From the NCBI GenBank assembly GCA_017413105.1, contig JAFPVA010000043.1, positions 1 through 58,492 of the forward strand: a stretch of 58,492 bases of DNA, read 5' to 3'. The translations under genes and the position numbers were made by a program. This document shows, piece by piece, positions 1 through 58,492 of this stretch (positions within the stretch are counted from its first letter, which is position 1; the number at the start of each line of letters is the position of its first letter). The notes under the pieces are model-generated. The model was not told where the DNA came from. It did not search any database and was given only the letters and a program-made list of their open reading frames with translations. The DNA is from Butyrivibrio sp. Lineage in GTDB: Bacteria > Bacillota > Clostridia > Lachnospirales > Lachnospiraceae.

Positions 1-80
1 GAGGGGACGGTTCTCTCGTTCCACTTTTAATTATAACTAAGCTGAAGGTGGAACGAGAGAACCGTCCCCTCGTTCCACTT
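1..80. repeat. Dispersed palindromic repeat, family A, copy 1 (left edge may be cut)
   Basis: Two inverted arms built on the core GAGGGGACGGTTCT / AGAACCGTCCCCTC, each carrying a GTGGAACGA end, face each other across an AT-rich loop. The same core recurs at 4563-4629 and 4713-4743. The right arm lies inside the last codons of the DUF4129 remnant, so the repeat supplies its C-terminal residues. Similar GGGACGGTTC palindromes are common REP-like repeats in clostridial genomes; any link to a REP-type transposase is inference because none is present here. Confidence 0.8.
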
Positions 81-375
81 CGTATTCTTTACGGATGGCG
101 TTCCATAGTTCTTTTGCCCGGCGGACTTCGTCATTGCTTAGCTGATTCTCGTCGTTGTAGCGGGCCCTGATGTAGAGCGAGCGCAGCGCGTCGGCTTCGT
201 CAGAGTCAAAAAGCTGTTTTGAAGCGATGAGAGCCTCTTCGGAAGTGGTCTCGTCAGAAATGAACACTCCCTGCTTTTGGATAAAGAGCAGATATTCTCT
301 ATAGATGTCACGAACACGATCGTTGTTGGTATGAGCGGCTTTTCTGCGGCTCTTTTTTCTCACGTATATCTCCGT
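37..375 (-). pseudogene. DUF4129 C-terminal remnant of a transglutaminase-type protein
   Basis: This frame encodes a segment of the form RVRDIYREYL...TSEEAL...RARY...ELWNAIRKEYE, which resembles the cytoplasmic DUF4129 tail of transglutaminase-like membrane proteins normally found downstream of MoxR and DUF58 genes. The transglutaminase core and membrane segments are absent. Directly upstream, in another frame, lies the 5' part of a DUF58 gene, so a deletion probably joined the two genes out of frame near position 360. The final residues (ERGDGSLVP) are read from repeat family A. The frame is open further upstream, to about 489, but that part is antiframe to DUF58 and not credible. Non-functional by inference. 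Confidence 0.6.
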
Positions 376-991
376 TGCAAAAGAAGCTGTAAGGGACCCT
401 GTTTGCCTCAAGCTGCTCGCAGACTGTTCTGACAATCTCGAGACATTTTTCTTTTTCCGCATTGGAGCCTGTGTACATGTTAAGAACAATGGCCACGTTC
501 ATATCTACAGTGTAGTCGTTGTTTTTGACCATAAGCTTGCCGGCGCGAACGCTCTGGGACCATGAGATCATTTTCATGGGCTCGTGCCCCGTATATTCTC
601 TAAAGCCAATGTTCAGGATAGGATCTTTGATGATAAAGCGCCTTACGGAGATGTCTCCAATATAGCCGCCAAGAGCCCTTATAACCTGCTCGTCTTCGCA
701 TTTTCTAGGCATTACGGTTATTTTAGAGGATAATTTTTCTGACCTGACATAGGAGCGAAAACCCAGAAAATCTCCGGTTTCTATGAAATATCTTCCTCCG
801 CGGTAAACACCTCTTTTTGGCAGGGAAAAGCTGTTTATGAGCCTCCCTGTGAAAACGATTTTTTCGTCGGGCTCTGCCAGTTCCGTATCATAGGTGTATC
901 TGTAGCTTAGGTGATAGGACAGCTTTGGAGAAATTATGAACTCCATGACGATAACTGCCACAGCCAGTCCGACGAAGAATACGGTAATCAT
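308..991 (-). pseudogene. Truncated DUF58 family protein (5' part only)
   Basis: The product starts with one hydrophobic segment (residues 2-18), continues with the extracytoplasmic-like part of DUF58 proteins (around GFREYTGHEPMKMISWSQS, which corresponds to the family's conserved region on 'R.Y..GD....I.W..SAR'), and then runs out of homology after about residue 210, ending at a stop. DUF58 proteins are usually around 400 residues, so this one lacks the C-terminal half. The start overlaps the moxR stop by four bases (ATGA), as in intact MoxR-DUF58-transglutaminase operons. Together with the DUF4129 remnant and the moxR nonsense codon, it indicates decay of the whole operon. Confidence 0.65.
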
Positions 992-1920
992 AAGGTCTCC
1001 AGAGGCACTTTTGTCTCTGTCAGGATTCTTTCTATGATGCGGGCAGGATCCTTGTGGCTGTCGGAAACGATGACCATACGATGGGCTAAAACAGGGATTG
1101 CTTCCTTCTTGATGTCTTCGGGAATGACGTAGTTTCTGCCTGCCATTGCTGCTGTGATACAGGCTGCTTTGTAAAGTGATAGGGTTCCGCGGGTGGATAC
1201 TCCGCTTGCATCTGCGGCTACGTTTCTGGTGGCATCGATTATGCTCATGAGGTAGTCTTTTACATCAGCAGAAACTGTCACTTCAGAGATTTCTTTAAGC
1301 GCCTGTTTTGTATCCTCGCTTTCAATCACAGGACTAAGGCTGTCTATTATATCCTTGGAATCTTTGCGGCCCATAAGTGAGATTTCCTGTTCTCTGTCCA
1401 TATAGCCCATGCCAAGCTTCATGAAAAAACGATCCAACTGGGCTTCAGGAAGAGGGAAGGTGCCATAGGACTCAATCGGGTTCTGGGTTCCCATTACAAT
1501 AAAGGGCTCGTCGAGCCTGAAAGTTTTGCCGTCGACAGTGACCTGTCTTTCTTCCATGGCCTCCAAAAGAGCTGACTGAGTTCTGGGAGTTGCACGATTT
1601 ATCTCATCCGCAAGAATTACATTTGCAAAAACAGGGCCTTTTCTGAAAACGAAATCACCTTCCTTCTGATTGTAGAAGTTGATTCCTGTAAGATCTGAAG
1701 GCAGCAGATCCGGAGTGAACTGGATACGGTTAAAGTCTCCGCTTACACTTTTGGCAAAGGCTCATACCAGCATGGTCTTGCCTGTTCCCGGAAGGTCTTC
1801 AAGAAGAACATGTCCTTTTGCAAGAAAACATACGATTATCTGTCTTATAACCTCATCTTTTCCGATGATTACCTGATTTACGTTACCTATTATTCGTTCT
1901 GTATAGTCTTTTACTGTCAT
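988..1920 (-). pseudogene. MoxR-type AAA+ ATPase with an in-frame nonsense codon
   Basis: Reading the minus strand from ATG at 1920 (preceded by GGGGAAGGA) gives a MoxR ATPase of about 310 codons: Walker A LLEDLPGTGKT near residue 45, Walker B ILADEINRATPRTQSALLEA near residue 110, sensor region VMGTQNPIESYGTFPLPEAQ, and the C-terminal lid with STRGTLSLYKAA. Codon 53, just after the Walker A helix (TMLV-stop-AFAKS), is TGA at 1764-1762 where the family has Lys or Arg; a single C-to-T change in CGA would explain it. A downstream TTG at 1566 leaves only a 192-residue fragment without a P-loop. MoxR proteins act as chaperones with DUF58/VWA partners, which are also broken here. Confidence 0.8.
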
Positions 1921-2013
1921 TGCGATTGTTCCTTCCCCTCAAACCCTCATGATAAGGGCTTATATCAAATAATCATACTACGAAAGCCCAATGTTGCATA
2001 GGGTTACAGTGGG

Positions 2014-2042
2014 TTGACATATTTTATTCTTCTTTATATGAT
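2014..2042 (+). promoter_or_regulatory. Sigma-A type promoter for the thioesterase gene
   Basis: TTGACA at 2014-2019 and TATGAT at 2037-2042 are separated by 17 bases, a near-consensus housekeeping promoter about 50 bases upstream of the thioesterase start codon. Confidence 0.75.
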
Positions 2043-2090
2043 TCGCTTAGGGATTTTTAATCGTGAAGGCGAAAGGGGTGGCAAAATAAG

Positions 2091-2495
2091 ATGGGAAGTT
2101 TAGTAGAAGCAAGAGAAATATTCTCAAAAGATCTTTATGCAACGGAGCTTTCGGGAATTGTGATAGATGAAATAGGAGAAAACCGCGCAAAATGCAGCAT
2201 GAAGCTCACACCTAAGCACAAGAATGCTTACGGCGGAATCATGGGAGGTGCGATATACACGCTGGCTGATTTTGCATTTGCTGTGGCATCGAATTATGAA
2301 AAAGAGCAGGCAACGGTAAGTCTTGTGGGACAGGCTAATTTTGTTTCTGCAACCAGGGGAACAGTTCTTTTTGCCGAGGCCAGACTTATCAAGGATGGAA
2401 GAAGAAACAGCTTTTTTGAAGTGAATGTGACAGATGATCTGGACAAACTGATTGCGGTAGTGTCCTTCACAGGGGCGCATGTGCCGTTTAAATAG
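2091..2495 (+). CDS. PaaI-like hotdog-fold thioesterase
   Basis: A 134-residue hotdog protein of the PaaI/YdiI thioesterase class, expected to hydrolyse an acyl-CoA or aryl-CoA thioester in the cytoplasm. The diagnostic stretch is KHKNAYGGIMGGAIYTLADF (about residues 43-62), matching the family pattern N..G..HGG....L.D.A; the usual HGG is YGG/MGG here, so the histidine is not conserved. The length is typical. The start follows an AAAGGGGTGG ribosome binding site and a strong promoter. It is followed after 57 bases by a YitT gene in the same direction. The acyl substrate cannot be told from sequence. Confidence 0.85.
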   Translation: MGSLVEAREIFSKDLYATELSGIVIDEIGENRAKCSMKLTPKHKNAYGGIMGGAIYTLADFAFAVASNYEKEQATVSLVGQANFVSATRGTVLFAEARLIKDGRRNSFFEVNVTDDLDKLIAVVSFTGAHVPFK

Positions 2496-2552
2496 GCTAT
2501 AATAGTAGGTGGAAAGAGAAGACAAGATCAGTGATCAGTTGGGAGAATTGGA

Positions 2553-3386
2553 ATGAAGAAGAAACAGGGAATCCTATCTTACTTTTTGATAATACTTGGG
2601 GCTGTCATGGCGAGTTTCGCAGTTGCCTTGATACTTCTTCCCAATGATGCCATAGATTATGGGACAGCAGGTGTTGCCATCATTATCAGTAAGCTTACAG
2701 GATTTCAATTATCGCTCTGTGTTCTCTTTGTTTTCCTGCCATTTATTGTAGCAGGCTTCATCTTTTTGGGAAAAAAATTTACTATCAAAGCCGCTGTTGG
2801 ATCAATAGTCTATATGTTGGGGCTGGAGTTCTTTGAAAATATTCCGTTTGAGCTGAATACGGAACACTTTCTGGCTGTGGCTTTTGGCGGTGCTATTCTG
2901 GGAGCGGGACTTGCCTTGATACTGAGAAACGGCGGATGTATAGATGGATCGGAAATACTGGCCAACATAGTTGTTAAGAAGCTTTCCGACAAGACAGGGC
3001 GAAATTATAGTCTGACGCCGATGCTTCTTGGGTTTAATGCGCTGGTATATATAACAGTTTTTGTAGTTATTGATGCAACAGCGGCGCTGCTTAGCCTCTT
3101 GGTTTACGTGGTTGCCACTGCAGTCATCGATCACTACACGGACCACTTTGAAGCAATCAAGCAGGTGACCATAATAACCCAGGATCCTGATGGGATTATT
3201 AAGGATATCAAGGATAAGCTTAATAAGACTTGCACTATCATGGATTCCCGCGGTGCGATTGCCGGAGAAAATAATACTCTTATCTGCTATATCAGCTATT
3301 TTGAGCTACCGATGATGAAGGAAATCATTTCGGTACATTCGGGAAGTTTTAGTACAGTGTCTACAATAGATGAGATATTGAGATAG
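2553..3386 (+). CDS. YitT family membrane protein (DUF161 + DUF2179)
   Basis: A 277-residue integral membrane protein with five to six hydrophobic segments in residues 8-200 (YitT/DUF161, with the typical FALNTEH-like and NGGCIDGSEILA stretches) followed by a soluble C-terminal DUF2179 domain (residues ~205-275, around QVTIITQDPDGIIKDI and GSFSTVSTIDEILR). The family is widespread in Firmicutes and of uncertain function; transport has been suggested. It is close to its neighbours on both sides (57 and 17 bases), so it probably shares a transcript with them. Confidence 0.85.
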   Translation: MKKKQGILSYFLIILGAVMASFAVALILLPNDAIDYGTAGVAIIISKLTGFQLSLCVLFVFLPFIVAGFIFLGKKFTIKAAVGSIVYMLGLEFFENIPFELNTEHFLAVAFGGAILGAGLALILRNGGCIDGSEILANIVVKKLSDKTGRNYSLTPMLLGFNALVYITVFVVIDATAALLSLLVYVVATAVIDHYTDHFEAIKQVTIITQDPDGIIKDIKDKLNKTCTIMDSRGAIAGENNTLICYISYFELPMMKEIISVHSGSFSTVSTIDEILR

Positions 3387-3403
3387 TAGTGGAGATTTAA
3401 CTT

Positions 3404-4549
3404 ATGAGGATTGATAGGTTTAACAGACATAGCAAAGGTCGCAATGCACTTATGCTGCGCGGGCCTCTTGCACATTTGGGCTATGATTGGTGGTGGCATT
3501 CTTTTACTGCACAGGATGCAGTGACAGGGGAAGACAAGCCATTTTTTATTGAATTCTTTGTATGCAACCCGGCACTGGCAGAGAAAGAGCCTGTGTTTGG
3601 GCAACTTCCTGAGAACAAAAAGAAAGGGAAAAAGCCCTCCTATCTTATGGTCAAAGCCGGAACCTGGGGAGAGGATGCCTGCCAGCTTCACAGATTTTTT
3701 TCCCTTAAAGATGTAAAGATACACAAAAGTGCACCTTATAAGATTAAAGCCGGAGACTGCTTTGCATCAGAAACTGCGCTTAGGGGCAGCATCTCAATAT
3801 CAGAAGCTGAAGCTGCAGCTCATCCAGAGTGGATGTGTGACCACGGAACAATATCTTTTGACCTGATAATAGACAAACAGATAGCCTTCAACGTGGGGTA
3901 TGGCGCAAGTAAGCCTCTTAGGGATGTTGAAGCTTTTGCAATGTACTGGCATGCTGAGGGAATGAAGAGTGCTTATGGGGGCACTATCACCTTTAATGGA
4001 AGAAAATATATAGTCACGCCTGGAAAGAGCTACGGCTATGCTGATAAGAACTGGGGAAGGGATTTTACAAGTCCCTGGGTCTGGCTTTCATCTAACTGCC
4101 TGAAGAGTAAAAAGACCGGAAAAACGCTGCATAACAGCGTTTTTGATATTGGAGGCGGAAGACCGAAGATTTATTTTGTCCCTCTGGATCGAAGACTTCT
4201 TGGGGTGTTCTACTATGAAGGGAAGGAATATGATTTCAACTTCTCAAAGCTTCACCTTCATGTGCAGACGCAGTTCAGCTTTGATGAGACAGAAGATGAG
4301 GTTATCTGGCATGTAAGGCAGGAAAATATAAAAGCAGTTATGGAGACTGAAATCCACTGCTTGAAAAAAGATATGCTTTTGATAAATTATGAAGCGCCGG
4401 ATGGCCAAAAGCTCCATAACAGGCTGTGGAATGGTGGCAATGGCTATGGCACTGTGAAGCTATATGATAAAAATGGCAGCGAGATAGTCCTCGTAGATGA
4501 GATAGAAGCTACCCATGTTGGCTGCGAATACGGAGAATACGGGGAATAA
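3404..4549 (+). CDS. Tocopherol cyclase-like beta-barrel protein
   Basis: A 381-residue protein resembling the bacterial tocopherol-cyclase-like family (lipocalin-like/CrtC-like fold). Visible hallmarks are the N-terminal RGPLAHLGYDWWWHSF, the central GMKSAYGGTITFNGRKY and YGYADKNWGRDFTSPWVWLS stretches, and a C-terminal strand-rich half. True tocopherol cyclase acts on plant quinols; an anaerobic clostridium makes no tocopherol, so the reaction here is unknown and could be hydration or simply binding of a lipid. No signal peptide is seen. It follows the YitT gene by 17 bases. A family A repeat begins 14 bases after its stop and may end the transcript. Confidence 0.7.
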   Translation: MRIDRFNRHSKGRNALMLRGPLAHLGYDWWWHSFTAQDAVTGEDKPFFIEFFVCNPALAEKEPVFGQLPENKKKGKKPSYLMVKAGTWGEDACQLHRFFSLKDVKIHKSAPYKIKAGDCFASETALRGSISISEAEAAAHPEWMCDHGTISFDLIIDKQIAFNVGYGASKPLRDVEAFAMYWHAEGMKSAYGGTITFNGRKYIVTPGKSYGYADKNWGRDFTSPWVWLSSNCLKSKKTGKTLHNSVFDIGGGRPKIYFVPLDRRLLGVFYYEGKEYDFNFSKLHLHVQTQFSFDETEDEVIWHVRQENIKAVMETEIHCLKKDMLLINYEAPDGQKLHNRLWNGGNGYGTVKLYDKNGSEIVLVDEIEATHVGCEYGEYGE

Positions 4550-4562
4550 AGATGGAAAGAGG

Positions 4563-4629
4563 GTGGAACGAGGGGACGGTTCTTTCGTTCCATGTAAATG
4601 GAACATCAAGAACCGTCCCCTCGTTTCAC
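4563..4629. repeat. Dispersed palindromic repeat, family A, copy 2
   Basis: A near-perfect 67-bp palindrome: the left arm begins GTGGAACGAGGGGACGG and the right arm ends with its reverse complement carrying one change, around a short AT loop. The two convergent genes either side end close to it, so it can act as a hairpin in either transcript, although neither side has a long T-run. Confidence 0.85.
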
Positions 4630-4712
4630 TTCCCATTTTGTGCAATTAAGACCTTCATCTGCTTCTCATAATGTCTCACAAATACATATGTTTTTTACCA
4701 TTCCGGTCCTCT

Positions 4713-4743
4713 GTGGAACGAAAGACCCGTCCCCTCGTTCCAC
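4713..4743. repeat. Dispersed palindromic repeat, family A, short copy 3
   Basis: A compact version with GTGGAACGA and TCGTTCCAC ends and the CCGTCCCCTCG core, lying 84 bases from copy 2 in the gap between the convergent tocopherol-cyclase-like and DUF4340 genes. It looks like a half-length or internally deleted member. Confidence 0.75.
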
Positions 4744-4758
4744 CCTCCCACGTCACAG

Positions 4759-6153
4759 TTACTCTTCTTTACCCAGATTTAGAACAAGAGTGTTGAAAGC
4801 TTCCTTAACTGCAAGAGCTTTGCTTCTGTCTACAAGTCCAAGCTGCTCGCCGTTAAAGGTTACAAGGCAGGAATCGCCGTCGAACCGGTAGAATCCGATA
4901 TTCAGCTCCTGAGCATCGTACAAAAGCTCAAGCTTAAACTCAATGACGGCTGTGTCATTATCTTCAGTAAATTCTGTGATATCAAGATCTTCAATGCCGT
5001 TTATAAGCTCTGAAGCGTCAACTTCCTCAGCACCGATCATATACTTTGTCTCGTCATCAGATCTTTCTACGGTAATAGTATAAGCTGTGCCGTCAATTTC
5101 AGAACTTATCTCTGTCAAAAGATCTTCTTCAAGGTTTACAACCTCTGTAGGTCTTAGGGTGTTATAGGAAGCCTCAGCAAGTTTGCCGTAAGTTTCCGGG
5201 TCAAACTTATATATTATCGGAGAGCCCTGTACATGCATAAATACGGTTTCATCGTCCTTCTGCACAAAATCGATCGTGTATTCTGCAGTGGTTGCCTCGT
5301 CGGAGTCAGACTTCTGCCCGGCGGTGTACTCAGAGTAAAGGTCTCCCTGCACATAGATGCTGAGGGTGGGCTCATCAAATCCGTAGGATGACAGATCCTC
5401 GCCGGTAGCCTTATATGACTCATAGTCTTCGTAAGTCTCATCTGTAAAAAGACCAGAGAAACTGTGGACCTTGGTTGTTGAAAGAGCTTTGTAGGAATCA
5501 CCGTCCTTAAGGTAATAATCGTAGTTATTTGTGTAGACATGTTGTCCATCCTTATCATAGACGATTTCCATGTTTTCGGTACCGGTCACCTTTAGCTCTT
5601 TTACCTGATAAAAATATGGAATCTTGTCATTATCAAGGAAGTGATCTCTGTCATATTCCAAAAACTCGGCAATATCAGTTTCTACAAGATAAACAGTTCC
5701 GGAATCCACGCAGATATAGCGCTTCTCATCCATGGTGGAAAATGCTCCGGTGGTTATTACAGTAGTCTTTTCACCGTTTATGAGGGTAAGAGTATGCTCC
5801 GGACTTGCAAGACCATACTGGTCGTAATCCTCAACATCTTCGATGATAAAGCAGGCTGACACGTTCTCAAACTCAGACAGAAACTCACTCATTGTTTCTT
5901 CTGATACAGGAAAGTCTGCATCATCAGTGCTGCTCCAAACATCATCATTTTTTACAAAATCAACTGTTCCGGACTCATTGGTCCATTTTATCTCCGTAAG
6001 CTCTTCTGGATTTATTGCGATTACGGTTTCTTCTATAGTCTGTATACTGTCAACATGCTTTTCTACGGCCTTTACGCCGACAATTCCGGCGCATATTCCG
6101 GCGAGAACAGCAGATAGCAGTATTAGTGTTTTCTTACGCTTCAACAGTGACAA
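4759..6153 (-). CDS. DUF4340 domain protein of a Gld-type ABC system
   Basis: A 464-residue protein with an N-terminal membrane anchor (residues 8-26) and a long extracytoplasmic beta-rich region matching DUF4340, with repeating DUF4340-like units (EITEIKWTNESGTVDFVKND-type strands). It starts with TTG at 6153 behind GGAAGGGGG and overlaps the end of the GldG-like gene by 20 bases. In many bacteria DUF4340 is the last gene of ATPase/permease/GldG operons, as here. Its function is unknown; it is probably a surface partner of the transporter. The C-terminus (FYRFDGDSCLVTFNGEQLGLVDRSKA) is complete. Confidence 0.8.
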   Translation of the reverse strand: MSLLKRKKTLILLSAVLAGICAGIVGVKAVEKHVDSIQTIEETVIAINPEELTEIKWTNESGTVDFVKNDDVWSSTDDADFPVSEETMSEFLSEFENVSACFIIEDVEDYDQYGLASPEHTLTLINGEKTTVITTGAFSTMDEKRYICVDSGTVYLVETDIAEFLEYDRDHFLDNDKIPYFYQVKELKVTGTENMEIVYDKDGQHVYTNNYDYYLKDGDSYKALSTTKVHSFSGLFTDETYEDYESYKATGEDLSSYGFDEPTLSIYVQGDLYSEYTAGQKSDSDEATTAEYTIDFVQKDDETVFMHVQGSPIIYKFDPETYGKLAEASYNTLRPTEVVNLEEDLLTEISSEIDGTAYTITVERSDDETKYMIGAEEVDASELINGIEDLDITEFTEDNDTAVIEFKLELLYDAQELNIGFYRFDGDSCLVTFNGEQLGLVDRSKALAVKEAFNTLVLNLGKEE

Positions 6154-7603
6154 CCCCCTTCCTTCTTCTTAATATCTCTTCAACGCCATACAGCAGATAT
6201 AATGCCGGGATCAGGCCAATCATAATGATCTTGATCTTCTTGGCATTTGACTCACTTATCGTAAGGTAGTTGTAGTCAAGGGATTTGGATCTGATGGAGA
6301 TCTGGTCCTCCCGGCCTATCATGTAGGAGATGGAGTTCATGACAAAATCAATATTTGCACCGGAAGAGTAGGAGTTGTAGCCCTCTTCAAGAAATACGTC
6401 ACTGGCAATCCATACTATTTTTCCATCGGTTCCTTCTGCTTCAGCGGATATTGCAAGAGAGAATGGTCCGTCTATGTCGCCTTCCTCTCTTTCATAGGTT
6501 GTAAGTTCATATCCGGCAGCCTTGGAAAAAGAATCTTCGGAAGTCTCAAGGAGTGATGTGACATTAAAGCTTGAAGAACCGGTGATGGTGAGTCCCGCAG
6601 CAATAGGCATGATCACTTTGCTCTTTTCGTCGATAAGAGCTGAAGTAATGTCGCTGCTTAGAAGCTCAGGTAAAAGAATATAGTTTTGTGCGAATGCATA
6701 GTAATCCCTGCTATTTTCGATTACAATACCTTCATTTATGCTCACACCGATTGCTTCCAAAATACTGTTAAGGTTTGTAAGCTCTGCACCCGCCTTATTA
6801 GGACCTGATAAAACAAGAAGATGTCCGCCAGCTGCCACATAATCTTCAAGCATAGTAACTTCTTCTTCGGAAAGGTCGCTCTCCGGTGCATATATTACGA
6901 TAAGATCTGCATCCTCAGGGACTTCATCGACATTTAAAAGTGAGAAATCCTCAGTCTCGTAGTTTCCTTTTTCAAGGGCATCAAGGAAAGCAGCAGAGGC
7001 CTCAGCTTCTCCATGACCTGTCAGGAAATATGCTTTTGGAAGATCATCAGATACAACATAATCGATGGCTGTTGTGATCTCGCTTTCTCCGTCAAAGCTC
7101 GAAGAAACAGATCCAGTCATGTAGTAATTTGTCGTATCAACATCGTAGATGTCGTTGTAGCTGATGTAACGATACCTGTCACCTGACTCCACAACAAGTG
7201 AGTTATTGCTGACAGTCTCTTCCGTATAATTGGCAGCAAAAGTAGGGTATACGTCAGGATTCTTTTTTACCACGGTCACATGCTCAGACATGTCATCGTA
7301 AATATTAAGGAGCTTCTCGATAACAGAATCTTCTTTGCCGGACTGAGTGATCCAGTAAATCGTAACGTCTTTTTCCAGATTATTGACTACAACCTTGGTG
7401 CTGGAAGTTACAGAATAAAGCTGCGCAGCGGATATATCGAACTGCGTAAGCGTGCTTGGAAGAGCCTTTACAAGGATATTGACCGCAACAATTATGGCCA
7501 GCACGATAAGGGTCAGAACAAAGTTATATCCGCCAATTTTGGCAGTCTTGGTTCCAAGAGCCTCTTTATTTTTCTTCATAAAAGAGCTGATTTTTCCACT
7601 CAT
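6134..7603 (-). CDS. GldG-like ABC transporter auxiliary protein
   Basis: A 489-residue protein with one N-terminal and one C-terminal transmembrane helix (residues ~28-48 and ~458-476) flanking a large extracytoplasmic domain of the GldG/ABC_transp_aux type, including the conserved YFLTGHGEAE and DLIVIYAPESDLSEEEV stretches near residues 195-245. Related proteins work with GldA/GldF in gliding bacteroidetes; in clostridia the substrate is unknown. ATG at 7603 is preceded by AAAGGAGG and shares one base with the permease stop, so the two are translationally coupled. Confidence 0.8.
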   Translation of the reverse strand: MSGKISSFMKKNKEALGTKTAKIGGYNFVLTLIVLAIIVAVNILVKALPSTLTQFDISAAQLYSVTSSTKVVVNNLEKDVTIYWITQSGKEDSVIEKLLNIYDDMSEHVTVVKKNPDVYPTFAANYTEETVSNNSLVVESGDRYRYISYNDIYDVDTTNYYMTGSVSSSFDGESEITTAIDYVVSDDLPKAYFLTGHGEAEASAAFLDALEKGNYETEDFSLLNVDEVPEDADLIVIYAPESDLSEEEVTMLEDYVAAGGHLLVLSGPNKAGAELTNLNSILEAIGVSINEGIVIENSRDYYAFAQNYILLPELLSSDITSALIDEKSKVIMPIAAGLTITGSSSFNVTSLLETSEDSFSKAAGYELTTYEREEGDIDGPFSLAISAEAEGTDGKIVWIASDVFLEEGYNSYSSGANIDFVMNSISYMIGREDQISIRSKSLDYNYLTISESNAKKIKIIMIGLIPALYLLYGVEEILRRRKGVVTVEA

Positions 7604-8466
7604 CAGTTGTACCTCCTTTTCTCAAGTGACTGAATACTAAGGAATAAAAAGAAGGCGATAACGCTGATATAATAAACAATTCCTGTTAAATCAAAAACTC
7701 CGTTTACAAAAACATTGAATCTCTCGTACAGAGAAAGGTTCTTCATGATATTGGGTAAAAGATTTTCGAGGCTATCGCCACCAATGTAGTAGAATGCTGC
7801 AATTCCTGCTGCGCCCAGGATAAATGTAATAACCGCTGCTATGTTTGACCTTGTCATAAACTTTACGATAAGGGAAAGGGCTATGCAGAGAATGCCCAGA
7901 GCAACAAGGGAGCCTGCGATTGTCGCTGATACATAATCCGCAAGTGTTGCACAGAAATAGTTAAAGAGCATAAATGCTATGCAGATACCGGCTGCTATTC
8001 CCTGGGACTCACTAAGTGATGAAATGTACATTCCCATGCTGATAAAAGCAGCGCCCATGAAGATAAAGGCCACAAGACTTCCATAAGAAGTTGGCAGGTA
8101 CACATCTCCATACCTGGCAAAGATAAGGGGATAAGCTGCCACAAGAACAAGCGGAATCAGGAATACAACTAAAAGTGCCATAAATTTCCCAATTGCAATC
8201 TCTGCGGATGTAATAGGGAGGCTGTATAGGAGCTGATCTGTTTTTTGCCTGCGTTCTTCTGCAATTACTCTCATTGTCAGCAGTGGAATAATTACAACGA
8301 ATACTATGGAAATAAAGCTCAGTACATACTCGAAATTTGCTACTGATGCATTTATGTTGTAGATCATGGCACCAATTCCTGTGAACAACAGAAGGAAAGC
8401 GCCAAATACATATCCTGTCATATTATGGTAAAAAAGCGAAAGCTCATGCTTTAGTACTGCTGTCAT
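7603..8466 (-). CDS. ABC-2 type permease (GldF-like)
   Basis: A permease of about 287 residues with six predicted membrane helices and the ABC-2 signature region MRVIAEERRQKTDQLLYSLP (the family's ERr.gT.e.LL..P coupling helix). I place the start at ATG 8466, behind a strong AAAGGAGGAGG, rather than at an upstream ATG at 8511 that lacks a ribosome binding site. The start lies inside the ATPase gene (23-base overlap). It forms the membrane channel of the Gld-type transporter encoded by this operon; the substrate is unknown. Confidence 0.85.
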   Translation of the reverse strand: MTAVLKHELSLFYHNMTGYVFGAFLLLFTGIGAMIYNINASVANFEYVLSFISIVFVVIIPLLTMRVIAEERRQKTDQLLYSLPITSAEIAIGKFMALLVVFLIPLVLVAAYPLIFARYGDVYLPTSYGSLVAFIFMGAAFISMGMYISSLSESQGIAAGICIAFMLFNYFCATLADYVSATIAGSLVALGILCIALSLIVKFMTRSNIAAVITFILGAAGIAAFYYIGGDSLENLLPNIMKNLSLYERFNVFVNGVFDLTGIVYYISVIAFFLFLSIQSLEKRRYN

Positions 8467-9436
8467 CTGATGATTCCTCCTCCTTTGTAAGTTCGATGAA
8501 GATGTCTTCAAGGGTTGTCTTCACCTGATGAAGTTCGTAAAGAACTATATCTTTTTCGGCGAAAGCTTTAAAAACTTCTCTTGCAACCATTTTTATCTCT
8601 GCGGAATCTGCATGTAATATAAACTTCGATTCTGTTTCACCCTCATTGGATGTATCAGACTTTTCATCAGAGTCATCTTCAATTGTTTTGATGCTCTCTA
8701 TGCTTTCAAGAATATCTTTTGCAGCTGCCTTGTCGCAGTCACAGATAATTTCAAGACATGCGCCGGAGGACATGGTCTTGCCAAGATTTTCAGGTGCATC
8801 AAATGCCACCATCTTTCCTTTGTAAATGATAAGAACCTTGTCGCAGATAGCCTGGACTTCGGACAGAATGTGAGAGCTGAGGATTACAGTATGTTTTTTG
8901 CCAAGTTCATAGATGAGTTCCCTTATCTCCAGAATCTGCATGGGATCAAGACCAACTGTGGGCTCATCCAATATCACAATCTGTGGGTCACCTATAAGAG
9001 CTTGTGAAATGCCGACTCGCTGTCTGTAACCTTTTGAAAGAAATTTAATAGGTTTATCCAAAACATCTTCGATATGGGTTTCGGATGCAACTCTTTCAAC
9101 CTCATCCTTTTTCTCTTTTCTCGAAACTTTTTTGGCGTCAGCCACAAACTCAAGGTATTCCCTTGGTGTCTGGTCGACGTAAAGTGGGGGAATCTCAGGC
9201 AGATAGCCTATTTTCTTTTTCGCTTCTTTGCTGTTTTCGTAGATATCCAGGTTGTCTATTGAAACCTCTCCGGATGTTGGAGAAAGACACCCCGTGATAA
9301 TGTTCAGAGTTGTTGATTTCCCTGCACCATTTGGACCAAGGAAGCCGTAGATATGTCCCTCTTCGATGGTAAAAGACAGATCATCAACAGCTTTAGAGTT
9401 ACCATACATCTTTGTAAGATGCTTTGCTGTGATCAC
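8444..9436 (-). CDS. ABC transporter ATP-binding protein (GldA-like)
   Basis: A typical ABC-2 class ATPase: Walker A GPNGAGKST, Q-loop, signature LSKGYRQRVG, Walker B IVILDEPTVGLDP and H-loop LSSHIL, followed by a DUF4162-like C-terminal extension. AGGAGG abuts an ATG at 9445 with no spacing, while a GTG nine bases further (9436) is ideally placed, so translation probably begins at GTG; an ATG at 9481 has no ribosome binding site. First gene of the four-gene minus-strand operon. It energises the permease at 7603-8466. Confidence 0.85.
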   Translation of the reverse strand: MITAKHLTKMYGNSKAVDDLSFTIEEGHIYGFLGPNGAGKSTTLNIITGCLSPTSGEVSIDNLDIYENSKEAKKKIGYLPEIPPLYVDQTPREYLEFVADAKKVSRKEKKDEVERVASETHIEDVLDKPIKFLSKGYRQRVGISQALIGDPQIVILDEPTVGLDPMQILEIRELIYELGKKHTVILSSHILSEVQAICDKVLIIYKGKMVAFDAPENLGKTMSSGACLEIICDCDKAAAKDILESIESIKTIEDDSDEKSDTSNEGETESKFILHADSAEIKMVAREVFKAFAEKDIVLYELHQVKTTLEDIFIELTKEEESSDDSSTKA

Positions 9437-9550
9437 TTTTTTCATCCTCCTGATTTCATGATTTAAGGATTTAGAATCCAAAACTCAATATAGCAATCAA
9501 AGCTAAAACGAAACTAAAAATAATTCTTGGAAATTATTTAACCTGTGGTA

Positions 9551-9581
9551 TTGACAATGCCCTTGTGGGAAGATTTATTAT
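9551..9581 (+). promoter_or_regulatory. Possible promoter of the DUF402 gene
   Basis: TTGACA at 9551-9556 is followed by an AT-rich -10 candidate (TTTATT at 9574 with a 17-base spacer, or TATTAT at 9576 with 19). It lies about 50 bases before the DUF402 start codon in the space between divergent genes. Confidence 0.5.
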
Positions 9582-9627
9582 AGGTCAATGGGAAGACATT
9601 GAATCATAACAACAAGGGAGAGGCATA

Positions 9628-10185
9628 ATGTTAGAGGTAAAAGAAAAGCATTTAGACAGGCGTGAGTGGTATTCAGACTCTGACCGTGATTTCGCCTGCC
9701 GTTATCACAAGGACGAATTCTTTGAGGGAGGAATCGGACTTATTACATTTACAGGAATTCCGGCCCCGGATGAGGTTGACAGTCCGGAGGGAAGACTCTG
9801 CATTGCAGACAAAGGATATCAGTGGGTTGAGCTTGTACCTAAGGGAGGGCATTATGCACTTACTGCGATGTTTCGTGACGGCAAGTTGTTCCAGCACTAT
9901 TTTGATATAACACTTAAGAATGATGTTTTGGAAAATGGTGATTCTCTTTTCTATGATCTGTTTCTGGATGTGGTCATTGGAGCAGACGGAAAACCCAGGA
10001 CAATAGACACAGAGGAACTTGATGAGGCACTTGAGTGCAAGGCTATTGGCCCAGATGCCTACGAACTGGCAAAAAAAGCAGCGGATGAAGTGGTTGCTTT
10101 ATGTGATTCGAATAAAGCGCTTCTGGAGAAGAAGCTGTATGAATATAGAGAATTGTTGTTACGTTCAGACAGAAATGCGCACTAA
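9628..10185 (+). CDS. DUF402 domain protein
   Basis: A 185-residue cytoplasmic protein whose core FYDLFLDVVIGADGKPRTID followed by TEELDEALE (residues ~110-140) matches the DUF402 family, related to FomD and to the staphylococcal nucleotide phosphohydrolase Sa1684; metal-dependent nucleotide hydrolysis is therefore possible but not proven. The start follows AAGGGAGAGG. The last nine codons (encoding LRSDRNAH) fall inside a dispersed repeat that also occurs at 58350-58415, so the original C-terminus may have been replaced by repeat sequence. Confidence 0.75.
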   Translation: MLEVKEKHLDRREWYSDSDRDFACRYHKDEFFEGGIGLITFTGIPAPDEVDSPEGRLCIADKGYQWVELVPKGGHYALTAMFRDGKLFQHYFDITLKNDVLENGDSLFYDLFLDVVIGADGKPRTIDTEELDEALECKAIGPDAYELAKKAADEVVALCDSNKALLEKKLYEYRELLLRSDRNAH

Positions 10186-10220
10186 GCTCCGCTTTTCGTG
10201 AGAACTTGATACAGGAGTAG
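10157..10220 (+). repeat. Dispersed repeat, family B, overlapping the DUF402 gene end
   Basis: About 64 bases containing TTCAGACAGAAATGCGCACT, then CGTGAGAA, then CAGGAGT, collinear and without gaps with 58350-58415 (some nine substitutions by eye). In the other copy the GAAATGCGCA and TGCGCATTTC arms form a clean hairpin; here the right arm is degenerate. The DUF402 stop codon lies within it. Confidence 0.75.
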
Positions 10221-10243
10221 TCAAAAAATTTTATAAAATCTAA

Positions 10244-10303
10244 TTGACAAATACCCTGTGGGGGTATATATTAGTGACAAGCTAGTATACCCCTATAGGG
10301 TAT
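10244..10303 (+). promoter_or_regulatory. Copper-responsive promoter with two CsoR operators
   Basis: A promoter TTGACA (10244-10249) - 17 bases - TATATT (10267-10272) is overlapped by a palindrome ATACCC-N5-GGGTAT at 10251-10267, and a second copy with the same arms lies downstream at 10287-10303. This is the known CsoR box pattern; binding over the spacer and downstream would block RNA polymerase until Cu(I) releases the repressor. Confidence 0.85.
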
Positions 10304-10332
10304 TTTAACATTCTTTCTAATGGAGGGAAAAC

Positions 10333-10668
10333 ATGTCTGAGAATGAAAATTATATGGAAGAAATGAACGGCTCCTGCCCACATTGCTCCGGTAAACATAA
10401 AGACAGAGATGATAAGGAAAAAAGAGATCTGATGAACCGGTTAAAGAGGATAGAAGGGCAGGTCCGTGGCGTTGAAGGAATGCTTGAGAACGATGCATAC
10501 TGCACTGATATACTGGTGCAGGTGTCTGCGATTACCAGTGCTCTTAACAGCTTTAACAAGGTTCTTTTGGCAAACCATATGAGATCATGTGTTGCTGATA
10601 ATATCCGTGAAGGAAATGATGAGATTATTGACGAGCTTGTGGTCACTTTGCAGAAGCTCATGAAGTGA
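10333..10668 (+). CDS. csoR: CsoR family copper-sensing repressor
   Basis: A 111-residue all-helical DUF156/CsoR repressor: NRLKRIEGQVRGVEGML (residues ~36-52) is the family signature, and the Cu(I) ligands Cys (in AYCTDIL), His and Cys (in NHMRSC) are all present, which favours a copper sensor over the formaldehyde (FrmR) or sulfide (CstR) types. An N-terminal extension carries CPHC and several His. It is the first gene of the copper operon, downstream of its own two operators, and most likely represses itself and copA. Confidence 0.92.
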   Translation: MSENENYMEEMNGSCPHCSGKHKDRDDKEKRDLMNRLKRIEGQVRGVEGMLENDAYCTDILVQVSAITSALNSFNKVLLANHMRSCVADNIREGNDEIIDELVVTLQKLMK

Positions 10669-10683
10669 GCCTGGGCAGGCTCA
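10666..10683 (+). other. Intercistronic hairpin on the csoR stop codon
   Basis: TGAGCCTG-GG-CAGGCTCA is a perfect 8-bp stem beginning at the csoR TGA. There is no T-run, so it more likely affects mRNA stability or relative expression of csoR and copA than full termination. Confidence 0.55.
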
Positions 10684-10743
10684 GGGGATAGAGCTAGTGG
10701 TACTAAAACAATAATTCTCCTGTAAACATCGAAAGGATGAAAT

Positions 10744-13350
10744 ATGGAACAGTATAACGTAACAGGAATGAGCTGCGCTGCCTGCCAGGCAAGAGTTGAG
10801 AAGGCTGTAAATGCCGTAAACGGTGTTGAGAGCTGTGCTGTAAGTCTTCTTACAAACTCTATGGGGGTTGAGGGCAGTGCATCTCCGGAAGAAATTATAA
10901 AAGCTGTAGAAGCTGCCGGCTACGGCGCAAGTCTTAAGGCGGCAAAGGCTGACGGGGCAAAAGCAGGCTCTTATGAGGATTCGTTAAAAGATACAGAAAC
11001 TCCGGTACTAAAAAAGAGACTGATAGCTTCTGTGATTCTCCTGATTCCTCTGATGTATGTTTCAATGGGACATATGTTATGGGATTGGCCATTGCCAGCC
11101 TTTCTTGATGGTAACCATGTGGCAATGGGATTATACGAGCTGCTGATAGCCGGTTTTATAATGGTGATAAATCAGAAGTTTTTTATCAGCGGATTTAAGG
11201 GGCTCATTCATAGATCTCCAAACATGGACACATTGGTAGCTCTTGGTGCAACAGCTTCTTTTGCATACAGTGTATATGTACTTTTTGCCATGACTGGTGC
11301 AGTGATGGGAGGGGACGCAGACAAGGTCATGTACTATATGGACCAGTTCTATTTTGAGTCTGCGGCAACAATCCTTACGCTTATCACTGTAGGAAAGACT
11401 CTAGAGGCAAGATCTAAGGGCAAGACTACCGATGCTCTTAAGTCACTTATGAAACTTGCGCCAAAGACTGCCGTGATTTTAGAAGGGGATACAGAGAGAA
11501 CAGTCTCCATTGAGGAAGTAAAAGTCGGAGACAGATTCGTCGTAAGACCAGGAGACAGCATACCCGTAGACGGTATTGTCATAGAGGGTGAGAGCGCTGT
11601 TAACGAGTCTGCACTTACCGGAGAGAGCGTTCCTGTAGAGAAGCAGGCAAAAGATAAGGTTTCTGCCGCAACCATCAATACTTCGGGGTATATGGTGTGC
11701 GAAGCTACCAGGGTAGGTGAGGATACCACCCTTGCCGGGATCATACGAATGGTCAGTGATGCTGCAGCAACCAAGGCACCTATCGCTAAGATTGCAGACA
11801 AAGTTTCGGGAGTATTCGTTCCTACGGTTATCGGTATTTCTTTTGTCACATTTATCGTATGGCTGCTGGTGGGACAGACCTTCGGATACTCAATAGCAAG
11901 AGCGGTTTCAGTTCTGGTAATTAGCTGTCCCTGCGCTTTGGGGCTGGCAACTCCCGTGGCGATAATGGTTGGAAACGGAGTGGGAGCAAAGAGCGGAATC
12001 CTCTTTAAGACGGCAGCAGTCCAGGAACTTACAGGTAAGACACAGATAGTAGCTCTGGATAAGACGGGGACTATAACTACAGGTGTCATGCGGGTTACAG
12101 ATGTGATACCTGCAGAGGGTATCAGTGAAAAAGAGCTGATGACAGTCGCTTATGCGTTGGAATCAAAGAGCGAGCATCCTATTTCAAAGGCAATCATTGA
12201 TCATGCTAAAGAGAGTGATATAGGACTTCAGGATACAACGGACTTCGAAGTTCTCTCGGGAAACGGACTTAAAGGAAAACTTGATGGTGCTGTGGTCGCT
12301 GGTGGAAATGCGAGATTTATAACGGGTATTTTGGAAGTCCACGATTCATCAGCAGATGTATCTAAAAGTGCAAAGACAAGTGCTGCTGCGCGTGTGGATG
12401 AGTTGTCTGCCCAGGGTAAAACACCGGTTCTTTTCACAAAGGATAATAAGCTGATCGGAATAATTGCTGTTGCCGATACCATTAAGGATGATACACCACA
12501 GGCGATTGCAGAGCTTAAGAATATGGGAATCCATGTGGTAATGCTGACCGGTGATAATGAGATCACGGCCATGGCGATTGCAGACCAGGCCGGAGTCGAC
12601 GAAGTTATTGCAGGGGTACTTCCGGATGGAAAAGAAGCCATTATCAGAAAGCTAATGGAACAGGGAAAAGTTGCCATGGTTGGCGATGGAATAAATGACG
12701 CACCGGCACTTACCCGGGCGGATGTTGGTATAGCCATTGGAGCAGGAACAGATATTGCCATAGATGCGGCGGATGTGGTACTTATGAAGAGCAGTATCCG
12801 CGATGTGGCAGCGGCTATCAGGATTTCAAGAGCCACCATAAGAAATATCCACGAGAATCTGTTCTGGGCGTTTTTCTATAACGTCGTTGGAATTCCTCTT
12901 GCTGCAGGCTGCTATGTGGCTGCCTTTGGCTGGACCCTGAATCCAATGTTCGGCGCAGCGGCAATGGGACTTTCAAGCTTTTGCGTAGTGTCTAACGCAC
13001 TGAGACTTAACTGGCTTAAGGTCCATGACGGAAGCAAAGATAAAGCTTTAAAAAAACCTATCATGCATAAAATCATACAATCTGAAGCTGTTCAGACTGA
13101 TAATGATATAAAAGAAAAAGATAAAAAAGAAAAGGAGAATAAAGAAATGAAGATCAAGGTAAACGGAATGATGTGCGCACATTGTGAGGCTCATGTAAAG
13201 AAGGCTCTTGAGGCCATCGACGGAATCGAATCAGCAGTAGCATCCCACGAGGAGAATCTTGTAACTATCACAAACTCCAAGGATGTGGATGAGGAGCTTA
13301 TCAAGGCTGCTGTAACTGAAGCCGGCTATGAGTACGCAGGGATTGCATAA
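10744..13350 (+). CDS. copA: Copper-exporting P1B-type ATPase with terminal CopZ-like domain
   Basis: An 868-residue Cu(I) efflux pump. In order: an N-terminal heavy-metal domain (GMSCAAC, residues 8-14), eight membrane helices, the actuator TGES loop, the transmembrane CPC motif (SCPCALGLATP, ~395), phosphorylation site DKTGT (~438), the SEHP motif (~475), the hinge GDGINDAP (~646), then a Lys/Glu-rich linker and a second heavy-metal domain (GMMCAHC, ~808) at the extreme C-terminus. A C-terminal metal-binding domain is unusual for CopA and looks like a fused CopZ chaperone. It lies 75 bases after csoR and ends at a strong terminator. Confidence 0.95.
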   Translation: MEQYNVTGMSCAACQARVEKAVNAVNGVESCAVSLLTNSMGVEGSASPEEIIKAVEAAGYGASLKAAKADGAKAGSYEDSLKDTETPVLKKRLIASVILLIPLMYVSMGHMLWDWPLPAFLDGNHVAMGLYELLIAGFIMVINQKFFISGFKGLIHRSPNMDTLVALGATASFAYSVYVLFAMTGAVMGGDADKVMYYMDQFYFESAATILTLITVGKTLEARSKGKTTDALKSLMKLAPKTAVILEGDTERTVSIEEVKVGDRFVVRPGDSIPVDGIVIEGESAVNESALTGESVPVEKQAKDKVSAATINTSGYMVCEATRVGEDTTLAGIIRMVSDAAATKAPIAKIADKVSGVFVPTVIGISFVTFIVWLLVGQTFGYSIARAVSVLVISCPCALGLATPVAIMVGNGVGAKSGILFKTAAVQELTGKTQIVALDKTGTITTGVMRVTDVIPAEGISEKELMTVAYALESKSEHPISKAIIDHAKESDIGLQDTTDFEVLSGNGLKGKLDGAVVAGGNARFITGILEVHDSSADVSKSAKTSAAARVDELSAQGKTPVLFTKDNKLIGIIAVADTIKDDTPQAIAELKNMGIHVVMLTGDNEITAMAIADQAGVDEVIAGVLPDGKEAIIRKLMEQGKVAMVGDGINDAPALTRADVGIAIGAGTDIAIDAADVVLMKSSIRDVAAAIRISRATIRNIHENLFWAFFYNVVGIPLAAGCYVAAFGWTLNPMFGAAAMGLSSFCVVSNALRLNWLKVHDGSKDKALKKPIMHKIIQSEAVQTDNDIKEKDKKEKENKEMKIKVNGMMCAHCEAHVKKALEAIDGIESAVASHEENLVTITNSKDVDEELIKAAVTEAGYEYAGIA
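13147..13350 (+). CDS. Possible internally initiated CopZ-like copper chaperone
   Basis: In the same frame as copA, an ATG at 13147 is preceded by AAGGAG at 13132-13137 with nine bases of spacing. Initiation there would give a 67-residue heavy-metal-binding protein (MKIKVNGMMCAHCEAHVKKA at its start), the exact size and fold of CopZ. The preceding linker is low-complexity Lys/Glu, as if an intergenic region had become coding after loss of the copA stop codon. Whether free CopZ is made is inference. Confidence 0.5.
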   Translation: MKIKVNGMMCAHCEAHVKKALEAIDGIESAVASHEENLVTITNSKDVDEELIKAAVTEAGYEYAGIA

Positions 13351-13356
13351 AGAATA

Positions 13357-13387
13357 AAATGAGAGAGGGTTCATCCCTCTCTCATTT
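13357..13387 (+). terminator. Terminator of the csoR-copA operon
   Basis: A perfect stem GAGAGAGGG / CCCTCTCTC (13361-13369 and 13375-13383) with a TTCAT loop, extended by AAAT/ATTT on each side. Confidence 0.8.
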
Positions 13388-13570
13388 CAGACTGTAGACA
13401 ATTTGCTTGATATGGGCGATAGGATCAGGGCCTTTGTAAATTTCAGAATTAGGACATATTATTTTTATAACGTTGTTATAATTCAGCATATATATGCATG
13501 TTATAATGATTGCGAATTGATTATTGTTGTGCTAAATATGGCTCAATAGAGCTGTTTGGAGGGTGCAAGC

Positions 13571-15094
13571 ATGCATGTGAAATTATTCAAAACACTAGTG
13601 CCACTATTGTTAATAGCTGTCATGCTATCAGCCTGTGCAAAGGCAACAGATACGTCTGTAGAAACTGCAGCAGTAGAATCTGATGAGCTGCCTTCAGGTG
13701 ATGTATCTCTGCGAGTTTGGGGCGCCGAAGAGGACGGCGAGCTTATCGAACAGATTATTTCTGGATTTAAATCAGAATATGGTTCAAAGGCCAATTTTAC
13801 AATCACTTTCGAACCTCACAGCGAATCAGGGGCAAAGGATGAAATACTTGGAGACGTATTAAATGCTCCAGATGTTTTTACCTTTGCTGATGATCAGCTT
13901 ATGGCTTTTGTAGCCTCAGGTGTTCTCAAGCAGGTATCTAATGCTTCTGAGATATCAGGTAGAAATATAACCGCAGCCAGTGAAGCTGCTTCTGTTAATG
14001 GGACACTTTATGCCTACCCACTTACAGCTGATAATGGTTATTTCCTTTTTTACAATTCCAAATACTTAAATGAAACAGATGTAGAGACAGTGGACTCGCT
14101 TCTTGCAGCAACAGAAAAGGCAGGAAAACAGTTCTTCCTTGATATGACCAGTGGATGGTACATGTACAGCTTCTTTGGCAATACGGACATGGAAATCGGA
14201 CTTAACGACGATGGCATTTCCACCTATTGTAACTGGAATGCAAAGTACACCAATATCACCGGTGTTGACGTGGCTGAAGCAATGCTAAAAATCTGTGCAA
14301 GTCCCGCTTTTTGTCCGATTGCTCCGGATGGTTTTATTGCCGGAGTTAATGATGGAACCTTCATTGCCGGTGTCAGTGGTGTTTGGGACGAGAACTCCAT
14401 CAAAGAAGCCTGGGGAGACGACTACGCAGCAACAAAACTTCCTACTTATACAGTAGCAGGCCAGCAGCTGCAGCTCTCATCCTATGCAGGATATAAGATG
14501 GTTGGAATTAACTCCTATTCTGAAAATAAGGGATGGGCAGCAGTTTTTGCTGACTATATGACCAATGAAAAGAACCAGACTCTGAGATTCCAAATGAGAG
14601 GTCAGGGTCCTTCCAATATAAATGCTTCTAAGTCAGGTGATGTGGCTAACTCAAAGGCTCTTTTAGCACTCCAGATGCAGTCCGACTATGCCAGCCTTCA
14701 GAGAGTTGGAGGAACTTTTTGGGGCGCAGCCACAACCTTTGCATCAGCTATAGCTGATGGCAATTCTTCAAATAAAAACCTACAGGTTCTTCTGAATGAG
14801 ATGGTGACTTCCATAACAGGAGAAGAAAGCACGGGCGATGCGGAGGGTGTAGAAGCTGAGCCAATTGAAGAAGAGGTTGCGGAAGAAGCTTCTGAAGAGG
14901 AAGCTGAGGAAGCGGCAGAAGAGGCATCAGAAGAAGCATCGGAAGAGGCATCGGCTGAGTCCTTAGAGGAAGGCGATGAAGCCAGTGCACAATCCGGTGA
15001 TGAAACGACTGAGACTGAAGATCCGGCAGATGAATCAGGGACAGAAACAGAGGAAACCGAAGACGCTGGTAGCTTAGCATCCAGTGAAAACTAA
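13571..15094 (+). CDS. Extracellular solute-binding lipoprotein with long acidic tail
   Basis: About 507 residues from ATG 13571, seven bases after GGAGGG (a TTG at 13556 is in the same frame but is part of the ribosome binding site). A lipoprotein signal peptide with lipobox LSAC is followed by a family 1 (maltose/sugar type) binding domain of about 400 residues ([20 protein letters not shown], later [18 protein letters not shown]), then about 85 residues made almost wholly of Glu, Ala, Ser, Asp and Thr. There are no permease or ATPase genes next to it; instead a chemoreceptor gene follows after 17 bases. It may present a sugar ligand to that receptor. The tail may space the domain through the wall. 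Confidence 0.85.
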
Positions 15095-15111
15095 GGAAAG
15101 GAGATGGGAAT

Positions 15112-16839
15112 ATGAATAAGAAAAGTAGTATCAAAGTAATGATTTTAGTTCCTGTTCTTCTTTTGGGCTTGGTTTGTATTCTTTCAAATGTCATGTCAGT
15201 GGTAAATCTTCGAAAAGTAAATAATACCGCATCATCCATTGCGGATGACTATATGACGCTTATTACCGATCTTGATAAGGTCGGGCAGACCGCAAAAGAT
15301 ATCCATACGTTGGCGCTTTCTCATATTGTTGCAACAGATTTTGAAACCATGACATCTGTCATTGCTAAAATTGATGAGGAAGAAGCTCTTTTGGAAGAAT
15401 ATCTGGCCAAGCTTTCCGCTTATCAGAACAAGGGTATTTCTTTTGACTATAACAAGACCTATTCCGACTATGAGAACTTCAAGAATAACATCATGATCCT
15501 TCTGGCTCAGTCAGCTAACCAGAAGACAAAAGATGCATATGCTACCGCAAATGGTGAAGTTGCAAATGCTTCAGCTACACTGGACAGTGATATCCAGAGC
15601 GTTATAGATAACATTACGACGAGTGCTGCAGAAGAGAGGACTCTATTGGAGAAATCATACAATATGTCTATATTCTTCAGCATTATTGTCGTTGTCATAA
15701 GCATTTTGGCTGTCATAATTGCGATTTTCATGGTATTTAAGCATGTTATCAAGCCGGTTATCAGGGCAGAAAAAGAGCTCAGAGAGATTCTTGACGATAT
15801 TAACAGGCGTGAAGGTGACCTTACAAAGAGAATCACTGTTGATTCAAACGATGAGGTGGGTGCGCTTAGCCAGGGAATCAATGCCTTTATTGAAAGGCTT
15901 CAGGCTATATTCAATATTATTACCAACAACTCTGTAGCCATGGATAGAGTTGTAAATGACGTGCTTGGAAGTGTTAATACTTCTAATGCCAGTGCAGCAG
16001 ATCTGTCAGCTCTTACAGAAGAACTTTCTGCGACAATGCAGGAAGTGGCTAATAATGCTACGAAGATCAACAATAATACCAATATGGTGAAGGAAGAAGT
16101 TGATGAAATGGCTGAAAAGAGCAAGGAGATCAATGAATACTCCATCACCATGAAGGAGCATGCGGAAACCATGGAAAAAGATGCTGCAGCAAATATGGCA
16201 GAGACAAAGGAAAAAGTCGATCAGATTCTGGAAGCTCTTACCAAGGCCATTAATGACAGCCAAAGCGTTGATCAGGTCAATTCTCTTACAGATGAGATCA
16301 AGAGTATTGCCAGCCAGACAAATCTCCTGTCCCTGAATGCGTCCATTGAGGCTGCAAGAGCAGGTGAAGCAGGCAAGGGATTTGCTGTTGTTGCAGGAGA
16401 AATCGGAAGCCTTGCTGAAAACAGTAGCCAGACAGCTGGAAACATCCAGCAGATTAACTCTATCGTTATTGATGCTGTTCATAATCTATCTGATTCAGCT
16501 AATGAGCTTGTCGACTACATGAAGAATTCAATCCTTCCTGAATTTGAGAAATTTGTAGACAGCGGCAGACAGTACAAGGATGATGCAGATTATATTGAAT
16601 CTGTAATGGCAGATTTCACTAATAAAACAGAAGGGTTCAAATCAAGCTTTAATGAGATTGCTGAATCCATAAGTGGCATCACAACTGCAATCGATGAAGG
16701 CGTACGTGGAGTATCCTCCGCTGCCGAGAGTACGCAGACTCTTGTGGGAGATATGGACACCATCACAATGAGAATGAATGAGAACCAGAAGATAGCTGCT
16801 GAACTTGATGACGAAACCGCAATCTTTGCGAAAATCTGA
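15112..16839 (+). CDS. Methyl-accepting chemotaxis protein
   Basis: A 575-residue chemoreceptor: N-terminal helix (residues 8-30), a mostly helical periplasmic-facing sensor of the four-helix-bundle type (~31-180), a second membrane helix (~184-208), a HAMP domain (~210-262, around [20 protein letters not shown]), and the cytoplasmic coiled coil with the conserved hairpin tip [20 protein letters not shown] near residue 400. The ribosome binding site is AAAGGAGATGGG. It is probably cotranscribed with the binding lipoprotein upstream, suggesting a sensor pair, and it ends at a strong terminator. Confidence 0.92.
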
Positions 16840-16857
16840 TTACTTAACGAAAAGAAG

Positions 16858-16891
16858 CGCGCCAGAGAGAATTCTCTTTGGCGCGTTTTTT
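16858..16891 (+). terminator. Rho-independent terminator after the chemoreceptor gene
   Basis: Stem CGCGCCA...TGGCGCG with an inner AGAGAA/TTCTCT pairing is followed by six T residues. Confidence 0.9.
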
Positions 16892-16915
16892 GGTGGAGTG
16901 AGAGTAATGACTGAT

Positions 16916-17146
16916 TTAATATCTGTTGTGCACTCTTTCGGCGAAGCACATCATATCCTTCACATGAATCTCTTTGATGCGCCACTTGGGTGCTCTTATC
17001 ATGCTTCTGTCATAGGTCTGCAAAAGACTTCTCGACCAGCCGGGCTCAGTTAACTGTCCGTTTTCATCAAGTAGTGGATGAACTGTAGTTACTTCATGAT
17101 TTCTTCCCATACACATCTCCATTCCGCCGTTTGGGGCGATGAACAA
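16916..17146 (-). pseudogene. 5' remnant of a DUF2804 gene
   Basis: The segment NHEVTTVHPLLDENGQLTEP plus GWSRSLLQTYDRSMIRAPKWRIKE (roughly 16970-17110) resembles the conserved N-terminus of DUF2804 proteins, which are normally over 300 residues. Homology stops after RIKE, where the family continues with WDYY, and the frame ends 18 codons later. The remainder of the gene is gone and the chemoreceptor terminator lies immediately beyond, so a deletion removed the 3' portion. The rest of the 16892-17319 gap holds only AT-rich leader sequence for the amino acid transporter. Confidence 0.65.
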
Positions 17147-17319
17147 AATCCCATGAACCTATCTATATTATAACAAAAATGTGCATTTATAGCCTTTTCA
17201 ATGTGTGATAGCCAGCGGTTATATCAGGCGATAATTCTCATGTATTTTACGACTCCGTGATTTTAATGCATAATCTGATTTATCAAAACACAATACATTT
17301 CACGAGAGGAGAAAAAGTT

Positions 17320-18201
17320 ATGAAAAAGAAAATTATTGCAACAGTACTCGGCGCATTTATGATAGTAGGAGCAATGACAGGATGCGGATCAGCAAGCACC
17401 CAGACAGCAGGAGCAGAGGTGGTAACAGCTAAGGCAGCTGACAAGGTTTACAGAACACTTGATGAGATCAAGGAAAGCGGAACAATCAACATCGGTGTTT
17501 TTTCAGACAAGAACCCATTTGGTTATGTAGATGAGAACGGTGAGTACCAGGGCTATGATGTATACCTTGCTGAGAGACTTGGCAAAGATCTGGGAGTAAA
17601 GATCAACTATGTTTCAACTGAAGCTGCCAGCAGAGTTGAATACCTTGAGACTGGAAAGGTTGACATTGTTCTTGCAAACTTCACTGTAACAGAAGAGAGA
17701 GCACAGAAGGTTGACTTCGCACTTCCTTATATGAATGTTGCTCTTGGAGTTGTATCACATGACGACAACGTGATTGAGAGTCTTGATCAGATTTCAGCTG
17801 ATGATCAGGTAATTGTTATTTCAGGTACAACAGCAGAAACCTATCTTGAAAAGAACTATCCTGATATAAAGCTTCAGAAATTCGATACTTATGCTACAGC
17901 TAAGACATCTTTTGAGAATGGAACAGGAATTGCCTGGGCTAATGACAATACAGAGGTAATCGCCTATGCTATTGAGAACCCCGGATATACAGTAGGTATT
18001 CCATCACTTGGAAGTCAGGATACAATTGCACCGGCAGTTTCAAAAGGAAACAGTTCACTACTTGACTGGCTCAATGATGAAATAGTAAAGTTAGGTGATG
18101 AGAATTTCTTCCACGCTGACTATGAGGCAACTCTTATTGATACCTATGGCAAGGACTATGAGGAGACACTTGTTGTAGAAGGCGGCAAGGTTTCAGAGTG
18201 A
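17320..18201 (+). CDS. Amino acid ABC transporter substrate-binding lipoprotein, CjaA-like (probable cysteine)
   Basis: About 293 residues from ATG 17320, behind GAGAGGAG (an in-frame ATG at 17257 has no such site). A lipoprotein signal with lipobox MTGC precedes a family 3 polar amino acid binding domain. The stretches GVFSDKNPFGYVDENGEYQG, VDIVLANFTVTEERAQKVDF and PYMNVALGVV closely resemble the cysteine-binding protein CjaA of Campylobacter, so cysteine is the best guess for the ligand; cystine or another polar amino acid remains possible. First gene of a four-gene importer operon. Confidence 0.85.
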   Translation: MKKKIIATVLGAFMIVGAMTGCGSASTQTAGAEVVTAKAADKVYRTLDEIKESGTINIGVFSDKNPFGYVDENGEYQGYDVYLAERLGKDLGVKINYVSTEAASRVEYLETGKVDIVLANFTVTEERAQKVDFALPYMNVALGVVSHDDNVIESLDQISADDQVIVISGTTAETYLEKNYPDIKLQKFDTYATAKTSFENGTGIAWANDNTEVIAYAIENPGYTVGIPSLGSQDTIAPAVSKGNSSLLDWLNDEIVKLGDENFFHADYEATLIDTYGKDYEETLVVEGGKVSE

Positions 18202-18235
18202 TAGACTGCTTTTGGCAAAAATACTATGAAAACAT

Positions 18236-18270
18236 TGATATGGGAGAGCTTTCGGGCTCTCCTATATTCA
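18236..18270 (+). other. Intercistronic stem-loop after the binding-protein gene
   Basis: GGAGAGC / GCTCTCC around a TTTCGG loop, extended by ATAT/ATAT, sits between the binding-protein and first permease genes. With no T-run it probably protects the upstream mRNA and raises binding-protein yield over the membrane components, a common arrangement in importer operons. Confidence 0.65.
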
Positions 18271-18298
18271 TGTAAATAAACAGACAGGAACTAGAAAT

Positions 18299-18958
18299 AT
18301 GAATTCCGAAGTTATTTTTGAGTATATCCCGCTTTATATTGAAGCTTTTTTTCTGACAATCAGGATAGGCTGGACAGGAATCCTGTTATCGCTGATAATA
18401 GGTATTTTTGTGGCCTTTGTTATCCATTTTAAAGTGCCGATACTATCAGCGGCTTCAAAGGTGTATGTGGAACTGTTCAGGAACACGCCGCTTTTGGTAC
18501 AACTGTTTTTTATCTATTTTGGACTTCCCAAGATTGGAGTTTCAATATCTGCTGAGGTCTGCGGATCTCTTGGCCTTGGCCTTCTTGGCGGAAGCTATAT
18601 GGCTGAGGTGTTCAGGAGCGGCCTTGATGGAATCCCTGTATCACAGACAGAGAGCGCGCTAGCTCTTGGACTTAACAAGAGGCAGCTCTTTTCATCAGTT
18701 ATTTTCCCGGAAGCATTATCTCTCAGTATACCGGGTGTGGTTGCGAACGTGATCTTTTTGCTGAAAGAGACCAGCGTTTTTTCTGCGATAAGCCTTATGG
18801 ATCTTATGTTTACGGCAAAAGACCTTATAGGACTTTACTACAATACGACAGAAGCTCTGTTTTTGCTTGTGGTGTTTTATATAATCATGCTGCTTCCCGT
18901 GTCACTTTTGGGGAATATCATTGAGAAAAAAGCAAGATTCAGAACTTTGGGAGTGTGA
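18299..18958 (+). CDS. Polar amino acid ABC transporter permease 1
   Basis: A 219-residue HisM/GlnP-type permease with about five membrane helices. YVELFRNTPLLVQLFFIYFG near residue 60 is the family signature, and the EAA-like coupling loop is SALALGLNKRQLFSSVIFPE (~118-138). It overlaps permease 2 by four bases (GTGA), implying translational coupling and a heteromeric pore. Confidence 0.9.
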   Translation: MNSEVIFEYIPLYIEAFFLTIRIGWTGILLSLIIGIFVAFVIHFKVPILSAASKVYVELFRNTPLLVQLFFIYFGLPKIGVSISAEVCGSLGLGLLGGSYMAEVFRSGLDGIPVSQTESALALGLNKRQLFSSVIFPEALSLSIPGVVANVIFLLKETSVFSAISLMDLMFTAKDLIGLYYNTTEALFLLVVFYIIMLLPVSLLGNIIEKKARFRTLGV

Positions 18959-19632
18959 AGGATATGGGATTTGAAGTTTTGTTAAAAGGAAGCAATATGA
19001 TAAGGCTTCTGACGGGGCTTTTGGTATCACTAAAGATAAGCTTCGTATCTGTGGCCATCAGCATTTTTCTCGGAGTGATCATAGGAATATTGATCACACT
19101 TAAAAATCCGGTATTAAACGTGATCTTCAGGGTATATCTGGAAATAGTCAGGATCATGCCGCAGATGGTGCTTCTTTTCATAGTTTACTTTGGAACAACT
19201 AAGGCACTTGGAATAAATCTTTCTGCGGAGACGGCATCGGTCATTGTGTTCTCTTTCTGGGGAACTGCCGAGATGTCAGATCTTGTAAGGGGGGCGCTTC
19301 TTAGCATACCGCTTATTCAATATGAGAGCAGCATGTCCCTGGGCCTTAATAAGCTGCAGACATACATCTATGTAATAGTTCCACAGATCATCAGAAGGAT
19401 GATTCCTCTGTCCATAAATCTGATAACACGTATGATCAAAACAACCAGCCTTGTCATGATGATAGGTATAGTTGAAGTCCTAAAGGTTGGTCAGCAGATC
19501 ATCGAGGCAAACAGGAAAGCATCGCCAAATGCTGCGTTTGGAATATTTCTGGTGATATTTATGCTATATTTTCTTGCATGCTGGCCAATAAGCATGCTGT
19601 CAAAACATCTGGAAAAGAAATGGGAGAACTGA
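18955..19632 (+). CDS. Polar amino acid ABC transporter permease 2
   Basis: A 225-residue second HisM/GlnP-type permease. It starts at GTG 18955 overlapping the stop of permease 1; the internal ATG at 18964 is too close to any ribosome binding site. It carries VYLEIVRIMPQMVLLFIVYF (~60-80) and the coupling loop SSMSLGLNKLQTYIYVIVPQ. It pairs with permease 1 in the CjaA-like importer. Confidence 0.9.
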   Translation: MKDMGFEVLLKGSNMIRLLTGLLVSLKISFVSVAISIFLGVIIGILITLKNPVLNVIFRVYLEIVRIMPQMVLLFIVYFGTTKALGINLSAETASVIVFSFWGTAEMSDLVRGALLSIPLIQYESSMSLGLNKLQTYIYVIVPQIIRRMIPLSINLITRMIKTTSLVMMIGIVEVLKVGQQIIEANRKASPNAAFGIFLVIFMLYFLACWPISMLSKHLEKKWEN

Positions 19633-19633
19633 G

Positions 19634-20383
19634 ATGGAAGAAATACTAAAGGTAAATAATATAAGTAAAAGGTATGAAGACATAACAGTTTTCGAAAAAA
19701 TGAACCTTTCTGTCAAGAAGGGAGAAGTGGTTGTAATAGTCGGTCCTTCCGGATGCGGAAAGAGTACTTTCCTTAGATGCCTTAATGCTCTGGAGGATAT
19801 TCAGGAAGGTGAGATAATCCTTGACGGTAAAACTGTCAGCGCAGATCAAAAAGATATTGTAGAGCTACGGGAAAGAGTCGGAATGGTCTTCCAAAGCTAT
19901 GAACTGTTTCCTCATCTGACAGTTCTTCAGAATCTTATGCTGGCACCTGTAAAGGTCAAGAAGAGAAACAAAAAAGAAGTTGAAAAGGAAGCTCTTGAGT
20001 TTCTTGAACGTGTAGGACTGTTATCCAAAAAAGACAACTATCCAAGGCAGCTTTCCGGTGGTCAGAAACAGAGAGTTGCAATTGTGAGAGCTCTTATCAT
20101 GCATCCCGAAATCCTTCTATTGGATGAGATAACAGCAGCTCTGGACCCTGAGATGGTAAAAGAGGTTCTGGACGTAGTTTTATCACTTGCAAAAGAGGGC
20201 AGAACCATGCTCATAGTTACACATGAAATGCAGTTTGCAAGAGCAGTGGCAGATAGAATGATCTTCATTGATGAGGGTCGTATAGTTGAGGAAGGCAGTG
20301 CCGAAGAGTTCTTCGAAAGACCTAAAACGGAAAGGCTACGTAAGTTTCTTCAGACTTTCTCATACGAATTGAAAGATGCATAA
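19634..20383 (+). CDS. Polar amino acid ABC transporter ATP-binding protein
   Basis: A 249-residue GlnQ/HisP-type ATPase: Walker A GPSGCGKST (~35), Q-loop FQSYELFPHLTV, signature LSGGQKQRVAI (~140), Walker B ILLLDEITAALDPE and H-loop VTHEMQFA. The usual LDEPTSALD reads LDEITAALD here. It begins one base after the permease stop and ends the operon at a terminator. Confidence 0.92.
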   Translation: MEEILKVNNISKRYEDITVFEKMNLSVKKGEVVVIVGPSGCGKSTFLRCLNALEDIQEGEIILDGKTVSADQKDIVELRERVGMVFQSYELFPHLTVLQNLMLAPVKVKKRNKKEVEKEALEFLERVGLLSKKDNYPRQLSGGQKQRVAIVRALIMHPEILLLDEITAALDPEMVKEVLDVVLSLAKEGRTMLIVTHEMQFARAVADRMIFIDEGRIVEEGSAEEFFERPKTERLRKFLQTFSYELKDA

Positions 20384-20420
20384 TTTATTATAGTTCGAAA
20401 TATATTTTTTCTGATCTTCT

Positions 20421-20459
20421 AAGTGGTCGTGGACGTGTTTCCGTGGCCACTTCTTTTTT
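20421..20459 (+). terminator. Terminator of the amino acid importer operon
   Basis: AAGTGG and CCACTT arms enclose a partly paired loop and are followed by CTTTTTT. Confidence 0.65.
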
Positions 20460-20593
20460 ATGATATAGGAAATTTCTCCGAAATTCCTATATCATAAAAA
20501 GCGCTCCGCTATGGATGCGCACTCGCGCGATAGGAATATGTTGCCTTCAGCAACCGCACTCGGCGCGAGAATGTCGCAAGCGACATTCTTTCT
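20457..20593. repeat. Cluster of inverted repeats between the importer and the nif-like operon
   Basis: The 345-base gap before the nifB-like gene holds no gene. It contains a long inverted repeat at 20457-20497 (TTTATGATATAGGAA arms, one bulged base), a pair of near-identical GCACTCGCGCGA / GCACTCGGCGCGA words, and a perfect 10-bp hairpin AGAATGTCGC-AA-GCGACATTCT at 20568-20589 followed by a T-rich stretch. This insulates the two operons and probably blocks read-through. Confidence 0.75.
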
Positions 20594-20671
20594 TATTAAT
20601 TCCAATCACAGCTATACAAAATAATTATAAGTCGCTATAAGGTTTGTGTAATTCTGCTCATCGCTTCACAG

Positions 20672-20680
20672 TGCTACAAT
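20672..20680 (+). promoter_or_regulatory. Candidate extended -10 promoter for the nif-like operon
   Basis: TGCTACAAT (TG-N-TACAAT) lies about 49 bases before the nifB-like start codon; no convincing -35 is seen (TTCTGC at 20652). I could not recognise a regulator site in the AT-rich stretch upstream. Confidence 0.4.
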
Positions 20681-20728
20681 GGCAAAAATGATAAAAACAA
20701 GAAAACGCAACACGGGAGGAATGCAGGC

Positions 20729-21634
20729 ATGACTTACGATAACACACTGCCGGATCTTGTAGATCCGCTTGAACACATATCTAACCAACATCCATGCTTT
20801 GGAAAAGGCCCAAATCTCAACAAGGGAAGGATTCATCTTCCTGTAAGTCCAAGCTGTAATATACAGTGTGCTTTTTGTAACAGGACTAGAAATGCTGATG
20901 AGAAAAGACCCGGTGTGACGCAGGAAATCTTGAGCCCACAGGAAGCTTCGGAAATAGTTGATAAGGCGCTTACCCTTTGCCCGGAGATCACGGTTGCGGG
21001 AATTGCAGGACCGGGAGATACACTGGCAAGCGACTATGCAATAGAGACCTTCAATATCATAAAGAAAACTCATCCTGAGCTAATTAACTGCCTTAGCACA
21101 AACGGTCTTCTTCTGGAAGAAAAGGCTGAAAGACTCATTGAAGCAGGTGTAAAGACAATAACGGTTACCGTTAATGCCGTAGATCCTGAAGTTTTGCAGC
21201 ACATAGTTTTGTGGATACAAAAGGACGGAGTGATCTACAGGGGAAAAGAAGGAGCGGAAATCCTTATAGCAGCTCAGAAGCGTGGCATTAAGAAGATCAA
21301 AGAGCTAGGGGCTATGGTAAAGGTAAACATGGTTCTTTGCCCGGGGATAAACGATCAGCACGTGGAAGAGGTTGCAAAGACTGTATCAGAGCTTGGAGCC
21401 GACTTCATGAATATCATCCCACTTATTCCACAGCATAAGCTAAAAGACCTTAAGGAACCCGGATGCATGGAGCTTCACGAGGCAAGACAGAAGGCGGAGA
21501 AATACATAAGGGTGTTCAGACACTGCCAGAGATGCCGTGCTGATGCAGCAGGAATTCCGGGAAAGGTTGAGATTTCTGATAAGCTATACAACTTAAAGAA
21601 GCTTAACGCAGAAAACACTTTTTCCCACGGCTGA
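20729..21634 (+). CDS. NifB-like radical SAM cofactor maturase
   Basis: A 301-residue radical SAM protein of the NifB family, the enzyme that fuses two Fe4S4 clusters and inserts carbide to form the 8-iron nitrogenase cofactor core. Visible NifB features are HPCF (21-24), the SAM cluster motif CNIQCAFC (Cys43, 47, 50), the VAGIAGPGDTLA stretch (~89), STNGLLL, VNAVDPEV (~146) and the C-terminal CQRCRADAAG, all with clear NifB counterparts. The NifX-like tail often fused to NifB is absent but is encoded by the next gene. The start follows GGGAGG. First gene of the nitrogenase-like operon; its presence means the reductase probably carries a NifB-derived cofactor. Confidence 0.88.
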   Translation: MTYDNTLPDLVDPLEHISNQHPCFGKGPNLNKGRIHLPVSPSCNIQCAFCNRTRNADEKRPGVTQEILSPQEASEIVDKALTLCPEITVAGIAGPGDTLASDYAIETFNIIKKTHPELINCLSTNGLLLEEKAERLIEAGVKTITVTVNAVDPEVLQHIVLWIQKDGVIYRGKEGAEILIAAQKRGIKKIKELGAMVKVNMVLCPGINDQHVEEVAKTVSELGADFMNIIPLIPQHKLKDLKEPGCMELHEARQKAEKYIRVFRHCQRCRADAAGIPGKVEISDKLYNLKKLNAENTFSHG

Positions 21635-21686
21635 TGCAAGATAAAGAAACTTGTGACAGGAACTGCAATTGAGCAGAGGAGTTGAG

Positions 21687-22037
21687 ATGAAATATTTGAT
21701 AGCGGTGGCATCATACGATGGTGCAAATATCGATCTTCACTTTGGACATACAGGAACTTTCAGTATTGTTGAGGTTACGGATAACAAGGAGTGGGACTTT
21801 ATAGGAGAAAGAGAGGTATCCCCCGGATGCAACGGAGAGTGCGATCATAACAGGATATATGAGGTTGGAGAGAGCCTTAAGGATTGTAAGTATGCTCTTT
21901 CAGCCAAGATAGGTCCCGGGGCAGCTTCGATACTAAGAAATCTAGGAATCATAGCACTGGAAATTGAGGCACCTATAGATTATGCAATTGAAAAACTGAT
22001 GATCTACGACCAGAGAAAAGTAAATGCAAACAGATAA
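21687..22037 (+). CDS. NifX/NifB-C-terminal-like cofactor-binding protein
   Basis: About 116 residues from ATG 21687 behind GAGGAG (an earlier in-frame ATG at 21669 is less well placed). It has the dinitrogenase iron-molybdenum cofactor domain fold seen in NifX, NafY and the NifB C-terminus: LHFGHTGTFSIVEV (~18-31), a Cys pair in PGCNGECDHNRIYEV, and KIGPGAASILRNLGI. Such proteins bind and shuttle the NifB product. It lies 52 bases after the nifB-like gene and probably serves as the carrier to the reductase. Confidence 0.85.
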   Translation: MKYLIAVASYDGANIDLHFGHTGTFSIVEVTDNKEWDFIGEREVSPGCNGECDHNRIYEVGESLKDCKYALSAKIGPGAASILRNLGIIALEIEAPIDYAIEKLMIYDQRKVNANR

Positions 22038-22064
22038 GAAATAAAGAATCGGAGGAGATGAAAA

Positions 22065-23009
22065 ATGGCAAAGGTAGCACAGGATTTGACGCAGCTTATA
22101 GGAGGAACACCCCTTCTTAAGCCCAACAGGTTTTTGAAGGTTCATGGCTTGGAAGCAGAGCTTTATCTAAAGCTTGAGTATTTCAATCCGGCAGGTTCGG
22201 TAAAGGACAGAATTGCCTACGCAATGATAAAAGACGCTGAGGAGAGAGGAATACTTAAGGAAGGATCAACTATCATCGAACCTACATCAGGTAATACAGG
22301 CGTAGGACTTGCCTTTGTCGGAGCAATCCTCGGATATCCGGTAATCCTTACAATGCCGGACACCATGAGTATTGAAAGAAGGACTCTGGTTGCTGCTCTT
22401 GGAGCACAGGTAATCCTTACCCCGGGAGCACAGGGGATGAATGGAGCCATAAGACAGGCGGAGGCTCTTAATGCCCAGATTCCTAATTCAGTTATCCTTC
22501 AGCAGTTTGAGAACCCGGCAAATGCCAAAACTCACGAGGAAACAACAGCTCAGGAGATCTGGAACGATACCGACGGAAAAGTTGATATCTTCGTAGGCGG
22601 AATCGGTACAGGCGGAACCATTACAGGAACAGGAAGAGGACTTAAAGCCCACAACCCTGACATTAAAGTAGTCGGCGTAGAGCCCTGGGAGTCAGCTGTT
22701 TTATCAGGTAAGCCATCAGGACCTCACAGGATTCAGGGTATCGGAGCAGGCTTTGTTCCAAAGGTTCTGGGTCTGGATATTCTGGATGAGATACTTCCTA
22801 TCAGAGGTGATGAGGCAATCGATGCATCAAGAGAGCTTGGAAGATATGAAGGACTCCTTGTTGGAATTTCATCGGGAGCTGCAGCCTGGGCAGGCTACCT
22901 TCTTGCAAAGAGACCTGAGAATAAGGGCAAGACAATTGTAGCACTGCTTCCTGACACAGGAGAGAGATACCTTTCAACGGATCTTTATAAATTTGGAAAC
23001 AATATCTAA
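22065..23009 (+). CDS. cysK: Cysteine synthase-like PLP enzyme
   Basis: A 314-residue fold-type II PLP enzyme of the O-acetylserine sulfhydrylase family. Hallmarks are the PLP lysine in NPAGSVKDR (Lys47), the substrate loop PTSGNTGVG (~73), the phosphate-binding GGIGTGGTITG (~178) and VGISSGAAAWAG near the C-terminus. It would join sulfide (or a thiol) to O-acetylserine to make cysteine (or an S-alkyl cysteine). It lies in the middle of the nitrogenase-like operon, with the same GGAGGAG-type ribosome binding site as its neighbours, so it should act on the product of that pathway. Confidence 0.92.
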   Translation: MAKVAQDLTQLIGGTPLLKPNRFLKVHGLEAELYLKLEYFNPAGSVKDRIAYAMIKDAEERGILKEGSTIIEPTSGNTGVGLAFVGAILGYPVILTMPDTMSIERRTLVAALGAQVILTPGAQGMNGAIRQAEALNAQIPNSVILQQFENPANAKTHEETTAQEIWNDTDGKVDIFVGGIGTGGTITGTGRGLKAHNPDIKVVGVEPWESAVLSGKPSGPHRIQGIGAGFVPKVLGLDILDEILPIRGDEAIDASRELGRYEGLLVGISSGAAAWAGYLLAKRPENKGKTIVALLPDTGERYLSTDLYKFGNNI

Positions 23010-23028
23010 TTCTAGGAGGAGATGAAAA

Positions 23029-24357
23029 ATGGCATGTTATGTTGAACGTCCCAGAACAACGTGTGCTTTGGGCGGCGCGATAGCTGTGATAAATGCTTTA
23101 CCCGGTGTGACACTGGTAAATCATACGGCTATTGGATGTGGTGGTAATTTGTCCGGTGCTATTTCCGGCGGAGCAGGCAACATGGGTGATGGAGTTTTTG
23201 CAGGCTCGCATATGCCAAGCTCAGCAGTTGGAGAAAAAGAAGTAGTGTTTGGCGGGGCTGACAGACTTACAGAGGAAATTACAAATGCCCTGGATGTAAT
23301 CGATGCTGAGCTATTCGTGGTAGCAACAGGCTGTATGACTGAGATGATAGGTGATGATGTTGAAGCTGCCGTAAGAAAGGTTCAAAATCCCAGAAAGCCG
23401 GTTATATCTATCAGTACTCCTTCCTTTAAGGGTGATGCCTATGCGGGCTACGAAATAATTCTTGATGCGATCTTTAACAAGTTCATTCCAAAAGCAGAGA
23501 AAAAGGAAGAGAAGCTTGTAAACATCTTCGGAATCGTGCCCGGATTCGATCCTCTTTTCAGAGGTGATTTAAGAGAGATAAAAAGACTTCTTGAAAGACT
23601 TGGACTTAAGGTAAACACCTTCTTTACAGCAGACCAGACCTTTGACAATGTACTTAATGCTTCTAAGGCATCTCTCAATATTCTTCTTTCACCTGTTTGG
23701 GGAACAACAGTTGTAAAGAATTTCGAGGAAGTACATGGAACTCCTTACTTCCAGACAACACTTCCAATCGGTGCGCTTCAGACAGCGAGGTTCCTAAGAA
23801 AGCTATCAGAGCATATAGATATTGACCCGGCGCTCCTGGAAGAGGTGATCAAAACTGAGACAGATGAGTATTATGAAGACTTCATAAGGGCGTCAGATAC
23901 AATCGCCAATAGGCAGTGGTTCTTTTACTCAGCAACAGTTACTAATTCCAACTATGCGATTCCCCTTGGAGAGTTCTTATACAAGGAACTTGGCTGGCAT
24001 CAGGAGGATACCTTTGTTACAGATCAGCTAAAGCCCATAAAGAAAAGAGCTCTTGTAAAAGCTTTTGATGAAACCGACTTTGGTTCAAAGCTCACACTTG
24101 ATACAGATACCCAGAGAATAAGCAGAACTCTTAATAAGACGAGGCCAAGAAATCAGGGACAGAGATACTGGGATAACAAGACTCCATTCTTCCTTCTGGG
24201 CAGCAGCCTTGACAGGGCAACAGCTGCTGAAGTCGGCGGAGTTGCACTTCCTGTCAGCTTCCCGCTTAGCTCAAGGCTCATAACAACCAGAGGTTATGCA
24301 GGCTTTAGGGGCGGACTTGCACTTGTAGAAGATATTTACAGCACATTACTTGGATGA
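23029..24357 (+). CDS. Nitrogenase-like component 1, NifK (beta)-like subunit
   Basis: A 442-residue member of the nitrogenase component 1 superfamily. It has only four cysteines: Cys3 and the three that match P-cluster ligands, Cys12 (RTTCALGGA), Cys37 (AIGCGGN) and Cys102 (VATGCMTEMIGDDV). EVVFGGADRLTEEI just before Cys102 is the family's E..VFGG..L segment. There is no cofactor-binding cysteine in the second half, so I assign it as the beta-like partner of the next gene. It is shorter than NifK (~510-520). The order K then D is the reverse of classical nif and mar operons. The substrate cannot be told from this chain. Confidence 0.85.
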   Translation: MACYVERPRTTCALGGAIAVINALPGVTLVNHTAIGCGGNLSGAISGGAGNMGDGVFAGSHMPSSAVGEKEVVFGGADRLTEEITNALDVIDAELFVVATGCMTEMIGDDVEAAVRKVQNPRKPVISISTPSFKGDAYAGYEIILDAIFNKFIPKAEKKEEKLVNIFGIVPGFDPLFRGDLREIKRLLERLGLKVNTFFTADQTFDNVLNASKASLNILLSPVWGTTVVKNFEEVHGTPYFQTTLPIGALQTARFLRKLSEHIDIDPALLEEVIKTETDEYYEDFIRASDTIANRQWFFYSATVTNSNYAIPLGEFLYKELGWHQEDTFVTDQLKPIKKRALVKAFDETDFGSKLTLDTDTQRISRTLNKTRPRNQGQRYWDNKTPFFLLGSSLDRATAAEVGGVALPVSFPLSSRLITTRGYAGFRGGLALVEDIYSTLLG

Positions 24358-24375
24358 TAGGGAGGAGAATGCGAA

Positions 24376-25920
24376 ATGGCTGAAATTCAAGATAAAGAAA
24401 AAAATTACTATACCGCTGCGATGCCTCCTGTTAGAGATACCAGGCTGCAGATTGCAGATACGTTCCACGGATGTTCCTGTGAAATGTCTGACTGTCTAAG
24501 GTCCGGCTGTTCACTTAAAAAGAACAGAACCTTCTGGCAGACCAATGCATGCCAGATGTCACTTACACTGATGATGTGCTCAACAGTTCAGAATTCGGTC
24601 ATCGTTATGCACGGTCCAATAGGATGCGGTACACAGCTTCACGGCCTTTCCGCCAATGCGGCAAAGGGTAAGGCTACAAGAGGGACACCGGATCAGAAAC
24701 CTCCGGTATGGCTTACAACAAACCTTGGCGAGACTGATGTAATTAACGGTGGCGAGAAAAAGCTCCAGGAGACAATAGAGTATGCGGACAGAACCTACAG
24801 ACCTGAGATAATCTTCGTCATTGCAACCTGCGCACCAAACATTATAGGAGATGACGTTGAGAAAATCGTCAACATAACAAACGATACCTGCGCAGCTCAG
24901 GTCACAGCACTTCACTGTCCGGGCTTCAGATCAAGAGTTGTATCATCTGCCTACGACAGCTTCTATCACAGTCTTATCAGACATATAGGGTTTAAGCCGA
25001 TTCCGTATAAGGATTATGTTCCAAATAACCCGGCAGATCCTTCCGCAGAGCTTGGAGATGCAATCTTTGATTACAAGGTAAAGCACACGGTAAATCTATT
25101 TAACGCCACATCCATAGGGCCTCAGGATGAAGCAGAGATAGTGAGACTTCTTAATGCCCTGGGACTTAACGTTAGGATCTATGCTGAGTATTCAAGCGCC
25201 GATGACTTCAGAATGCTTCCTTTCGCAGCTCTTAACGTGAGCCTTTGTAACATGCATGACGACTATATGCTGAAGTTCCTTGAGCAGGAATACCACATGC
25301 CTTACATCATTGAAGGAATGCCAATCGGTCCTGATCAGACAAGGAAATGGCTTGTAGCTATAGGTAAGTTCTTTGGTCTGGAAAAAGAGGCTGAGCTTCT
25401 TGCAGATTATGAGGAGAAAAAGCTTACTGAAGCGATTGAACCTCTGATTCCTTCATTCAAGGGAAAGAGAGTACTTCTTGGAGGCGGCGCGGTGAGAGTT
25501 GCAGCAGAAGCAATCGCTCTTAATAGGATCGGACTTGATATAGTCAGCATCAGAGGCTACAACATCGATTCCAACGCTAATCCGGTATTTGATGACCTGG
25601 GAGATGAGCTTCCTGATGTACCACTTACAGTAAGTAATCAGGCTTACGAATTTGTAAACCAGCTACTGCAGAACAAGCCTGATCTCGTTATAACCCATAA
25701 CGGATCTCTGGGAATTCCCGCAAGACTTGGATTTCCTGCAATACAGCTCTTTGATGTGGGAGCATCGTATTTTGGATATACAGGCTTTTACAGCCTTGCA
25801 AAGCGCATAAGATTTGCTCTTGAAAATAACAACTATGCCGAAAACATCGCAAAGCATGCGCGCCTTCCGTACAGGAAGGAATGGTACGAAAAAGATCCAT
25901 TCACATATCAGAAGGATTAA
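24376..25920 (+). CDS. Nitrogenase-like component 1, NifD (alpha)-like subunit
   Basis: A 514-residue catalytic-type subunit. Cys59, Cys84 (HGPIGCGTQ) and Cys152 (ATCAPNIIGDDV) sit at the spacing of the NifD P-cluster ligands. Cys291 (NVSLCNMHDDYML, followed by EYHMPYIIEGMPIGPD) corresponds to NifD Cys275, which binds the cofactor. The region equivalent to the cofactor His442 (MHSWDYSGPYHGYDGF in NifD) reads LFDVGASYFGYTGF with no histidine. The N-terminus carries an additional CxCx4Cx4C motif (33, 35, 40, 45). It is likely the active-site subunit of a reductase distinct from N2-fixing nitrogenase. It follows nflK by 18 bases. Confidence 0.85.
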   Translation: MAEIQDKEKNYYTAAMPPVRDTRLQIADTFHGCSCEMSDCLRSGCSLKKNRTFWQTNACQMSLTLMMCSTVQNSVIVMHGPIGCGTQLHGLSANAAKGKATRGTPDQKPPVWLTTNLGETDVINGGEKKLQETIEYADRTYRPEIIFVIATCAPNIIGDDVEKIVNITNDTCAAQVTALHCPGFRSRVVSSAYDSFYHSLIRHIGFKPIPYKDYVPNNPADPSAELGDAIFDYKVKHTVNLFNATSIGPQDEAEIVRLLNALGLNVRIYAEYSSADDFRMLPFAALNVSLCNMHDDYMLKFLEQEYHMPYIIEGMPIGPDQTRKWLVAIGKFFGLEKEAELLADYEEKKLTEAIEPLIPSFKGKRVLLGGGAVRVAAEAIALNRIGLDIVSIRGYNIDSNANPVFDDLGDELPDVPLTVSNQAYEFVNQLLQNKPDLVITHNGSLGIPARLGFPAIQLFDVGASYFGYTGFYSLAKRIRFALENNNYAENIAKHARLPYRKEWYEKDPFTYQKD

Positions 25921-25941
25921 CGATAAGAAAGAGGAGAATGA

Positions 25942-26796
<855 letters not shown>

Positions 26797-26828
26797 TATG
26801 AAAATCACCCGATTAGGAGGAGAGAAAA

Positions 26829-27953
26829 ATGAAAAAAATATTAGCGCTAGCCCTTACAGGAGCTTTAACACTGTCTATTGTTGCCTGCGGAACTGCTGTT
26901 TCCGGAAATACTGCCGCTGAAAATACTGCCGCTGAAAATACTGCGACAACCCAGAGTGAATCTAATGAGAGCACGGCTGATGCAGGAAAGACTACCGAAG
27001 TAGAAGTTGCAGATTACTCTACATTATCTGCCGATGAGCTTGATAAGTTATACAGCGAAGAGGCTGCAAGCAAAACCACTATTCATATAGGCTACAGCGG
27101 AGGTCTTTGCCAGGTTGCCCTTCCGGTTGCACAGCACTATGGATTCTTTGAGGATGAAGGTCTTACTACAGAGCTGACCTCTTCTGAAGATTCAAGAGAT
27201 GCACTTGCTGCCGGCAAGATTGACACCGCAGCTGGAATGATAGCCCAGTGGCTTACATCAGTTCAAAACGGCGTTGATATCAAGTTCACCCTGGGACTTC
27301 ACACAGGCTGTGCTGCAGCAGTGGTCCTTCCTGACTCAGAGTATCAGGGCTTTGAAAAGGGCATGAAGATTGGATTTGTAGGTGCCTTCGGCGGTGTTTA
27401 CCACAACATTGCCAACAGATTTGTGGCCCATGATGGCTTTACAGAGGAGGATTTCACCTGGCTTGGATTTGATGACAGTGCAGTACTTCTTGCTCTTCAG
27501 GATGGAGAGGTTGATGCAATAGTTGTCAGCGAGCAGCTTTCCAAGAATTGGGAAAAAGAGGGAAAGGTAAGACAGATAAGATCACTTACAACAGACGATG
27601 ATTTTAAGGATGAAGCATGCTGCGTACTTGGTATTTCAGGAAAGTTCCTGGAGGCAAATCCTGTTGCCAGCTACAAGATCTCAAGAGCAGTTTACAACGC
27701 TTCAAACTGGCTTGCTGAGAGTGAAGCTAACAGAGCTGATGCAGCAAAGATGCTTATCGAGAATGGATACATTTCCGGAACAGAGGAATATGCACTTGAG
27801 CTTCTCAACTACTATAAGTTTGGTTTAACACCTGAAGTTACCGAGAAATCACTTTATGACTCGGTCGATGAGTACACGAAGCTTGGAGTTCTTGATAAAA
27901 ACGCAGACGCAGAAGCATTTAAGAAAAAAATCTATTACGCTTATAAATTCTAA
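26829..27953 (+). CDS. NMT1/SsuA-type ABC substrate-binding lipoprotein
   Basis: A 374-residue lipoprotein (lipobox IVAC, Cys20) with a low-complexity linker that includes an AENTA repeat, then an NMT1/THI5-like (nitrate, sulfonate, taurine, thiamine-precursor class) binding domain: IHIGYSGGLCQVALPVAQHY, GFFEDEGLTTEL, then a LGLHTGCAAAVVLPDSEY stretch that may line the ligand site. It lies 32 bases after the nifH-like gene with AGGAGGAG, clearly in the same operon, so it should import the reductase substrate. The ligand is unknown; by family a small sulfonate, thioether or other organosulfur anion is plausible. Confidence 0.85.
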   Translation: MKKILALALTGALTLSIVACGTAVSGNTAAENTAAENTATTQSESNESTADAGKTTEVEVADYSTLSADELDKLYSEEAASKTTIHIGYSGGLCQVALPVAQHYGFFEDEGLTTELTSSEDSRDALAAGKIDTAAGMIAQWLTSVQNGVDIKFTLGLHTGCAAAVVLPDSEYQGFEKGMKIGFVGAFGGVYHNIANRFVAHDGFTEEDFTWLGFDDSAVLLALQDGEVDAIVVSEQLSKNWEKEGKVRQIRSLTTDDDFKDEACCVLGISGKFLEANPVASYKISRAVYNASNWLAESEANRADAAKMLIENGYISGTEEYALELLNYYKFGLTPEVTEKSLYDSVDEYTKLGVLDKNADAEAFKKKIYYAYKF

Positions 27954-27967
27954 GAGGAGGGGAACCT

Positions 27968-28981
27968 GTGGCCGAGCATATTTCACTACAACAGCTGCAT
28001 GATCTTGAGGCAGAAAGAAATAAAAAGTCAACACTCCAATTGACCATAGACAGGATAGTGGCTGCACTTCCCATTTTTGCCGGGATACTTCACATAGCTG
28101 AATATCTTTTTATTCCAAATTATGGAATGAATACCTGTACTTATGTGTACGCTTATTTCCTTGGAATCGGTGTACTTATCTGGATCATTCTGTACGTTAT
28201 ATCTTTTTTCAGATCAACACTTTATGAAAAGCTCCATTACAAATCAGCACTGTATACAGTTCTTTTCCTGCTTCTGATGGCTTATGATCTTTTGACCTTA
28301 AAGAGTGGAAGACTGATAATGCCATATTTTCCGTGGCTGGATAAGATAATCAATTCCATAATAGCTGACAGGATAAAGCTCCTTGACAGTGCATATCATT
28401 CCTTAAAGCTTTTGTTCACCGGTTATTTAGGAGGTGTAGCTGCAGGTCTTGTGTGCGGAATAGGCGCCGGTTGGTCCAAGAAGATCAGGTACTGGATAAA
28501 TCCTTTTGTAAGGATTTTGGGCGCCATTCCAACCACAACCTATATGCCGATCATCATGATCCTTGCAACATCTCTTTTCGGAGGAAGTGCTTTCCTTATC
28601 GGTCTTGGAGTGTGGTTCCCTGTTACAGTATCTTCTCTTACAGGTGTAAGCAACATCAATTCTCATTATTATGAGGTAGCTCAGACTCTCGGAACTTCAA
28701 AGCTGGGTATTCTGTTCAGAGTAGTAATACCTGCCGCTATGCCTACAGTATTTGGAGGTCTTACACAGGGTATGAGCGTTGCCTGCATCACACTTATGGC
28801 TGCTGAGATGATGGGCGTTGAATCCGGACTTGGCTGGTATATCAACTGGCAGAAGGGCTGGGCAGAATTCGGAAAGATGTACGGAGCAATAATAATAATC
28901 TGTTTCATCTTTGTTATCGTAAACAGCCTTCTTAATGTAATTAAGGGAAGAGTACTCAGATGGCAGAAAGGAGAGGCCTGA
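27968..28981 (+). CDS. ABC transporter permease (SsuC/TauC class)
   Basis: A 337-residue permease starting at GTG behind AGAGGAGGGG. It is longer than usual SsuC/TauC because of an N-terminal region with three extra hydrophobic segments (~28-110) before the binding-protein-dependent transport core (~135-330). The coupling EAA loop is VAQTLGTSKLGILFRVVIPA near residue 237. It forms the pore for the importer whose ligand protein is upstream and whose ATPase overlaps its stop codon. Confidence 0.88.
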   Translation: MAEHISLQQLHDLEAERNKKSTLQLTIDRIVAALPIFAGILHIAEYLFIPNYGMNTCTYVYAYFLGIGVLIWIILYVISFFRSTLYEKLHYKSALYTVLFLLLMAYDLLTLKSGRLIMPYFPWLDKIINSIIADRIKLLDSAYHSLKLLFTGYLGGVAAGLVCGIGAGWSKKIRYWINPFVRILGAIPTTTYMPIIMILATSLFGGSAFLIGLGVWFPVTVSSLTGVSNINSHYYEVAQTLGTSKLGILFRVVIPAAMPTVFGGLTQGMSVACITLMAAEMMGVESGLGWYINWQKGWAEFGKMYGAIIIICFIFVIVNSLLNVIKGRVLRWQKGEA

Positions 28982-29766
28982 TGGATAAGGGACATATAGA
29001 AATAAACGGCGTTACCAAGATATTCAGAAGGACTGACGGAATAGAGACTCTGACTGCCCTTGATAATGTGAACCTTGATATCAAACCAGGGGAGTTTGTA
29101 TCATTCGTAGGTTCAAGTGGTTGTGGTAAATCCACAATGTTAAGGATCATTGCGGGACTTGAAGTGCCTACCATTGGAAAGGCTATATGTGACGGTGAGG
29201 AGATAACAGGCACCAGTTCAAAGAGAGGCCTGGTTTTCCAGGATCATGCTCTTTTCCCCTGGCTAACTGTCTGGGATAACGTATTATTCGGACTTAAGTC
29301 AACAGGAAAGGGAAAAGAGAAGCAGGAGCTGGCGGAATACCTTCTAAAGCTGGTAGGACTTGAGAACTTCAAAAAGTCCTATCCCTACCAGCTCTCGGGA
29401 GGTATGTCCCAGAGAGTTGCTCTTGTAAGAGCTCTGGCTAATGAGCCGGATGTACTTCTTTTGGATGAGCCTTTGGGAGCCTTGGATGCTTTCACCAGAA
29501 TGAGTATCCAGGATGTGCTCATTGACCTTTGGAAGGAGAGAAACAACACTATGATCCTTATAACCCATGATGTGGATGAGGCAATTTACCTATCCCAGAG
29601 GGTTGTGGTCATGTCTCCGAGACCGGGACGTGTCATTGAAAATCTTAAGATTGAACTTCCTTACCCAAGGAACAGGAGTGATCTTAATTTTACTTATTAC
29701 AGAAATCACATTTTGGAACAGCTTGATTTTGCACATAAGGCTGGCCAGATTGAATATGTGATCTAA
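28981..29766 (+). CDS. ABC transporter ATP-binding protein (SsuB/TauB class)
   Basis: About 261 residues from ATG 28981, which shares a base with the permease TGA and follows AAAGGAG. Walker A GSSGCGKST, Q-loop VFQDHALFPWLTVWDNV, signature LSGGMSQRVALVRA, Walker B VLLLDEPLGALDAFTR and H-loop ITHDVDEA are complete; the PWLTVWDNV and LDAFTR words are typical of nitrate/sulfonate/taurine ATPases. It completes the importer embedded in the nitrogenase-like operon. Confidence 0.92.
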   Translation: MDKGHIEINGVTKIFRRTDGIETLTALDNVNLDIKPGEFVSFVGSSGCGKSTMLRIIAGLEVPTIGKAICDGEEITGTSSKRGLVFQDHALFPWLTVWDNVLFGLKSTGKGKEKQELAEYLLKLVGLENFKKSYPYQLSGGMSQRVALVRALANEPDVLLLDEPLGALDAFTRMSIQDVLIDLWKERNNTMILITHDVDEAIYLSQRVVVMSPRPGRVIENLKIELPYPRNRSDLNFTYYRNHILEQLDFAHKAGQIEYVI

Positions 29767-29799
29767 AAAATGAAAAAAATATTGTGAGGGACAAAAACC

Positions 29800-30231
29800 A
29801 TGAAGAACAAAACTGTTTCTATTTCTACTGTTATATTAGGACTTTTGGCGGCAGTTGGACCAAGGACACTTTTTCCTGTCTGCAGCGCTGCTGAAATGAA
29901 AATGAGATGCTACTATACAGCAAATGCAGAGCTTGTCGTTGGAATACTGGCAGCTGCAGTCGGAGCCGCTTTATTATTCGTTGCGGACAGAAAGCTCAAG
30001 ATCGCATTATCAGCCGGCGTAGTAATCCTTGGCCTTCTTATTCTTCTTTTCCCAACTGCTATTACCGGTGTATGCGGAAATCCGATGATGCACTGCGTTT
30101 CATTGACTAAGCCATCACTTATCGTGATCGGAGTATTAGAGACTTTTACAGGCATAGCATCAGTAATCTTTAGCATTCAGACAGAAACTACTGAAATTGG
30201 ATTGAAGGTAAAAAAACTTGCGAATAACTAA
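29800..30231 (+). CDS. DUF4418 membrane protein
   Basis: A 143-residue protein with four hydrophobic helices and the DUF4418 signature words LFPVC (24-28), MRCYYTANAE (~35-44) and CGNPMMHC (~93-100). The conserved cysteines and methionines near the membrane surface suggest metal or thiol chemistry, but the function of the family is unknown. It overlaps the start of the following FtsX-type permease gene by 14 bases, so the two are coupled. Its place straight after the importer ties it to the same physiological system. Confidence 0.8.
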   Translation: MKNKTVSISTVILGLLAAVGPRTLFPVCSAAEMKMRCYYTANAELVVGILAAAVGAALLFVADRKLKIALSAGVVILGLLILLFPTAITGVCGNPMMHCVSLTKPSLIVIGVLETFTGIASVIFSIQTETTEIGLKVKKLANN

Positions 30232-31435
30232 AATTGCACTAAGGAAAATTATAAATGACAGAACCGGTGGAGTGGCAGCTCTTATTTTTGCTGTCGTTTT
30301 ATCTTTTACCATTTTTGTCGGACATATTCTCTCTTACAGCCTTTCTGTAGGTTCGAGTAACCTTAAGGACAGGCTGGGAGCAGATATAGCAGTGGTTCCC
30401 AAGGGGCAGGAGGAAAGCTACCAGGGGATACTTCTTAGCGGAGAACCGGTAGAATACTCCATTGAGCGCAGCCTTGAGGATGACATACGGGCTATTGAAG
30501 GGGTAAAAGAAGTAACACCGGTGGTATATCTGGCTAGCCTTGCAGCCACCTGTTGTTCGGCTCCTGTCCAGATCATAGGCTATGATCCTGAGACTGATTT
30601 TGTTACGACGCCCTGGATATCTGAAAGGTATACCAAGAGCTATAGCGAAGGAAATCTCGTTATCGGAAGCAACATCGCAGTTGATGATAATAATGAGCTG
30701 TCCTTTTTCGGAAGAAAGTACGGAGTAAAGGCGAAATTAAACAAGACCGGCACAGGAATGGATAAATCTGTTTATGTTACCTTCGATGTGATGGAGCAGA
30801 TGATTAAAGATGCCAGGGATAAAGGCGTTGAATTCGGAGACAGCCTATCGGAGGATACAGGCGAAAAGATAACTGCTAAATACGTCTCAGCGTTTCTTGT
30901 AAGAGTTGATCCAACTGCTAATCCTGAATATGTTTCAGCTCTTATTCTCAGAAATATTCCGGCAGGCGTTGTTCAGAGCAGAAATGTTATCTCGTCGGTC
31001 ACAGACGGTATTGGACTTATCTCAAAAGTTATTGCCGTTATCATAATCGCAGCAATGATCCTTATCACCATTGTCACTGCGGTTTTGCACCTGTTCAGGG
31101 CAAACGTGCGGAAAAAAGAATGGGCGACTTTCAGGATGATGGGAGCTTCTGATAACTGGATATCAGCGCTCATTGTTACTGAGACTACCCTGCTTTCTCT
31201 TATAGGTGCTGTTGTTGGAATTGGCCTCGGAGCTCTGATTATCTTTTCATATAGTGAGTACATTTCGCTTCAGATTGGCCTTCCATATATTACGCCGGGG
31301 TCTTTTGATATATTAAAAGCTATATTTCTTAGCCTGGGATTTACTGCGATAAGTGGCGTGGTTCCTGGGATTATTGCAGGAATAGCCGCAGGTGAGACCG
31401 AGTGCTATGAACTAATGCGCGAAGGAGAAGTTTAA
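30218..31435 (+). CDS. FtsX/MacB-type ABC permease
   Basis: A 405-residue permease starting at TTG inside the DUF4418 gene (GAAGG ten bases before). One N-terminal helix, an extracytoplasmic MacB-like domain (~40-255) and three C-terminal helices with the FtsX core WATFRMMGASDNWISALIV. The outer domain has an unusual vicinal cysteine pair in LAATCCSAPVQIIGYDPETD. Such permeases work as mechanotransmitters or lipoprotein/peptide exporters with a LolD-type ATPase, which is the next gene. The substrate is unknown. Confidence 0.8.
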   Translation: MRITKIALRKIINDRTGGVAALIFAVVLSFTIFVGHILSYSLSVGSSNLKDRLGADIAVVPKGQEESYQGILLSGEPVEYSIERSLEDDIRAIEGVKEVTPVVYLASLAATCCSAPVQIIGYDPETDFVTTPWISERYTKSYSEGNLVIGSNIAVDDNNELSFFGRKYGVKAKLNKTGTGMDKSVYVTFDVMEQMIKDARDKGVEFGDSLSEDTGEKITAKYVSAFLVRVDPTANPEYVSALILRNIPAGVVQSRNVISSVTDGIGLISKVIAVIIIAAMILITIVTAVLHLFRANVRKKEWATFRMMGASDNWISALIVTETTLLSLIGAVVGIGLGALIIFSYSEYISLQIGLPYITPGSFDILKAIFLSLGFTAISGVVPGIIAGIAAGETECYELMREGEV

Positions 31436-31436
31436 A

Positions 31437-32102
31437 ATGGCGATTGTCGCAAGTAGCGTTGTCAAAGAATATAAAAGAAGAGAAAAGAAGTTCAGAGCGG
31501 TAGATGATGTCAGCATCGAAGTACCAAAAGGAAAGATAACAGTAGTTATGGGACATTCAGGCAGTGGGAAGAGCACGCTGATAGGAATTTTGTCCGGAAT
31601 GATAAGACCTGAAGCCGGGGTTGTATCAATAGATGGAAAAGATATACAGGATAAGAGCAACAGGCAAAGGGATAAGATAAGAGCTGCGACGATTGGAATG
31701 ATACCTCAGTCCCAAAGCCTTATCGGAGGCCTTACCGTCTATGAGAACATAAAGCTCCAGTCAGCATTTTCTAAAGCCGGGACGGATTCTGATGGAAAAG
31801 CCCTGGATGATATGATTGGTGACTTAGGACTTAGTGAAGTCAGGAATATGCTTCCGCACAGGCTTTCCGGGGGTGAAATGAAAAGAGCTGCAATAGCAAG
31901 AGCTCTGTCGGGAAATCATGACTACATTTTTGCAGACGAACCCACAGGGGAGCTTGACAGTGAGAACTCCGATCGTGTAGTTAATGCTTTTCGGAAAAAA
32001 GCTGATGAAGGAAAGGGAATACTTATTATAACCCATGACAGCCTTGTGGCTGAAAAGGCAGACATACTGTATCACATGGAAAATGGAACACTTAGTAAAT
32101 AA
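31437..32102 (+). CDS. LolD/MacB-type ABC ATP-binding protein
   Basis: A 221-residue ATPase with Walker A GHSGSGKST, Q-loop IPQSQSLIGGLTVYENI, signature LSGGEMKRAAIARAL, Walker B YIFADEPTGELDSENS and H-loop ITHDS. ADEPTGxLD is the mark of the MacB/LolD class. It begins one base after the permease stop and completes a three-gene membrane module with DUF4418. The end of this gene seems to be the end of the operon, as a new promoter follows. Confidence 0.9.
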   Translation: MAIVASSVVKEYKRREKKFRAVDDVSIEVPKGKITVVMGHSGSGKSTLIGILSGMIRPEAGVVSIDGKDIQDKSNRQRDKIRAATIGMIPQSQSLIGGLTVYENIKLQSAFSKAGTDSDGKALDDMIGDLGLSEVRNMLPHRLSGGEMKRAAIARALSGNHDYIFADEPTGELDSENSDRVVNAFRKKADEGKGILIITHDSLVAEKADILYHMENGTLSK

Positions 32103-32104
32103 CT

Positions 32105-32133
32105 GTTAAAACTTAATGGTTTAGGGCTATAAT
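32105..32133 (+). promoter_or_regulatory. Probable promoter of the MalY-type gene
   Basis: A consensus -10 TATAAT at 32128-32133 with a weak -35 (GTTAAA at 32105) 17 bases upstream, some 34 bases before the start codon. Confidence 0.5.
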
Positions 32134-32166
32134 AAGAATAATTTGACGCGATGGGAGGCAACACCT

Positions 32167-33351
32167 ATGAAGAACAGCTTTGATGTACTGATCGACAGGC
32201 GGGGAACATCATGCCTTAAGTATGACTTTGGTATGGAGAGGAAGGGACGTGACGACCTTCTTCCGCTTTGGGTAGCGGATATGGATTTCAGACTTCCTGA
32301 TGAGGTTATAGAAGATCTGCAAAAGAGGGTGAGTCATGGAATCTTCGGATACACGGACCCAAAGGATGATTACTATGATGCCCTGAATCGCTGGTTCTCA
32401 AAAAGGCATGGTTATACTGTTGACAGGCAGTGGAATATTATAACTCCCGGCGTTGTCTATGCTATTTCTATGGCTATAAGAGCCCTTACAAAAGAGGGTG
32501 ACAGCATCCTTATACAGCAGCCTGTCTATTATCCCTTTGCAAGCATGGTAAAGCTTAATAACAGAAATGTTGTGAATAATCAGCTGGTATTCAATAAAGA
32601 AGCCGGAAGATATGAGATTGATTTTGACGATCTTGAAAAGAAGATAAAAGAAGAAAAGGTAAAGATGGTTCTTTTCTGCAGCCCTCACAATCCGGTGGGA
32701 AGAGTGTGGACCAGGGAGGAAATTCTAAGATTTGCAGATATATGCAAAGAAAATGATGTATATATTTTCGCAGATGAGATTCATGCGGATTTTGTTTATG
32801 AGGGGCATAAGCATATATCATTTATGACTTTGGACGATGAGTATAGAGAAAAACTCATAGTCGGAACATCTCCAAGCAAGACCTTCAACATAGCGGGACT
32901 CCAGATTGCAAATATATTTGTTCCAAATGAGAGCGTAAGAGATGCTCTGAAAAAAGAGAACGACGCAGCAGGCTATAGCCAGTGCAATGCGATTGGGCTG
33001 ACGGCAACAACATCTGTTTATACAAAGGGTGAACAGTGGCTAGATGAGCTTCTTCGGTATCTTAAGGGAAATGTGGATTATGTCCGCAGCTTTTTGCAGG
33101 AGAAGCTTCCGCGGGTCAAACTCATCGAACCTGAAGGAACATATCTTATCTGGCTTGATTTTTCTGAGATAGTGAAAGACCACAAAGAGCTTGAAAAGCT
33201 TATAGTAGATAAGGCTCATCTTTGGCTTGATCCGGGAATCATCTTCGGAAGAGAGACAGCTCTTTTTGAAAGAATCAATATCGCAGCGCCCAGGGCTACC
33301 ATTGAAAAGGCACTTGAACAGTTGTGCGCAGCAGTGATCGGTCATAAGTGA
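32167..33351 (+). CDS. MalY/PatB family PLP-dependent C-S lyase
   Basis: About 394 residues from ATG 32167, behind GGGAGG (an in-frame ATG at 32143 precedes the ribosome binding site). A fold-type I PLP enzyme of the MalY/PatB branch: LPLWVADMDFRLPDEV near the N-terminus, PHNPVGRVW (~178), the FADEIHADFVY aspartate region and the PLP lysine in TSPSKTFNIAGLQ (~240). These enzymes cleave the C-S bond of cystathionine, cysteine or related S-alkyl cysteines to thiol, pyruvate and ammonia. Next to a sulfur-linked reductase cluster it probably works in the same cysteine/methionine network. Its own promoter suggests separate control. Confidence 0.88.
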   Translation: MKNSFDVLIDRRGTSCLKYDFGMERKGRDDLLPLWVADMDFRLPDEVIEDLQKRVSHGIFGYTDPKDDYYDALNRWFSKRHGYTVDRQWNIITPGVVYAISMAIRALTKEGDSILIQQPVYYPFASMVKLNNRNVVNNQLVFNKEAGRYEIDFDDLEKKIKEEKVKMVLFCSPHNPVGRVWTREEILRFADICKENDVYIFADEIHADFVYEGHKHISFMTLDDEYREKLIVGTSPSKTFNIAGLQIANIFVPNESVRDALKKENDAAGYSQCNAIGLTATTSVYTKGEQWLDELLRYLKGNVDYVRSFLQEKLPRVKLIEPEGTYLIWLDFSEIVKDHKELEKLIVDKAHLWLDPGIIFGRETALFERINIAAPRATIEKALEQLCAAVIGHK

Positions 33352-33421
33352 GCAAAGAATTATCTGAAAGAATACCAATATACTGATGAAATGAAAATAT
33401 GGGCATGAGGAGCGGTAAAGT

Positions 33422-34594
33422 ATGGATTGTAGTGGTTGTAATAAATGCAAAGTGGCTGTATGCAGTATAGATACAAAGTGTCAGCTATTGGACAGAAGTT
33501 TGATGGATCAGTGGGGAGCTGTCAGTTTTCCTATATATCAGACTGCAACATTTGCGCATCCCGGTCTTGGAGAGAGTACCGGCTATGACTATACAAGGAT
33601 GCAGAATCCTACGCGAAAGCAGCTGGAGACTATTGTTGCAAACCTTGAAAATGGTAAGGATGCAATTGCGTTTTCAAGCGGAATGGCTGCCATAGCAACT
33701 GTTATGGAACTGTTTGAGCCCGGCGACCACTTCATTATTGATGAGGACCTTTACGGAGGAAGTATCCGTCTTTTTAACGAGATAAGTAAAAAGAATGGTC
33801 TTGAATACACTGCCATCAGCTTAAGCAATGAAGATCCTACACCTTTCATAAAAGAGAATACTAAGGCAATTTATCTTGAAACACCAACCAATCCGATGAT
33901 GAATGTCACTGATATTCAAAAGCTTTCTGCTATAACAAGAGAAAAGAAGCTGCTTCTCATTGTAGACAACACCTTCTTATCTCCGTATTTCCAGAATCCC
34001 CTTGATCTTGGCGCTGACATCGTCATTCATTCGGGAACCAAGTTTCTTGGCGGACACCACGATACCATCGGAGGTTTTGTGGTGGTCAAAGATGAGGAGA
34101 TTGATGAGAGACTGCGCTTTATTTATAAGACAACAGGCGCCGGCCTTAGTCCTTTTGACAGTTGGCTTATCTTAAGGGGAATAAGAACCCTTGCGGTAAG
34201 GCTTGAAAGAGCCCAGGAAAATGCCTTAAAACTTGCACAGTTCCTTAAGAATAACAAGCATGTTACTAAGGTTATCTATCCGGGACTTCCTGAGCATCCG
34301 GGCTATGAGATCATGAAAAAGCAGGCCAGAGGCTTTGGTGCGATGATCACCTTTGAGGTTGAGTCAGAAGAATTTGCGAGAAAGATCTTGAATAATGTGC
34401 AACTTATCTACTTCGCAGAAAGCCTTGGTGGAACAGAAACACTTATCACATATCCGATAACTCAGACTCATGCCGATGTTCCAAAAGAGGTTCTTGAAAA
34501 GAACGGAATAAGCGGAAGACTCCTGAGACTTTCCGTGGGAATTGAGGGAATAGAGGACCTGATAAAAGAATTCACCAGAGTTTTCGAAGCATGA
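33422..34594 (+). CDS. Cys/Met metabolism gamma-family PLP enzyme with Cys-rich N-terminus
   Basis: A 390-residue member of the cystathionine gamma-synthase/gamma-lyase/methionine gamma-lyase family: GAVSFPIYQTATF (~33), YDYTRMQNPTRKQLE, SSGMAAI (~90), ETPTNPMMNVTDI (~150), the PLP lysine in HSGTKFLGGHHD (~202) and SLGGTETLITYP near the end. The exact reaction cannot be decided by eye. Unusually, the first 20 residues carry five cysteines (3, 6, 9, 14, 20) in a CxxCxxC pattern, resembling a metal or Fe-S site and absent from ordinary family members. It follows the MalY-type gene by 70 bases and ends at a shared terminator. Confidence 0.88.
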   Translation: MDCSGCNKCKVAVCSIDTKCQLLDRSLMDQWGAVSFPIYQTATFAHPGLGESTGYDYTRMQNPTRKQLETIVANLENGKDAIAFSSGMAAIATVMELFEPGDHFIIDEDLYGGSIRLFNEISKKNGLEYTAISLSNEDPTPFIKENTKAIYLETPTNPMMNVTDIQKLSAITREKKLLLIVDNTFLSPYFQNPLDLGADIVIHSGTKFLGGHHDTIGGFVVVKDEEIDERLRFIYKTTGAGLSPFDSWLILRGIRTLAVRLERAQENALKLAQFLKNNKHVTKVIYPGLPEHPGYEIMKKQARGFGAMITFEVESEEFARKILNNVQLIYFAESLGGTETLITYPITQTHADVPKEVLEKNGISGRLLRLSVGIEGIEDLIKEFTRVFEA

Positions 34595-34620
34595 AAGAAA
34601 TAAATATCTATATGTAAAAA

Positions 34621-34656
34621 AAGAAGTGGGAAATCCTTCGTGATTTCCTACTTCTT
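34621..34656. terminator. Bidirectional terminator between convergent genes
   Basis: AAGAAGTGGGAAATC pairs with GATTTCCTACTTCTT around CTTCGT (one G-T pair). The minus-strand reading is followed by seven T residues, so it strongly ends the GDSL gene; it can also end the PLP gene transcript. Confidence 0.85.
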
Positions 34657-34685
34657 ATATACAATATGAAGCGCCTGATCTTGTG

Positions 34686-35309
34686 TCATGCTATCTTCAT
34701 TTCTTCAAGCTTTTGAAGTATGGCATCTGAGAGGCTCTTGTGTCCTTTTTCGTCCATGTGCTCGTCATCTACATGACTTGGGGAGGCAAAGTCTGAAGCT
34801 GCCAGGAATCTGTTACCCCTGCGCCTTGCAATGCCTTCGTATTCTGCCTTAAGCTTTTTGCTGGTTTCTACTGAATTTTCGTCAAACTCAGGATCTTTTT
34901 CCGGGTTCCAGACTTCGTCTCCAAGACTTATAGGTGATACTACAAGTATGTTCTCTGGCTTTATGTACTTCTCAAGTTCGTTAAGGCAAAGCTCAAGACC
35001 TTTGCCTATAGTGTGTGAATTAGCGTTAAACATCTTTTTGCAATCATTGGTGCCAAGCATGATTATCGCTGCATCTAAGGGATAGTTACTCTCAATTGCC
35101 AGTGGAAGGATCTCGGCACCCTTCCTGAAAGGACGGAGCTGATCGTCAAAAACGGTAGTTCTTCCGCAAAGACCATCCTCTATAAGCCGCGCATCTTCAA
35201 GCTTTTCCTGCACAAGGCTTGTCCATCTTACACCCCAGGGATATCTTTCCTTGGTTCCCGGTATAAGTCCCCATGTATTTGAATCTCCAAATGCCAGTAT
35301 ATTTCCCAT
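34686..35309 (-). CDS. SGNH/GDSL hydrolase
   Basis: A 207-residue cytoplasmic SGNH hydrolase: block I FGDSNTWG with the nucleophile Ser9, block II glycine in EDGLCGRTT, block III GTNDCK and the catalytic pair in SPSHVDDEHMDEKGH near the end. There is no signal peptide. The close family includes arylesterases and acyltransferase-like enzymes; the substrate is unknown. Transcribed toward, and ending at, the terminator shared with the PLP gene. Confidence 0.88.
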   Translation of the reverse strand: MGNILAFGDSNTWGLIPGTKERYPWGVRWTSLVQEKLEDARLIEDGLCGRTTVFDDQLRPFRKGAEILPLAIESNYPLDAAIIMLGTNDCKKMFNANSHTIGKGLELCLNELEKYIKPENILVVSPISLGDEVWNPEKDPEFDENSVETSKKLKAEYEGIARRRGNRFLAASDFASPSHVDDEHMDEKGHKSLSDAILQKLEEMKIA

Positions 35310-35547
35310 AACATTTACCTCATAATCACACTAATACCTATGTTTTCGATAATATAATTATGATTTATCATGGCATCTAAGTAAAATATCCAAATCTGAT
35401 AGTCAGATATAAAAATCACTTATCGTTTCATTGTGAATTAAGCATGGAATAGATTTTGAACTAAGCAATAAATGTGTATCACAGGCGGAGATTTTCTGAT
35501 ATTATCAGTAGGTGAGTCTTTAGTGAAAGGATAGTTCTTTTTTTGTT

Positions 35548-36900
35548 ATGAAGTTATTTGTAAAGGATAAACAATTCTACCGGATGCTCGTGGCATTCGC
35601 TCTTCCGATAGCTCTTCAGCAGCTTATCACTGTCGGTGTGAACATGGCCGACAATATCATGCTTGGTCAGCTCGGTGAAGCTCCTATGAGTGGGGCTACA
35701 CTGGCTAACAATTTCATCACCATTTTTCAGATCATGTGCATGGGACTTGGAATGGGAGCCAGTGTCCTTGTGAGTCGTTTCTTTGGAATGAAGGATCAGC
35801 TTAGTATGAAGAAGTCTGTTGTCATTATGTTCAGACTCCTTTTTGTTGTGGCAACTGCTTTTTCCATCGCAACAGCTCTTTTCCCAAGTCAGATCATGAG
35901 ACTGTTCACCGTTGAAGAAGAGGTAATACGTCAGGGAACCGGATATCTTCTTATTTCAATCCCCTGTTATTATCTGAACGGATATGCTGTTACATCGAGC
36001 ATTATGCTGCGAAGTGTCGGAAAGGCCAATGTTCCGCTGATTTCAAGCTGCTGTTCATTCTTCATTAATATATTCTGCAACTGGGTGTTTATTTTCGGTA
36101 AGTTGGGTGCGCCGGAAATGGGTGTTAACGGTGCGGCTCTTGGAACACTTATTGCCAGAATCGTCGAGTCTAGCGTTATACTTGGCTTCCTGTTCTTTAA
36201 GGACACAAATATAGGGCTTCGCATCAGGGACCTTACGCTTTCTGTAAAAGACCTGGTGAAAGAGTACATCAGGATTTCAATTCCGGTACTTGTATCAGAT
36301 ACGCTACTTGGTCTTGGAAACAGCGCAGTTGCAGTTGTTATGGGGCACATCGGCGCAAGCTTTGTTGCAGCAAATTCAATTACTACAGTGGTAATGTCCC
36401 TTGCGACCGTTGTTATCCAGGGCATAAGCCAGGCAAGCTGTACAATCACAGGAATTACCCTGGGCGAAGGGAATGTGGAGAAGGCCCAGGCCCAGGGAGT
36501 TACTTTTGCAGCTCTCGGCTTTATAATCGGCGGCTTTGGATGTGCTCTGATTCTGGCTATTTCAGATCTTGTTGTGGGAGCCTACAAGATAGAGCCAGAG
36601 ACAGCAGTTCTGGCAAAAGACCTGATGCATGCCCTGGCATTTGTCATCTGGTTTCAGGCAGCCAACAGTATTCTCACAAAGGGAACTCTTCGCGGGGGCG
36701 GAGATACCAAGTTCCTCATGGTTGCCGACATTATCTTTTTGTGGATATTCAGTATTCCGCTGGGAGCGCTGACAGGTCTTGTTCTTAAGTGGCCGGGATT
36801 CTGGGTTTACATCATGCTCAGAATAGACCAGTTCATAAAATGCATCATCTGCGTGATAAGACTTAAGAGCGGAAAGTGGATAAAGAGGATCAAGGCGTAG
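35548..36900 (+). CDS. MATE family efflux transporter
   Basis: A 450-residue membrane protein with twelve predicted helices in two MATE halves: ALPIALQQLITVGVNMADN at the N-terminus and an equivalent SIPVLVSDTLLGLGNSAVAV at about residue 245. It exports a drug or metabolite using Na+ or H+. The start ATG is 16 bases from the only ribosome-binding-like sequence (AAAGGA), which is long and may mean low translation. The 238-base upstream gap shows no other gene. Confidence 0.9.
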   Translation: MKLFVKDKQFYRMLVAFALPIALQQLITVGVNMADNIMLGQLGEAPMSGATLANNFITIFQIMCMGLGMGASVLVSRFFGMKDQLSMKKSVVIMFRLLFVVATAFSIATALFPSQIMRLFTVEEEVIRQGTGYLLISIPCYYLNGYAVTSSIMLRSVGKANVPLISSCCSFFINIFCNWVFIFGKLGAPEMGVNGAALGTLIARIVESSVILGFLFFKDTNIGLRIRDLTLSVKDLVKEYIRISIPVLVSDTLLGLGNSAVAVVMGHIGASFVAANSITTVVMSLATVVIQGISQASCTITGITLGEGNVEKAQAQGVTFAALGFIIGGFGCALILAISDLVVGAYKIEPETAVLAKDLMHALAFVIWFQAANSILTKGTLRGGGDTKFLMVADIIFLWIFSIPLGALTGLVLKWPGFWVYIMLRIDQFIKCIICVIRLKSGKWIKRIKA

Positions 36901-36909
36901 AGCCTGTCT

Positions 36910-36947
36910 GCATATATTCTTGAGCCTTTATGAAGGAATATATGATA
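36910..36947 (+). other. AT-rich hairpin between the MATE and truA genes
   Basis: CATATATTC and GAATATATG arms enclose a 16-base loop whose CTT/AAG ends can extend the stem. No T-run follows, so termination is uncertain. Confidence 0.45.
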
Positions 36948-36998
36948 AGATAGAAGAGCAATGTATTTATTGGGAAGGGTTACAAACAGGGTTACAAA

Positions 36999-37751
36999 AT
37001 GAAACGCAATTATAAGATGATCATCAGCTATGATGGCACCAGGTTTTTCGGATGGGAGAGACAGCCAGGTAAGGATATGACCATCCAGGGGAAGCTTGAA
37101 AGCGTGCTTTCAAAAATGACAGGTGTTACTGATGGAGAAAGCGTTAATGTCATTGGCGCAGGCAGGACAGACGCGGGGGTTCATGCCAGAGCAATGACAT
37201 TAAATGTATTACTGGATACGGACATGTCGGAAAGTGAGATCCAGAGCTACATGAACACTTATCTCCCGGAGGACATAAGCGTCAATGAAGTAAAAATCTG
37301 TGGGGACAGATTCCACGCAAGGTATAATGCCATTGGCAAGACCTACAGGTACACTTGCTGGTACGGGGGCTCAAAGCCTGTATTTGACAGAAAGTACGTG
37401 ACAGTTCTTGATAAGGAGCCGGATATTGAAAGGATGATAAAGGCTTCTGAGTATCTTATGGGCTCCCATGATTTTAAGAGCTTCTGCGGCAATACTCGCA
37501 TGAAGAAGTCCACGGTCAGGTGTGTTGATAACATTAAGATTGAAAAGAGCGGGAATTATATCAGACTGTATTTCCATGGTGACGGATTCTTACAGAACAT
37601 GGTTAGAATCCTGACAGGAACGCTATTGGAAGTGGGTTATGGAAATATAGAGCCTGAGCAGGTAAAAGAGATCCTGGAAGCCTGCGACAGGCAAATGGCA
37701 GGGCCGACAGCAAGACCGGAGGGTCTCTGCCTCATGAAAGTGGATTATTGA
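36999..37751 (+). CDS. truA: tRNA pseudouridine synthase A
   Basis: A 250-residue TruA that makes pseudouridine at positions 38-40 of tRNA anticodon stems. Catalytic Asp lies in GAGRTDAGVHA (~52-62); other family words are YDGTRFFGWERQPG, FHARYNAIGKTYRY and DGFLQNMVRILTGTLLEVG. Length is normal. The start is preceded by a tandem duplication of the 12-base unit that carries AGGG. Confidence 0.95.
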   Translation: MKRNYKMIISYDGTRFFGWERQPGKDMTIQGKLESVLSKMTGVTDGESVNVIGAGRTDAGVHARAMTLNVLLDTDMSESEIQSYMNTYLPEDISVNEVKICGDRFHARYNAIGKTYRYTCWYGGSKPVFDRKYVTVLDKEPDIERMIKASEYLMGSHDFKSFCGNTRMKKSTVRCVDNIKIEKSGNYIRLYFHGDGFLQNMVRILTGTLLEVGYGNIEPEQVKEILEACDRQMAGPTARPEGLCLMKVDY

Positions 37752-37772
37752 TTTGGAGAGGGCTGAGAGCAC

Positions 37773-37805
37773 TTGACGAGGTACTAACGAGTCTGGTGCG
37801 AATGT
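37773..37805 (+). repeat. Fragment of tandem repeat family C
   Basis: TTGACGAGGTACTAACGAGT and the following CTGGTGCGAATGT match the start of the second unit at 49171-49239 with only a few changes. It lies in the leader of the DUF5722 gene, just after truA. Confidence 0.6.
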
Positions 37806-37834
37806 ATTTATATTATTTCTTACGGAGAGGGTGT

Positions 37835-39454
37835 ATGGAAAAAAAACTATCAATTTATTTTCTTAGGACAATTCTGACTTTTTCTTTGGTAACATTTGTT
37901 TTCTTATTCAATTCTGTTGATTCTAATGCAGCGGGAACAGGCTACGTATCCATATCATCAGCTACAATTAGCGGTGGAAATGTGGTTGTTACAGCTTCTG
38001 CAGCTGATCTTCCTGACAGTGACGATGGCTTATATTATCTTTATGCTGAAAAGACATATCAGGATACTCCTTCGGGAGCAGCTGTTGCGACTGCGCCTGT
38101 AGGAGCAGTCGCAACCTTTGTTTTTCCTCTGGGCTATGGAACAGCACAGTGCCATCTTTATGAGAAATTTCAGGTGGCAGTAATTCAGGGCGGAGCCGTT
38201 GTACCTCTCTGTGCTGCAAGATATATTTCTAATCCGGAGGCTCTTGCCGGAGTTCACCTTGCAAAAAAGAATACCGGTAAAAAAGGTCTTATCCTAGATG
38301 GAGCAAAGATTGGTAACGGAAATACTGAGGTCCTTTCTCTGGGAGTACAGCAGGCTGCTTATAATATCAACCTCGAGGATGTTATAGGCGGAAACAAGGC
38401 GATTGCGTATAACTATAACGGTAAGACCTACTTTTTTGATTCAGCTTATCTTAGTCAGTACGATCACTGCGTAAAGACCACGACTTCTCAGGGCATGAGC
38501 CTTACAATGGTGCTTCTCAACCCTTATGCAAAGGGAGAGGAGTATATGATTTCTCCATACTCCAGAAACGGACTTGGGAGATCCAACTATTATATGATGA
38601 ATACTTCTGAAGACTCCGGGCTTGAGGCTTTGGAAGCAGTGGTAGCATTTTTGGCAAACAGATACAACGGCAAAAATGGTGTAGGACAGGTCGATAACTG
38701 GGTCATCGGAAATGAAGTAAACGCCCGGGATATCTGGAACTATACAAGAAACATGGATATTGCAACTTATGCAAGACTATACGCAGATTCCCTCAGGGTT
38801 TGCTTTATGGCTATACGCAGCCAGAATTCCAATGCAACAGTTTGCCTGAGTCTTGATAATGAGTGGAATACCGTGGCAGGCGGGGCAAATTATACAGCAA
38901 GGTCTACGCTGGAATATGTAAACGCCTATATGATTACAAATGGTAATTTTGACTGGGCTCTGGCTATTCATCCCTATAATTATCCTATGAACTGGACCAG
39001 TTTCTGGACACCAAAGAGCGTCCAGACCGCATCAATGGTGGTACATTCAATTGATACGCCATTTCTTACCATGGAAAACATTGAGCAGCTGACGGACTAC
39101 ATGTGTCTTTCTTATATGAGAAATACCAAGGGACAGGTCAGGGATATACTGCTTACTGAGGTGGGATACTCATCAACCCAGGGAGAAGAGGCACAGGCAG
39201 CGGCCATAGTTTACGCCTATTACAGGACAATGACCAATCAATATCTCGATATGATCGTGTTTAACAGACAGACAGACTTTCCACTTGAGGTAAAAAGCGG
39301 GCTTAGCGTTGGTCTTACCCATCAAAACGGCGTTCCGAAGAAGGCTTTTGAATTCTATGCAAACATGAATGGAGCCCAGGCCGCAAATTATAAAAATTAT
39401 GCAGCCGCATATGCAGGAATCACGGATTGGAACAGTGCGATGCATGCCCGCTAA
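37835..39454 (+). CDS. Secreted DUF5722 glycoside-hydrolase-like protein
   Basis: About 539 residues from ATG 37835, behind GGAGAGG (an upstream in-frame ATG at 37748 reads through the repeat). A signal peptide (cleavage near SNAAG) is followed by an Ig-like strand region (~33-125) and a DUF5722 TIM-barrel-like domain. VIGNEVNARDIWNY and ILLTEVGYSS look like the acid/base and nucleophile glutamates of a clan-A glycosidase, which is inference. It is probably secreted and acts on a polysaccharide; no anchor or LPXTG is seen. It is followed by another secreted protein. Confidence 0.75.
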   Translation: MEKKLSIYFLRTILTFSLVTFVFLFNSVDSNAAGTGYVSISSATISGGNVVVTASAADLPDSDDGLYYLYAEKTYQDTPSGAAVATAPVGAVATFVFPLGYGTAQCHLYEKFQVAVIQGGAVVPLCAARYISNPEALAGVHLAKKNTGKKGLILDGAKIGNGNTEVLSLGVQQAAYNINLEDVIGGNKAIAYNYNGKTYFFDSAYLSQYDHCVKTTTSQGMSLTMVLLNPYAKGEEYMISPYSRNGLGRSNYYMMNTSEDSGLEALEAVVAFLANRYNGKNGVGQVDNWVIGNEVNARDIWNYTRNMDIATYARLYADSLRVCFMAIRSQNSNATVCLSLDNEWNTVAGGANYTARSTLEYVNAYMITNGNFDWALAIHPYNYPMNWTSFWTPKSVQTASMVVHSIDTPFLTMENIEQLTDYMCLSYMRNTKGQVRDILLTEVGYSSTQGEEAQAAAIVYAYYRTMTNQYLDMIVFNRQTDFPLEVKSGLSVGLTHQNGVPKKAFEFYANMNGAQAANYKNYAAAYAGITDWNSAMHAR

Positions 39455-39590
39455 GCCAGTACTGGTGCGGGTTTAATAGAATATTTATAAAGGTTAAAAA
39501 AGAATTAAATAACCATTGCTACTATCGATTAATTATCCTCCAAAAGTCATAATTATTTATATAAAAAATTCTTGGTTGGAGGATGCAAAA

Positions 39591-40268
39591 ATGAAAAAAC
39601 GGACTTTTTCAATGCTGGTTTCTGTGGGGGTAGCACTAATTCTTTTATTTACCGGCCTTTTCTGGAAATTTGATATCAAAGCTTTTGCGTCTGATGTTTC
39701 CTCCAAAGATATTGTTGTAAATAATGAATATACGATTCCTGACAGCTTTGACTGGTGTACATACTATGTTGTGGTAGCTACAAATAATACCGGAAAAGAT
39801 ATTTGCATCAGCGCAGATTTCGTTGCTCTTGATAATAACGGCAATGTTGTTTCCAAGGTTAACGACTATACGGAAGCAGTCAGGAAAGATCAGCAGTTTA
39901 TCCTGTACGGACAGTTCCTTAACACGGAGATTAAAAAAGCGGTTAAATATCAATATGTATTTAACGTATCCGAGACTGACAACTGTACCTACAACTCTGT
40001 AGACCTGGATACATCAAAGATTGGCGGATGCATAGAGGTATCTGCTACCAATTATTCCTCAAAGGACATTCAGGGAGTTGGAGTAAGGACAGTCTTCTTA
40101 AAGAATGGCAGACCGGTGGCTTTTGATACAGTCAACATCGCAGATGTGGGATATGTCTTCCACGGTGGCAGCACCAATTCTCAGGTTATAGGCTACAATG
40201 CGGGAACTTACGACGATTACATCATGACTTATACATCAGCCGGAAACGGAGAACTTATCGATTTCTAA
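39591..40268 (+). CDS. Small secreted beta-sandwich protein of unknown function
   Basis: About 225 residues from ATG 39591, behind TTGGAGG (the in-frame ATG at 39516 is upstream of the ribosome binding site). A signal peptide or membrane anchor (residues 7-33, ending KAFAS) precedes a strand-rich domain with YYVVVATNNTGKDICISADF, which resembles FxLYD-type extracellular domains: a repeated pattern of hydrophobic strands, Asn-Asn turns and 'alternate N-T-G-K'. I do not recognise a family with certainty and assign no function. It ends at a strong terminator. Confidence 0.65.
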   Translation: MKKRTFSMLVSVGVALILLFTGLFWKFDIKAFASDVSSKDIVVNNEYTIPDSFDWCTYYVVVATNNTGKDICISADFVALDNNGNVVSKVNDYTEAVRKDQQFILYGQFLNTEIKKAVKYQYVFNVSETDNCTYNSVDLDTSKIGGCIEVSATNYSSKDIQGVGVRTVFLKNGRPVAFDTVNIADVGYVFHGGSTNSQVIGYNAGTYDDYIMTYTSAGNGELIDF

Positions 40269-40283
40269 ATATCAGTTGCTTCA

Positions 40284-40314
40284 GAACGCAGGGAATTATC
40301 CCTGCGTTCTTTTT
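40284..40314 (+). terminator. Terminator after the small secreted protein gene
   Basis: GAACGCAGGGA-ATTA-TCCCTGCGTTC is a perfect 11-bp stem followed by TTTTT. Confidence 0.92.
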
Positions 40315-40325
40315 ATATCACAAAA

Positions 40326-40442
40326 GTTACCATTCACGGTGTATATAGATCATCAAACTGCGCTCTCCACCAAAAACTCTTGCGAGAGCGAGGGGCTTTT
40401 GATGAGAGCGCGTTAGAAGATAACTAAACCGTGAATGGTAAC
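40326..40442. repeat. 117-bp structured element with 15-bp terminal inverted repeats
   Basis: Perfect terminal inverted repeats GTTACCATTCACGGT (40326-40340) and ACCGTGAATGGTAAC (40428-40442) enclose a second layer of pairing (GCGCTCTC / GAGAGCGC) and an apical CTCT-TGCG-AGAG hairpin. No open frame. It looks like a miniature mobile element or a large structured RNA; nothing else like it is seen in the window. Confidence 0.75.
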
Positions 40443-40472
40443 AAAAAACTCCTTTTTGACTTGTCAAAACTA

Positions 40473-40481
40473 TGCTATACT
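40473..40481 (+). promoter_or_regulatory. Extended -10 promoter of the deacetylase gene
   Basis: TGCTATACT (TG-N-TATACT) about 42 bases upstream of the start codon. A TTGACT at 40456 is only 14 bases away, too short for a standard -35. Confidence 0.55.
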
Positions 40482-40522
40482 TAGATTTGGTTACATGTCA
40501 TTGAAATGAGAGAGATAATATC

Positions 40523-41518
40523 ATGGCTCAAAGTAAAGATGTTAAGCAGTCTGGTAAAACGTACAGCAAAAGAATTACATATCTGCGCAGGATGATTTTG
40601 GGAACTGTGGCTGCAGCCTGTCTTATTCCTATCTGTATCTGTATTATTCTTGCAATCAGATATGATCGCCTGAAATCTGAATACGAACAGAACAGGGCGG
40701 ATCTGGACTGGTACAGAAATCGCTTCGGAACTGAGATGGAGATTCTTGGTGAGGGTGCGGCGAACGCCGGAACGGTACAGGCAATTGGCGGTTTGGAAAC
40801 AGAGGAAATACCTGCATCCGGTGATATTACGGAGATTGAATCCGATTATGCTTCACAGATTACATCCGGGGCTCAGGATCCTGAGGATATTCAGGGGACA
40901 AGATATGTATATCTTACCTTCGATGATGGCCCCAGTTCTTCAACTGAGGAGATCCTGGATATTTTAAATAAGTATGATGTGAAGGCTACCTTTTTTGTCT
41001 GTGGTAAGCCTGATTCGAGATATACCGATCTGTACAAGAGAATAGTAGATGAGGGACATACTTTGGGTATGCACTCCTACAGCCACAAGTACAGTACTAT
41101 CTATGAATCCCTTGAGTCTTTCAAGGCGGATCTGGATAAACTTCGTATTTTCCTTTATGAAACAACAGGAGTCTGGGCAAAGTACTACAGATTCCCAGGA
41201 GGCAGCTCCAATACAGTAAGTCAGGTCGATATGAAGGAGCTGGTTGACTATCTTAATGACGGTGAGATCACATTTTTTGACTGGAATGTATCTGCCGGTG
41301 ATGCCACTACAGGTGCTACGAAGTCAACCATAGTAGGAAACGTTGTTAATAATGTTCCAAGATTTAAGCATTGCATAGTTCTTTTACATGATGCTGCTGA
41401 TAAAAAGAGCACTGTAGAAGCTCTTCCCGAGATCATTGAAGCGATTCAGGGAATGGATGATACTGTGATAGTTCCGATAACAGATGATACGTTACCGGTT
41501 CAACATATCAAATATTAA
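40523..41518 (+). CDS. Polysaccharide deacetylase (NodB domain), membrane-anchored
   Basis: A 331-residue protein with an N-terminal membrane helix (~27-50), a coiled linker and a C-terminal carbohydrate esterase 4 domain: TFDDGPSSST (motif 1, catalytic Asp and metal Asp), GMHSYSHKYSTI (motif 2, metal His-x3-His), RFPGGSSN (motif 3) and LLHDAADKKSTV (motif 5, catalytic His). It probably removes N-acetyl groups from peptidoglycan outside the cell. It starts behind GAGAGATAATATC and is followed after 30 bases by a bactofilin gene, so both may shape the cell wall. Confidence 0.92.
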   Translation: MAQSKDVKQSGKTYSKRITYLRRMILGTVAAACLIPICICIILAIRYDRLKSEYEQNRADLDWYRNRFGTEMEILGEGAANAGTVQAIGGLETEEIPASGDITEIESDYASQITSGAQDPEDIQGTRYVYLTFDDGPSSSTEEILDILNKYDVKATFFVCGKPDSRYTDLYKRIVDEGHTLGMHSYSHKYSTIYESLESFKADLDKLRIFLYETTGVWAKYYRFPGGSSNTVSQVDMKELVDYLNDGEITFFDWNVSAGDATTGATKSTIVGNVVNNVPRFKHCIVLLHDAADKKSTVEALPEIIEAIQGMDDTVIVPITDDTLPVQHIKY

Positions 41519-41548
41519 GATTCAAAAGAGTGAATGGAGGATATCAAG

Positions 41549-42535
41549 ATGGGATTTTTTTCTGAGCTGAAAAATGACCTTTCTCAGGCGGTCAACACAT
41601 TGATGCCTGATGATAAGGAAGCTAATCTTGATAAAGACAAGGCTGGGGAAGCAACTTCAGATAAGCCTGAAAAGGTTGATATCGATAGCATGCTTAATCG
41701 TCTTGACGATATCAAGCTTGATGGGGCTAATGGGGAAAATGTAGTAGTACCTGAGGCAGAGGCTGCGGTTGAAGAAATCGTGGAGCCTGTAGTAGCAGAA
41801 GAGCCAGTTGAGGCACCTGTGAAAGAGAAAAAGAGTGCTATGGAGACTATTGCTGAGTTAAAGAACAGCAAGTCTGAGGAAGAAGAACTTAAGGAACTGG
41901 AAGAGATGATTGAGGAGCAGACAGAGGAAGAGACCAAAGTCGAAGAGCCTGCTTCCGCAATCGAAGCTATCAGTGAGTCAAAAGTTGCTGAGTATGCCGC
42001 AGAAACAGCTGCAGCATCAGAATATACAAATGATAATGGGGGATATGAAACTATGGATTTCGAACAGCAGACACCAACAGATGAGACAGCTAGCATTACT
42101 GAAGGTATGGTCATTAACGGTGACATACAGACAACCGGATCTCTTGAACTTATAGGAAAGATCACAGGTAACGTTAAGTGCCTTGGAAAGCTTAACATCA
42201 CAGGAGACATAACAGGTGATTCTGATGCAGCAGAGATCTATGCTGAGTCAGCAAGAATTACCGGTGAGATTAGAAGTAAGGGCAGCGTTAAGGTTGGCCA
42301 GAGCACTGTAATCGTTGGTAACATCTTTGGTTCAAGTGCTGTTATTGCAGGTGCTGTAAAGGGTGACATCGATGTTCACGGTCCTGTAGTCCTTGATACA
42401 ACAGCTATCGTAATGGGTAACATCAAGTCTCAGTCAGTACAGATCAACAACGGTGCTGTTATCGAAGGTATGTGCTCACAGGCTTATGCTGATGTTAATC
42501 CTTCAGAGTTCTTTGAGACTCTTAAAAACAGATAA
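41549..42535 (+). CDS. Bactofilin (polymer-forming cytoskeletal protein)
   Basis: About 328 residues from ATG 41549 behind GGAGG. The C-terminal third (~190-305) is a bactofilin beta-helix with the repeated hydrophobic pattern GMVINGDIQTTGSLELIGKI, then GNVKCLGKLNITGDITGDSD. The first 180 residues are strongly acidic (Glu, Val, Ala rich), far longer than the usual N-terminal tail of bactofilins, and may serve as a flexible interaction region. Bactofilins scaffold wall enzymes; the adjacent deacetylase is a natural partner. It lies directly before pyrH. Confidence 0.88.
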   Translation: MGFFSELKNDLSQAVNTLMPDDKEANLDKDKAGEATSDKPEKVDIDSMLNRLDDIKLDGANGENVVVPEAEAAVEEIVEPVVAEEPVEAPVKEKKSAMETIAELKNSKSEEEELKELEEMIEEQTEEETKVEEPASAIEAISESKVAEYAAETAAASEYTNDNGGYETMDFEQQTPTDETASITEGMVINGDIQTTGSLELIGKITGNVKCLGKLNITGDITGDSDAAEIYAESARITGEIRSKGSVKVGQSTVIVGNIFGSSAVIAGAVKGDIDVHGPVVLDTTAIVMGNIKSQSVQINNGAVIEGMCSQAYADVNPSEFFETLKNR

Positions 42536-42558
42536 TAGATTGAATATTGGAGCGTAAA

Positions 42559-43254
42559 ATGAGAATTTTATTGAAACTTAGCGGAGAGGCTCTCGCAGGA
42601 GAAAAAAAGACCGGCTTTGATGAGAATACTGTAAGAAAGGTAGCTCTTCAGGTCAAGAAGCTTGTGGATGACGGAACAGAAGTAGGAATCGTTATCGGCG
42701 GAGGCAATTTCTGGAGAGGCAGGAGCAGCGAGAACATTGATCGTACAAAGGCTGATCAGATCGGAATGCTTGCTACAGTCATGAACTGTATATATGTTTC
42801 TGAGATATTCAGAAGTGTTGGCATGATGACAAACATTCTTACACCTTTTGAAGTTGGATCCTTTACAAAGCTCTTTTCCAAAGACAGAGCTAACAAATAT
42901 TTTGCTCACGGCCAGGTGGTTTTCTTTGCCGGCGGTACAGGACATCCTTATTTTTCAACAGATACAGGTGTAGTCCTCAGGGCAATCGAGGTTGAGGCTG
43001 ACTATCTTCTTCTTGCAAAGGCAGTTGACGGAGTATATGATTCTGATCCTGCAAAGAATCCGGATGCAAAGAGATATGATACAGTTTCTATTGATGAAGT
43101 AATCGCTAAGAATCTTCAGGTCGTTGATATGACTGCTTCAATTCTTGCAAGGGACAACAAGGTTCCTATGAGAGTATTTGCTCTTCAGGAGGAAGATAGC
43201 ATCGTAAAGGCTGCTACCGGTACTTTCAACGGAACAACAGTCACAGCAGACTGA
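42559..43254 (+). CDS. pyrH: UMP kinase
   Basis: About 231 residues from ATG 42559 (a TTG at 42547 overlaps the ribosome binding site TTGGAG). Phosphorylates UMP to UDP. Visible are LLKLSGEAL, GIVIGGGNFWRG (~50-62), the GGTGHPYFSTDTG loop (~127) and AVDGVYDSDPAKNPDAKRYD. Standard first gene of the pyrH-frr-uppS-cdsA-dxr-rseP-ispG-polC run. Confidence 0.95.
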   Translation: MRILLKLSGEALAGEKKTGFDENTVRKVALQVKKLVDDGTEVGIVIGGGNFWRGRSSENIDRTKADQIGMLATVMNCIYVSEIFRSVGMMTNILTPFEVGSFTKLFSKDRANKYFAHGQVVFFAGGTGHPYFSTDTGVVLRAIEVEADYLLLAKAVDGVYDSDPAKNPDAKRYDTVSIDEVIAKNLQVVDMTASILARDNKVPMRVFALQEEDSIVKAATGTFNGTTVTAD

Positions 43255-43282
43255 TCTCATAACACCAGATGGAGGCATAGGT

Positions 43283-43834
43283 ATGAACGAAAAGTTAAAA
43301 GAGTATAATGACAAAATGCAGAAATCATTTGATTTCTTAAAAGAAGATCTTGCTTCGATCCGTGCCGGAAGAGCTAATCCACACGTTCTTGATAAGATTA
43401 AGGTTGATTATTACGGAACTCCTACTCCAATCCAGCAGGTTGGTAATGTATCTGTTCCTGAGGCTCGTATTATCCAGATCGCACCATGGGACAAGACTCT
43501 TATCAAGGATATTGAAAAGGCTATCATGACCTCAGATCTTGGAATCAATCCAAGTAATGACGGCACTGTTATCAGACTTGTTTTCCCTGAGCTTACAGAG
43601 GAACGCAGAAAGCAGCTGGCTAAAGATATCCGCAAAAAGGGTGAGGATGCAAAGGTTGCAGTCAGAAATGTAAGACGTGACGGCAATGAGCATCTTAAGA
43701 AGCTTAAGGGTACAGAGGTTTCTGAGGATGAGATCAACGATCTTAATGAAGAGCTTCAGAAGATTACTGATAAGTTCGTTAAGGATATTGATGCGGCTGT
43801 AGAAGAGAAGAATAAAGAGATCATGACAGTCTGA
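43283..43834 (+). CDS. frr: Ribosome recycling factor
   Basis: A 183-residue RRF that splits post-termination ribosomes with EF-G. SIRAGRANPHVLDKI (~25-40), DYYGTPTPIQQVGNVSVPEA and PELTEERRKQLAKDIRKKGE are diagnostic. Strong GGAGG site. It ends at a hairpin terminator made from the family B repeat core. Confidence 0.96.
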   Translation: MNEKLKEYNDKMQKSFDFLKEDLASIRAGRANPHVLDKIKVDYYGTPTPIQQVGNVSVPEARIIQIAPWDKTLIKDIEKAIMTSDLGINPSNDGTVIRLVFPELTEERRKQLAKDIRKKGEDAKVAVRNVRRDGNEHLKKLKGTEVSEDEINDLNEELQKITDKFVKDIDAAVEEKNKEIMTV

Positions 43835-43865
43835 ATGATTATTTATGAGTTCTTAGATGAAATTA

Positions 43866-43900
43866 CAGAAATGCGCACTTGTTGCGCATTTCGATTTTTT
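43866..43900 (+). terminator. Terminator after frr, built from the family B repeat core
   Basis: CAGAAATGCGCACTTGTTGCGCATTTCG forms a 10-bp stem (GAAATGCGCA / TGCGCATTTC) with a CTTGT loop, followed by six T residues. The same ACAGAAATGCGCACT word begins the copies at 10157 and 58350. Confidence 0.85.
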
Positions 43901-43932
43901 AAGAACAAGAAGTTGCAAACAAGGAAGATTAT

Positions 43933-44655
43933 ATGGAAAATATTACAAACGTTCCACAGCATGTAGCCATTATTCTTGATGGTAACGGCAGATGGGCTAA
44001 AGCAAAGGGAATGCCCAGAAATTATGGGCACAAGCAGGGAGCCAAGGCGGTTGAGGATATTCTGGTGGATGCCAGAGATATCGGTATCAAGTATCTGACG
44101 GTTTATGCATTTTCAACCGAGAACTGGAGCCGCCCGGAGAGTGAAGTCTCAGCGCTTATGACCATTTTGCGTACGTATCTTAAGACCAGTATAAAGAAGT
44201 CTATGAAGAATAATGTGCGCTGTCGTGTTATTGGTGAAAAGAGTGCTCTTGCTGAGGATCTTCAGGAAGTTATAGCAGAGCTTGAAGAGGCAACCAAGGA
44301 CAATACAGGCCTTACCTTTACTATTGCCATAAATTACGGTAGTCGTGACGAGATCACAAGAGCTGTACGTAAGGTTGCAAAGAAGGTTGAGGATGGTGAA
44401 CTTAAGGCCGCTGATATTACGGAGAAAGATATTGCGGATAACCTTGATACGAATTTCCTTCCGGATCCTGACCTGCTTATCAGAACCTGCAATGAACAGC
44501 GTATTTCCAATTATCTTCTTTGGCAGTGTGCTTATACAGAGTTTTACTTTGCAGATGTTGCCTGGCCTGATTTCAACAAGGCTGAGCTTTTGAAAGCTGT
44601 TGAGGCCTATGGCAACAGAACACGTAAGTTTGGTGGTTTAAAAACTGAACAATAA
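43933..44655 (+). CDS. uppS: Isoprenyl transferase (undecaprenyl diphosphate synthase)
   Basis: A 240-residue cis-prenyltransferase making the C55 lipid carrier of wall synthesis. AIILDGNGRWAKAKGMPRNY (~12-31) holds the catalytic Asp; YAFSTENWSRPESEVSALM, DPDLLIRTCNEQRISNYLLW and EFYFADVAWPDF follow in family order. Encoded 15 bases before cdsA. Confidence 0.95.
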   Translation: MENITNVPQHVAIILDGNGRWAKAKGMPRNYGHKQGAKAVEDILVDARDIGIKYLTVYAFSTENWSRPESEVSALMTILRTYLKTSIKKSMKNNVRCRVIGEKSALAEDLQEVIAELEEATKDNTGLTFTIAINYGSRDEITRAVRKVAKKVEDGELKAADITEKDIADNLDTNFLPDPDLLIRTCNEQRISNYLLWQCAYTEFYFADVAWPDFNKAELLKAVEAYGNRTRKFGGLKTEQ

Positions 44656-44669
44656 GGCTGGTATATAAG

Positions 44670-45494
44670 TTGAAGACTAGAGTAATTAGCGGAATAGTAA
44701 TTGGAGCGGTGCTTGCTGCGGTTTTGACCCTTGGCGGATATGTTCTGGCAGCTACACTGCTTGCAGTTTCATTTATTAGCTTTTTTGAACTTACAAGGGC
44801 AACCGGAGTTCATGTGCAGGGCCAGAAGTGCAATGCACTTGAGATGTGCGGGTATATATCGATAGTTGTACACTATGTGCAGATGATGGTGGCTAAGGAT
44901 TACAGATATTACATCTTTTCCATCATGTTTGCCTTTTTCCTTATCATGGTGTGCTACGTGGTAACTTTTCCAAAGTTTACTGCAACGATGGCTATCACCA
45001 CATTCTTTTGTTTTGTATATGCCCCTGTAAATATGTCTTTTGTATATCTTTTGAGAATTAGACCATACGGTATTTACTTTGCATGGATACCGTTTATAGC
45101 ATGGGTTTGTGATACAAGTGCTTATTTTGTTGGGAGATCTTTGGGAAAACACAAGCTGGTACCGAAGCTTTCGCCCAAGAAGACCATCGAGGGAGCAATA
45201 GGCGGAATTCTTGGCTCCGTTCTCGTTGGAGTATTGTTTGGATATATCCTTTATGTCAAGGAAATACACGACATCAGGGTAATCTGGATTTTGGTTGTCA
45301 TAACTTTTGTTGGCGGCATAATTGCACAGCTTGGGGATTTGCTTGCATCCGGAATAAAGAGAGATCATAATATCAAGGATTACGGGAATCTTATTCCGGG
45401 ACACGGAGGAATCATGGATCGTTTTGACAGCGTGATATTTGTGATACCATGTATTTACTTCCTGGCGGCTAATCTTGCAAAATTCACTATTTGA
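44670..45494 (+). CDS. cdsA: Phosphatidate cytidylyltransferase
   Basis: A 274-residue membrane enzyme with about eight helices that makes CDP-diacylglycerol. The CDP-alcohol motif is complete: SPKKTIEGAIGG (~170), LGDLLASGIKRDHNIKDYGN and IPGHGGIMDRFDS (~235-262). It begins with TTG at 44670; AAGG lies nine bases before. Confidence 0.93.
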   Translation: MKTRVISGIVIGAVLAAVLTLGGYVLAATLLAVSFISFFELTRATGVHVQGQKCNALEMCGYISIVVHYVQMMVAKDYRYYIFSIMFAFFLIMVCYVVTFPKFTATMAITTFFCFVYAPVNMSFVYLLRIRPYGIYFAWIPFIAWVCDTSAYFVGRSLGKHKLVPKLSPKKTIEGAIGGILGSVLVGVLFGYILYVKEIHDIRVIWILVVITFVGGIIAQLGDLLASGIKRDHNIKDYGNLIPGHGGIMDRFDSVIFVIPCIYFLAANLAKFTI

Positions 45495-45507
45495 GGTATG
45501 AAAAAAA

Positions 45508-45545
45508 GGCGCTGTATCACCATTATTGGGGTATGGCGCTTTTGT
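45508..45545 (+). terminator. Terminator after cdsA
   Basis: GGCGC...GCGC arms with wobble pairs between TGTATC and GTATGG enclose an ATTATT loop; TTTTG follows. It splits the housekeeping run into two transcripts. Confidence 0.7.
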
Positions 45546-45563
45546 TGCACAAGACCGGCAAGT

Positions 45564-45617
45564 GAATGGATGCGCGAATTGGTTACTGGAGCGAGCTGCA
45601 TGCGAGTGAACAGTAAC
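45564..45617. repeat. Dispersed repeat, family D, copy 1
   Basis: ATGGATGCGCGAATTGGTTA followed by CTGGAGCGAGCTGCATGCGA and GTGAACAGTAAC. The stretch GTTACTG...CAGTAAC forms a hairpin. An almost identical copy is cut by the window end at 58444-58492. Confidence 0.8.
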
Positions 45618-45685
45618 TTTGTATGATGTGCGGCGGGTAAACAGAATATATACTGTTACTCGATATAGATAGGAAGGATTAAATT

Positions 45686-46825
45686 ATGAGAAGAATTGTT
45701 TTACTTGGTTCAACGGGATCAATTGGAACTCAGACCCTCGATGTAGTAAGGAATAACCCTGAAGAACTGGAAGTTATTGGACTTGCGGCTAACAGGAGAG
45801 TAGAAGACGTTGAAGCTCAGGTTCGCGAATTTAAGCCAAGGTACGTCTGCATGTATGATGAGCAGGCGGCAAAAGAGCTGCAGATAAAAATACAGGATAC
45901 CGGAATAAAGGTCCTTTCCGGAATGGAGGGACTTCTTGAAATAGTATCAGTGCCGGAAGCAGATACGGTGCTTACAGCTGTTGTAGGAATGATCGGTATT
46001 CAGCCCACGATCAGAGCTATCGAAAGTGGCAAAGATATAGCTCTTGCCAACAAGGAAACTCTTGTTTGCGCAGGACACATAATCATGCCTCTTGCAGCAA
46101 AGATGGGGGTAAAGATACTTCCGGTGGATTCAGAGCACAGCGCAATATTCCAGTCTCTTAACGGAGAACCAAGGGATAAGGTTGAAAAGATTCTTTTGAC
46201 AGCAAGCGGTGGTCCCTTCAGAGGCAAAAAAGTTGCAGATCTTGTGAATATGACTGCGGCTGATGCGCTTAAACACCCCAATTGGGATATGGGACCTAAG
46301 GTTACCATAGATTCATCTTCTCTTGTAAATAAGGGACTGGAAGTCATGGAAGCCAGATGGCTTTTTGATGTTAGTCTTGACAATATTCAGGTTGTGATTC
46401 ATCCTCAGAGTATTATTCACAGTGCGGTACAGTATGTGGATGGTGCTGTTATTGCACAGCTTGGTGTTCCGGATATGAAGCTTCCTATCCAGTATGCTCT
46501 TTTTTATCCGGATAGAAGGCCTATGGCAGAAAAGAGGCTGGACCTCTTTGAGCTTGGAAGTCTTACCTTTGAGAGACCGGATACAGAGACTTTCAAGGGA
46601 CTGAGTCTTGCTTTCGATGCTGCAAGGGCCGGCGGAAGCATGCCGACAGTTTTCAATGCAGCTAACGAAATGGCAGTCAGAGCCTTTTTGAAGGGTGAGA
46701 TCAAATATCTTGAGATTTACGACATGATTGAAAGAGCCATGAATAATCACAAGAGGATTGATAATCCGGATGTAGCTCAGATTCTGGCTACAGAGCAGGA
46801 AACCTATGATTATCTGGCAAGATAA
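45686..46825 (+). CDS. dxr: 1-deoxy-D-xylulose 5-phosphate reductoisomerase
   Basis: A 379-residue MEP-pathway enzyme making MEP from DXP with NADPH. LLGSTGSIGTQTLDVV (~5-20) binds NADPH; ANKETLVCAG, PVDSEHSAIFQ, TASGGPFRG and KHPNWDMGPKVTIDSSSLVN (~195-215) are the metal and substrate regions. It starts the second half of the run, after the family D repeat, and supplies isoprenoid precursor for uppS. Confidence 0.95.
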   Translation: MRRIVLLGSTGSIGTQTLDVVRNNPEELEVIGLAANRRVEDVEAQVREFKPRYVCMYDEQAAKELQIKIQDTGIKVLSGMEGLLEIVSVPEADTVLTAVVGMIGIQPTIRAIESGKDIALANKETLVCAGHIIMPLAAKMGVKILPVDSEHSAIFQSLNGEPRDKVEKILLTASGGPFRGKKVADLVNMTAADALKHPNWDMGPKVTIDSSSLVNKGLEVMEARWLFDVSLDNIQVVIHPQSIIHSAVQYVDGAVIAQLGVPDMKLPIQYALFYPDRRPMAEKRLDLFELGSLTFERPDTETFKGLSLAFDAARAGGSMPTVFNAANEMAVRAFLKGEIKYLEIYDMIERAMNNHKRIDNPDVAQILATEQETYDYLAR

Positions 46826-46897
46826 TGAAGGCTGGTAATCTGTAGACAGTATGTTTTTTGAATTATAGTTAAACAACGATTTGTATTTGGGAGAAAT

Positions 46898-47950
46898 ATG
46901 GCAGTCAGTATTATTATTTTCTTTATAATTTTTGGAGTATTGGTTACTTCCCATGAACTTGGGCATTTCCTTGTTGCCAAATCCGGCGGAATACGTGTAA
47001 ATGAATTTTTTGTGGGAATGGGACCGACTATATGGAAAAAGCAAAAGGGCGAGACTCTCTATAGCATAAAGCTCTTGCCTATTGGAGGAGCCTGCGTCTT
47101 TGACGGAATGGACCCGATTGCTGAGGAAAAAGACGGGTACGACGAGCATTCCTTTTTAAATGCTCCGGTATGGAGAAGGATAGCAACTCTTTTTGCCGGG
47201 CCTTTTGCCAACTTTTTGATAGCCTATGTTCTTGCTGTAATTCTTGTGAGCTTTTCTTCCTGGAACTATCCTGTAATCAATAAGATGACTGAGGATTCCG
47301 CTGCTGTCGAAGCCGGAATGCAGGTGGGAGATAAGTTCATCAGCATAGATGGTGAGAAGGTCTATATGGCAGGGGAAGTAACCCTTATTTCCCAGTTTGC
47401 CCAGGGAAGCCCCATGGAGATAGTATACGAAAGAGCTGGTGAAAGACATACCACAACACTTCTTCCCAAGTACAGTGAAGATGCCGGAAGGTATTACATG
47501 GGCATTTATCTTGGAGAATATGGCGATGTAAAGGGAGCCAGCGCTCTTAAATATGCCTGGTACGAAGTTCGCTATTATTTCAAGGCAACCTATAGGAGCC
47601 TTGCACTGTTATTTAAAGGAAAGCTTTCTGCTGACGATGTTTCAGGCCCTGTGGGCATGGTCAAAATGGTGGACGATACCTATGAAGAGGTAAAACCCTA
47701 TGGTATCTCTGCAGTTGTTCTGACAATGCTTTCGCTTACAGTTCTTTTGTCAGTTAACCTGGGAGTTATGAATCTTTTGCCTTTCCCGGCTCTCGACGGA
47801 GGAAGACTGGTTTTCCAGTTTATTGAGGTGATATTTGGTAAGGCCGTTCCACCGGAAAAAGAGGGATTCGTTCACATGGTGGGCATGATAGCTTTGCTTG
47901 GACTTATGGTGTTCGTTCTGTTTAATGATATTACGAAGTTCACAAGGTAG
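46898..47950 (+). CDS. rseP: Site-2 metalloprotease RseP
   Basis: A 350-residue intramembrane zinc protease with HELGH in SHELGHFLVAKSGGI (~19-33), a single PDZ domain (~115-200, GMQVGDKFISIDGEKV) and the third zinc ligand in NLLPFPALDGGRLVFQ (~300). It cleaves membrane-bound substrates such as anti-sigma factors or signal peptide remnants. One PDZ domain is the usual Gram-positive form. Confidence 0.93.
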   Translation: MAVSIIIFFIIFGVLVTSHELGHFLVAKSGGIRVNEFFVGMGPTIWKKQKGETLYSIKLLPIGGACVFDGMDPIAEEKDGYDEHSFLNAPVWRRIATLFAGPFANFLIAYVLAVILVSFSSWNYPVINKMTEDSAAVEAGMQVGDKFISIDGEKVYMAGEVTLISQFAQGSPMEIVYERAGERHTTTLLPKYSEDAGRYYMGIYLGEYGDVKGASALKYAWYEVRYYFKATYRSLALLFKGKLSADDVSGPVGMVKMVDDTYEEVKPYGISAVVLTMLSLTVLLSVNLGVMNLLPFPALDGGRLVFQFIEVIFGKAVPPEKEGFVHMVGMIALLGLMVFVLFNDITKFTR

Positions 47951-48034
47951 TTCCATCAAGTGGCATAAGTTAATACATGCTTGAATGTATTATTGTAATG
48001 ACAGTTGATGAATAGGAATGAGGAGGAATTATCT

Positions 48035-49090
48035 ATGGCATATAGAGATAACACAAAGGTAATCCATATTGGTGACAGAGTTATTGGCGGAGGCAATCCA
48101 ATCCTTATCCAGTCAATGACAAATACAAGGACTGAGGACGTAAAGGCCACAGTTGAGCAGATAAAGAGACTTGAAGCAGCAGGATGCGAGATCATCAGAT
48201 GCACAGTTCCTAATGAAGAGGCTGCAAAAGCGCTCAAAGAGATCAAGAAGGAAATCAGTATTCCTCTTGTTGCAGACATTCATTTTGACTATAAAATGGC
48301 CATTGCTGCTATGGAAAACGGCGCAGACAAGATAAGGATTAATCCCGGAAACATAGGATCAAGAGAGAGAATCGAGGCTGTTGTTTCCTGTGCAAAAGAG
48401 CGCAATATTCCCATCAGAGTCGGTGTTAACAGCGGTTCTTTGGAAAAAGAGCTTGTTGAAAAATATCATGGCGTTACTGCAGAGGGCCTGGTAGAGAGCG
48501 CTATTGATAAGGTTGGCATAATAGAGGATATTGGCTACGACAATATGGTTGTAAGTATCAAATCTTCAAATGTAATGCTGTGTGCAAAGGCACATGAGCT
48601 TTTGGCAGAAAAGTGCAAGTATCCGCTTCATGTAGGAATCACGGAGGCTGGAACTCTTTATGGCGGAAACATAAAGTCATCTATTGGACTTGGAATTATC
48701 TTAAGTCAGGGAATTGGCGATACCATCAGGGTTTCATTATCCGGAGATCCGGTGGAAGAGATAAAGACTGCCAAATTTATCCTTAGAACTTTGGGACTTA
48801 GAGAAGGTGGCATTGAGGTTGTATCATGCCCGACCTGCGGAAGAACAAAGATAGATCTTATTGGTCTTGCCAATCAGGTAGAGACGCTTGCTGCAAACTA
48901 TCCTCTTAATATCAAAGTGGCAGTAATGGGCTGTGCTGTAAACGGGCCCGGGGAGGCAAAAGAGGCTGATATAGGAATTGCAGGCGGAGACGGCGAAGGC
49001 CTTCTTATAAAGAAGGGGGAGATTGTCAGGAAAATGCCTGAGAATCAGCTTCTTGCCGCACTCAAGGACGAGTTGGATCACTGGGGCTGA
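48035..49090 (+). CDS. ispG: 4-hydroxy-3-methylbut-2-enyl-diphosphate synthase (IspG)
   Basis: About 351 residues from ATG 48035 behind AGGAGG (in-frame ATGs at 48005 and 48008 precede the ribosome binding site). An Fe4S4 MEP-pathway enzyme. PILIQSMTNTRTEDV and VADIHFDYKMA open the TIM barrel; the cluster ligands are in CPTCGRTK (~268) and GCAVNGPGEAKEADIGIAGG (~305), with the conserved glutamate there. Normal length without the plant insert. Confidence 0.95.
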   Translation: MAYRDNTKVIHIGDRVIGGGNPILIQSMTNTRTEDVKATVEQIKRLEAAGCEIIRCTVPNEEAAKALKEIKKEISIPLVADIHFDYKMAIAAMENGADKIRINPGNIGSRERIEAVVSCAKERNIPIRVGVNSGSLEKELVEKYHGVTAEGLVESAIDKVGIIEDIGYDNMVVSIKSSNVMLCAKAHELLAEKCKYPLHVGITEAGTLYGGNIKSSIGLGIILSQGIGDTIRVSLSGDPVEEIKTAKFILRTLGLREGGIEVVSCPTCGRTKIDLIGLANQVETLAANYPLNIKVAVMGCAVNGPGEAKEADIGIAGGDGEGLLIKKGEIVRKMPENQLLAALKDELDHWG

Positions 49091-49097
49091 GAGAACT

Positions 49098-49239
49098 TAG
49101 CGAGGTCCTTTCGAGCTTAGTTCGAACGTCTTATGCCGAACGAAGTGAGGCATTAGTTCCTTAGAATAACCTGACGAGGTATTATCGAGTCTGGTTCGAA
49201 CGTCTTATGTTGAACGAAGTGAAGCATTAGTTCCTTAGC
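49098..49239 (+). repeat. Two tandem units of repeat family C between ispG and polC
   Basis: Two units of about 67-69 bases (49098-49164 and 49171-49239) share GTTCGAACGTCTTATG, GAACGAAGTGA and GCATTAGTTCCTTAG with few differences. Each contains a GTTCGAAC palindrome and a TTATGCC/GGCATTAG hairpin (TTATGTT/AAGCATTAG in unit two). Fragments of the first half occur at 37773-37805 and 53911-53930. Confidence 0.85.
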
Positions 49240-49265
49240 ATTTTGTAACGAGGTTTATATTTTTA

Positions 49266-52200
49266 ATGGGGAAGTTATTTTTTGATGTATTTCCTGCTCT
49301 TAAGCTTGATGATAATGTCAGGGAAATAATGGAGCAGGCTGTGGTGGAGAAGGTTTCTACCACCAGAAAACAGGATTTTATCAGGGTTTATATATCCAGC
49401 AACAAGCTTATAGATAAAGCAGATATTATTAAGACAGAGACCGGTATTAAGAAGCAGCTTTTTGCAAATCGGGATCTGACTGTTAAGATATACGAGAAGT
49501 TCAGCCTTTCAGCGCAGTATACACCTGAAAATCTTATTGAATTATACAGAGACAGTATTGAACTGGAGTTAAAAGACTATGACCACATGGAGTATAGTCT
49601 TTTTCGTGCTGCCAAATTTCTTTATCCCGATGATGCCAACGTAGTTATACGTCTTGAGGACAGCGTTGTTGGTCAGAAGAAGGCGCCGGATCTCCTGAGG
49701 GTCTTATCCAAGATAATCAACGAGAGATGTGGTCTTGAAGTAGCTATTTCACCGGAATTTGTTAAAATCGAGAAGGATAATAATGAACCCGATTATTCCG
49801 CGGAATCAGCAAAAATGGCTCAGAAGCTTGAGGCTGCTGAGAAGGCTTCAGAGGAAAAGAAAAAGCAGAAGCTTGAAAAGGAAGCTGCTAAAGAGGCAGT
49901 CGCTGCGCCAAAGAGCGATTCAGGAGCCAAGAGCGAAGAAAAAGCTCCTGAAACAAAGCAGGCTACAGTTGCAGGAGATGGTCAAAAGCCAGCCTTCAAG
50001 AAGGGAAGCTTTACAAGACGAGGCGATTTTGGCGGCTTCAAGAAATCAGATAATCCGGATGTTTTATTTGGAAGAGACTTTGACGATGAAGTCATGAAGC
50101 TGGTAGACATTGTCGGCGAGCTTGGAGAAGTTACTGTACATGGCAAGATCATAGCTTTTGAGCAGAGAGACATAAGAAACGAAAAGTCCATTCTTATTTT
50201 TGATATAACAGATTTTACTGATACCATAACCGTCAAGATGTTTACCAAGACAGAGGACGTTCCTGAGATTACTCAGGGTGTTAAGCTCGGAGCTTTTGTA
50301 AAGCTCAAGGGAATTGCCGCTGTGGACAAATTTGACCATGAACTCTCTATCCAGTCTGTTGTGGGAGTAAAGAAGATTCCCGATTTTACCACCAAGAGAG
50401 TGGACAGTGCAGAAGTTAAGCGAGTTGAGCTTCACTGCCATACCAAGATGAGCGACATGGATGGCGTTTCAGAGGTAAAAGATATAGTCAAGCAGGCCTA
50501 CAAATGGGGAATGCCGGGTATTGCAATAACCGATCACGGCGTAGTTCAGGCCCTTACTGATGCCAATCATGTCTGGGAGGATCTGTACTCCGGCGAATGC
50601 AAACGAAGAAAAGAAGCAGGAGAGCCCCCTATCGAGAGACAGGATTTCTTTAAACTGATTCTCGGTGTAGAGGCTTATGTTGTCGATGACTTAAAAGAGA
50701 TTGTTGTAAACGACAAGTCCCAGCCCCTTGATGGAACAACTTTTGTAGTATTTGACATTGAGACAACAGGTTTTTCTCCTATAAAAAACAGGATCATAGA
50801 GATTGGTGCCGTTAAGATAAAGGACGGCGAGATAGTAGAGCGCTTTTCAGAGTTTATAAATCCTCAGGTTCCGATTCCCTACAGGATTGAGAAGCTCACC
50901 AGTATCACAGATGACATGGTAATGGATGCGCCAACCAGAGAAGTTATCATCCCTAAGTTTGTTGAATTCTGTAAGGATGCGGTTTTAGTTGGTCATAACG
51001 TTGCTTTTGATATAAGTTTCATAAATCAGAACTGTAAGGATCTTGGAATTGATGTGGACTACACCACGGTGGATACTCTGTGGCTTTCCAGATACTTTTT
51101 CCCGCTGCAGGCAAAACATACTCTGGATGCGGTTGCCAAGACCCTGAATGTAGTTCTTGACCATCATCACAGAGCTGTTGATGATGCCGAGTGTACAGCA
51201 CTTATTTTCAATAAGTTTATTCCTATGTTAAAGGAGCAGAAGGCTGAGAACCTGACTGATGTCAATATCCTTGGCAAACCTACGCCTGAGATGATAAGGC
51301 ATCTTCGTTCCAACCACTGCATTATCCTTGCCAAGAATACCTTGGGAAGAGTTAATCTATATACCCTTGTAAGTAAGTCCCATATTGATTACTTCAGAAG
51401 ATTCCCTCTTATTCCAAAGAGCGAACTTATAAAGTACAGAGAGGGTCTTATCATAGGAAGTGCCTGCTGTGCAGGAGAGCTTTACGGAGCTGTTGTGGAG
51501 GGAAGACCTCCGGAAGAGATTGCTCAGATTGCTTCTTTCTACGATTATCTTGAGATTCAGCCGGTGGGTAACAACCACTTTATGGTGGATTCTGAGAAAT
51601 ACGAAGATATTAACAGCGATGATGATATCAGGGAGATAAACAAAGAGATTGTAAGGCTTGGAGAGCAGTTTAACAAGCCTGTTGTTGCTACCTGTGATGC
51701 ACACTTTTTAAATCCTGAGGACGAGATCTACAGGACCATCATTATGGCGGGAAAAGGTATGAACGACGAGGAGCCGGCTCCTCTTTTCCTAAGGACTACA
51801 GAAGAGATGATGGCTGAGTTCGATTACCTCGGAGGCGACAAGGCTCAGGAGATAGTAATCGACAACACCAGGAAAATTCTGGATATGTGCGACAGCATTT
51901 CTCCTGTGCGTCCAGATAAGTGTGCCCCTGTCATTGAGAACAGTGACGAGATCCTCACCAAGATCTGTTATGACAAGGCCCATGAGATTTATGGAGAGGA
52001 CTTGCCTGAGATAGTAAAAGAGCGTCTCGAGAGAGAGCTTAATTCAATCATAAAGAACGGTTTCGCGGTTATGTATATCATTGCCCAGAAGCTGGTTTGG
52101 AAGTCCAATGAGGACGGATATCTGGTTGGATCGAGAGGTTCCGTTGGTTCTTCTTTTGTGGCGTTTACTTCGGGAATTACGGAGGTTAACTCCCTGAGTC

Positions 52201-53846
52201 CCCACTATGTGTGCCCTAAGTGCAAATACAGTGATTTTGATTCTGAAGAAGTTCTTGCCTTTGGTGGTAATTCCGGCTGTGATATGCCGGATAAGAGATG
52301 CCCTAAGTGCGGAGCAATGCTCTACAAAGACGGCTTTGATATTCCTTTCGAGACCTTCCTTGGATTCAAGGGTGATAAAGAGCCTGATATCGACCTTAAC
52401 TTCTCGGGAGAGTATCAGTCCAAGGCTCATAAGTACACGGAGGTTATCTTTGGCTACGGTCAGACCTTCAGAGCGGGAACAATAGCTTCTCTTGCGGATA
52501 AGACTGCCTACGGTTTTGTAAAAAAATATTATGACGGAATAGGCATAAGCAAGAGAAAATGTGAGATAAACAGGATAGTTCAGGGATGTACCGGCATCAG
52601 ACGTGGTACAGGTCAGCATCCCGGTGGAATCATAGTGCTTCCGGTGGGAGAGGATATCAATTCTTTCTGTCCGGTTCAGCACCCTGCCAATGATATGACA
52701 ACGGCAACCATTACAACCCACTATGACTATCACTCAATTGACCATAACCTTTTAAAACTTGATATTCTCGGACACGATGATCCAACCATGATTAGATTCC
52801 TTCAGGACTGCACGGGACTTGACCCTAAGCTTGTGCCTTTGGATGACAAGAATGTTATGAGTCTTTTCATGAATACAACGGCTCTTAATGTAACTCCGGA
52901 ACAGCTGGGAGGAACAAAGCTTGGTTGCCTTGGACTTCCTGAGTTTGGTACTGACTTTGCCATGCAGATGGTTATTGACGCAAAGCCCTTGTCCTTGTCG
53001 CACCTTATCAGAATTTCAGGTCTTTCACACGGTACAGACGTATGGCTTGGCAATGCCCAGACCCTTATCCAGGAGGGCACAGCTACAATCGATACCTGTA
53101 TCTGCTGTCGAGATGATATCATGATCTACCTTATTCAGAAGGGACTTGATAAATCTGAGTCCTTTAAGATCATGGAGGCGGTCCGTAAGGGTAAGGTTGC
53201 CGGTGGCAAAGAGAAAAACTGGCCTGACTGGAAGAATGACATGAAGGATCACGGTGTCCCTGACTGGTATATCTGGTCCTGTGAAAAGATCAAGTACATG
53301 TTCCCTAAAGCGCATGCGGCGGCTTACGTTATGATGGCATGGCGTATCGCCTACTTTAAGGTATATGTTCCTCAGGCATTTTATGCTGCCTGGTTCAGTA
53401 TAAGAGCTAAGGCTTTTAACTATGAGCACATGTGCCAGGGTGAGAATCATCTTCATGCCATAATGCGTGATTACAACAACAGAAAAGATGAGCTTACCAA
53501 TGCCCAGCAGGCTGAATACGGCGATATGAGGCTTGTGGAGGAAATGTATGAGAGAGGCATCGAGTTTACGCCTATTGATATTTTCAAGGTTAAGTCCAGG
53601 GAATTCCAGGTAGTAGGTGACAAGATCATGCCTTCCCTTACCAGTATCGACGGAATGGGTGAAAAAGCTGCGGATCAGATTGTGGAGGCTGCAAAGGATG
53701 GTCCGTTCCTTTCAAAGGATGATTTCAGGCAAAGAACCAAGTGCCCTCAGGCCGTAATAGAAAAAATGGCTAATATGGGACTTTTGGGAGATATACCTGA
53801 TTCAAACCAGATCAGCATTTTTGACTTTTTTAACATAAATGTTTAA
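49266..53846 (+). CDS. polC: DNA polymerase III PolC-type alpha subunit
   Basis: A 1526-residue replicative polymerase of the Gram-positive PolC type. Order: N-terminal domain with a charged Lys/Glu/Ala linker (~175-255), OB domain (~270-370), PHP domain (HCHTKMSDMDGVSEV, ~391) interrupted by the 3'-5' proofreading exonuclease (FDIETTGFSPIKNRIIEIGA, ~497; HHRAVDDAECTAL), then the polymerase with GSRGSVGSSFVAF, a zinc finger (CPKC...CPKC), and catalytic PDIDLNFSGEY (~1041), followed by KAHAAAYVMMAWRIAYFK. The AGG-rich ribosome binding site is weak and the tandem repeats lie directly upstream. Confidence 0.96.
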   Translation: MGKLFFDVFPALKLDDNVREIMEQAVVEKVSTTRKQDFIRVYISSNKLIDKADIIKTETGIKKQLFANRDLTVKIYEKFSLSAQYTPENLIELYRDSIELELKDYDHMEYSLFRAAKFLYPDDANVVIRLEDSVVGQKKAPDLLRVLSKIINERCGLEVAISPEFVKIEKDNNEPDYSAESAKMAQKLEAAEKASEEKKKQKLEKEAAKEAVAAPKSDSGAKSEEKAPETKQATVAGDGQKPAFKKGSFTRRGDFGGFKKSDNPDVLFGRDFDDEVMKLVDIVGELGEVTVHGKIIAFEQRDIRNEKSILIFDITDFTDTITVKMFTKTEDVPEITQGVKLGAFVKLKGIAAVDKFDHELSIQSVVGVKKIPDFTTKRVDSAEVKRVELHCHTKMSDMDGVSEVKDIVKQAYKWGMPGIAITDHGVVQALTDANHVWEDLYSGECKRRKEAGEPPIERQDFFKLILGVEAYVVDDLKEIVVNDKSQPLDGTTFVVFDIETTGFSPIKNRIIEIGAVKIKDGEIVERFSEFINPQVPIPYRIEKLTSITDDMVMDAPTREVIIPKFVEFCKDAVLVGHNVAFDISFINQNCKDLGIDVDYTTVDTLWLSRYFFPLQAKHTLDAVAKTLNVVLDHHHRAVDDAECTALIFNKFIPMLKEQKAENLTDVNILGKPTPEMIRHLRSNHCIILAKNTLGRVNLYTLVSKSHIDYFRRFPLIPKSELIKYREGLIIGSACCAGELYGAVVEGRPPEEIAQIASFYDYLEIQPVGNNHFMVDSEKYEDINSDDDIREINKEIVRLGEQFNKPVVATCDAHFLNPEDEIYRTIIMAGKGMNDEEPAPLFLRTTEEMMAEFDYLGGDKAQEIVIDNTRKILDMCDSISPVRPDKCAPVIENSDEILTKICYDKAHEIYGEDLPEIVKERLERELNSIIKNGFAVMYIIAQKLVWKSNEDGYLVGSRGSVGSSFVAFTSGITEVNSLSPHYVCPKCKYSDFDSEEVLAFGGNSGCDMPDKRCPKCGAMLYKDGFDIPFETFLGFKGDKEPDIDLNFSGEYQSKAHKYTEVIFGYGQTFRAGTIASLADKTAYGFVKKYYDGIGISKRKCEINRIVQGCTGIRRGTGQHPGGIIVLPVGEDINSFCPVQHPANDMTTATITTHYDYHSIDHNLLKLDILGHDDPTMIRFLQDCTGLDPKLVPLDDKNVMSLFMNTTALNVTPEQLGGTKLGCLGLPEFGTDFAMQMVIDAKPLSLSHLIRISGLSHGTDVWLGNAQTLIQEGTATIDTCICCRDDIMIYLIQKGLDKSESFKIMEAVRKGKVAGGKEKNWPDWKNDMKDHGVPDWYIWSCEKIKYMFPKAHAAAYVMMAWRIAYFKVYVPQAFYAAWFSIRAKAFNYEHMCQGENHLHAIMRDYNNRKDELTNAQQAEYGDMRLVEEMYERGIEFTPIDIFKVKSREFQVVGDKIMPSLTSIDGMGEKAADQIVEAAKDGPFLSKDDFRQRTKCPQAVIEKMANMGLLGDIPDSNQISIFDFFNINV

Positions 53847-53861
53847 TTATTTGACAAAGTG

Positions 53862-53870
53862 TGGTATACT
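53862..53870 (+). promoter_or_regulatory. Extended -10 promoter for the SCIFF operon
   Basis: TGGTATACT fits TG-N-TATACT, with a weak TTTAAT 17 bases upstream. It precedes the SCIFF start codon by about 75 bases. A short AACTC/GAGTT hairpin and a fragment of repeat family C (53911-53930) occupy the leader. Confidence 0.55.
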
Positions 53871-53944
53871 ACCGAATGAGTAACTCGAAATATGAGTTTT
53901 AACTAAAAAACACGGTATTATCGAGGCTAGTAGGAGGCATTATT

Positions 53945-54091
53945 ATGAAGCATGTTAAGTCATTAGTTACAAGAAATCTTAAGGAATCCATGAAGAAGGG
54001 CGGATGCGGCGAGTGCCAGACATCTTGTCAGTCAGCTTGCAAGACTTCCTGTACTGTAGGAAATCAGAGCTGCGAGCAGCTTAGCAAATAA
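53945..54091 (+). CDS. scfA: SCIFF ranthipeptide precursor
   Basis: A 48-residue peptide behind TAGGAGG. The N-terminal leader (MKHVKSLVTRNLKESMKKGG) is followed by a core with six cysteines at 21, 24, 28, 32, 36 and 43 and several Thr/Ser between them. This is the 'six cysteines in forty-five residues' family found in nearly all Clostridia. The maturase next door makes sulfur-to-carbon thioether links from Cys to Thr or other residues. The mature product is thought to take part in quorum or metabolic signalling, but its role is not settled. Confidence 0.95.
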   Translation: MKHVKSLVTRNLKESMKKGGCGECQTSCQSACKTSCTVGNQSCEQLSK

Positions 54092-54128
54092 TTACCGGTT
54101 ACAGATTATCCGGGAAGGTTATATTGGT

Positions 54129-54187
54129 CCCGGACACATGATTTTGTCATGTCGGGCAGCGATTTTCCAGTCGCTGCTCACTTTTTG
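54129..54187 (+). other. Two hairpins between scfA and scfB (attenuator-like)
   Basis: A first stem (CCCGGACACATGAT / GTCATGTCGGG, imperfect) is followed by GCAGCGA...TCGCTGC at 54156-54177 and then CTCACTTTTTG. Partial termination here would make far more precursor peptide than maturase, as usual for RiPP operons. Confidence 0.75.
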
Positions 54188-54243
54188 TGATTATTCAAAG
54201 CCGGGTGTCAATCAGAAACGGCATTAGTTTTTTAGGAGAGAAT

Positions 54244-55680
54244 ATGGTTCATGCATATAAGAACAACGGTTACAACATTGTTCTTGATGTGAACAGCGGA
54301 TCTGTTCATGTTGTTGATGACGTTGTTTTTGACCTTGTAGGGGTCGTTGAGGAGAAGCTTCGCAGTAAATATGGTACTGCAGCAGCTTCAGAGGACAATA
54401 AAGGCGTAGATAAGGAAGAACTTGAAGCACTTTTTCAGGAAATCGTATCTGAGAAGGCTGTAAGTGACAGCTATCCTCAGGAAGAAATAAAGGAAGCTAT
54501 AGAGGAACTGTTGGAGCTCAGAGCTTCTGAAGTTCTTTATACAGATGATGTTTACGAGAATTATGTAGATGATTTTCAGAACAGGGAGACTGTTGTAAAG
54601 GCTCTTTGTCTTAATATAGCTCATGATTGTAATCTGAGATGTAAGTATTGTTTCGCAGATGAGGGTGAATATCACGGAAGAAGAGCCCTGATGAGTGAAG
54701 AGGTTGGTAAGGCTGCTCTTGATTTTCTTGTGAAGAATTCAGGAAACAGAAGAAATCTTGAAGTGGATTTCTTTGGCGGCGAACCGCTTATGAACTGGGA
54801 AGTGGTAAAAAAGATAGTTGAGTACGGCCGTTCAATAGAGAAGGAAGCCGGAAAGAATTTCAGATTTACCATCACAACAAACGGAACTCTTTTAACAGAT
54901 GAGATCCTTGAATATGTAAATAAGGAAATGGGTAATATAGTCCTTTCCATAGACGGACGTAAAGAGGTCAACGATTTTATGCGTCCAAGAAAGGGCGGGC
55001 AGGGCTGCTATGACGATATCGTACCTAAGTTCAAGAAGGTAGCGGAGTCAAGACATCAGCTCAGATACTTTGTAAGAGGTACCTTTACTCACAACAATCT
55101 TGATTTCTCAGAGGATGTCAAGCATCTGGCAGATCTTGGATTCAAGCAGATATCGGTTGAGCCTGTTGTAGCTAAACCTGAAGACTGGTATGCTCTTAAG
55201 GATGAGGATATTCCAAAGCTCTGCGAGGAGTACGATAAGCTTGCAAAGTTTTACTTAGAGAGACAGAAAGAGGGAAGAGGCTTTAATTTCTTCCACTTTA
55301 ATATTGATCTTGAGGGTGGCCCATGCGTAGCCAAGAGACTTTCCGGATGTGGATCAGGATGTGAATATCTTGGAGTTACACCTTGGGGTGACCTGTATCC
55401 CTGCCATCAGTTTGTTGGCAATGAAGATTTCATCATGGGTAATGTATATGATGGCATTACCAGAAACGACATCAGGGAAATGTTCAAAAAGAGTAATGTT
55501 TACTCAAGACCTGAGTGTGAAAAATGTTTTGCCAGATATTACTGCAGCGGCGGATGTGCTGCTAACGCATATAATTTTAATGGGGATATCAATACTACAT
55601 ATAAGCACGGTTGTGAGCTTCAGAGAAAGCGCATAGAATGTGCTATTATGATAAAAGCGGCAATGGCCGAAGAAGGTTAA
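54244..55680 (+). CDS. scfB: SCIFF peptide maturase, radical SAM with SPASM domain
   Basis: About 478 residues from ATG 54244 behind TAGGAGAG (an ATG at 54187 is in the hairpin). An N-terminal RiPP recognition-like region (~1-110) precedes the radical SAM domain with CNLRCKYC (~129-136), followed by FFGGEPLMNWE and TTNGTLLTDEI, and a SPASM region with CGSGCEYLGVTPWGDLYPC and CFARYYCSGGC that binds two auxiliary clusters. It installs thioether crosslinks on the SCIFF peptide encoded upstream. Confidence 0.95.
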   Translation: MVHAYKNNGYNIVLDVNSGSVHVVDDVVFDLVGVVEEKLRSKYGTAAASEDNKGVDKEELEALFQEIVSEKAVSDSYPQEEIKEAIEELLELRASEVLYTDDVYENYVDDFQNRETVVKALCLNIAHDCNLRCKYCFADEGEYHGRRALMSEEVGKAALDFLVKNSGNRRNLEVDFFGGEPLMNWEVVKKIVEYGRSIEKEAGKNFRFTITTNGTLLTDEILEYVNKEMGNIVLSIDGRKEVNDFMRPRKGGQGCYDDIVPKFKKVAESRHQLRYFVRGTFTHNNLDFSEDVKHLADLGFKQISVEPVVAKPEDWYALKDEDIPKLCEEYDKLAKFYLERQKEGRGFNFFHFNIDLEGGPCVAKRLSGCGSGCEYLGVTPWGDLYPCHQFVGNEDFIMGNVYDGITRNDIREMFKKSNVYSRPECEKCFARYYCSGGCAANAYNFNGDINTTYKHGCELQRKRIECAIMIKAAMAEEG

Positions 55681-55695
55681 TGGGAGGAATTACTA

Positions 55696-57969
55696 ATGAA
55701 ACGCTTAAAATCAATACTTGCGCTTATCCTGGTGCTCCTGATTCTTGGAGGTCTTGGATATAGTGCAGTATACGGACTTGGCGAAGACAAGTCAGGATCA
55801 CTTTCAAGCATCAATCTTGGACTTGATCTTGCGGGCGGAGTCAGCATCACTTACGAAGTAGTGGGTGAGACCAATCCTGATAAAGAGGATATGGCAGACA
55901 CTATCTACAAGCTTCAGCAGCGTGTAGACCAGTACAGTACAGAGGCTCAGGTATATCAGGAAGGCTCTAATCGTATCAATATTGAGATCCCCGGTGTTAC
56001 AGATGCTAACAAGATCCTTGAGGAACTTGGACAGCCCGGTAATCTTTACTTCATCCGTGAAACAGATGATGAGGGAAATGCCAATTACTATGATATAGGA
56101 CCATCACTGCTTGGATATAATGCAGGTATATATGCTCTTTCTGAGGACAAGACTATCGAGTCCCTTACAGAGAGCGGTGATATCGTTCTTTCAGGTTCAG
56201 ATGTAACTTCTGCGCAGGCTGTATATCAGCAGGATTCTATCGGTGGAAATGAAGCAGTTGTTTCTCTTGAGTTTTCAGAGACAGGAGCAACAGCTTTTGC
56301 TGAGGCAACAAAGAGAGCTCTTGCAAACGGCGAGACAATCGGTATCTACTATGACGGTCAGTTTATTTCGGTTCCAAGAGTACAGGCTGAGATTACAGAT
56401 GGTAAGGCTGTTATCACAGGTATGAGCAGCTATGAGAGCGCATCAAGCCTTGCATCTATGATCCGTATCGGTGGACTTAAGCTTCAGCTCAACGAATTAC
56501 GTTCAAATGTTGTAGGAGCTCAGCTTGGTTCAGATGCAATCAAAACAAGTTTATATGCAGCAGCTGTTGGATTTGCTCTTATTGCAATCTTTATGATCGT
56601 ATTCTTCAGACTGCTTGGTTTCTCTGCAACACTTGCACTGGCATTCTACTGCGGAGCAATCGTATTCCTGCTTTCAGCATTTGATATGACACTTACACTT
56701 CCCGGAATTGCAGGTATCATCCTTTCAATTGGTATGGCGGTTGATGCTAACGTTCTTGTATTCTCCAGAATCAGAGAGGAGATTGCAGGCGGCAAGGCAG
56801 TTGACGAGGCTAGAAAGAGCGGATATAACAAGGCTCTTTCATCTATCATTGATGGTAACGTAACAACTCTTATCGTAGCAGTTGTACTTCGTATCGGTGG
56901 AACAGGTTCCATCAAGGGATTTGCTGAGACTCTTATGCTCGGTATCATCCTTTCAATGTTTACAGCTCTTGGAGTAACAAGACTTATTACAAACATCCTT
57001 TACGGTCTTGGCCTTCAGAACCCTGCACTTTACGGAAAGGCTAAGAAGGCTAAGGTTATAGATTTTGTTTCAAAGAGAAAGATATTCTATGCTATTTCAT
57101 GTCTGGTATTCGTTATCGGATTCGTAGCAATGGGTATCAACGGTTCACAGGGCAAGGGTGCATTCAACTACAGCCTTGACTTCGTTGGTGGTACATCAAC
57201 AACCGTTACATTTGACAGAAATTATACACTTGAGGAACTTGAGAAGACAGTTGCTGCTGATATCAAGAGTGCTGCAGGTATAAGTGAGCTTCAGATTCAG
57301 ACAGTTGCAGGAACAAATCAGGTAATCTTTAAGACATCAACTCTTTCAGTTCAGCAGAGAGAGGCAATTGATGAAGCACTTGTAAATAACTATGGCGTAT
57401 CTGCTGACAACATCGCAGCTGAGACAATCAGCTCAACAATCAGTGGAGAGATGAGAACAGCAGCTATCGAAGCTCTCATCGTTGCCCTTATCCTTATGCT
57501 TATCTACATCTGGATCAGATTTAAGGACATTAAGTTTGGTGCAGCTGCTATCATAGCTCTTGCACATGATGCACTTGTTGTTGTAGTTGCTTATGCACTT
57601 ACAAGACTTGCTGTTGGTAGCACATTCATCGCTGTTGTACTTACAATCATCGGTTACTCTATCAACGATACAATCGTTACTTTCGACCGTATCAGAGAGA
57701 ACCTTCATATTGCAAACAGCAAGAAGGAGATGGCAGACCTTGTAAACACCAGTGTTTCACAGACACTTACACGAAGCCTTTTCACTTCAGCTACAACATT
57801 CTTTACAGTAGCAGCTCTTTATGCATTTGGTGTTGCTGATATTAAGGCATTTGCACTTCCTCTTATGGTTGGTGTAATCTGTGGTACATATTCATCAATC
57901 TTTATCGCATCACCTATGTGGTATGACCTTAAGACAAAGTTCAAGACCCTCTTCGCAAAGAAGGCTTGA
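55696..57969 (+). CDS. secDF: Fused protein translocase SecDF
   Basis: A 757-residue fusion of SecD and SecF, a proton-driven aid to Sec export with twelve helices. The SecD half has DLAGGVSITYEV (~35), the P1 domain and helices 2-6 with GMAVDANVLVFSRIREE; the SecF half begins near residue 455 with DFVGGTSTTVTF and ends with GYSINDTIVTFDRIRENL. Both RIRE motifs are intact. It is 16 bases after scfB, so it may share the transcript. A very large hairpin follows. Confidence 0.96.
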   Translation: MKRLKSILALILVLLILGGLGYSAVYGLGEDKSGSLSSINLGLDLAGGVSITYEVVGETNPDKEDMADTIYKLQQRVDQYSTEAQVYQEGSNRINIEIPGVTDANKILEELGQPGNLYFIRETDDEGNANYYDIGPSLLGYNAGIYALSEDKTIESLTESGDIVLSGSDVTSAQAVYQQDSIGGNEAVVSLEFSETGATAFAEATKRALANGETIGIYYDGQFISVPRVQAEITDGKAVITGMSSYESASSLASMIRIGGLKLQLNELRSNVVGAQLGSDAIKTSLYAAAVGFALIAIFMIVFFRLLGFSATLALAFYCGAIVFLLSAFDMTLTLPGIAGIILSIGMAVDANVLVFSRIREEIAGGKAVDEARKSGYNKALSSIIDGNVTTLIVAVVLRIGGTGSIKGFAETLMLGIILSMFTALGVTRLITNILYGLGLQNPALYGKAKKAKVIDFVSKRKIFYAISCLVFVIGFVAMGINGSQGKGAFNYSLDFVGGTSTTVTFDRNYTLEELEKTVAADIKSAAGISELQIQTVAGTNQVIFKTSTLSVQQREAIDEALVNNYGVSADNIAAETISSTISGEMRTAAIEALIVALILMLIYIWIRFKDIKFGAAAIIALAHDALVVVVAYALTRLAVGSTFIAVVLTIIGYSINDTIVTFDRIRENLHIANSKKEMADLVNTSVSQTLTRSLFTSATTFFTVAALYAFGVADIKAFALPLMVGVICGTYSSIFIASPMWYDLKTKFKTLFAKKA

Positions 57970-57977
57970 GTGTCTCT

Positions 57978-58193
57978 GGTCGCCCGGCGTTTGAACCGAG
58001 GTAAGAAATAAATATATTTACTCACTGTTCCTTCGCGGTGAATCACTAATAACAATCAAAAAGGAAATCCTCATTTCATGTTATTCATAGAAATCGGATT
58101 TCCTTTTTTCTTGTTATAAGTGATTCAACCGCTTCTCACAATGATTCGTAAATATATTTATTTTCTTATCTTGATTCAAACTGCCGGGCGACC
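57978..58193. repeat. 216-bp near-complete inverted repeat after secDF
   Basis: Both ends are GGTCGCCCGGC in inverted orientation, and the arms stay paired for some 95 bases with scattered mismatches (shared words include AATAAATATATTTAC, GAATCACT and AAAAAGGAAATCC). The apex GGAAATCC...GGATTTCC plus TTTTTT makes a strong terminator for secDF. No coding potential. It looks like a miniature inverted-repeat element. No target-site duplication is evident. Confidence 0.85.
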
Positions 58194-58349
58194 TGGAATC
58201 GTGAAATAATACTGCGTAAAGTAATATAGGAACGCATATTTAAGCGAGTTCAAACATGCGATTTAGTAGTCGACTTTATGTGGCGTGTTTGAAGTATTAA
58301 TGAGTTTATAATTCGAGAATGTAGTATAATCTTTATAATGTGCTGAATG

Positions 58350-58492
58350 ACAGTTACTGTTCAGACAGAAATGCGCACTCTGCTGCGCATTTCGTGAGAA
58401 AATGAATCAGGAGTGAGCGCATTCCTTCGACGAAGTCGATATGGAATGAATGCGCGAATTCGTTACTGGAGCGAGCTGCAAGCGAGTGAACA
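58350..58492 (+). repeat. Composite of repeat family B and family D, cut by the window end
   Basis: 58350-58415 is the family B copy with an intact hairpin GAAATGCGCA-CTCTGC-TGCGCATTTC. After a further inverted repeat (GCGCATTCC...GGAATGAATGCGC), 58444-58492 is a family D copy matching 45564-45612 with about three changes. No gene is seen in 57970-58492. Confidence 0.75.

Follow-up and report, generated by a model that had tools for sequence, protein, structure and literature searches.

A nitrogenase-like gene cluster of Butyrivibrio with a linked cysteine synthase, from a clade separate from methylthio-alkane reductase

The window, a 58,492-nucleotide stretch of Butyrivibrio sp. contig JAFPVA010000043.1, contains a tight run of 14 genes, all of which are open frames on the forward strand, as originally proposed, with gaps of −22 to 70 bp between successive genes (Table 1). 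The run starts with nitrogenase-like genes that enclose cysK and continues with an ABC importer, a DUF4418/FtsX/LolD module, and two pyridoxal phosphate (PLP) enzymes. The same neighborhood recurs in relatives, so the run is not a chance assembly; Butyrivibrio hungatei DSM 14810 (L025/L064), for example, has this module as well. Upstream of nflB, comparison of the whole region revealed no conserved alignment beyond a short dyad. No riboswitch or T-box was matched in Rfam at the gathering thresholds, with nothing meaningful at E values up to 1, and a sigma-70 scan returned 17 sites, below the mean of 26.9 in shuffled sequences.

Table 1. Genes and candidate control site of the nitrogenase-like run (positions in the window)
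Feature	Coordinates	Strand	Evidence and remarks
Candidate regulator site CTATA-N8-TTATA	20612..20629	+	Short dyad, 117 bp before nflB
nflB	20729..21634	+	NifB-like radical SAM protein; CX3CX2C at residues 43-50; no NifX domain
nflX	21687..22037	+	NifX-like cluster carrier; PF02579, 47 bits
cysK	22065..23009	+	Dedicated cysteine synthase A; TIGR01139, 420 bits, over 351
nflK	23029..24357	+	Oxidored_nitro protein; probable P-cluster ligands Cys12, Cys37, Cys102
nflD	24376..25920	+	Oxidored_nitro protein; probable P-cluster ligands Cys59, Cys84, Cys152; probable cofactor ligands Cys291, His441
nflH	25945..26796	+	Canonical NifH-type Fe protein; TIGR01287, 453 bits, over 394
Substrate-binding lipoprotein, SsuA/NMT1-class	26829..27953	+	Invariant Cys94, Cys161, Cys264, Cys265
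ABC permease	27968..28981	+	Nearest model SaoP, under cut-off
ABC ATPase	28960..29766	+	Nearest model SaoA, under cut-off
DUF4418 protein	29800..30231	+	HMM match
FtsX-like permease	30218..31435	+	Name from the original prediction and gene order; no NCBIfam match at E 1e-20
LolD-like ATPase	31437..32102	+	HMM, under cut-off
PatB-family C-S lyase/cystathionine beta-lyase type	32167..33351	+	TIGR04350, 466 bits, over 340
MetB/MetC/MGL-type PLP enzyme	33422..34594	+	Match to the Cys/Met-metabolism PLP family

NflB scores 271 bits against TIGR01290, below the cut-off of 344, its NifX-like part being encoded separately by nflX. It groups with other NflB proteins in a tree that was used solely for this grouping, since one of its branches (L040) is very long. 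The draft genome of the window (estimated 95% complete and 7% contaminated) encodes no further PF00148 protein, so nifE, nifN, and nifDK were not found, in line with the predicted lack of nifE and nifN. Nor does the run leave an additional gene as a candidate anfG or vnfG.

The catalytic components NflD and NflK are neither true Nif/Anf nor Rhodospirillum rubrum Mar proteins. They belong to a separate clade found in several phyla (here clade W; SH-aLRT 100 in the D tree), apart from the clade that contains MarD (also SH-aLRT 100), a split that is also seen among the K subunits in the joint tree. The 79 named loci come from the 80 top-scoring of at least 580 matches, a sample that leans towards the window. 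Among the 40 of 248 records listed in a plasmid search, most were nifD/nifE, and a single Nfl plasmid cluster, from Chlorohelix, served as a reference; a Nostoc plasmid region gave long branches. Against the NifD model TIGR01282, NflD scores 119.7 bits (cut-off, 653.55); four NifD controls scored 639, 686, 686, and 865, so that one of them is itself under the cut-off. Given this score, the tree placement, and the missing NifEN in the draft genome, a true nitrogenase locus was rejected.

The closest solved relatives of both subunits are Mar proteins, with E values of 2.3e-53 for NflD and 1.2e-62 for NflK, compared to 4.9e-23 and 2.6e-32, respectively, for the next hits (Nif or NifEN). Mar also ranked first in a Foldseek search with the NflD model (mean pLDDT, 73). 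The cofactor-ligand positions of Mar, Cys270 and His429 (Cys291 and His441 in NflD), are retained in 85 of 85 clade W proteins each. The P-cluster cysteines of the D subunit are found in 84, 84, and 85 of the 85, the single miss being a truncated gene, and those of the K subunit in all 94 rows of the K side, which holds the partners of both clades. Clade W is large and uncharacterized, and its members probably carry nitrogenase-type metalloclusters.

Could the product of the locus then be a methylthio-alkane reductase proper, converting 2-(methylthio)ethanol or dimethyl sulfide to methanethiol? Besides the relationship and the shared ligand positions, the sulfur-metabolism neighborhood is compatible with such a function. 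MarBHDK also has the NifB-type maturase and the lack of NifEN in common with this locus. However, four residues that are fixed in the Mar clade (18/18 each) are absent from clade W or variable in it: Arg428 (0/85), Phe199 (0/85, with Tyr in all 85), Trp195 (4/85, with Val in NflD of the window), and His375 (46/85). Thus, of the Arg428-His429 pair proposed as the hallmark of Mar (PMC12552129), clade W has only the histidine. The gene order is K-D in 69 of 72 clade W loci versus D-K in 16 of 17 loci of the Mar clade. The locus further differs from MarBHDK in its cysK partner, importer, and canonical NifH as the reductase, and the commonest neighbor of clade W is cysteine synthase. The predicted separation from Mar is thereby upheld by the tree, the active-site residues, and the gene order, and methylthio-alkane reduction as such is unlikely here. 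The change of the pocket from that of Mar is testable in clade W.

The linkage to cysK, part of the original prediction, is kept across phyla. A cysK gene lies within 3.5 kb in 60 of 85 clade W loci; the remaining 25, some of which are on short contigs, have none within that distance. After clustering at 70% identity, the linkage is seen in 23 of 33 clusters, and at 50% in 6 of 6. The dedicated CysK is missing in 3 of the 10 clade W carriers identified in the genus. In a CysK tree drawn with a midpoint root, 54 of 56 clade W-adjacent enzymes fall on one side of a single (starred) branch, apart from the second copies of CysK that these genomes encode, showing a cysK lineage that is co-inherited with the nitrogenase-like genes. 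Other partners recur less often: PatB and MetC-type enzymes, whose linkage was also predicted, are encoded within 9 kb in only 14 and 7, respectively, of the 85 clade W loci. Of the two C-S lyases initially assigned at the 3' end of the run, PatB retains that assignment. For the last PLP enzyme, none of the 25 listed of 42 NCBIfam models reaches its cut-off, and the name lyase is not warranted. Together with CysK, these two enzymes fit a sulfide-to-cysteine-to-homocysteine assimilation equally well.

The importer is often adjacent to the nitrogenase-like genes in relatives, as expected for a dedicated transporter, but "sulfonate-class" can be retained only as a superfamily label. The binding protein scores 54 against SsuA_fam (cut-off, 163.5) and 52 against SaoX (300), the permease 86 against SaoP (295), and the ATPase 259 against SaoA (360), all of them under the cut-offs. 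The binding protein model (mean pLDDT, 87) has the SsuA/TauA/THI5/NrtA fold, a match that singles out no ligand, so a reading of the cargo from the structure was rejected; the importer family is not diagnostic either. A binding protein gene was found within 3.5 kb in 37 of 85 clade W loci versus 1 of 17 in the Mar clade, but the contigs are short, and an ABC importer was rejected as a mark of the clade.

An SsuA-class importer next to the run is also what would be expected of an isethionate or sulfonate reductase that releases sulfite, similar to IsrBHDK of Rhodobacter capsulatus, an Nfl system of anaerobic sulfur assimilation that needs the SsuCAB importer (PMC11423573). IsrD, compared here through its published description, lacks the equivalents of Cys62, Cys154, Cys275, and His442, that is, the cofactor ligands and two P-cluster cysteines, and IsrB is not NifB-like (PMC11423573); in contrast, clade W keeps the cluster cysteines and the Mar-type histidine, and NflB is NifB-like. 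The siroheme sulfite-reductase (NIR_SIR) domain was not found in the draft genome of the window, which disfavors sulfite as a product in this host, nor in six other clade W carriers (G029, G031, G041, G042, G055, and G060). As it is present in only 2 of the 25 genus genomes searched, its absence is nearly genus-wide and is a constraint rather than a specific sign. Outside the genus, 5 of 7 clade W carriers identified through the named loci do encode an NIR_SIR protein (L053, L056, L085, L102, and L106, but not L046 and L073). On balance, sulfite release is quite unlikely.

The binding protein itself raises another option, that the substrate of the system is not an ordinary organosulfur nutrient but an organoselenium compound or one bound to a soft metal or metalloid. 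Its four cysteines are invariant in 32 of 32 strong family members, and the nearest models of the permease and ATPase belong to the SAO group, described as Sec-assisted organometallic importers (PMC13188914). All SAO models nevertheless score under their cut-offs, the binding proteins of other clade W loci lack these cysteines, and the CysK linkage points to sulfur, making such a cargo very unlikely. The iron-binding cysteine stretch of THI5, CCCFC, aligns near Cys264-265, which is suggestive only.

NflH is not a group IV reductase. Unexpectedly, it is a canonical NifH (Table 1) that groups with NifH of nifHDKEN clusters, and a canonical NifH seems to have replaced the group IV reductase in the Butyrivibrio group. 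A nitrogenase of the unconventional kind proposed for Endomicrobium proavitum NfaDK, an organism reported to incorporate 15N2 without NifEN (PMC9147875), would agree with this NifH, with the retained [Fe8S9C]-type ligand positions, and with Gln at the NifD Gln191 column in 8 of 85 clade W proteins, but it is highly improbable given that the recurring partners are sulfur genes, no NifEN was found in the draft genome, NflD has Tyr and Val at the His195 and Gln191 columns and a gap at His442, and Heliophilum L106_803, the sole proxy for the published group IV-A sequences, assigned to NflDK1 (Nfa-type) from its position next to nflH, following PMC9147875, is in the Mar clade and not in clade W. 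Compared to Mo-nitrogenase, the locus thus shares NifH itself, whereas its D and K subunits are far away, NifEN is missing from the draft genome, and the His442-type ligand is absent.

Rather than fixing nitrogen, the system probably removes sulfur from an organic compound that the cell takes up. The predicted organosulfur-cleaving system of a different branch stands as to the branch, the cysK linkage, and the often adjacent importer; its substrate and reaction we infer as follows. With moderate confidence, the locus can be viewed as a sulfur-scavenging operon in which NflDK reductively cleaves a C-S bond and passes the product to the adjacent cysteine synthase. NflB and NflX would build an [Fe8S9C]-type cluster to be placed in NflD, and the NifH-type protein would feed ATP-driven electrons into it via the P-cluster. 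Reduction by NflDK would break a C-S bond in a small organosulfur compound delivered by the importer, and the resulting sulfide, or a thiol that yields sulfide, would be captured as cysteine by the dedicated CysK. PatB and the MetB/MetC-type enzyme might pass the sulfur towards homocysteine and methionine or free it from thioethers.

Mar, Isr, and the published sulfur link of group IV-A are precedents of the same kind, from which clade W differs as a variant. The link of group IV-A Nfl to sulfur and methionine, through proximity to type I mlp methyltransferase clusters, is already in print as an inference, and the legend of Fig. 7 of that paper names CysK, MetC, and PatB (PMC10418091); neither the passages considered nor the Discussion of that paper deals with a ligand signature, an importer, or a replacement by NifH. 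Some clade W loci include URO-D-type, corrinoid, and RACo genes, none of which are in the run of the window.

Clade W adds its probable metallocluster enzymes to sulfur metabolism, and the true-looking nifH of the Butyrivibrio locus could mislead surveys in which nitrogen fixers are counted from this gene. In the family of the window, NifH scores above the curated cut-off in 52 of 397 genomes, of which only 12 have a NifD; the other 40 all encode D/K-family proteins of the nitrogenase type, and in 37 of them these lie close to NifH. These counts bear on an open contradiction: on the basis of NifH, 23% of 501 rumen genomes were classed as nitrogenase-positive, although in situ N2 fixation is described as negligible (PMC6776011), and Cluster III nifH of Lachnospira/Butyrivibrio was proposed to mark candidate nitrogen fixers of the human gut (PMC4995403). 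The 40 genomes without NifD could explain gut and rumen "diazotrophs" that show no measurable fixation. As a tentative generalization, clade W may constitute a third sulfur-cleaving Nfl class, a desulfurase that hands sulfide directly to a co-evolved CysK, with several D/K pairs that have different importers sharing one reductase and maturase; true NifH might have been recruited in the Butyrivibrio group by clade W and its sister systems, in which case most of the "nifH" that gut and rumen surveys assign to this family would mark sulfur scavenging rather than N2 fixation.

The gene run described in the original prediction was recovered intact, as ORF listing and profile searches gave the same 14 genes in the same order: nflB, nflX, cysK, nflK, nflD, nflH, three genes of an ABC importer, DUF4418, FtsX-like and LolD-like genes, PatB, and a Cys/Met PLP enzyme. 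A terminator-like hairpin lies between nflB and the polar-amino-acid ABC importer just upstream, so the operon probably begins with nflB. That importer is a separate unit and resembles the cystine/glutamine importers, at scores below their cut-offs; a lipoprotein and a chemotaxis-like protein are encoded farther upstream. A CTATA-N8-TTATA dyad, which we take to be a LysR-like T-N11-A motif, was found before nflB in the window and in four other loci (exact in 3 of the five, with one mismatch in 2), at a distance of 83 to 117 bp in four loci and 267 bp in L057, against a background frequency of 0.05 per kb in 25 loci. No comparable dyad was found before nflB in loci L023, L046, and L047. In the 95%-complete draft genome to which the window belongs, the profile search revealed no PF00148 proteins beyond NflD and NflK.

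Coordinates of the features discussed in the text
Locus	Position	Feature
Window	13556-16839	Solute-binding-like lipoprotein with Glu/Ala-rich tail, then methyl-accepting chemotaxis-like protein (by eye from ORFs)
Window	17257-20383	Polar-amino-acid ABC importer
Window	20421-20452	Terminator-like hairpin
Window	20612-20629	Dyad
Window	20729-34594	14-gene run, one strand, gaps of -22 to 70 bp
Window	26829-27953	Importer binding protein
L043	6283	Dyad
L044	1062	Dyad
L045	2927	Dyad
L057	5235	Dyad
L030	12231	Clade T locus
L031	8619	Clade T locus
L032	9927	Clade T locus
L033	10719	Clade T locus
L034	9083	Clade T locus
L035	15632	Clade T locus
L053	3556-5019	Clade M D protein
L068	1474-2955	Clade M D protein

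Among solved structures, NflD and NflK were closest to the Mar of R. rubrum, by ∼30 orders of magnitude in E-value, and Mar also ranked first in the Foldseek search with the NflD model (mean pLDDT of 73). For the trees, ORFs were taken from 20 regions of relatives, 3 plasmid regions, and 79 named loci kept from the genome scan as the best 80 of at least 580, a selection that leans towards the window. Rows were kept if D or K was the top-scoring family model and the length exceeded 370 aa; identical rows were dropped, and MarD and MarK were added from PDB alignments. In the D tree (73 rows; IQ-TREE quick search with SH-aLRT only, flagged long branches on plasmid rows, and Sinorhizobium NifD absent), the proteins outside Nif D/E formed three clades, W, M, and T, with support of 100 each. 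In the joint D/K tree of 225 rows, clade W comprised 85 rows, including the window's NflD; clade M comprised 18, with MarD and the Heliophilum protein L106_803; and clade T comprised 6, exclusively from the window's genus. Their K partners formed matching groups (support of 0.99, 1.0, and 0.999, respectively). These trees put NflD outside Nif D/E, in a clade separate from that of MarD, with NflK in the matching K group. The gene order is K-D in 69 of the 72 W pairs and D-K in 16/17 M and 6/6 T pairs. A clade M cluster with the order B-X-H-D-K is found on a “Candidatus Chlorohelix” plasmid (L122), whose record labels its nifB and nifH as nitrogenase genes. From its position beside nflH, L106_803 should be the NflDK1 of the Heliophilum NflDK1-5 set described in the accessible part of PMC9147875.

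Residues are numbered here as in MarD, checked against the available excerpts of PMC12552129. The P-cluster columns Cys66 (84/85), Cys91 (84/85), and Cys158 (85/85) and the [Fe8S9C] ligand columns Cys270 and His429 (85/85 each) are retained in clade W, the missing Cys66 and Cys91 belonging to a single gene that is cut off where its contig begins. The window's equivalents are Cys59, Cys84, Cys152, Cys291, and His441 of NflD and Cys12, Cys37, and Cys102 of NflK; in the joint tree, the K cysteines are kept in all 94 rows of that K side which holds the W and M partners. In contrast, the Mar pocket is changed: Arg428 is found in 0/85 W proteins, Trp195 in 4/85, and His375 in 46/85, and Tyr replaces Phe199 in 85/85, whereas clade M has all four residues in 18/18 (and His429 in 16/18). 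It is plausible, judging from these columns, that clade W carries the same two clusters as Mar in a different pocket. Gln in the NifD Gln191 column of 8/85 W proteins counts against the overall reading of clade W as a Mar-like reductase of sulfur metabolism. In clade T, the His429 position is lost in 6/6 proteins and all Cys ligand positions are present. The clade M proteins of L053 and L068 have Ala in the His429 column and His one column on, which may reflect either displacement of the ligand or a misalignment.

Against the curated NifH model (cut-off, 394), NflH scored 453 bits; in pairwise comparison, it scored 434 bits against the NifH of 1cp2 (Clostridium pasteurianum) versus 286 bits against MarH. 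In the H tree (50 rows, with two implausibly long dividing branches and MarH not among the rows), NflH grouped with NifH of three nif clusters (L039 to L041) and with the H proteins encoded at 17 further W, M, and T loci from the Butyrivibrio/Lachnospiraceae set, while the 29 group-IV H proteins fell outside this group (support of 100). By these affinities, NflH is a real NifH. A group-IV H is retained in L046, which has a D with 68% identity to NflD of the window, and in the Lachnospiraceae genus Anaerocolumna (L102 and L116), from which we infer that the reductase was exchanged and the catalytic part kept. Multiple D/K pairs share one NifH in L030, L032, and genus genomes G033, G042, and G106; four or more NifD-model matches occur in 15/79 genus genomes, 14 of which have one NifH over the cut-off.

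The predicted cysK linkage is kept in relatives: 60/85 W, 7/17 M, and 4/6 T loci have CysK no more than 3.5 kb from D, as do 23/33 W clusters at 70% identity and 6/6 at 50%. By our own arithmetic, chance would place CysK in under 1% of random stretches of that size, because the genus genomes carry 0 to 4 strong CysK matches. In the CysK tree (78 rows, midpoint root, some flagged long branches, CysKs from Nfl-free organisms left out), a starred branch set off 61 rows that included 54/56 W-adjacent CysKs, the two exceptions being second copies in Paenibacillus; a separate starred group held nine other CysKs, which came from these genomes as well as the T loci. Seven CysKs of at least 64% identity in the 79 genus genomes (G000, G114, G029, G031, G041, G055, and G123) each lie beside a W-type D; the next, at 63%, belongs to G120, a genome without a D match. 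The dedicated CysK is missing in 3 of the ten identified W carriers of the genus (G042, G060, and G106); G106, G114, and G123 were assigned to W by identity and gene order rather than by tree. As a commonly adjoining, co-inherited gene, CysK makes the usual partner of clade W an enzyme that takes sulfide. Since a profile search found no siroheme sulfite/nitrite reductase (PF01077) in the window's genome, sulfite would serve this host poorly as a product. PF01077 was absent from 26/33 genomes searched, the window's included, and present in 5/7 W carriers outside the genus reached through named loci; the latter counts against the overall reading, and the argument fails to extend to all W carriers. 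Neither this result nor the Gln191-column result changes the odds, because both concern other clade members.

Calling the importer ‘sulfonate-class’ was too strong, as the nearest models (SsuA_fam, SaoX, SaoP, and SaoA) all scored under cut-off. Among 53 binding-protein hits, the 32 strong ones (two of them duplicates from contigs represented twice) share Cys94, Cys161, Cys264, and Cys265, and none of the 21 weaker ones has the full set. A 17-row alignment shows no variation at these four cysteines, His158, or Arg197, and a four-Cys protein lies within 7 kb of 30/85 W, 0 M, and 1 T loci. The relatives examined for cysteines included L045, L047, and L062; several have extra CC pairs in the linker that follows their lipobox. 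As for the two proposed C-S PLP enzymes, PatB exceeded its family cut-off, while the last gene fell under those of all 25 models listed, so that it may be a CGS, CBL, CGL, or MGL. Both occur in a minority of W loci (within 9 kb, PatB in 14/85 and MetC-type genes in 7/85). In the Butyrivibrio group they also adjoin M and T systems; outside it, PatB is found near W in L053, L056, and L063.

These assignments bear on nifH counts. In the genus, NifH was over cut-off in 39/79 genomes and NifD in 0/79 (best, 159.5 bits, versus 639 to 686 bits for three NifD controls of the same order). A nitrogenase-like D lies on the same contig within ∼5 kb of 38/39 NifH genes (two tables read together); the remaining NifH gene is interrupted by the end of its contig. 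Among 397 genomes drawn evenly from the window's family group, taken as Lachnospiraceae, 52 had NifH over cut-off. NifD matches at E of 1e-60 or better (628 to 684 bits) were found in 12, all NifH positive, with 3 over the cut-off of 653.55. The other 40 all encode PF00148 proteins (E of 1e-20, the profile matches on which their D/K type rests), within ∼6 kb on the NifH contig in 37 (by eye) and on another contig in three. The alternative-nitrogenase alpha model had no match at E of 1e-45 in 40/40; 2 NifD-bearing controls matched, under its cut-off. Given that 12 genomes carry NifD, absence of N2 fixation from all Lachnospiraceae is expressly not claimed. In the accessible text of Greening et al. 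(PMC6776011), 23% of 501 rumen genomes were counted by NifH, with low nifH expression and in situ fixation called negligible. In the available part of Igai et al. (PMC4995403), Klebsiella and Clostridiales were named candidate gut nitrogen-fixers, with Cluster III NifH nearest that of Lachnospira and Butyrivibrio; the authors noted that strains of this type had yet to be tested and that the NifD His is lacking in some. PMC4149025 (in part) had earlier placed comparable genes of Clostridium indolis in the nitrogen fixation category.

Genes for a URO-D-type protein, a B12-binding protein, and an RACo-type activase lie near some W loci (L081, L088, and L113). Mar, the methylthio-alkane reductase, was reportedly described by North et al. 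in 2020. Mar and Isr are known systems in the accessible portions of PMC12552129 and PMC11423573, respectively, and those of PMC10418091 link group IV-A genes to sulfur clusters by inference; the L081, L088, and L113 genes recall its mlp clusters. The titles and abstract openings retrieved, with subscription papers and bioRxiv little covered, do not describe clade W or its ligand signature, nor its pairing with cysK or the exchange of its reductase for a NifH. By tree, residue, and gene-order tests, clade W is not Mar; its members are probably conserved, metallocluster-bearing reductases that serve sulfur metabolism in the manner of Mar.
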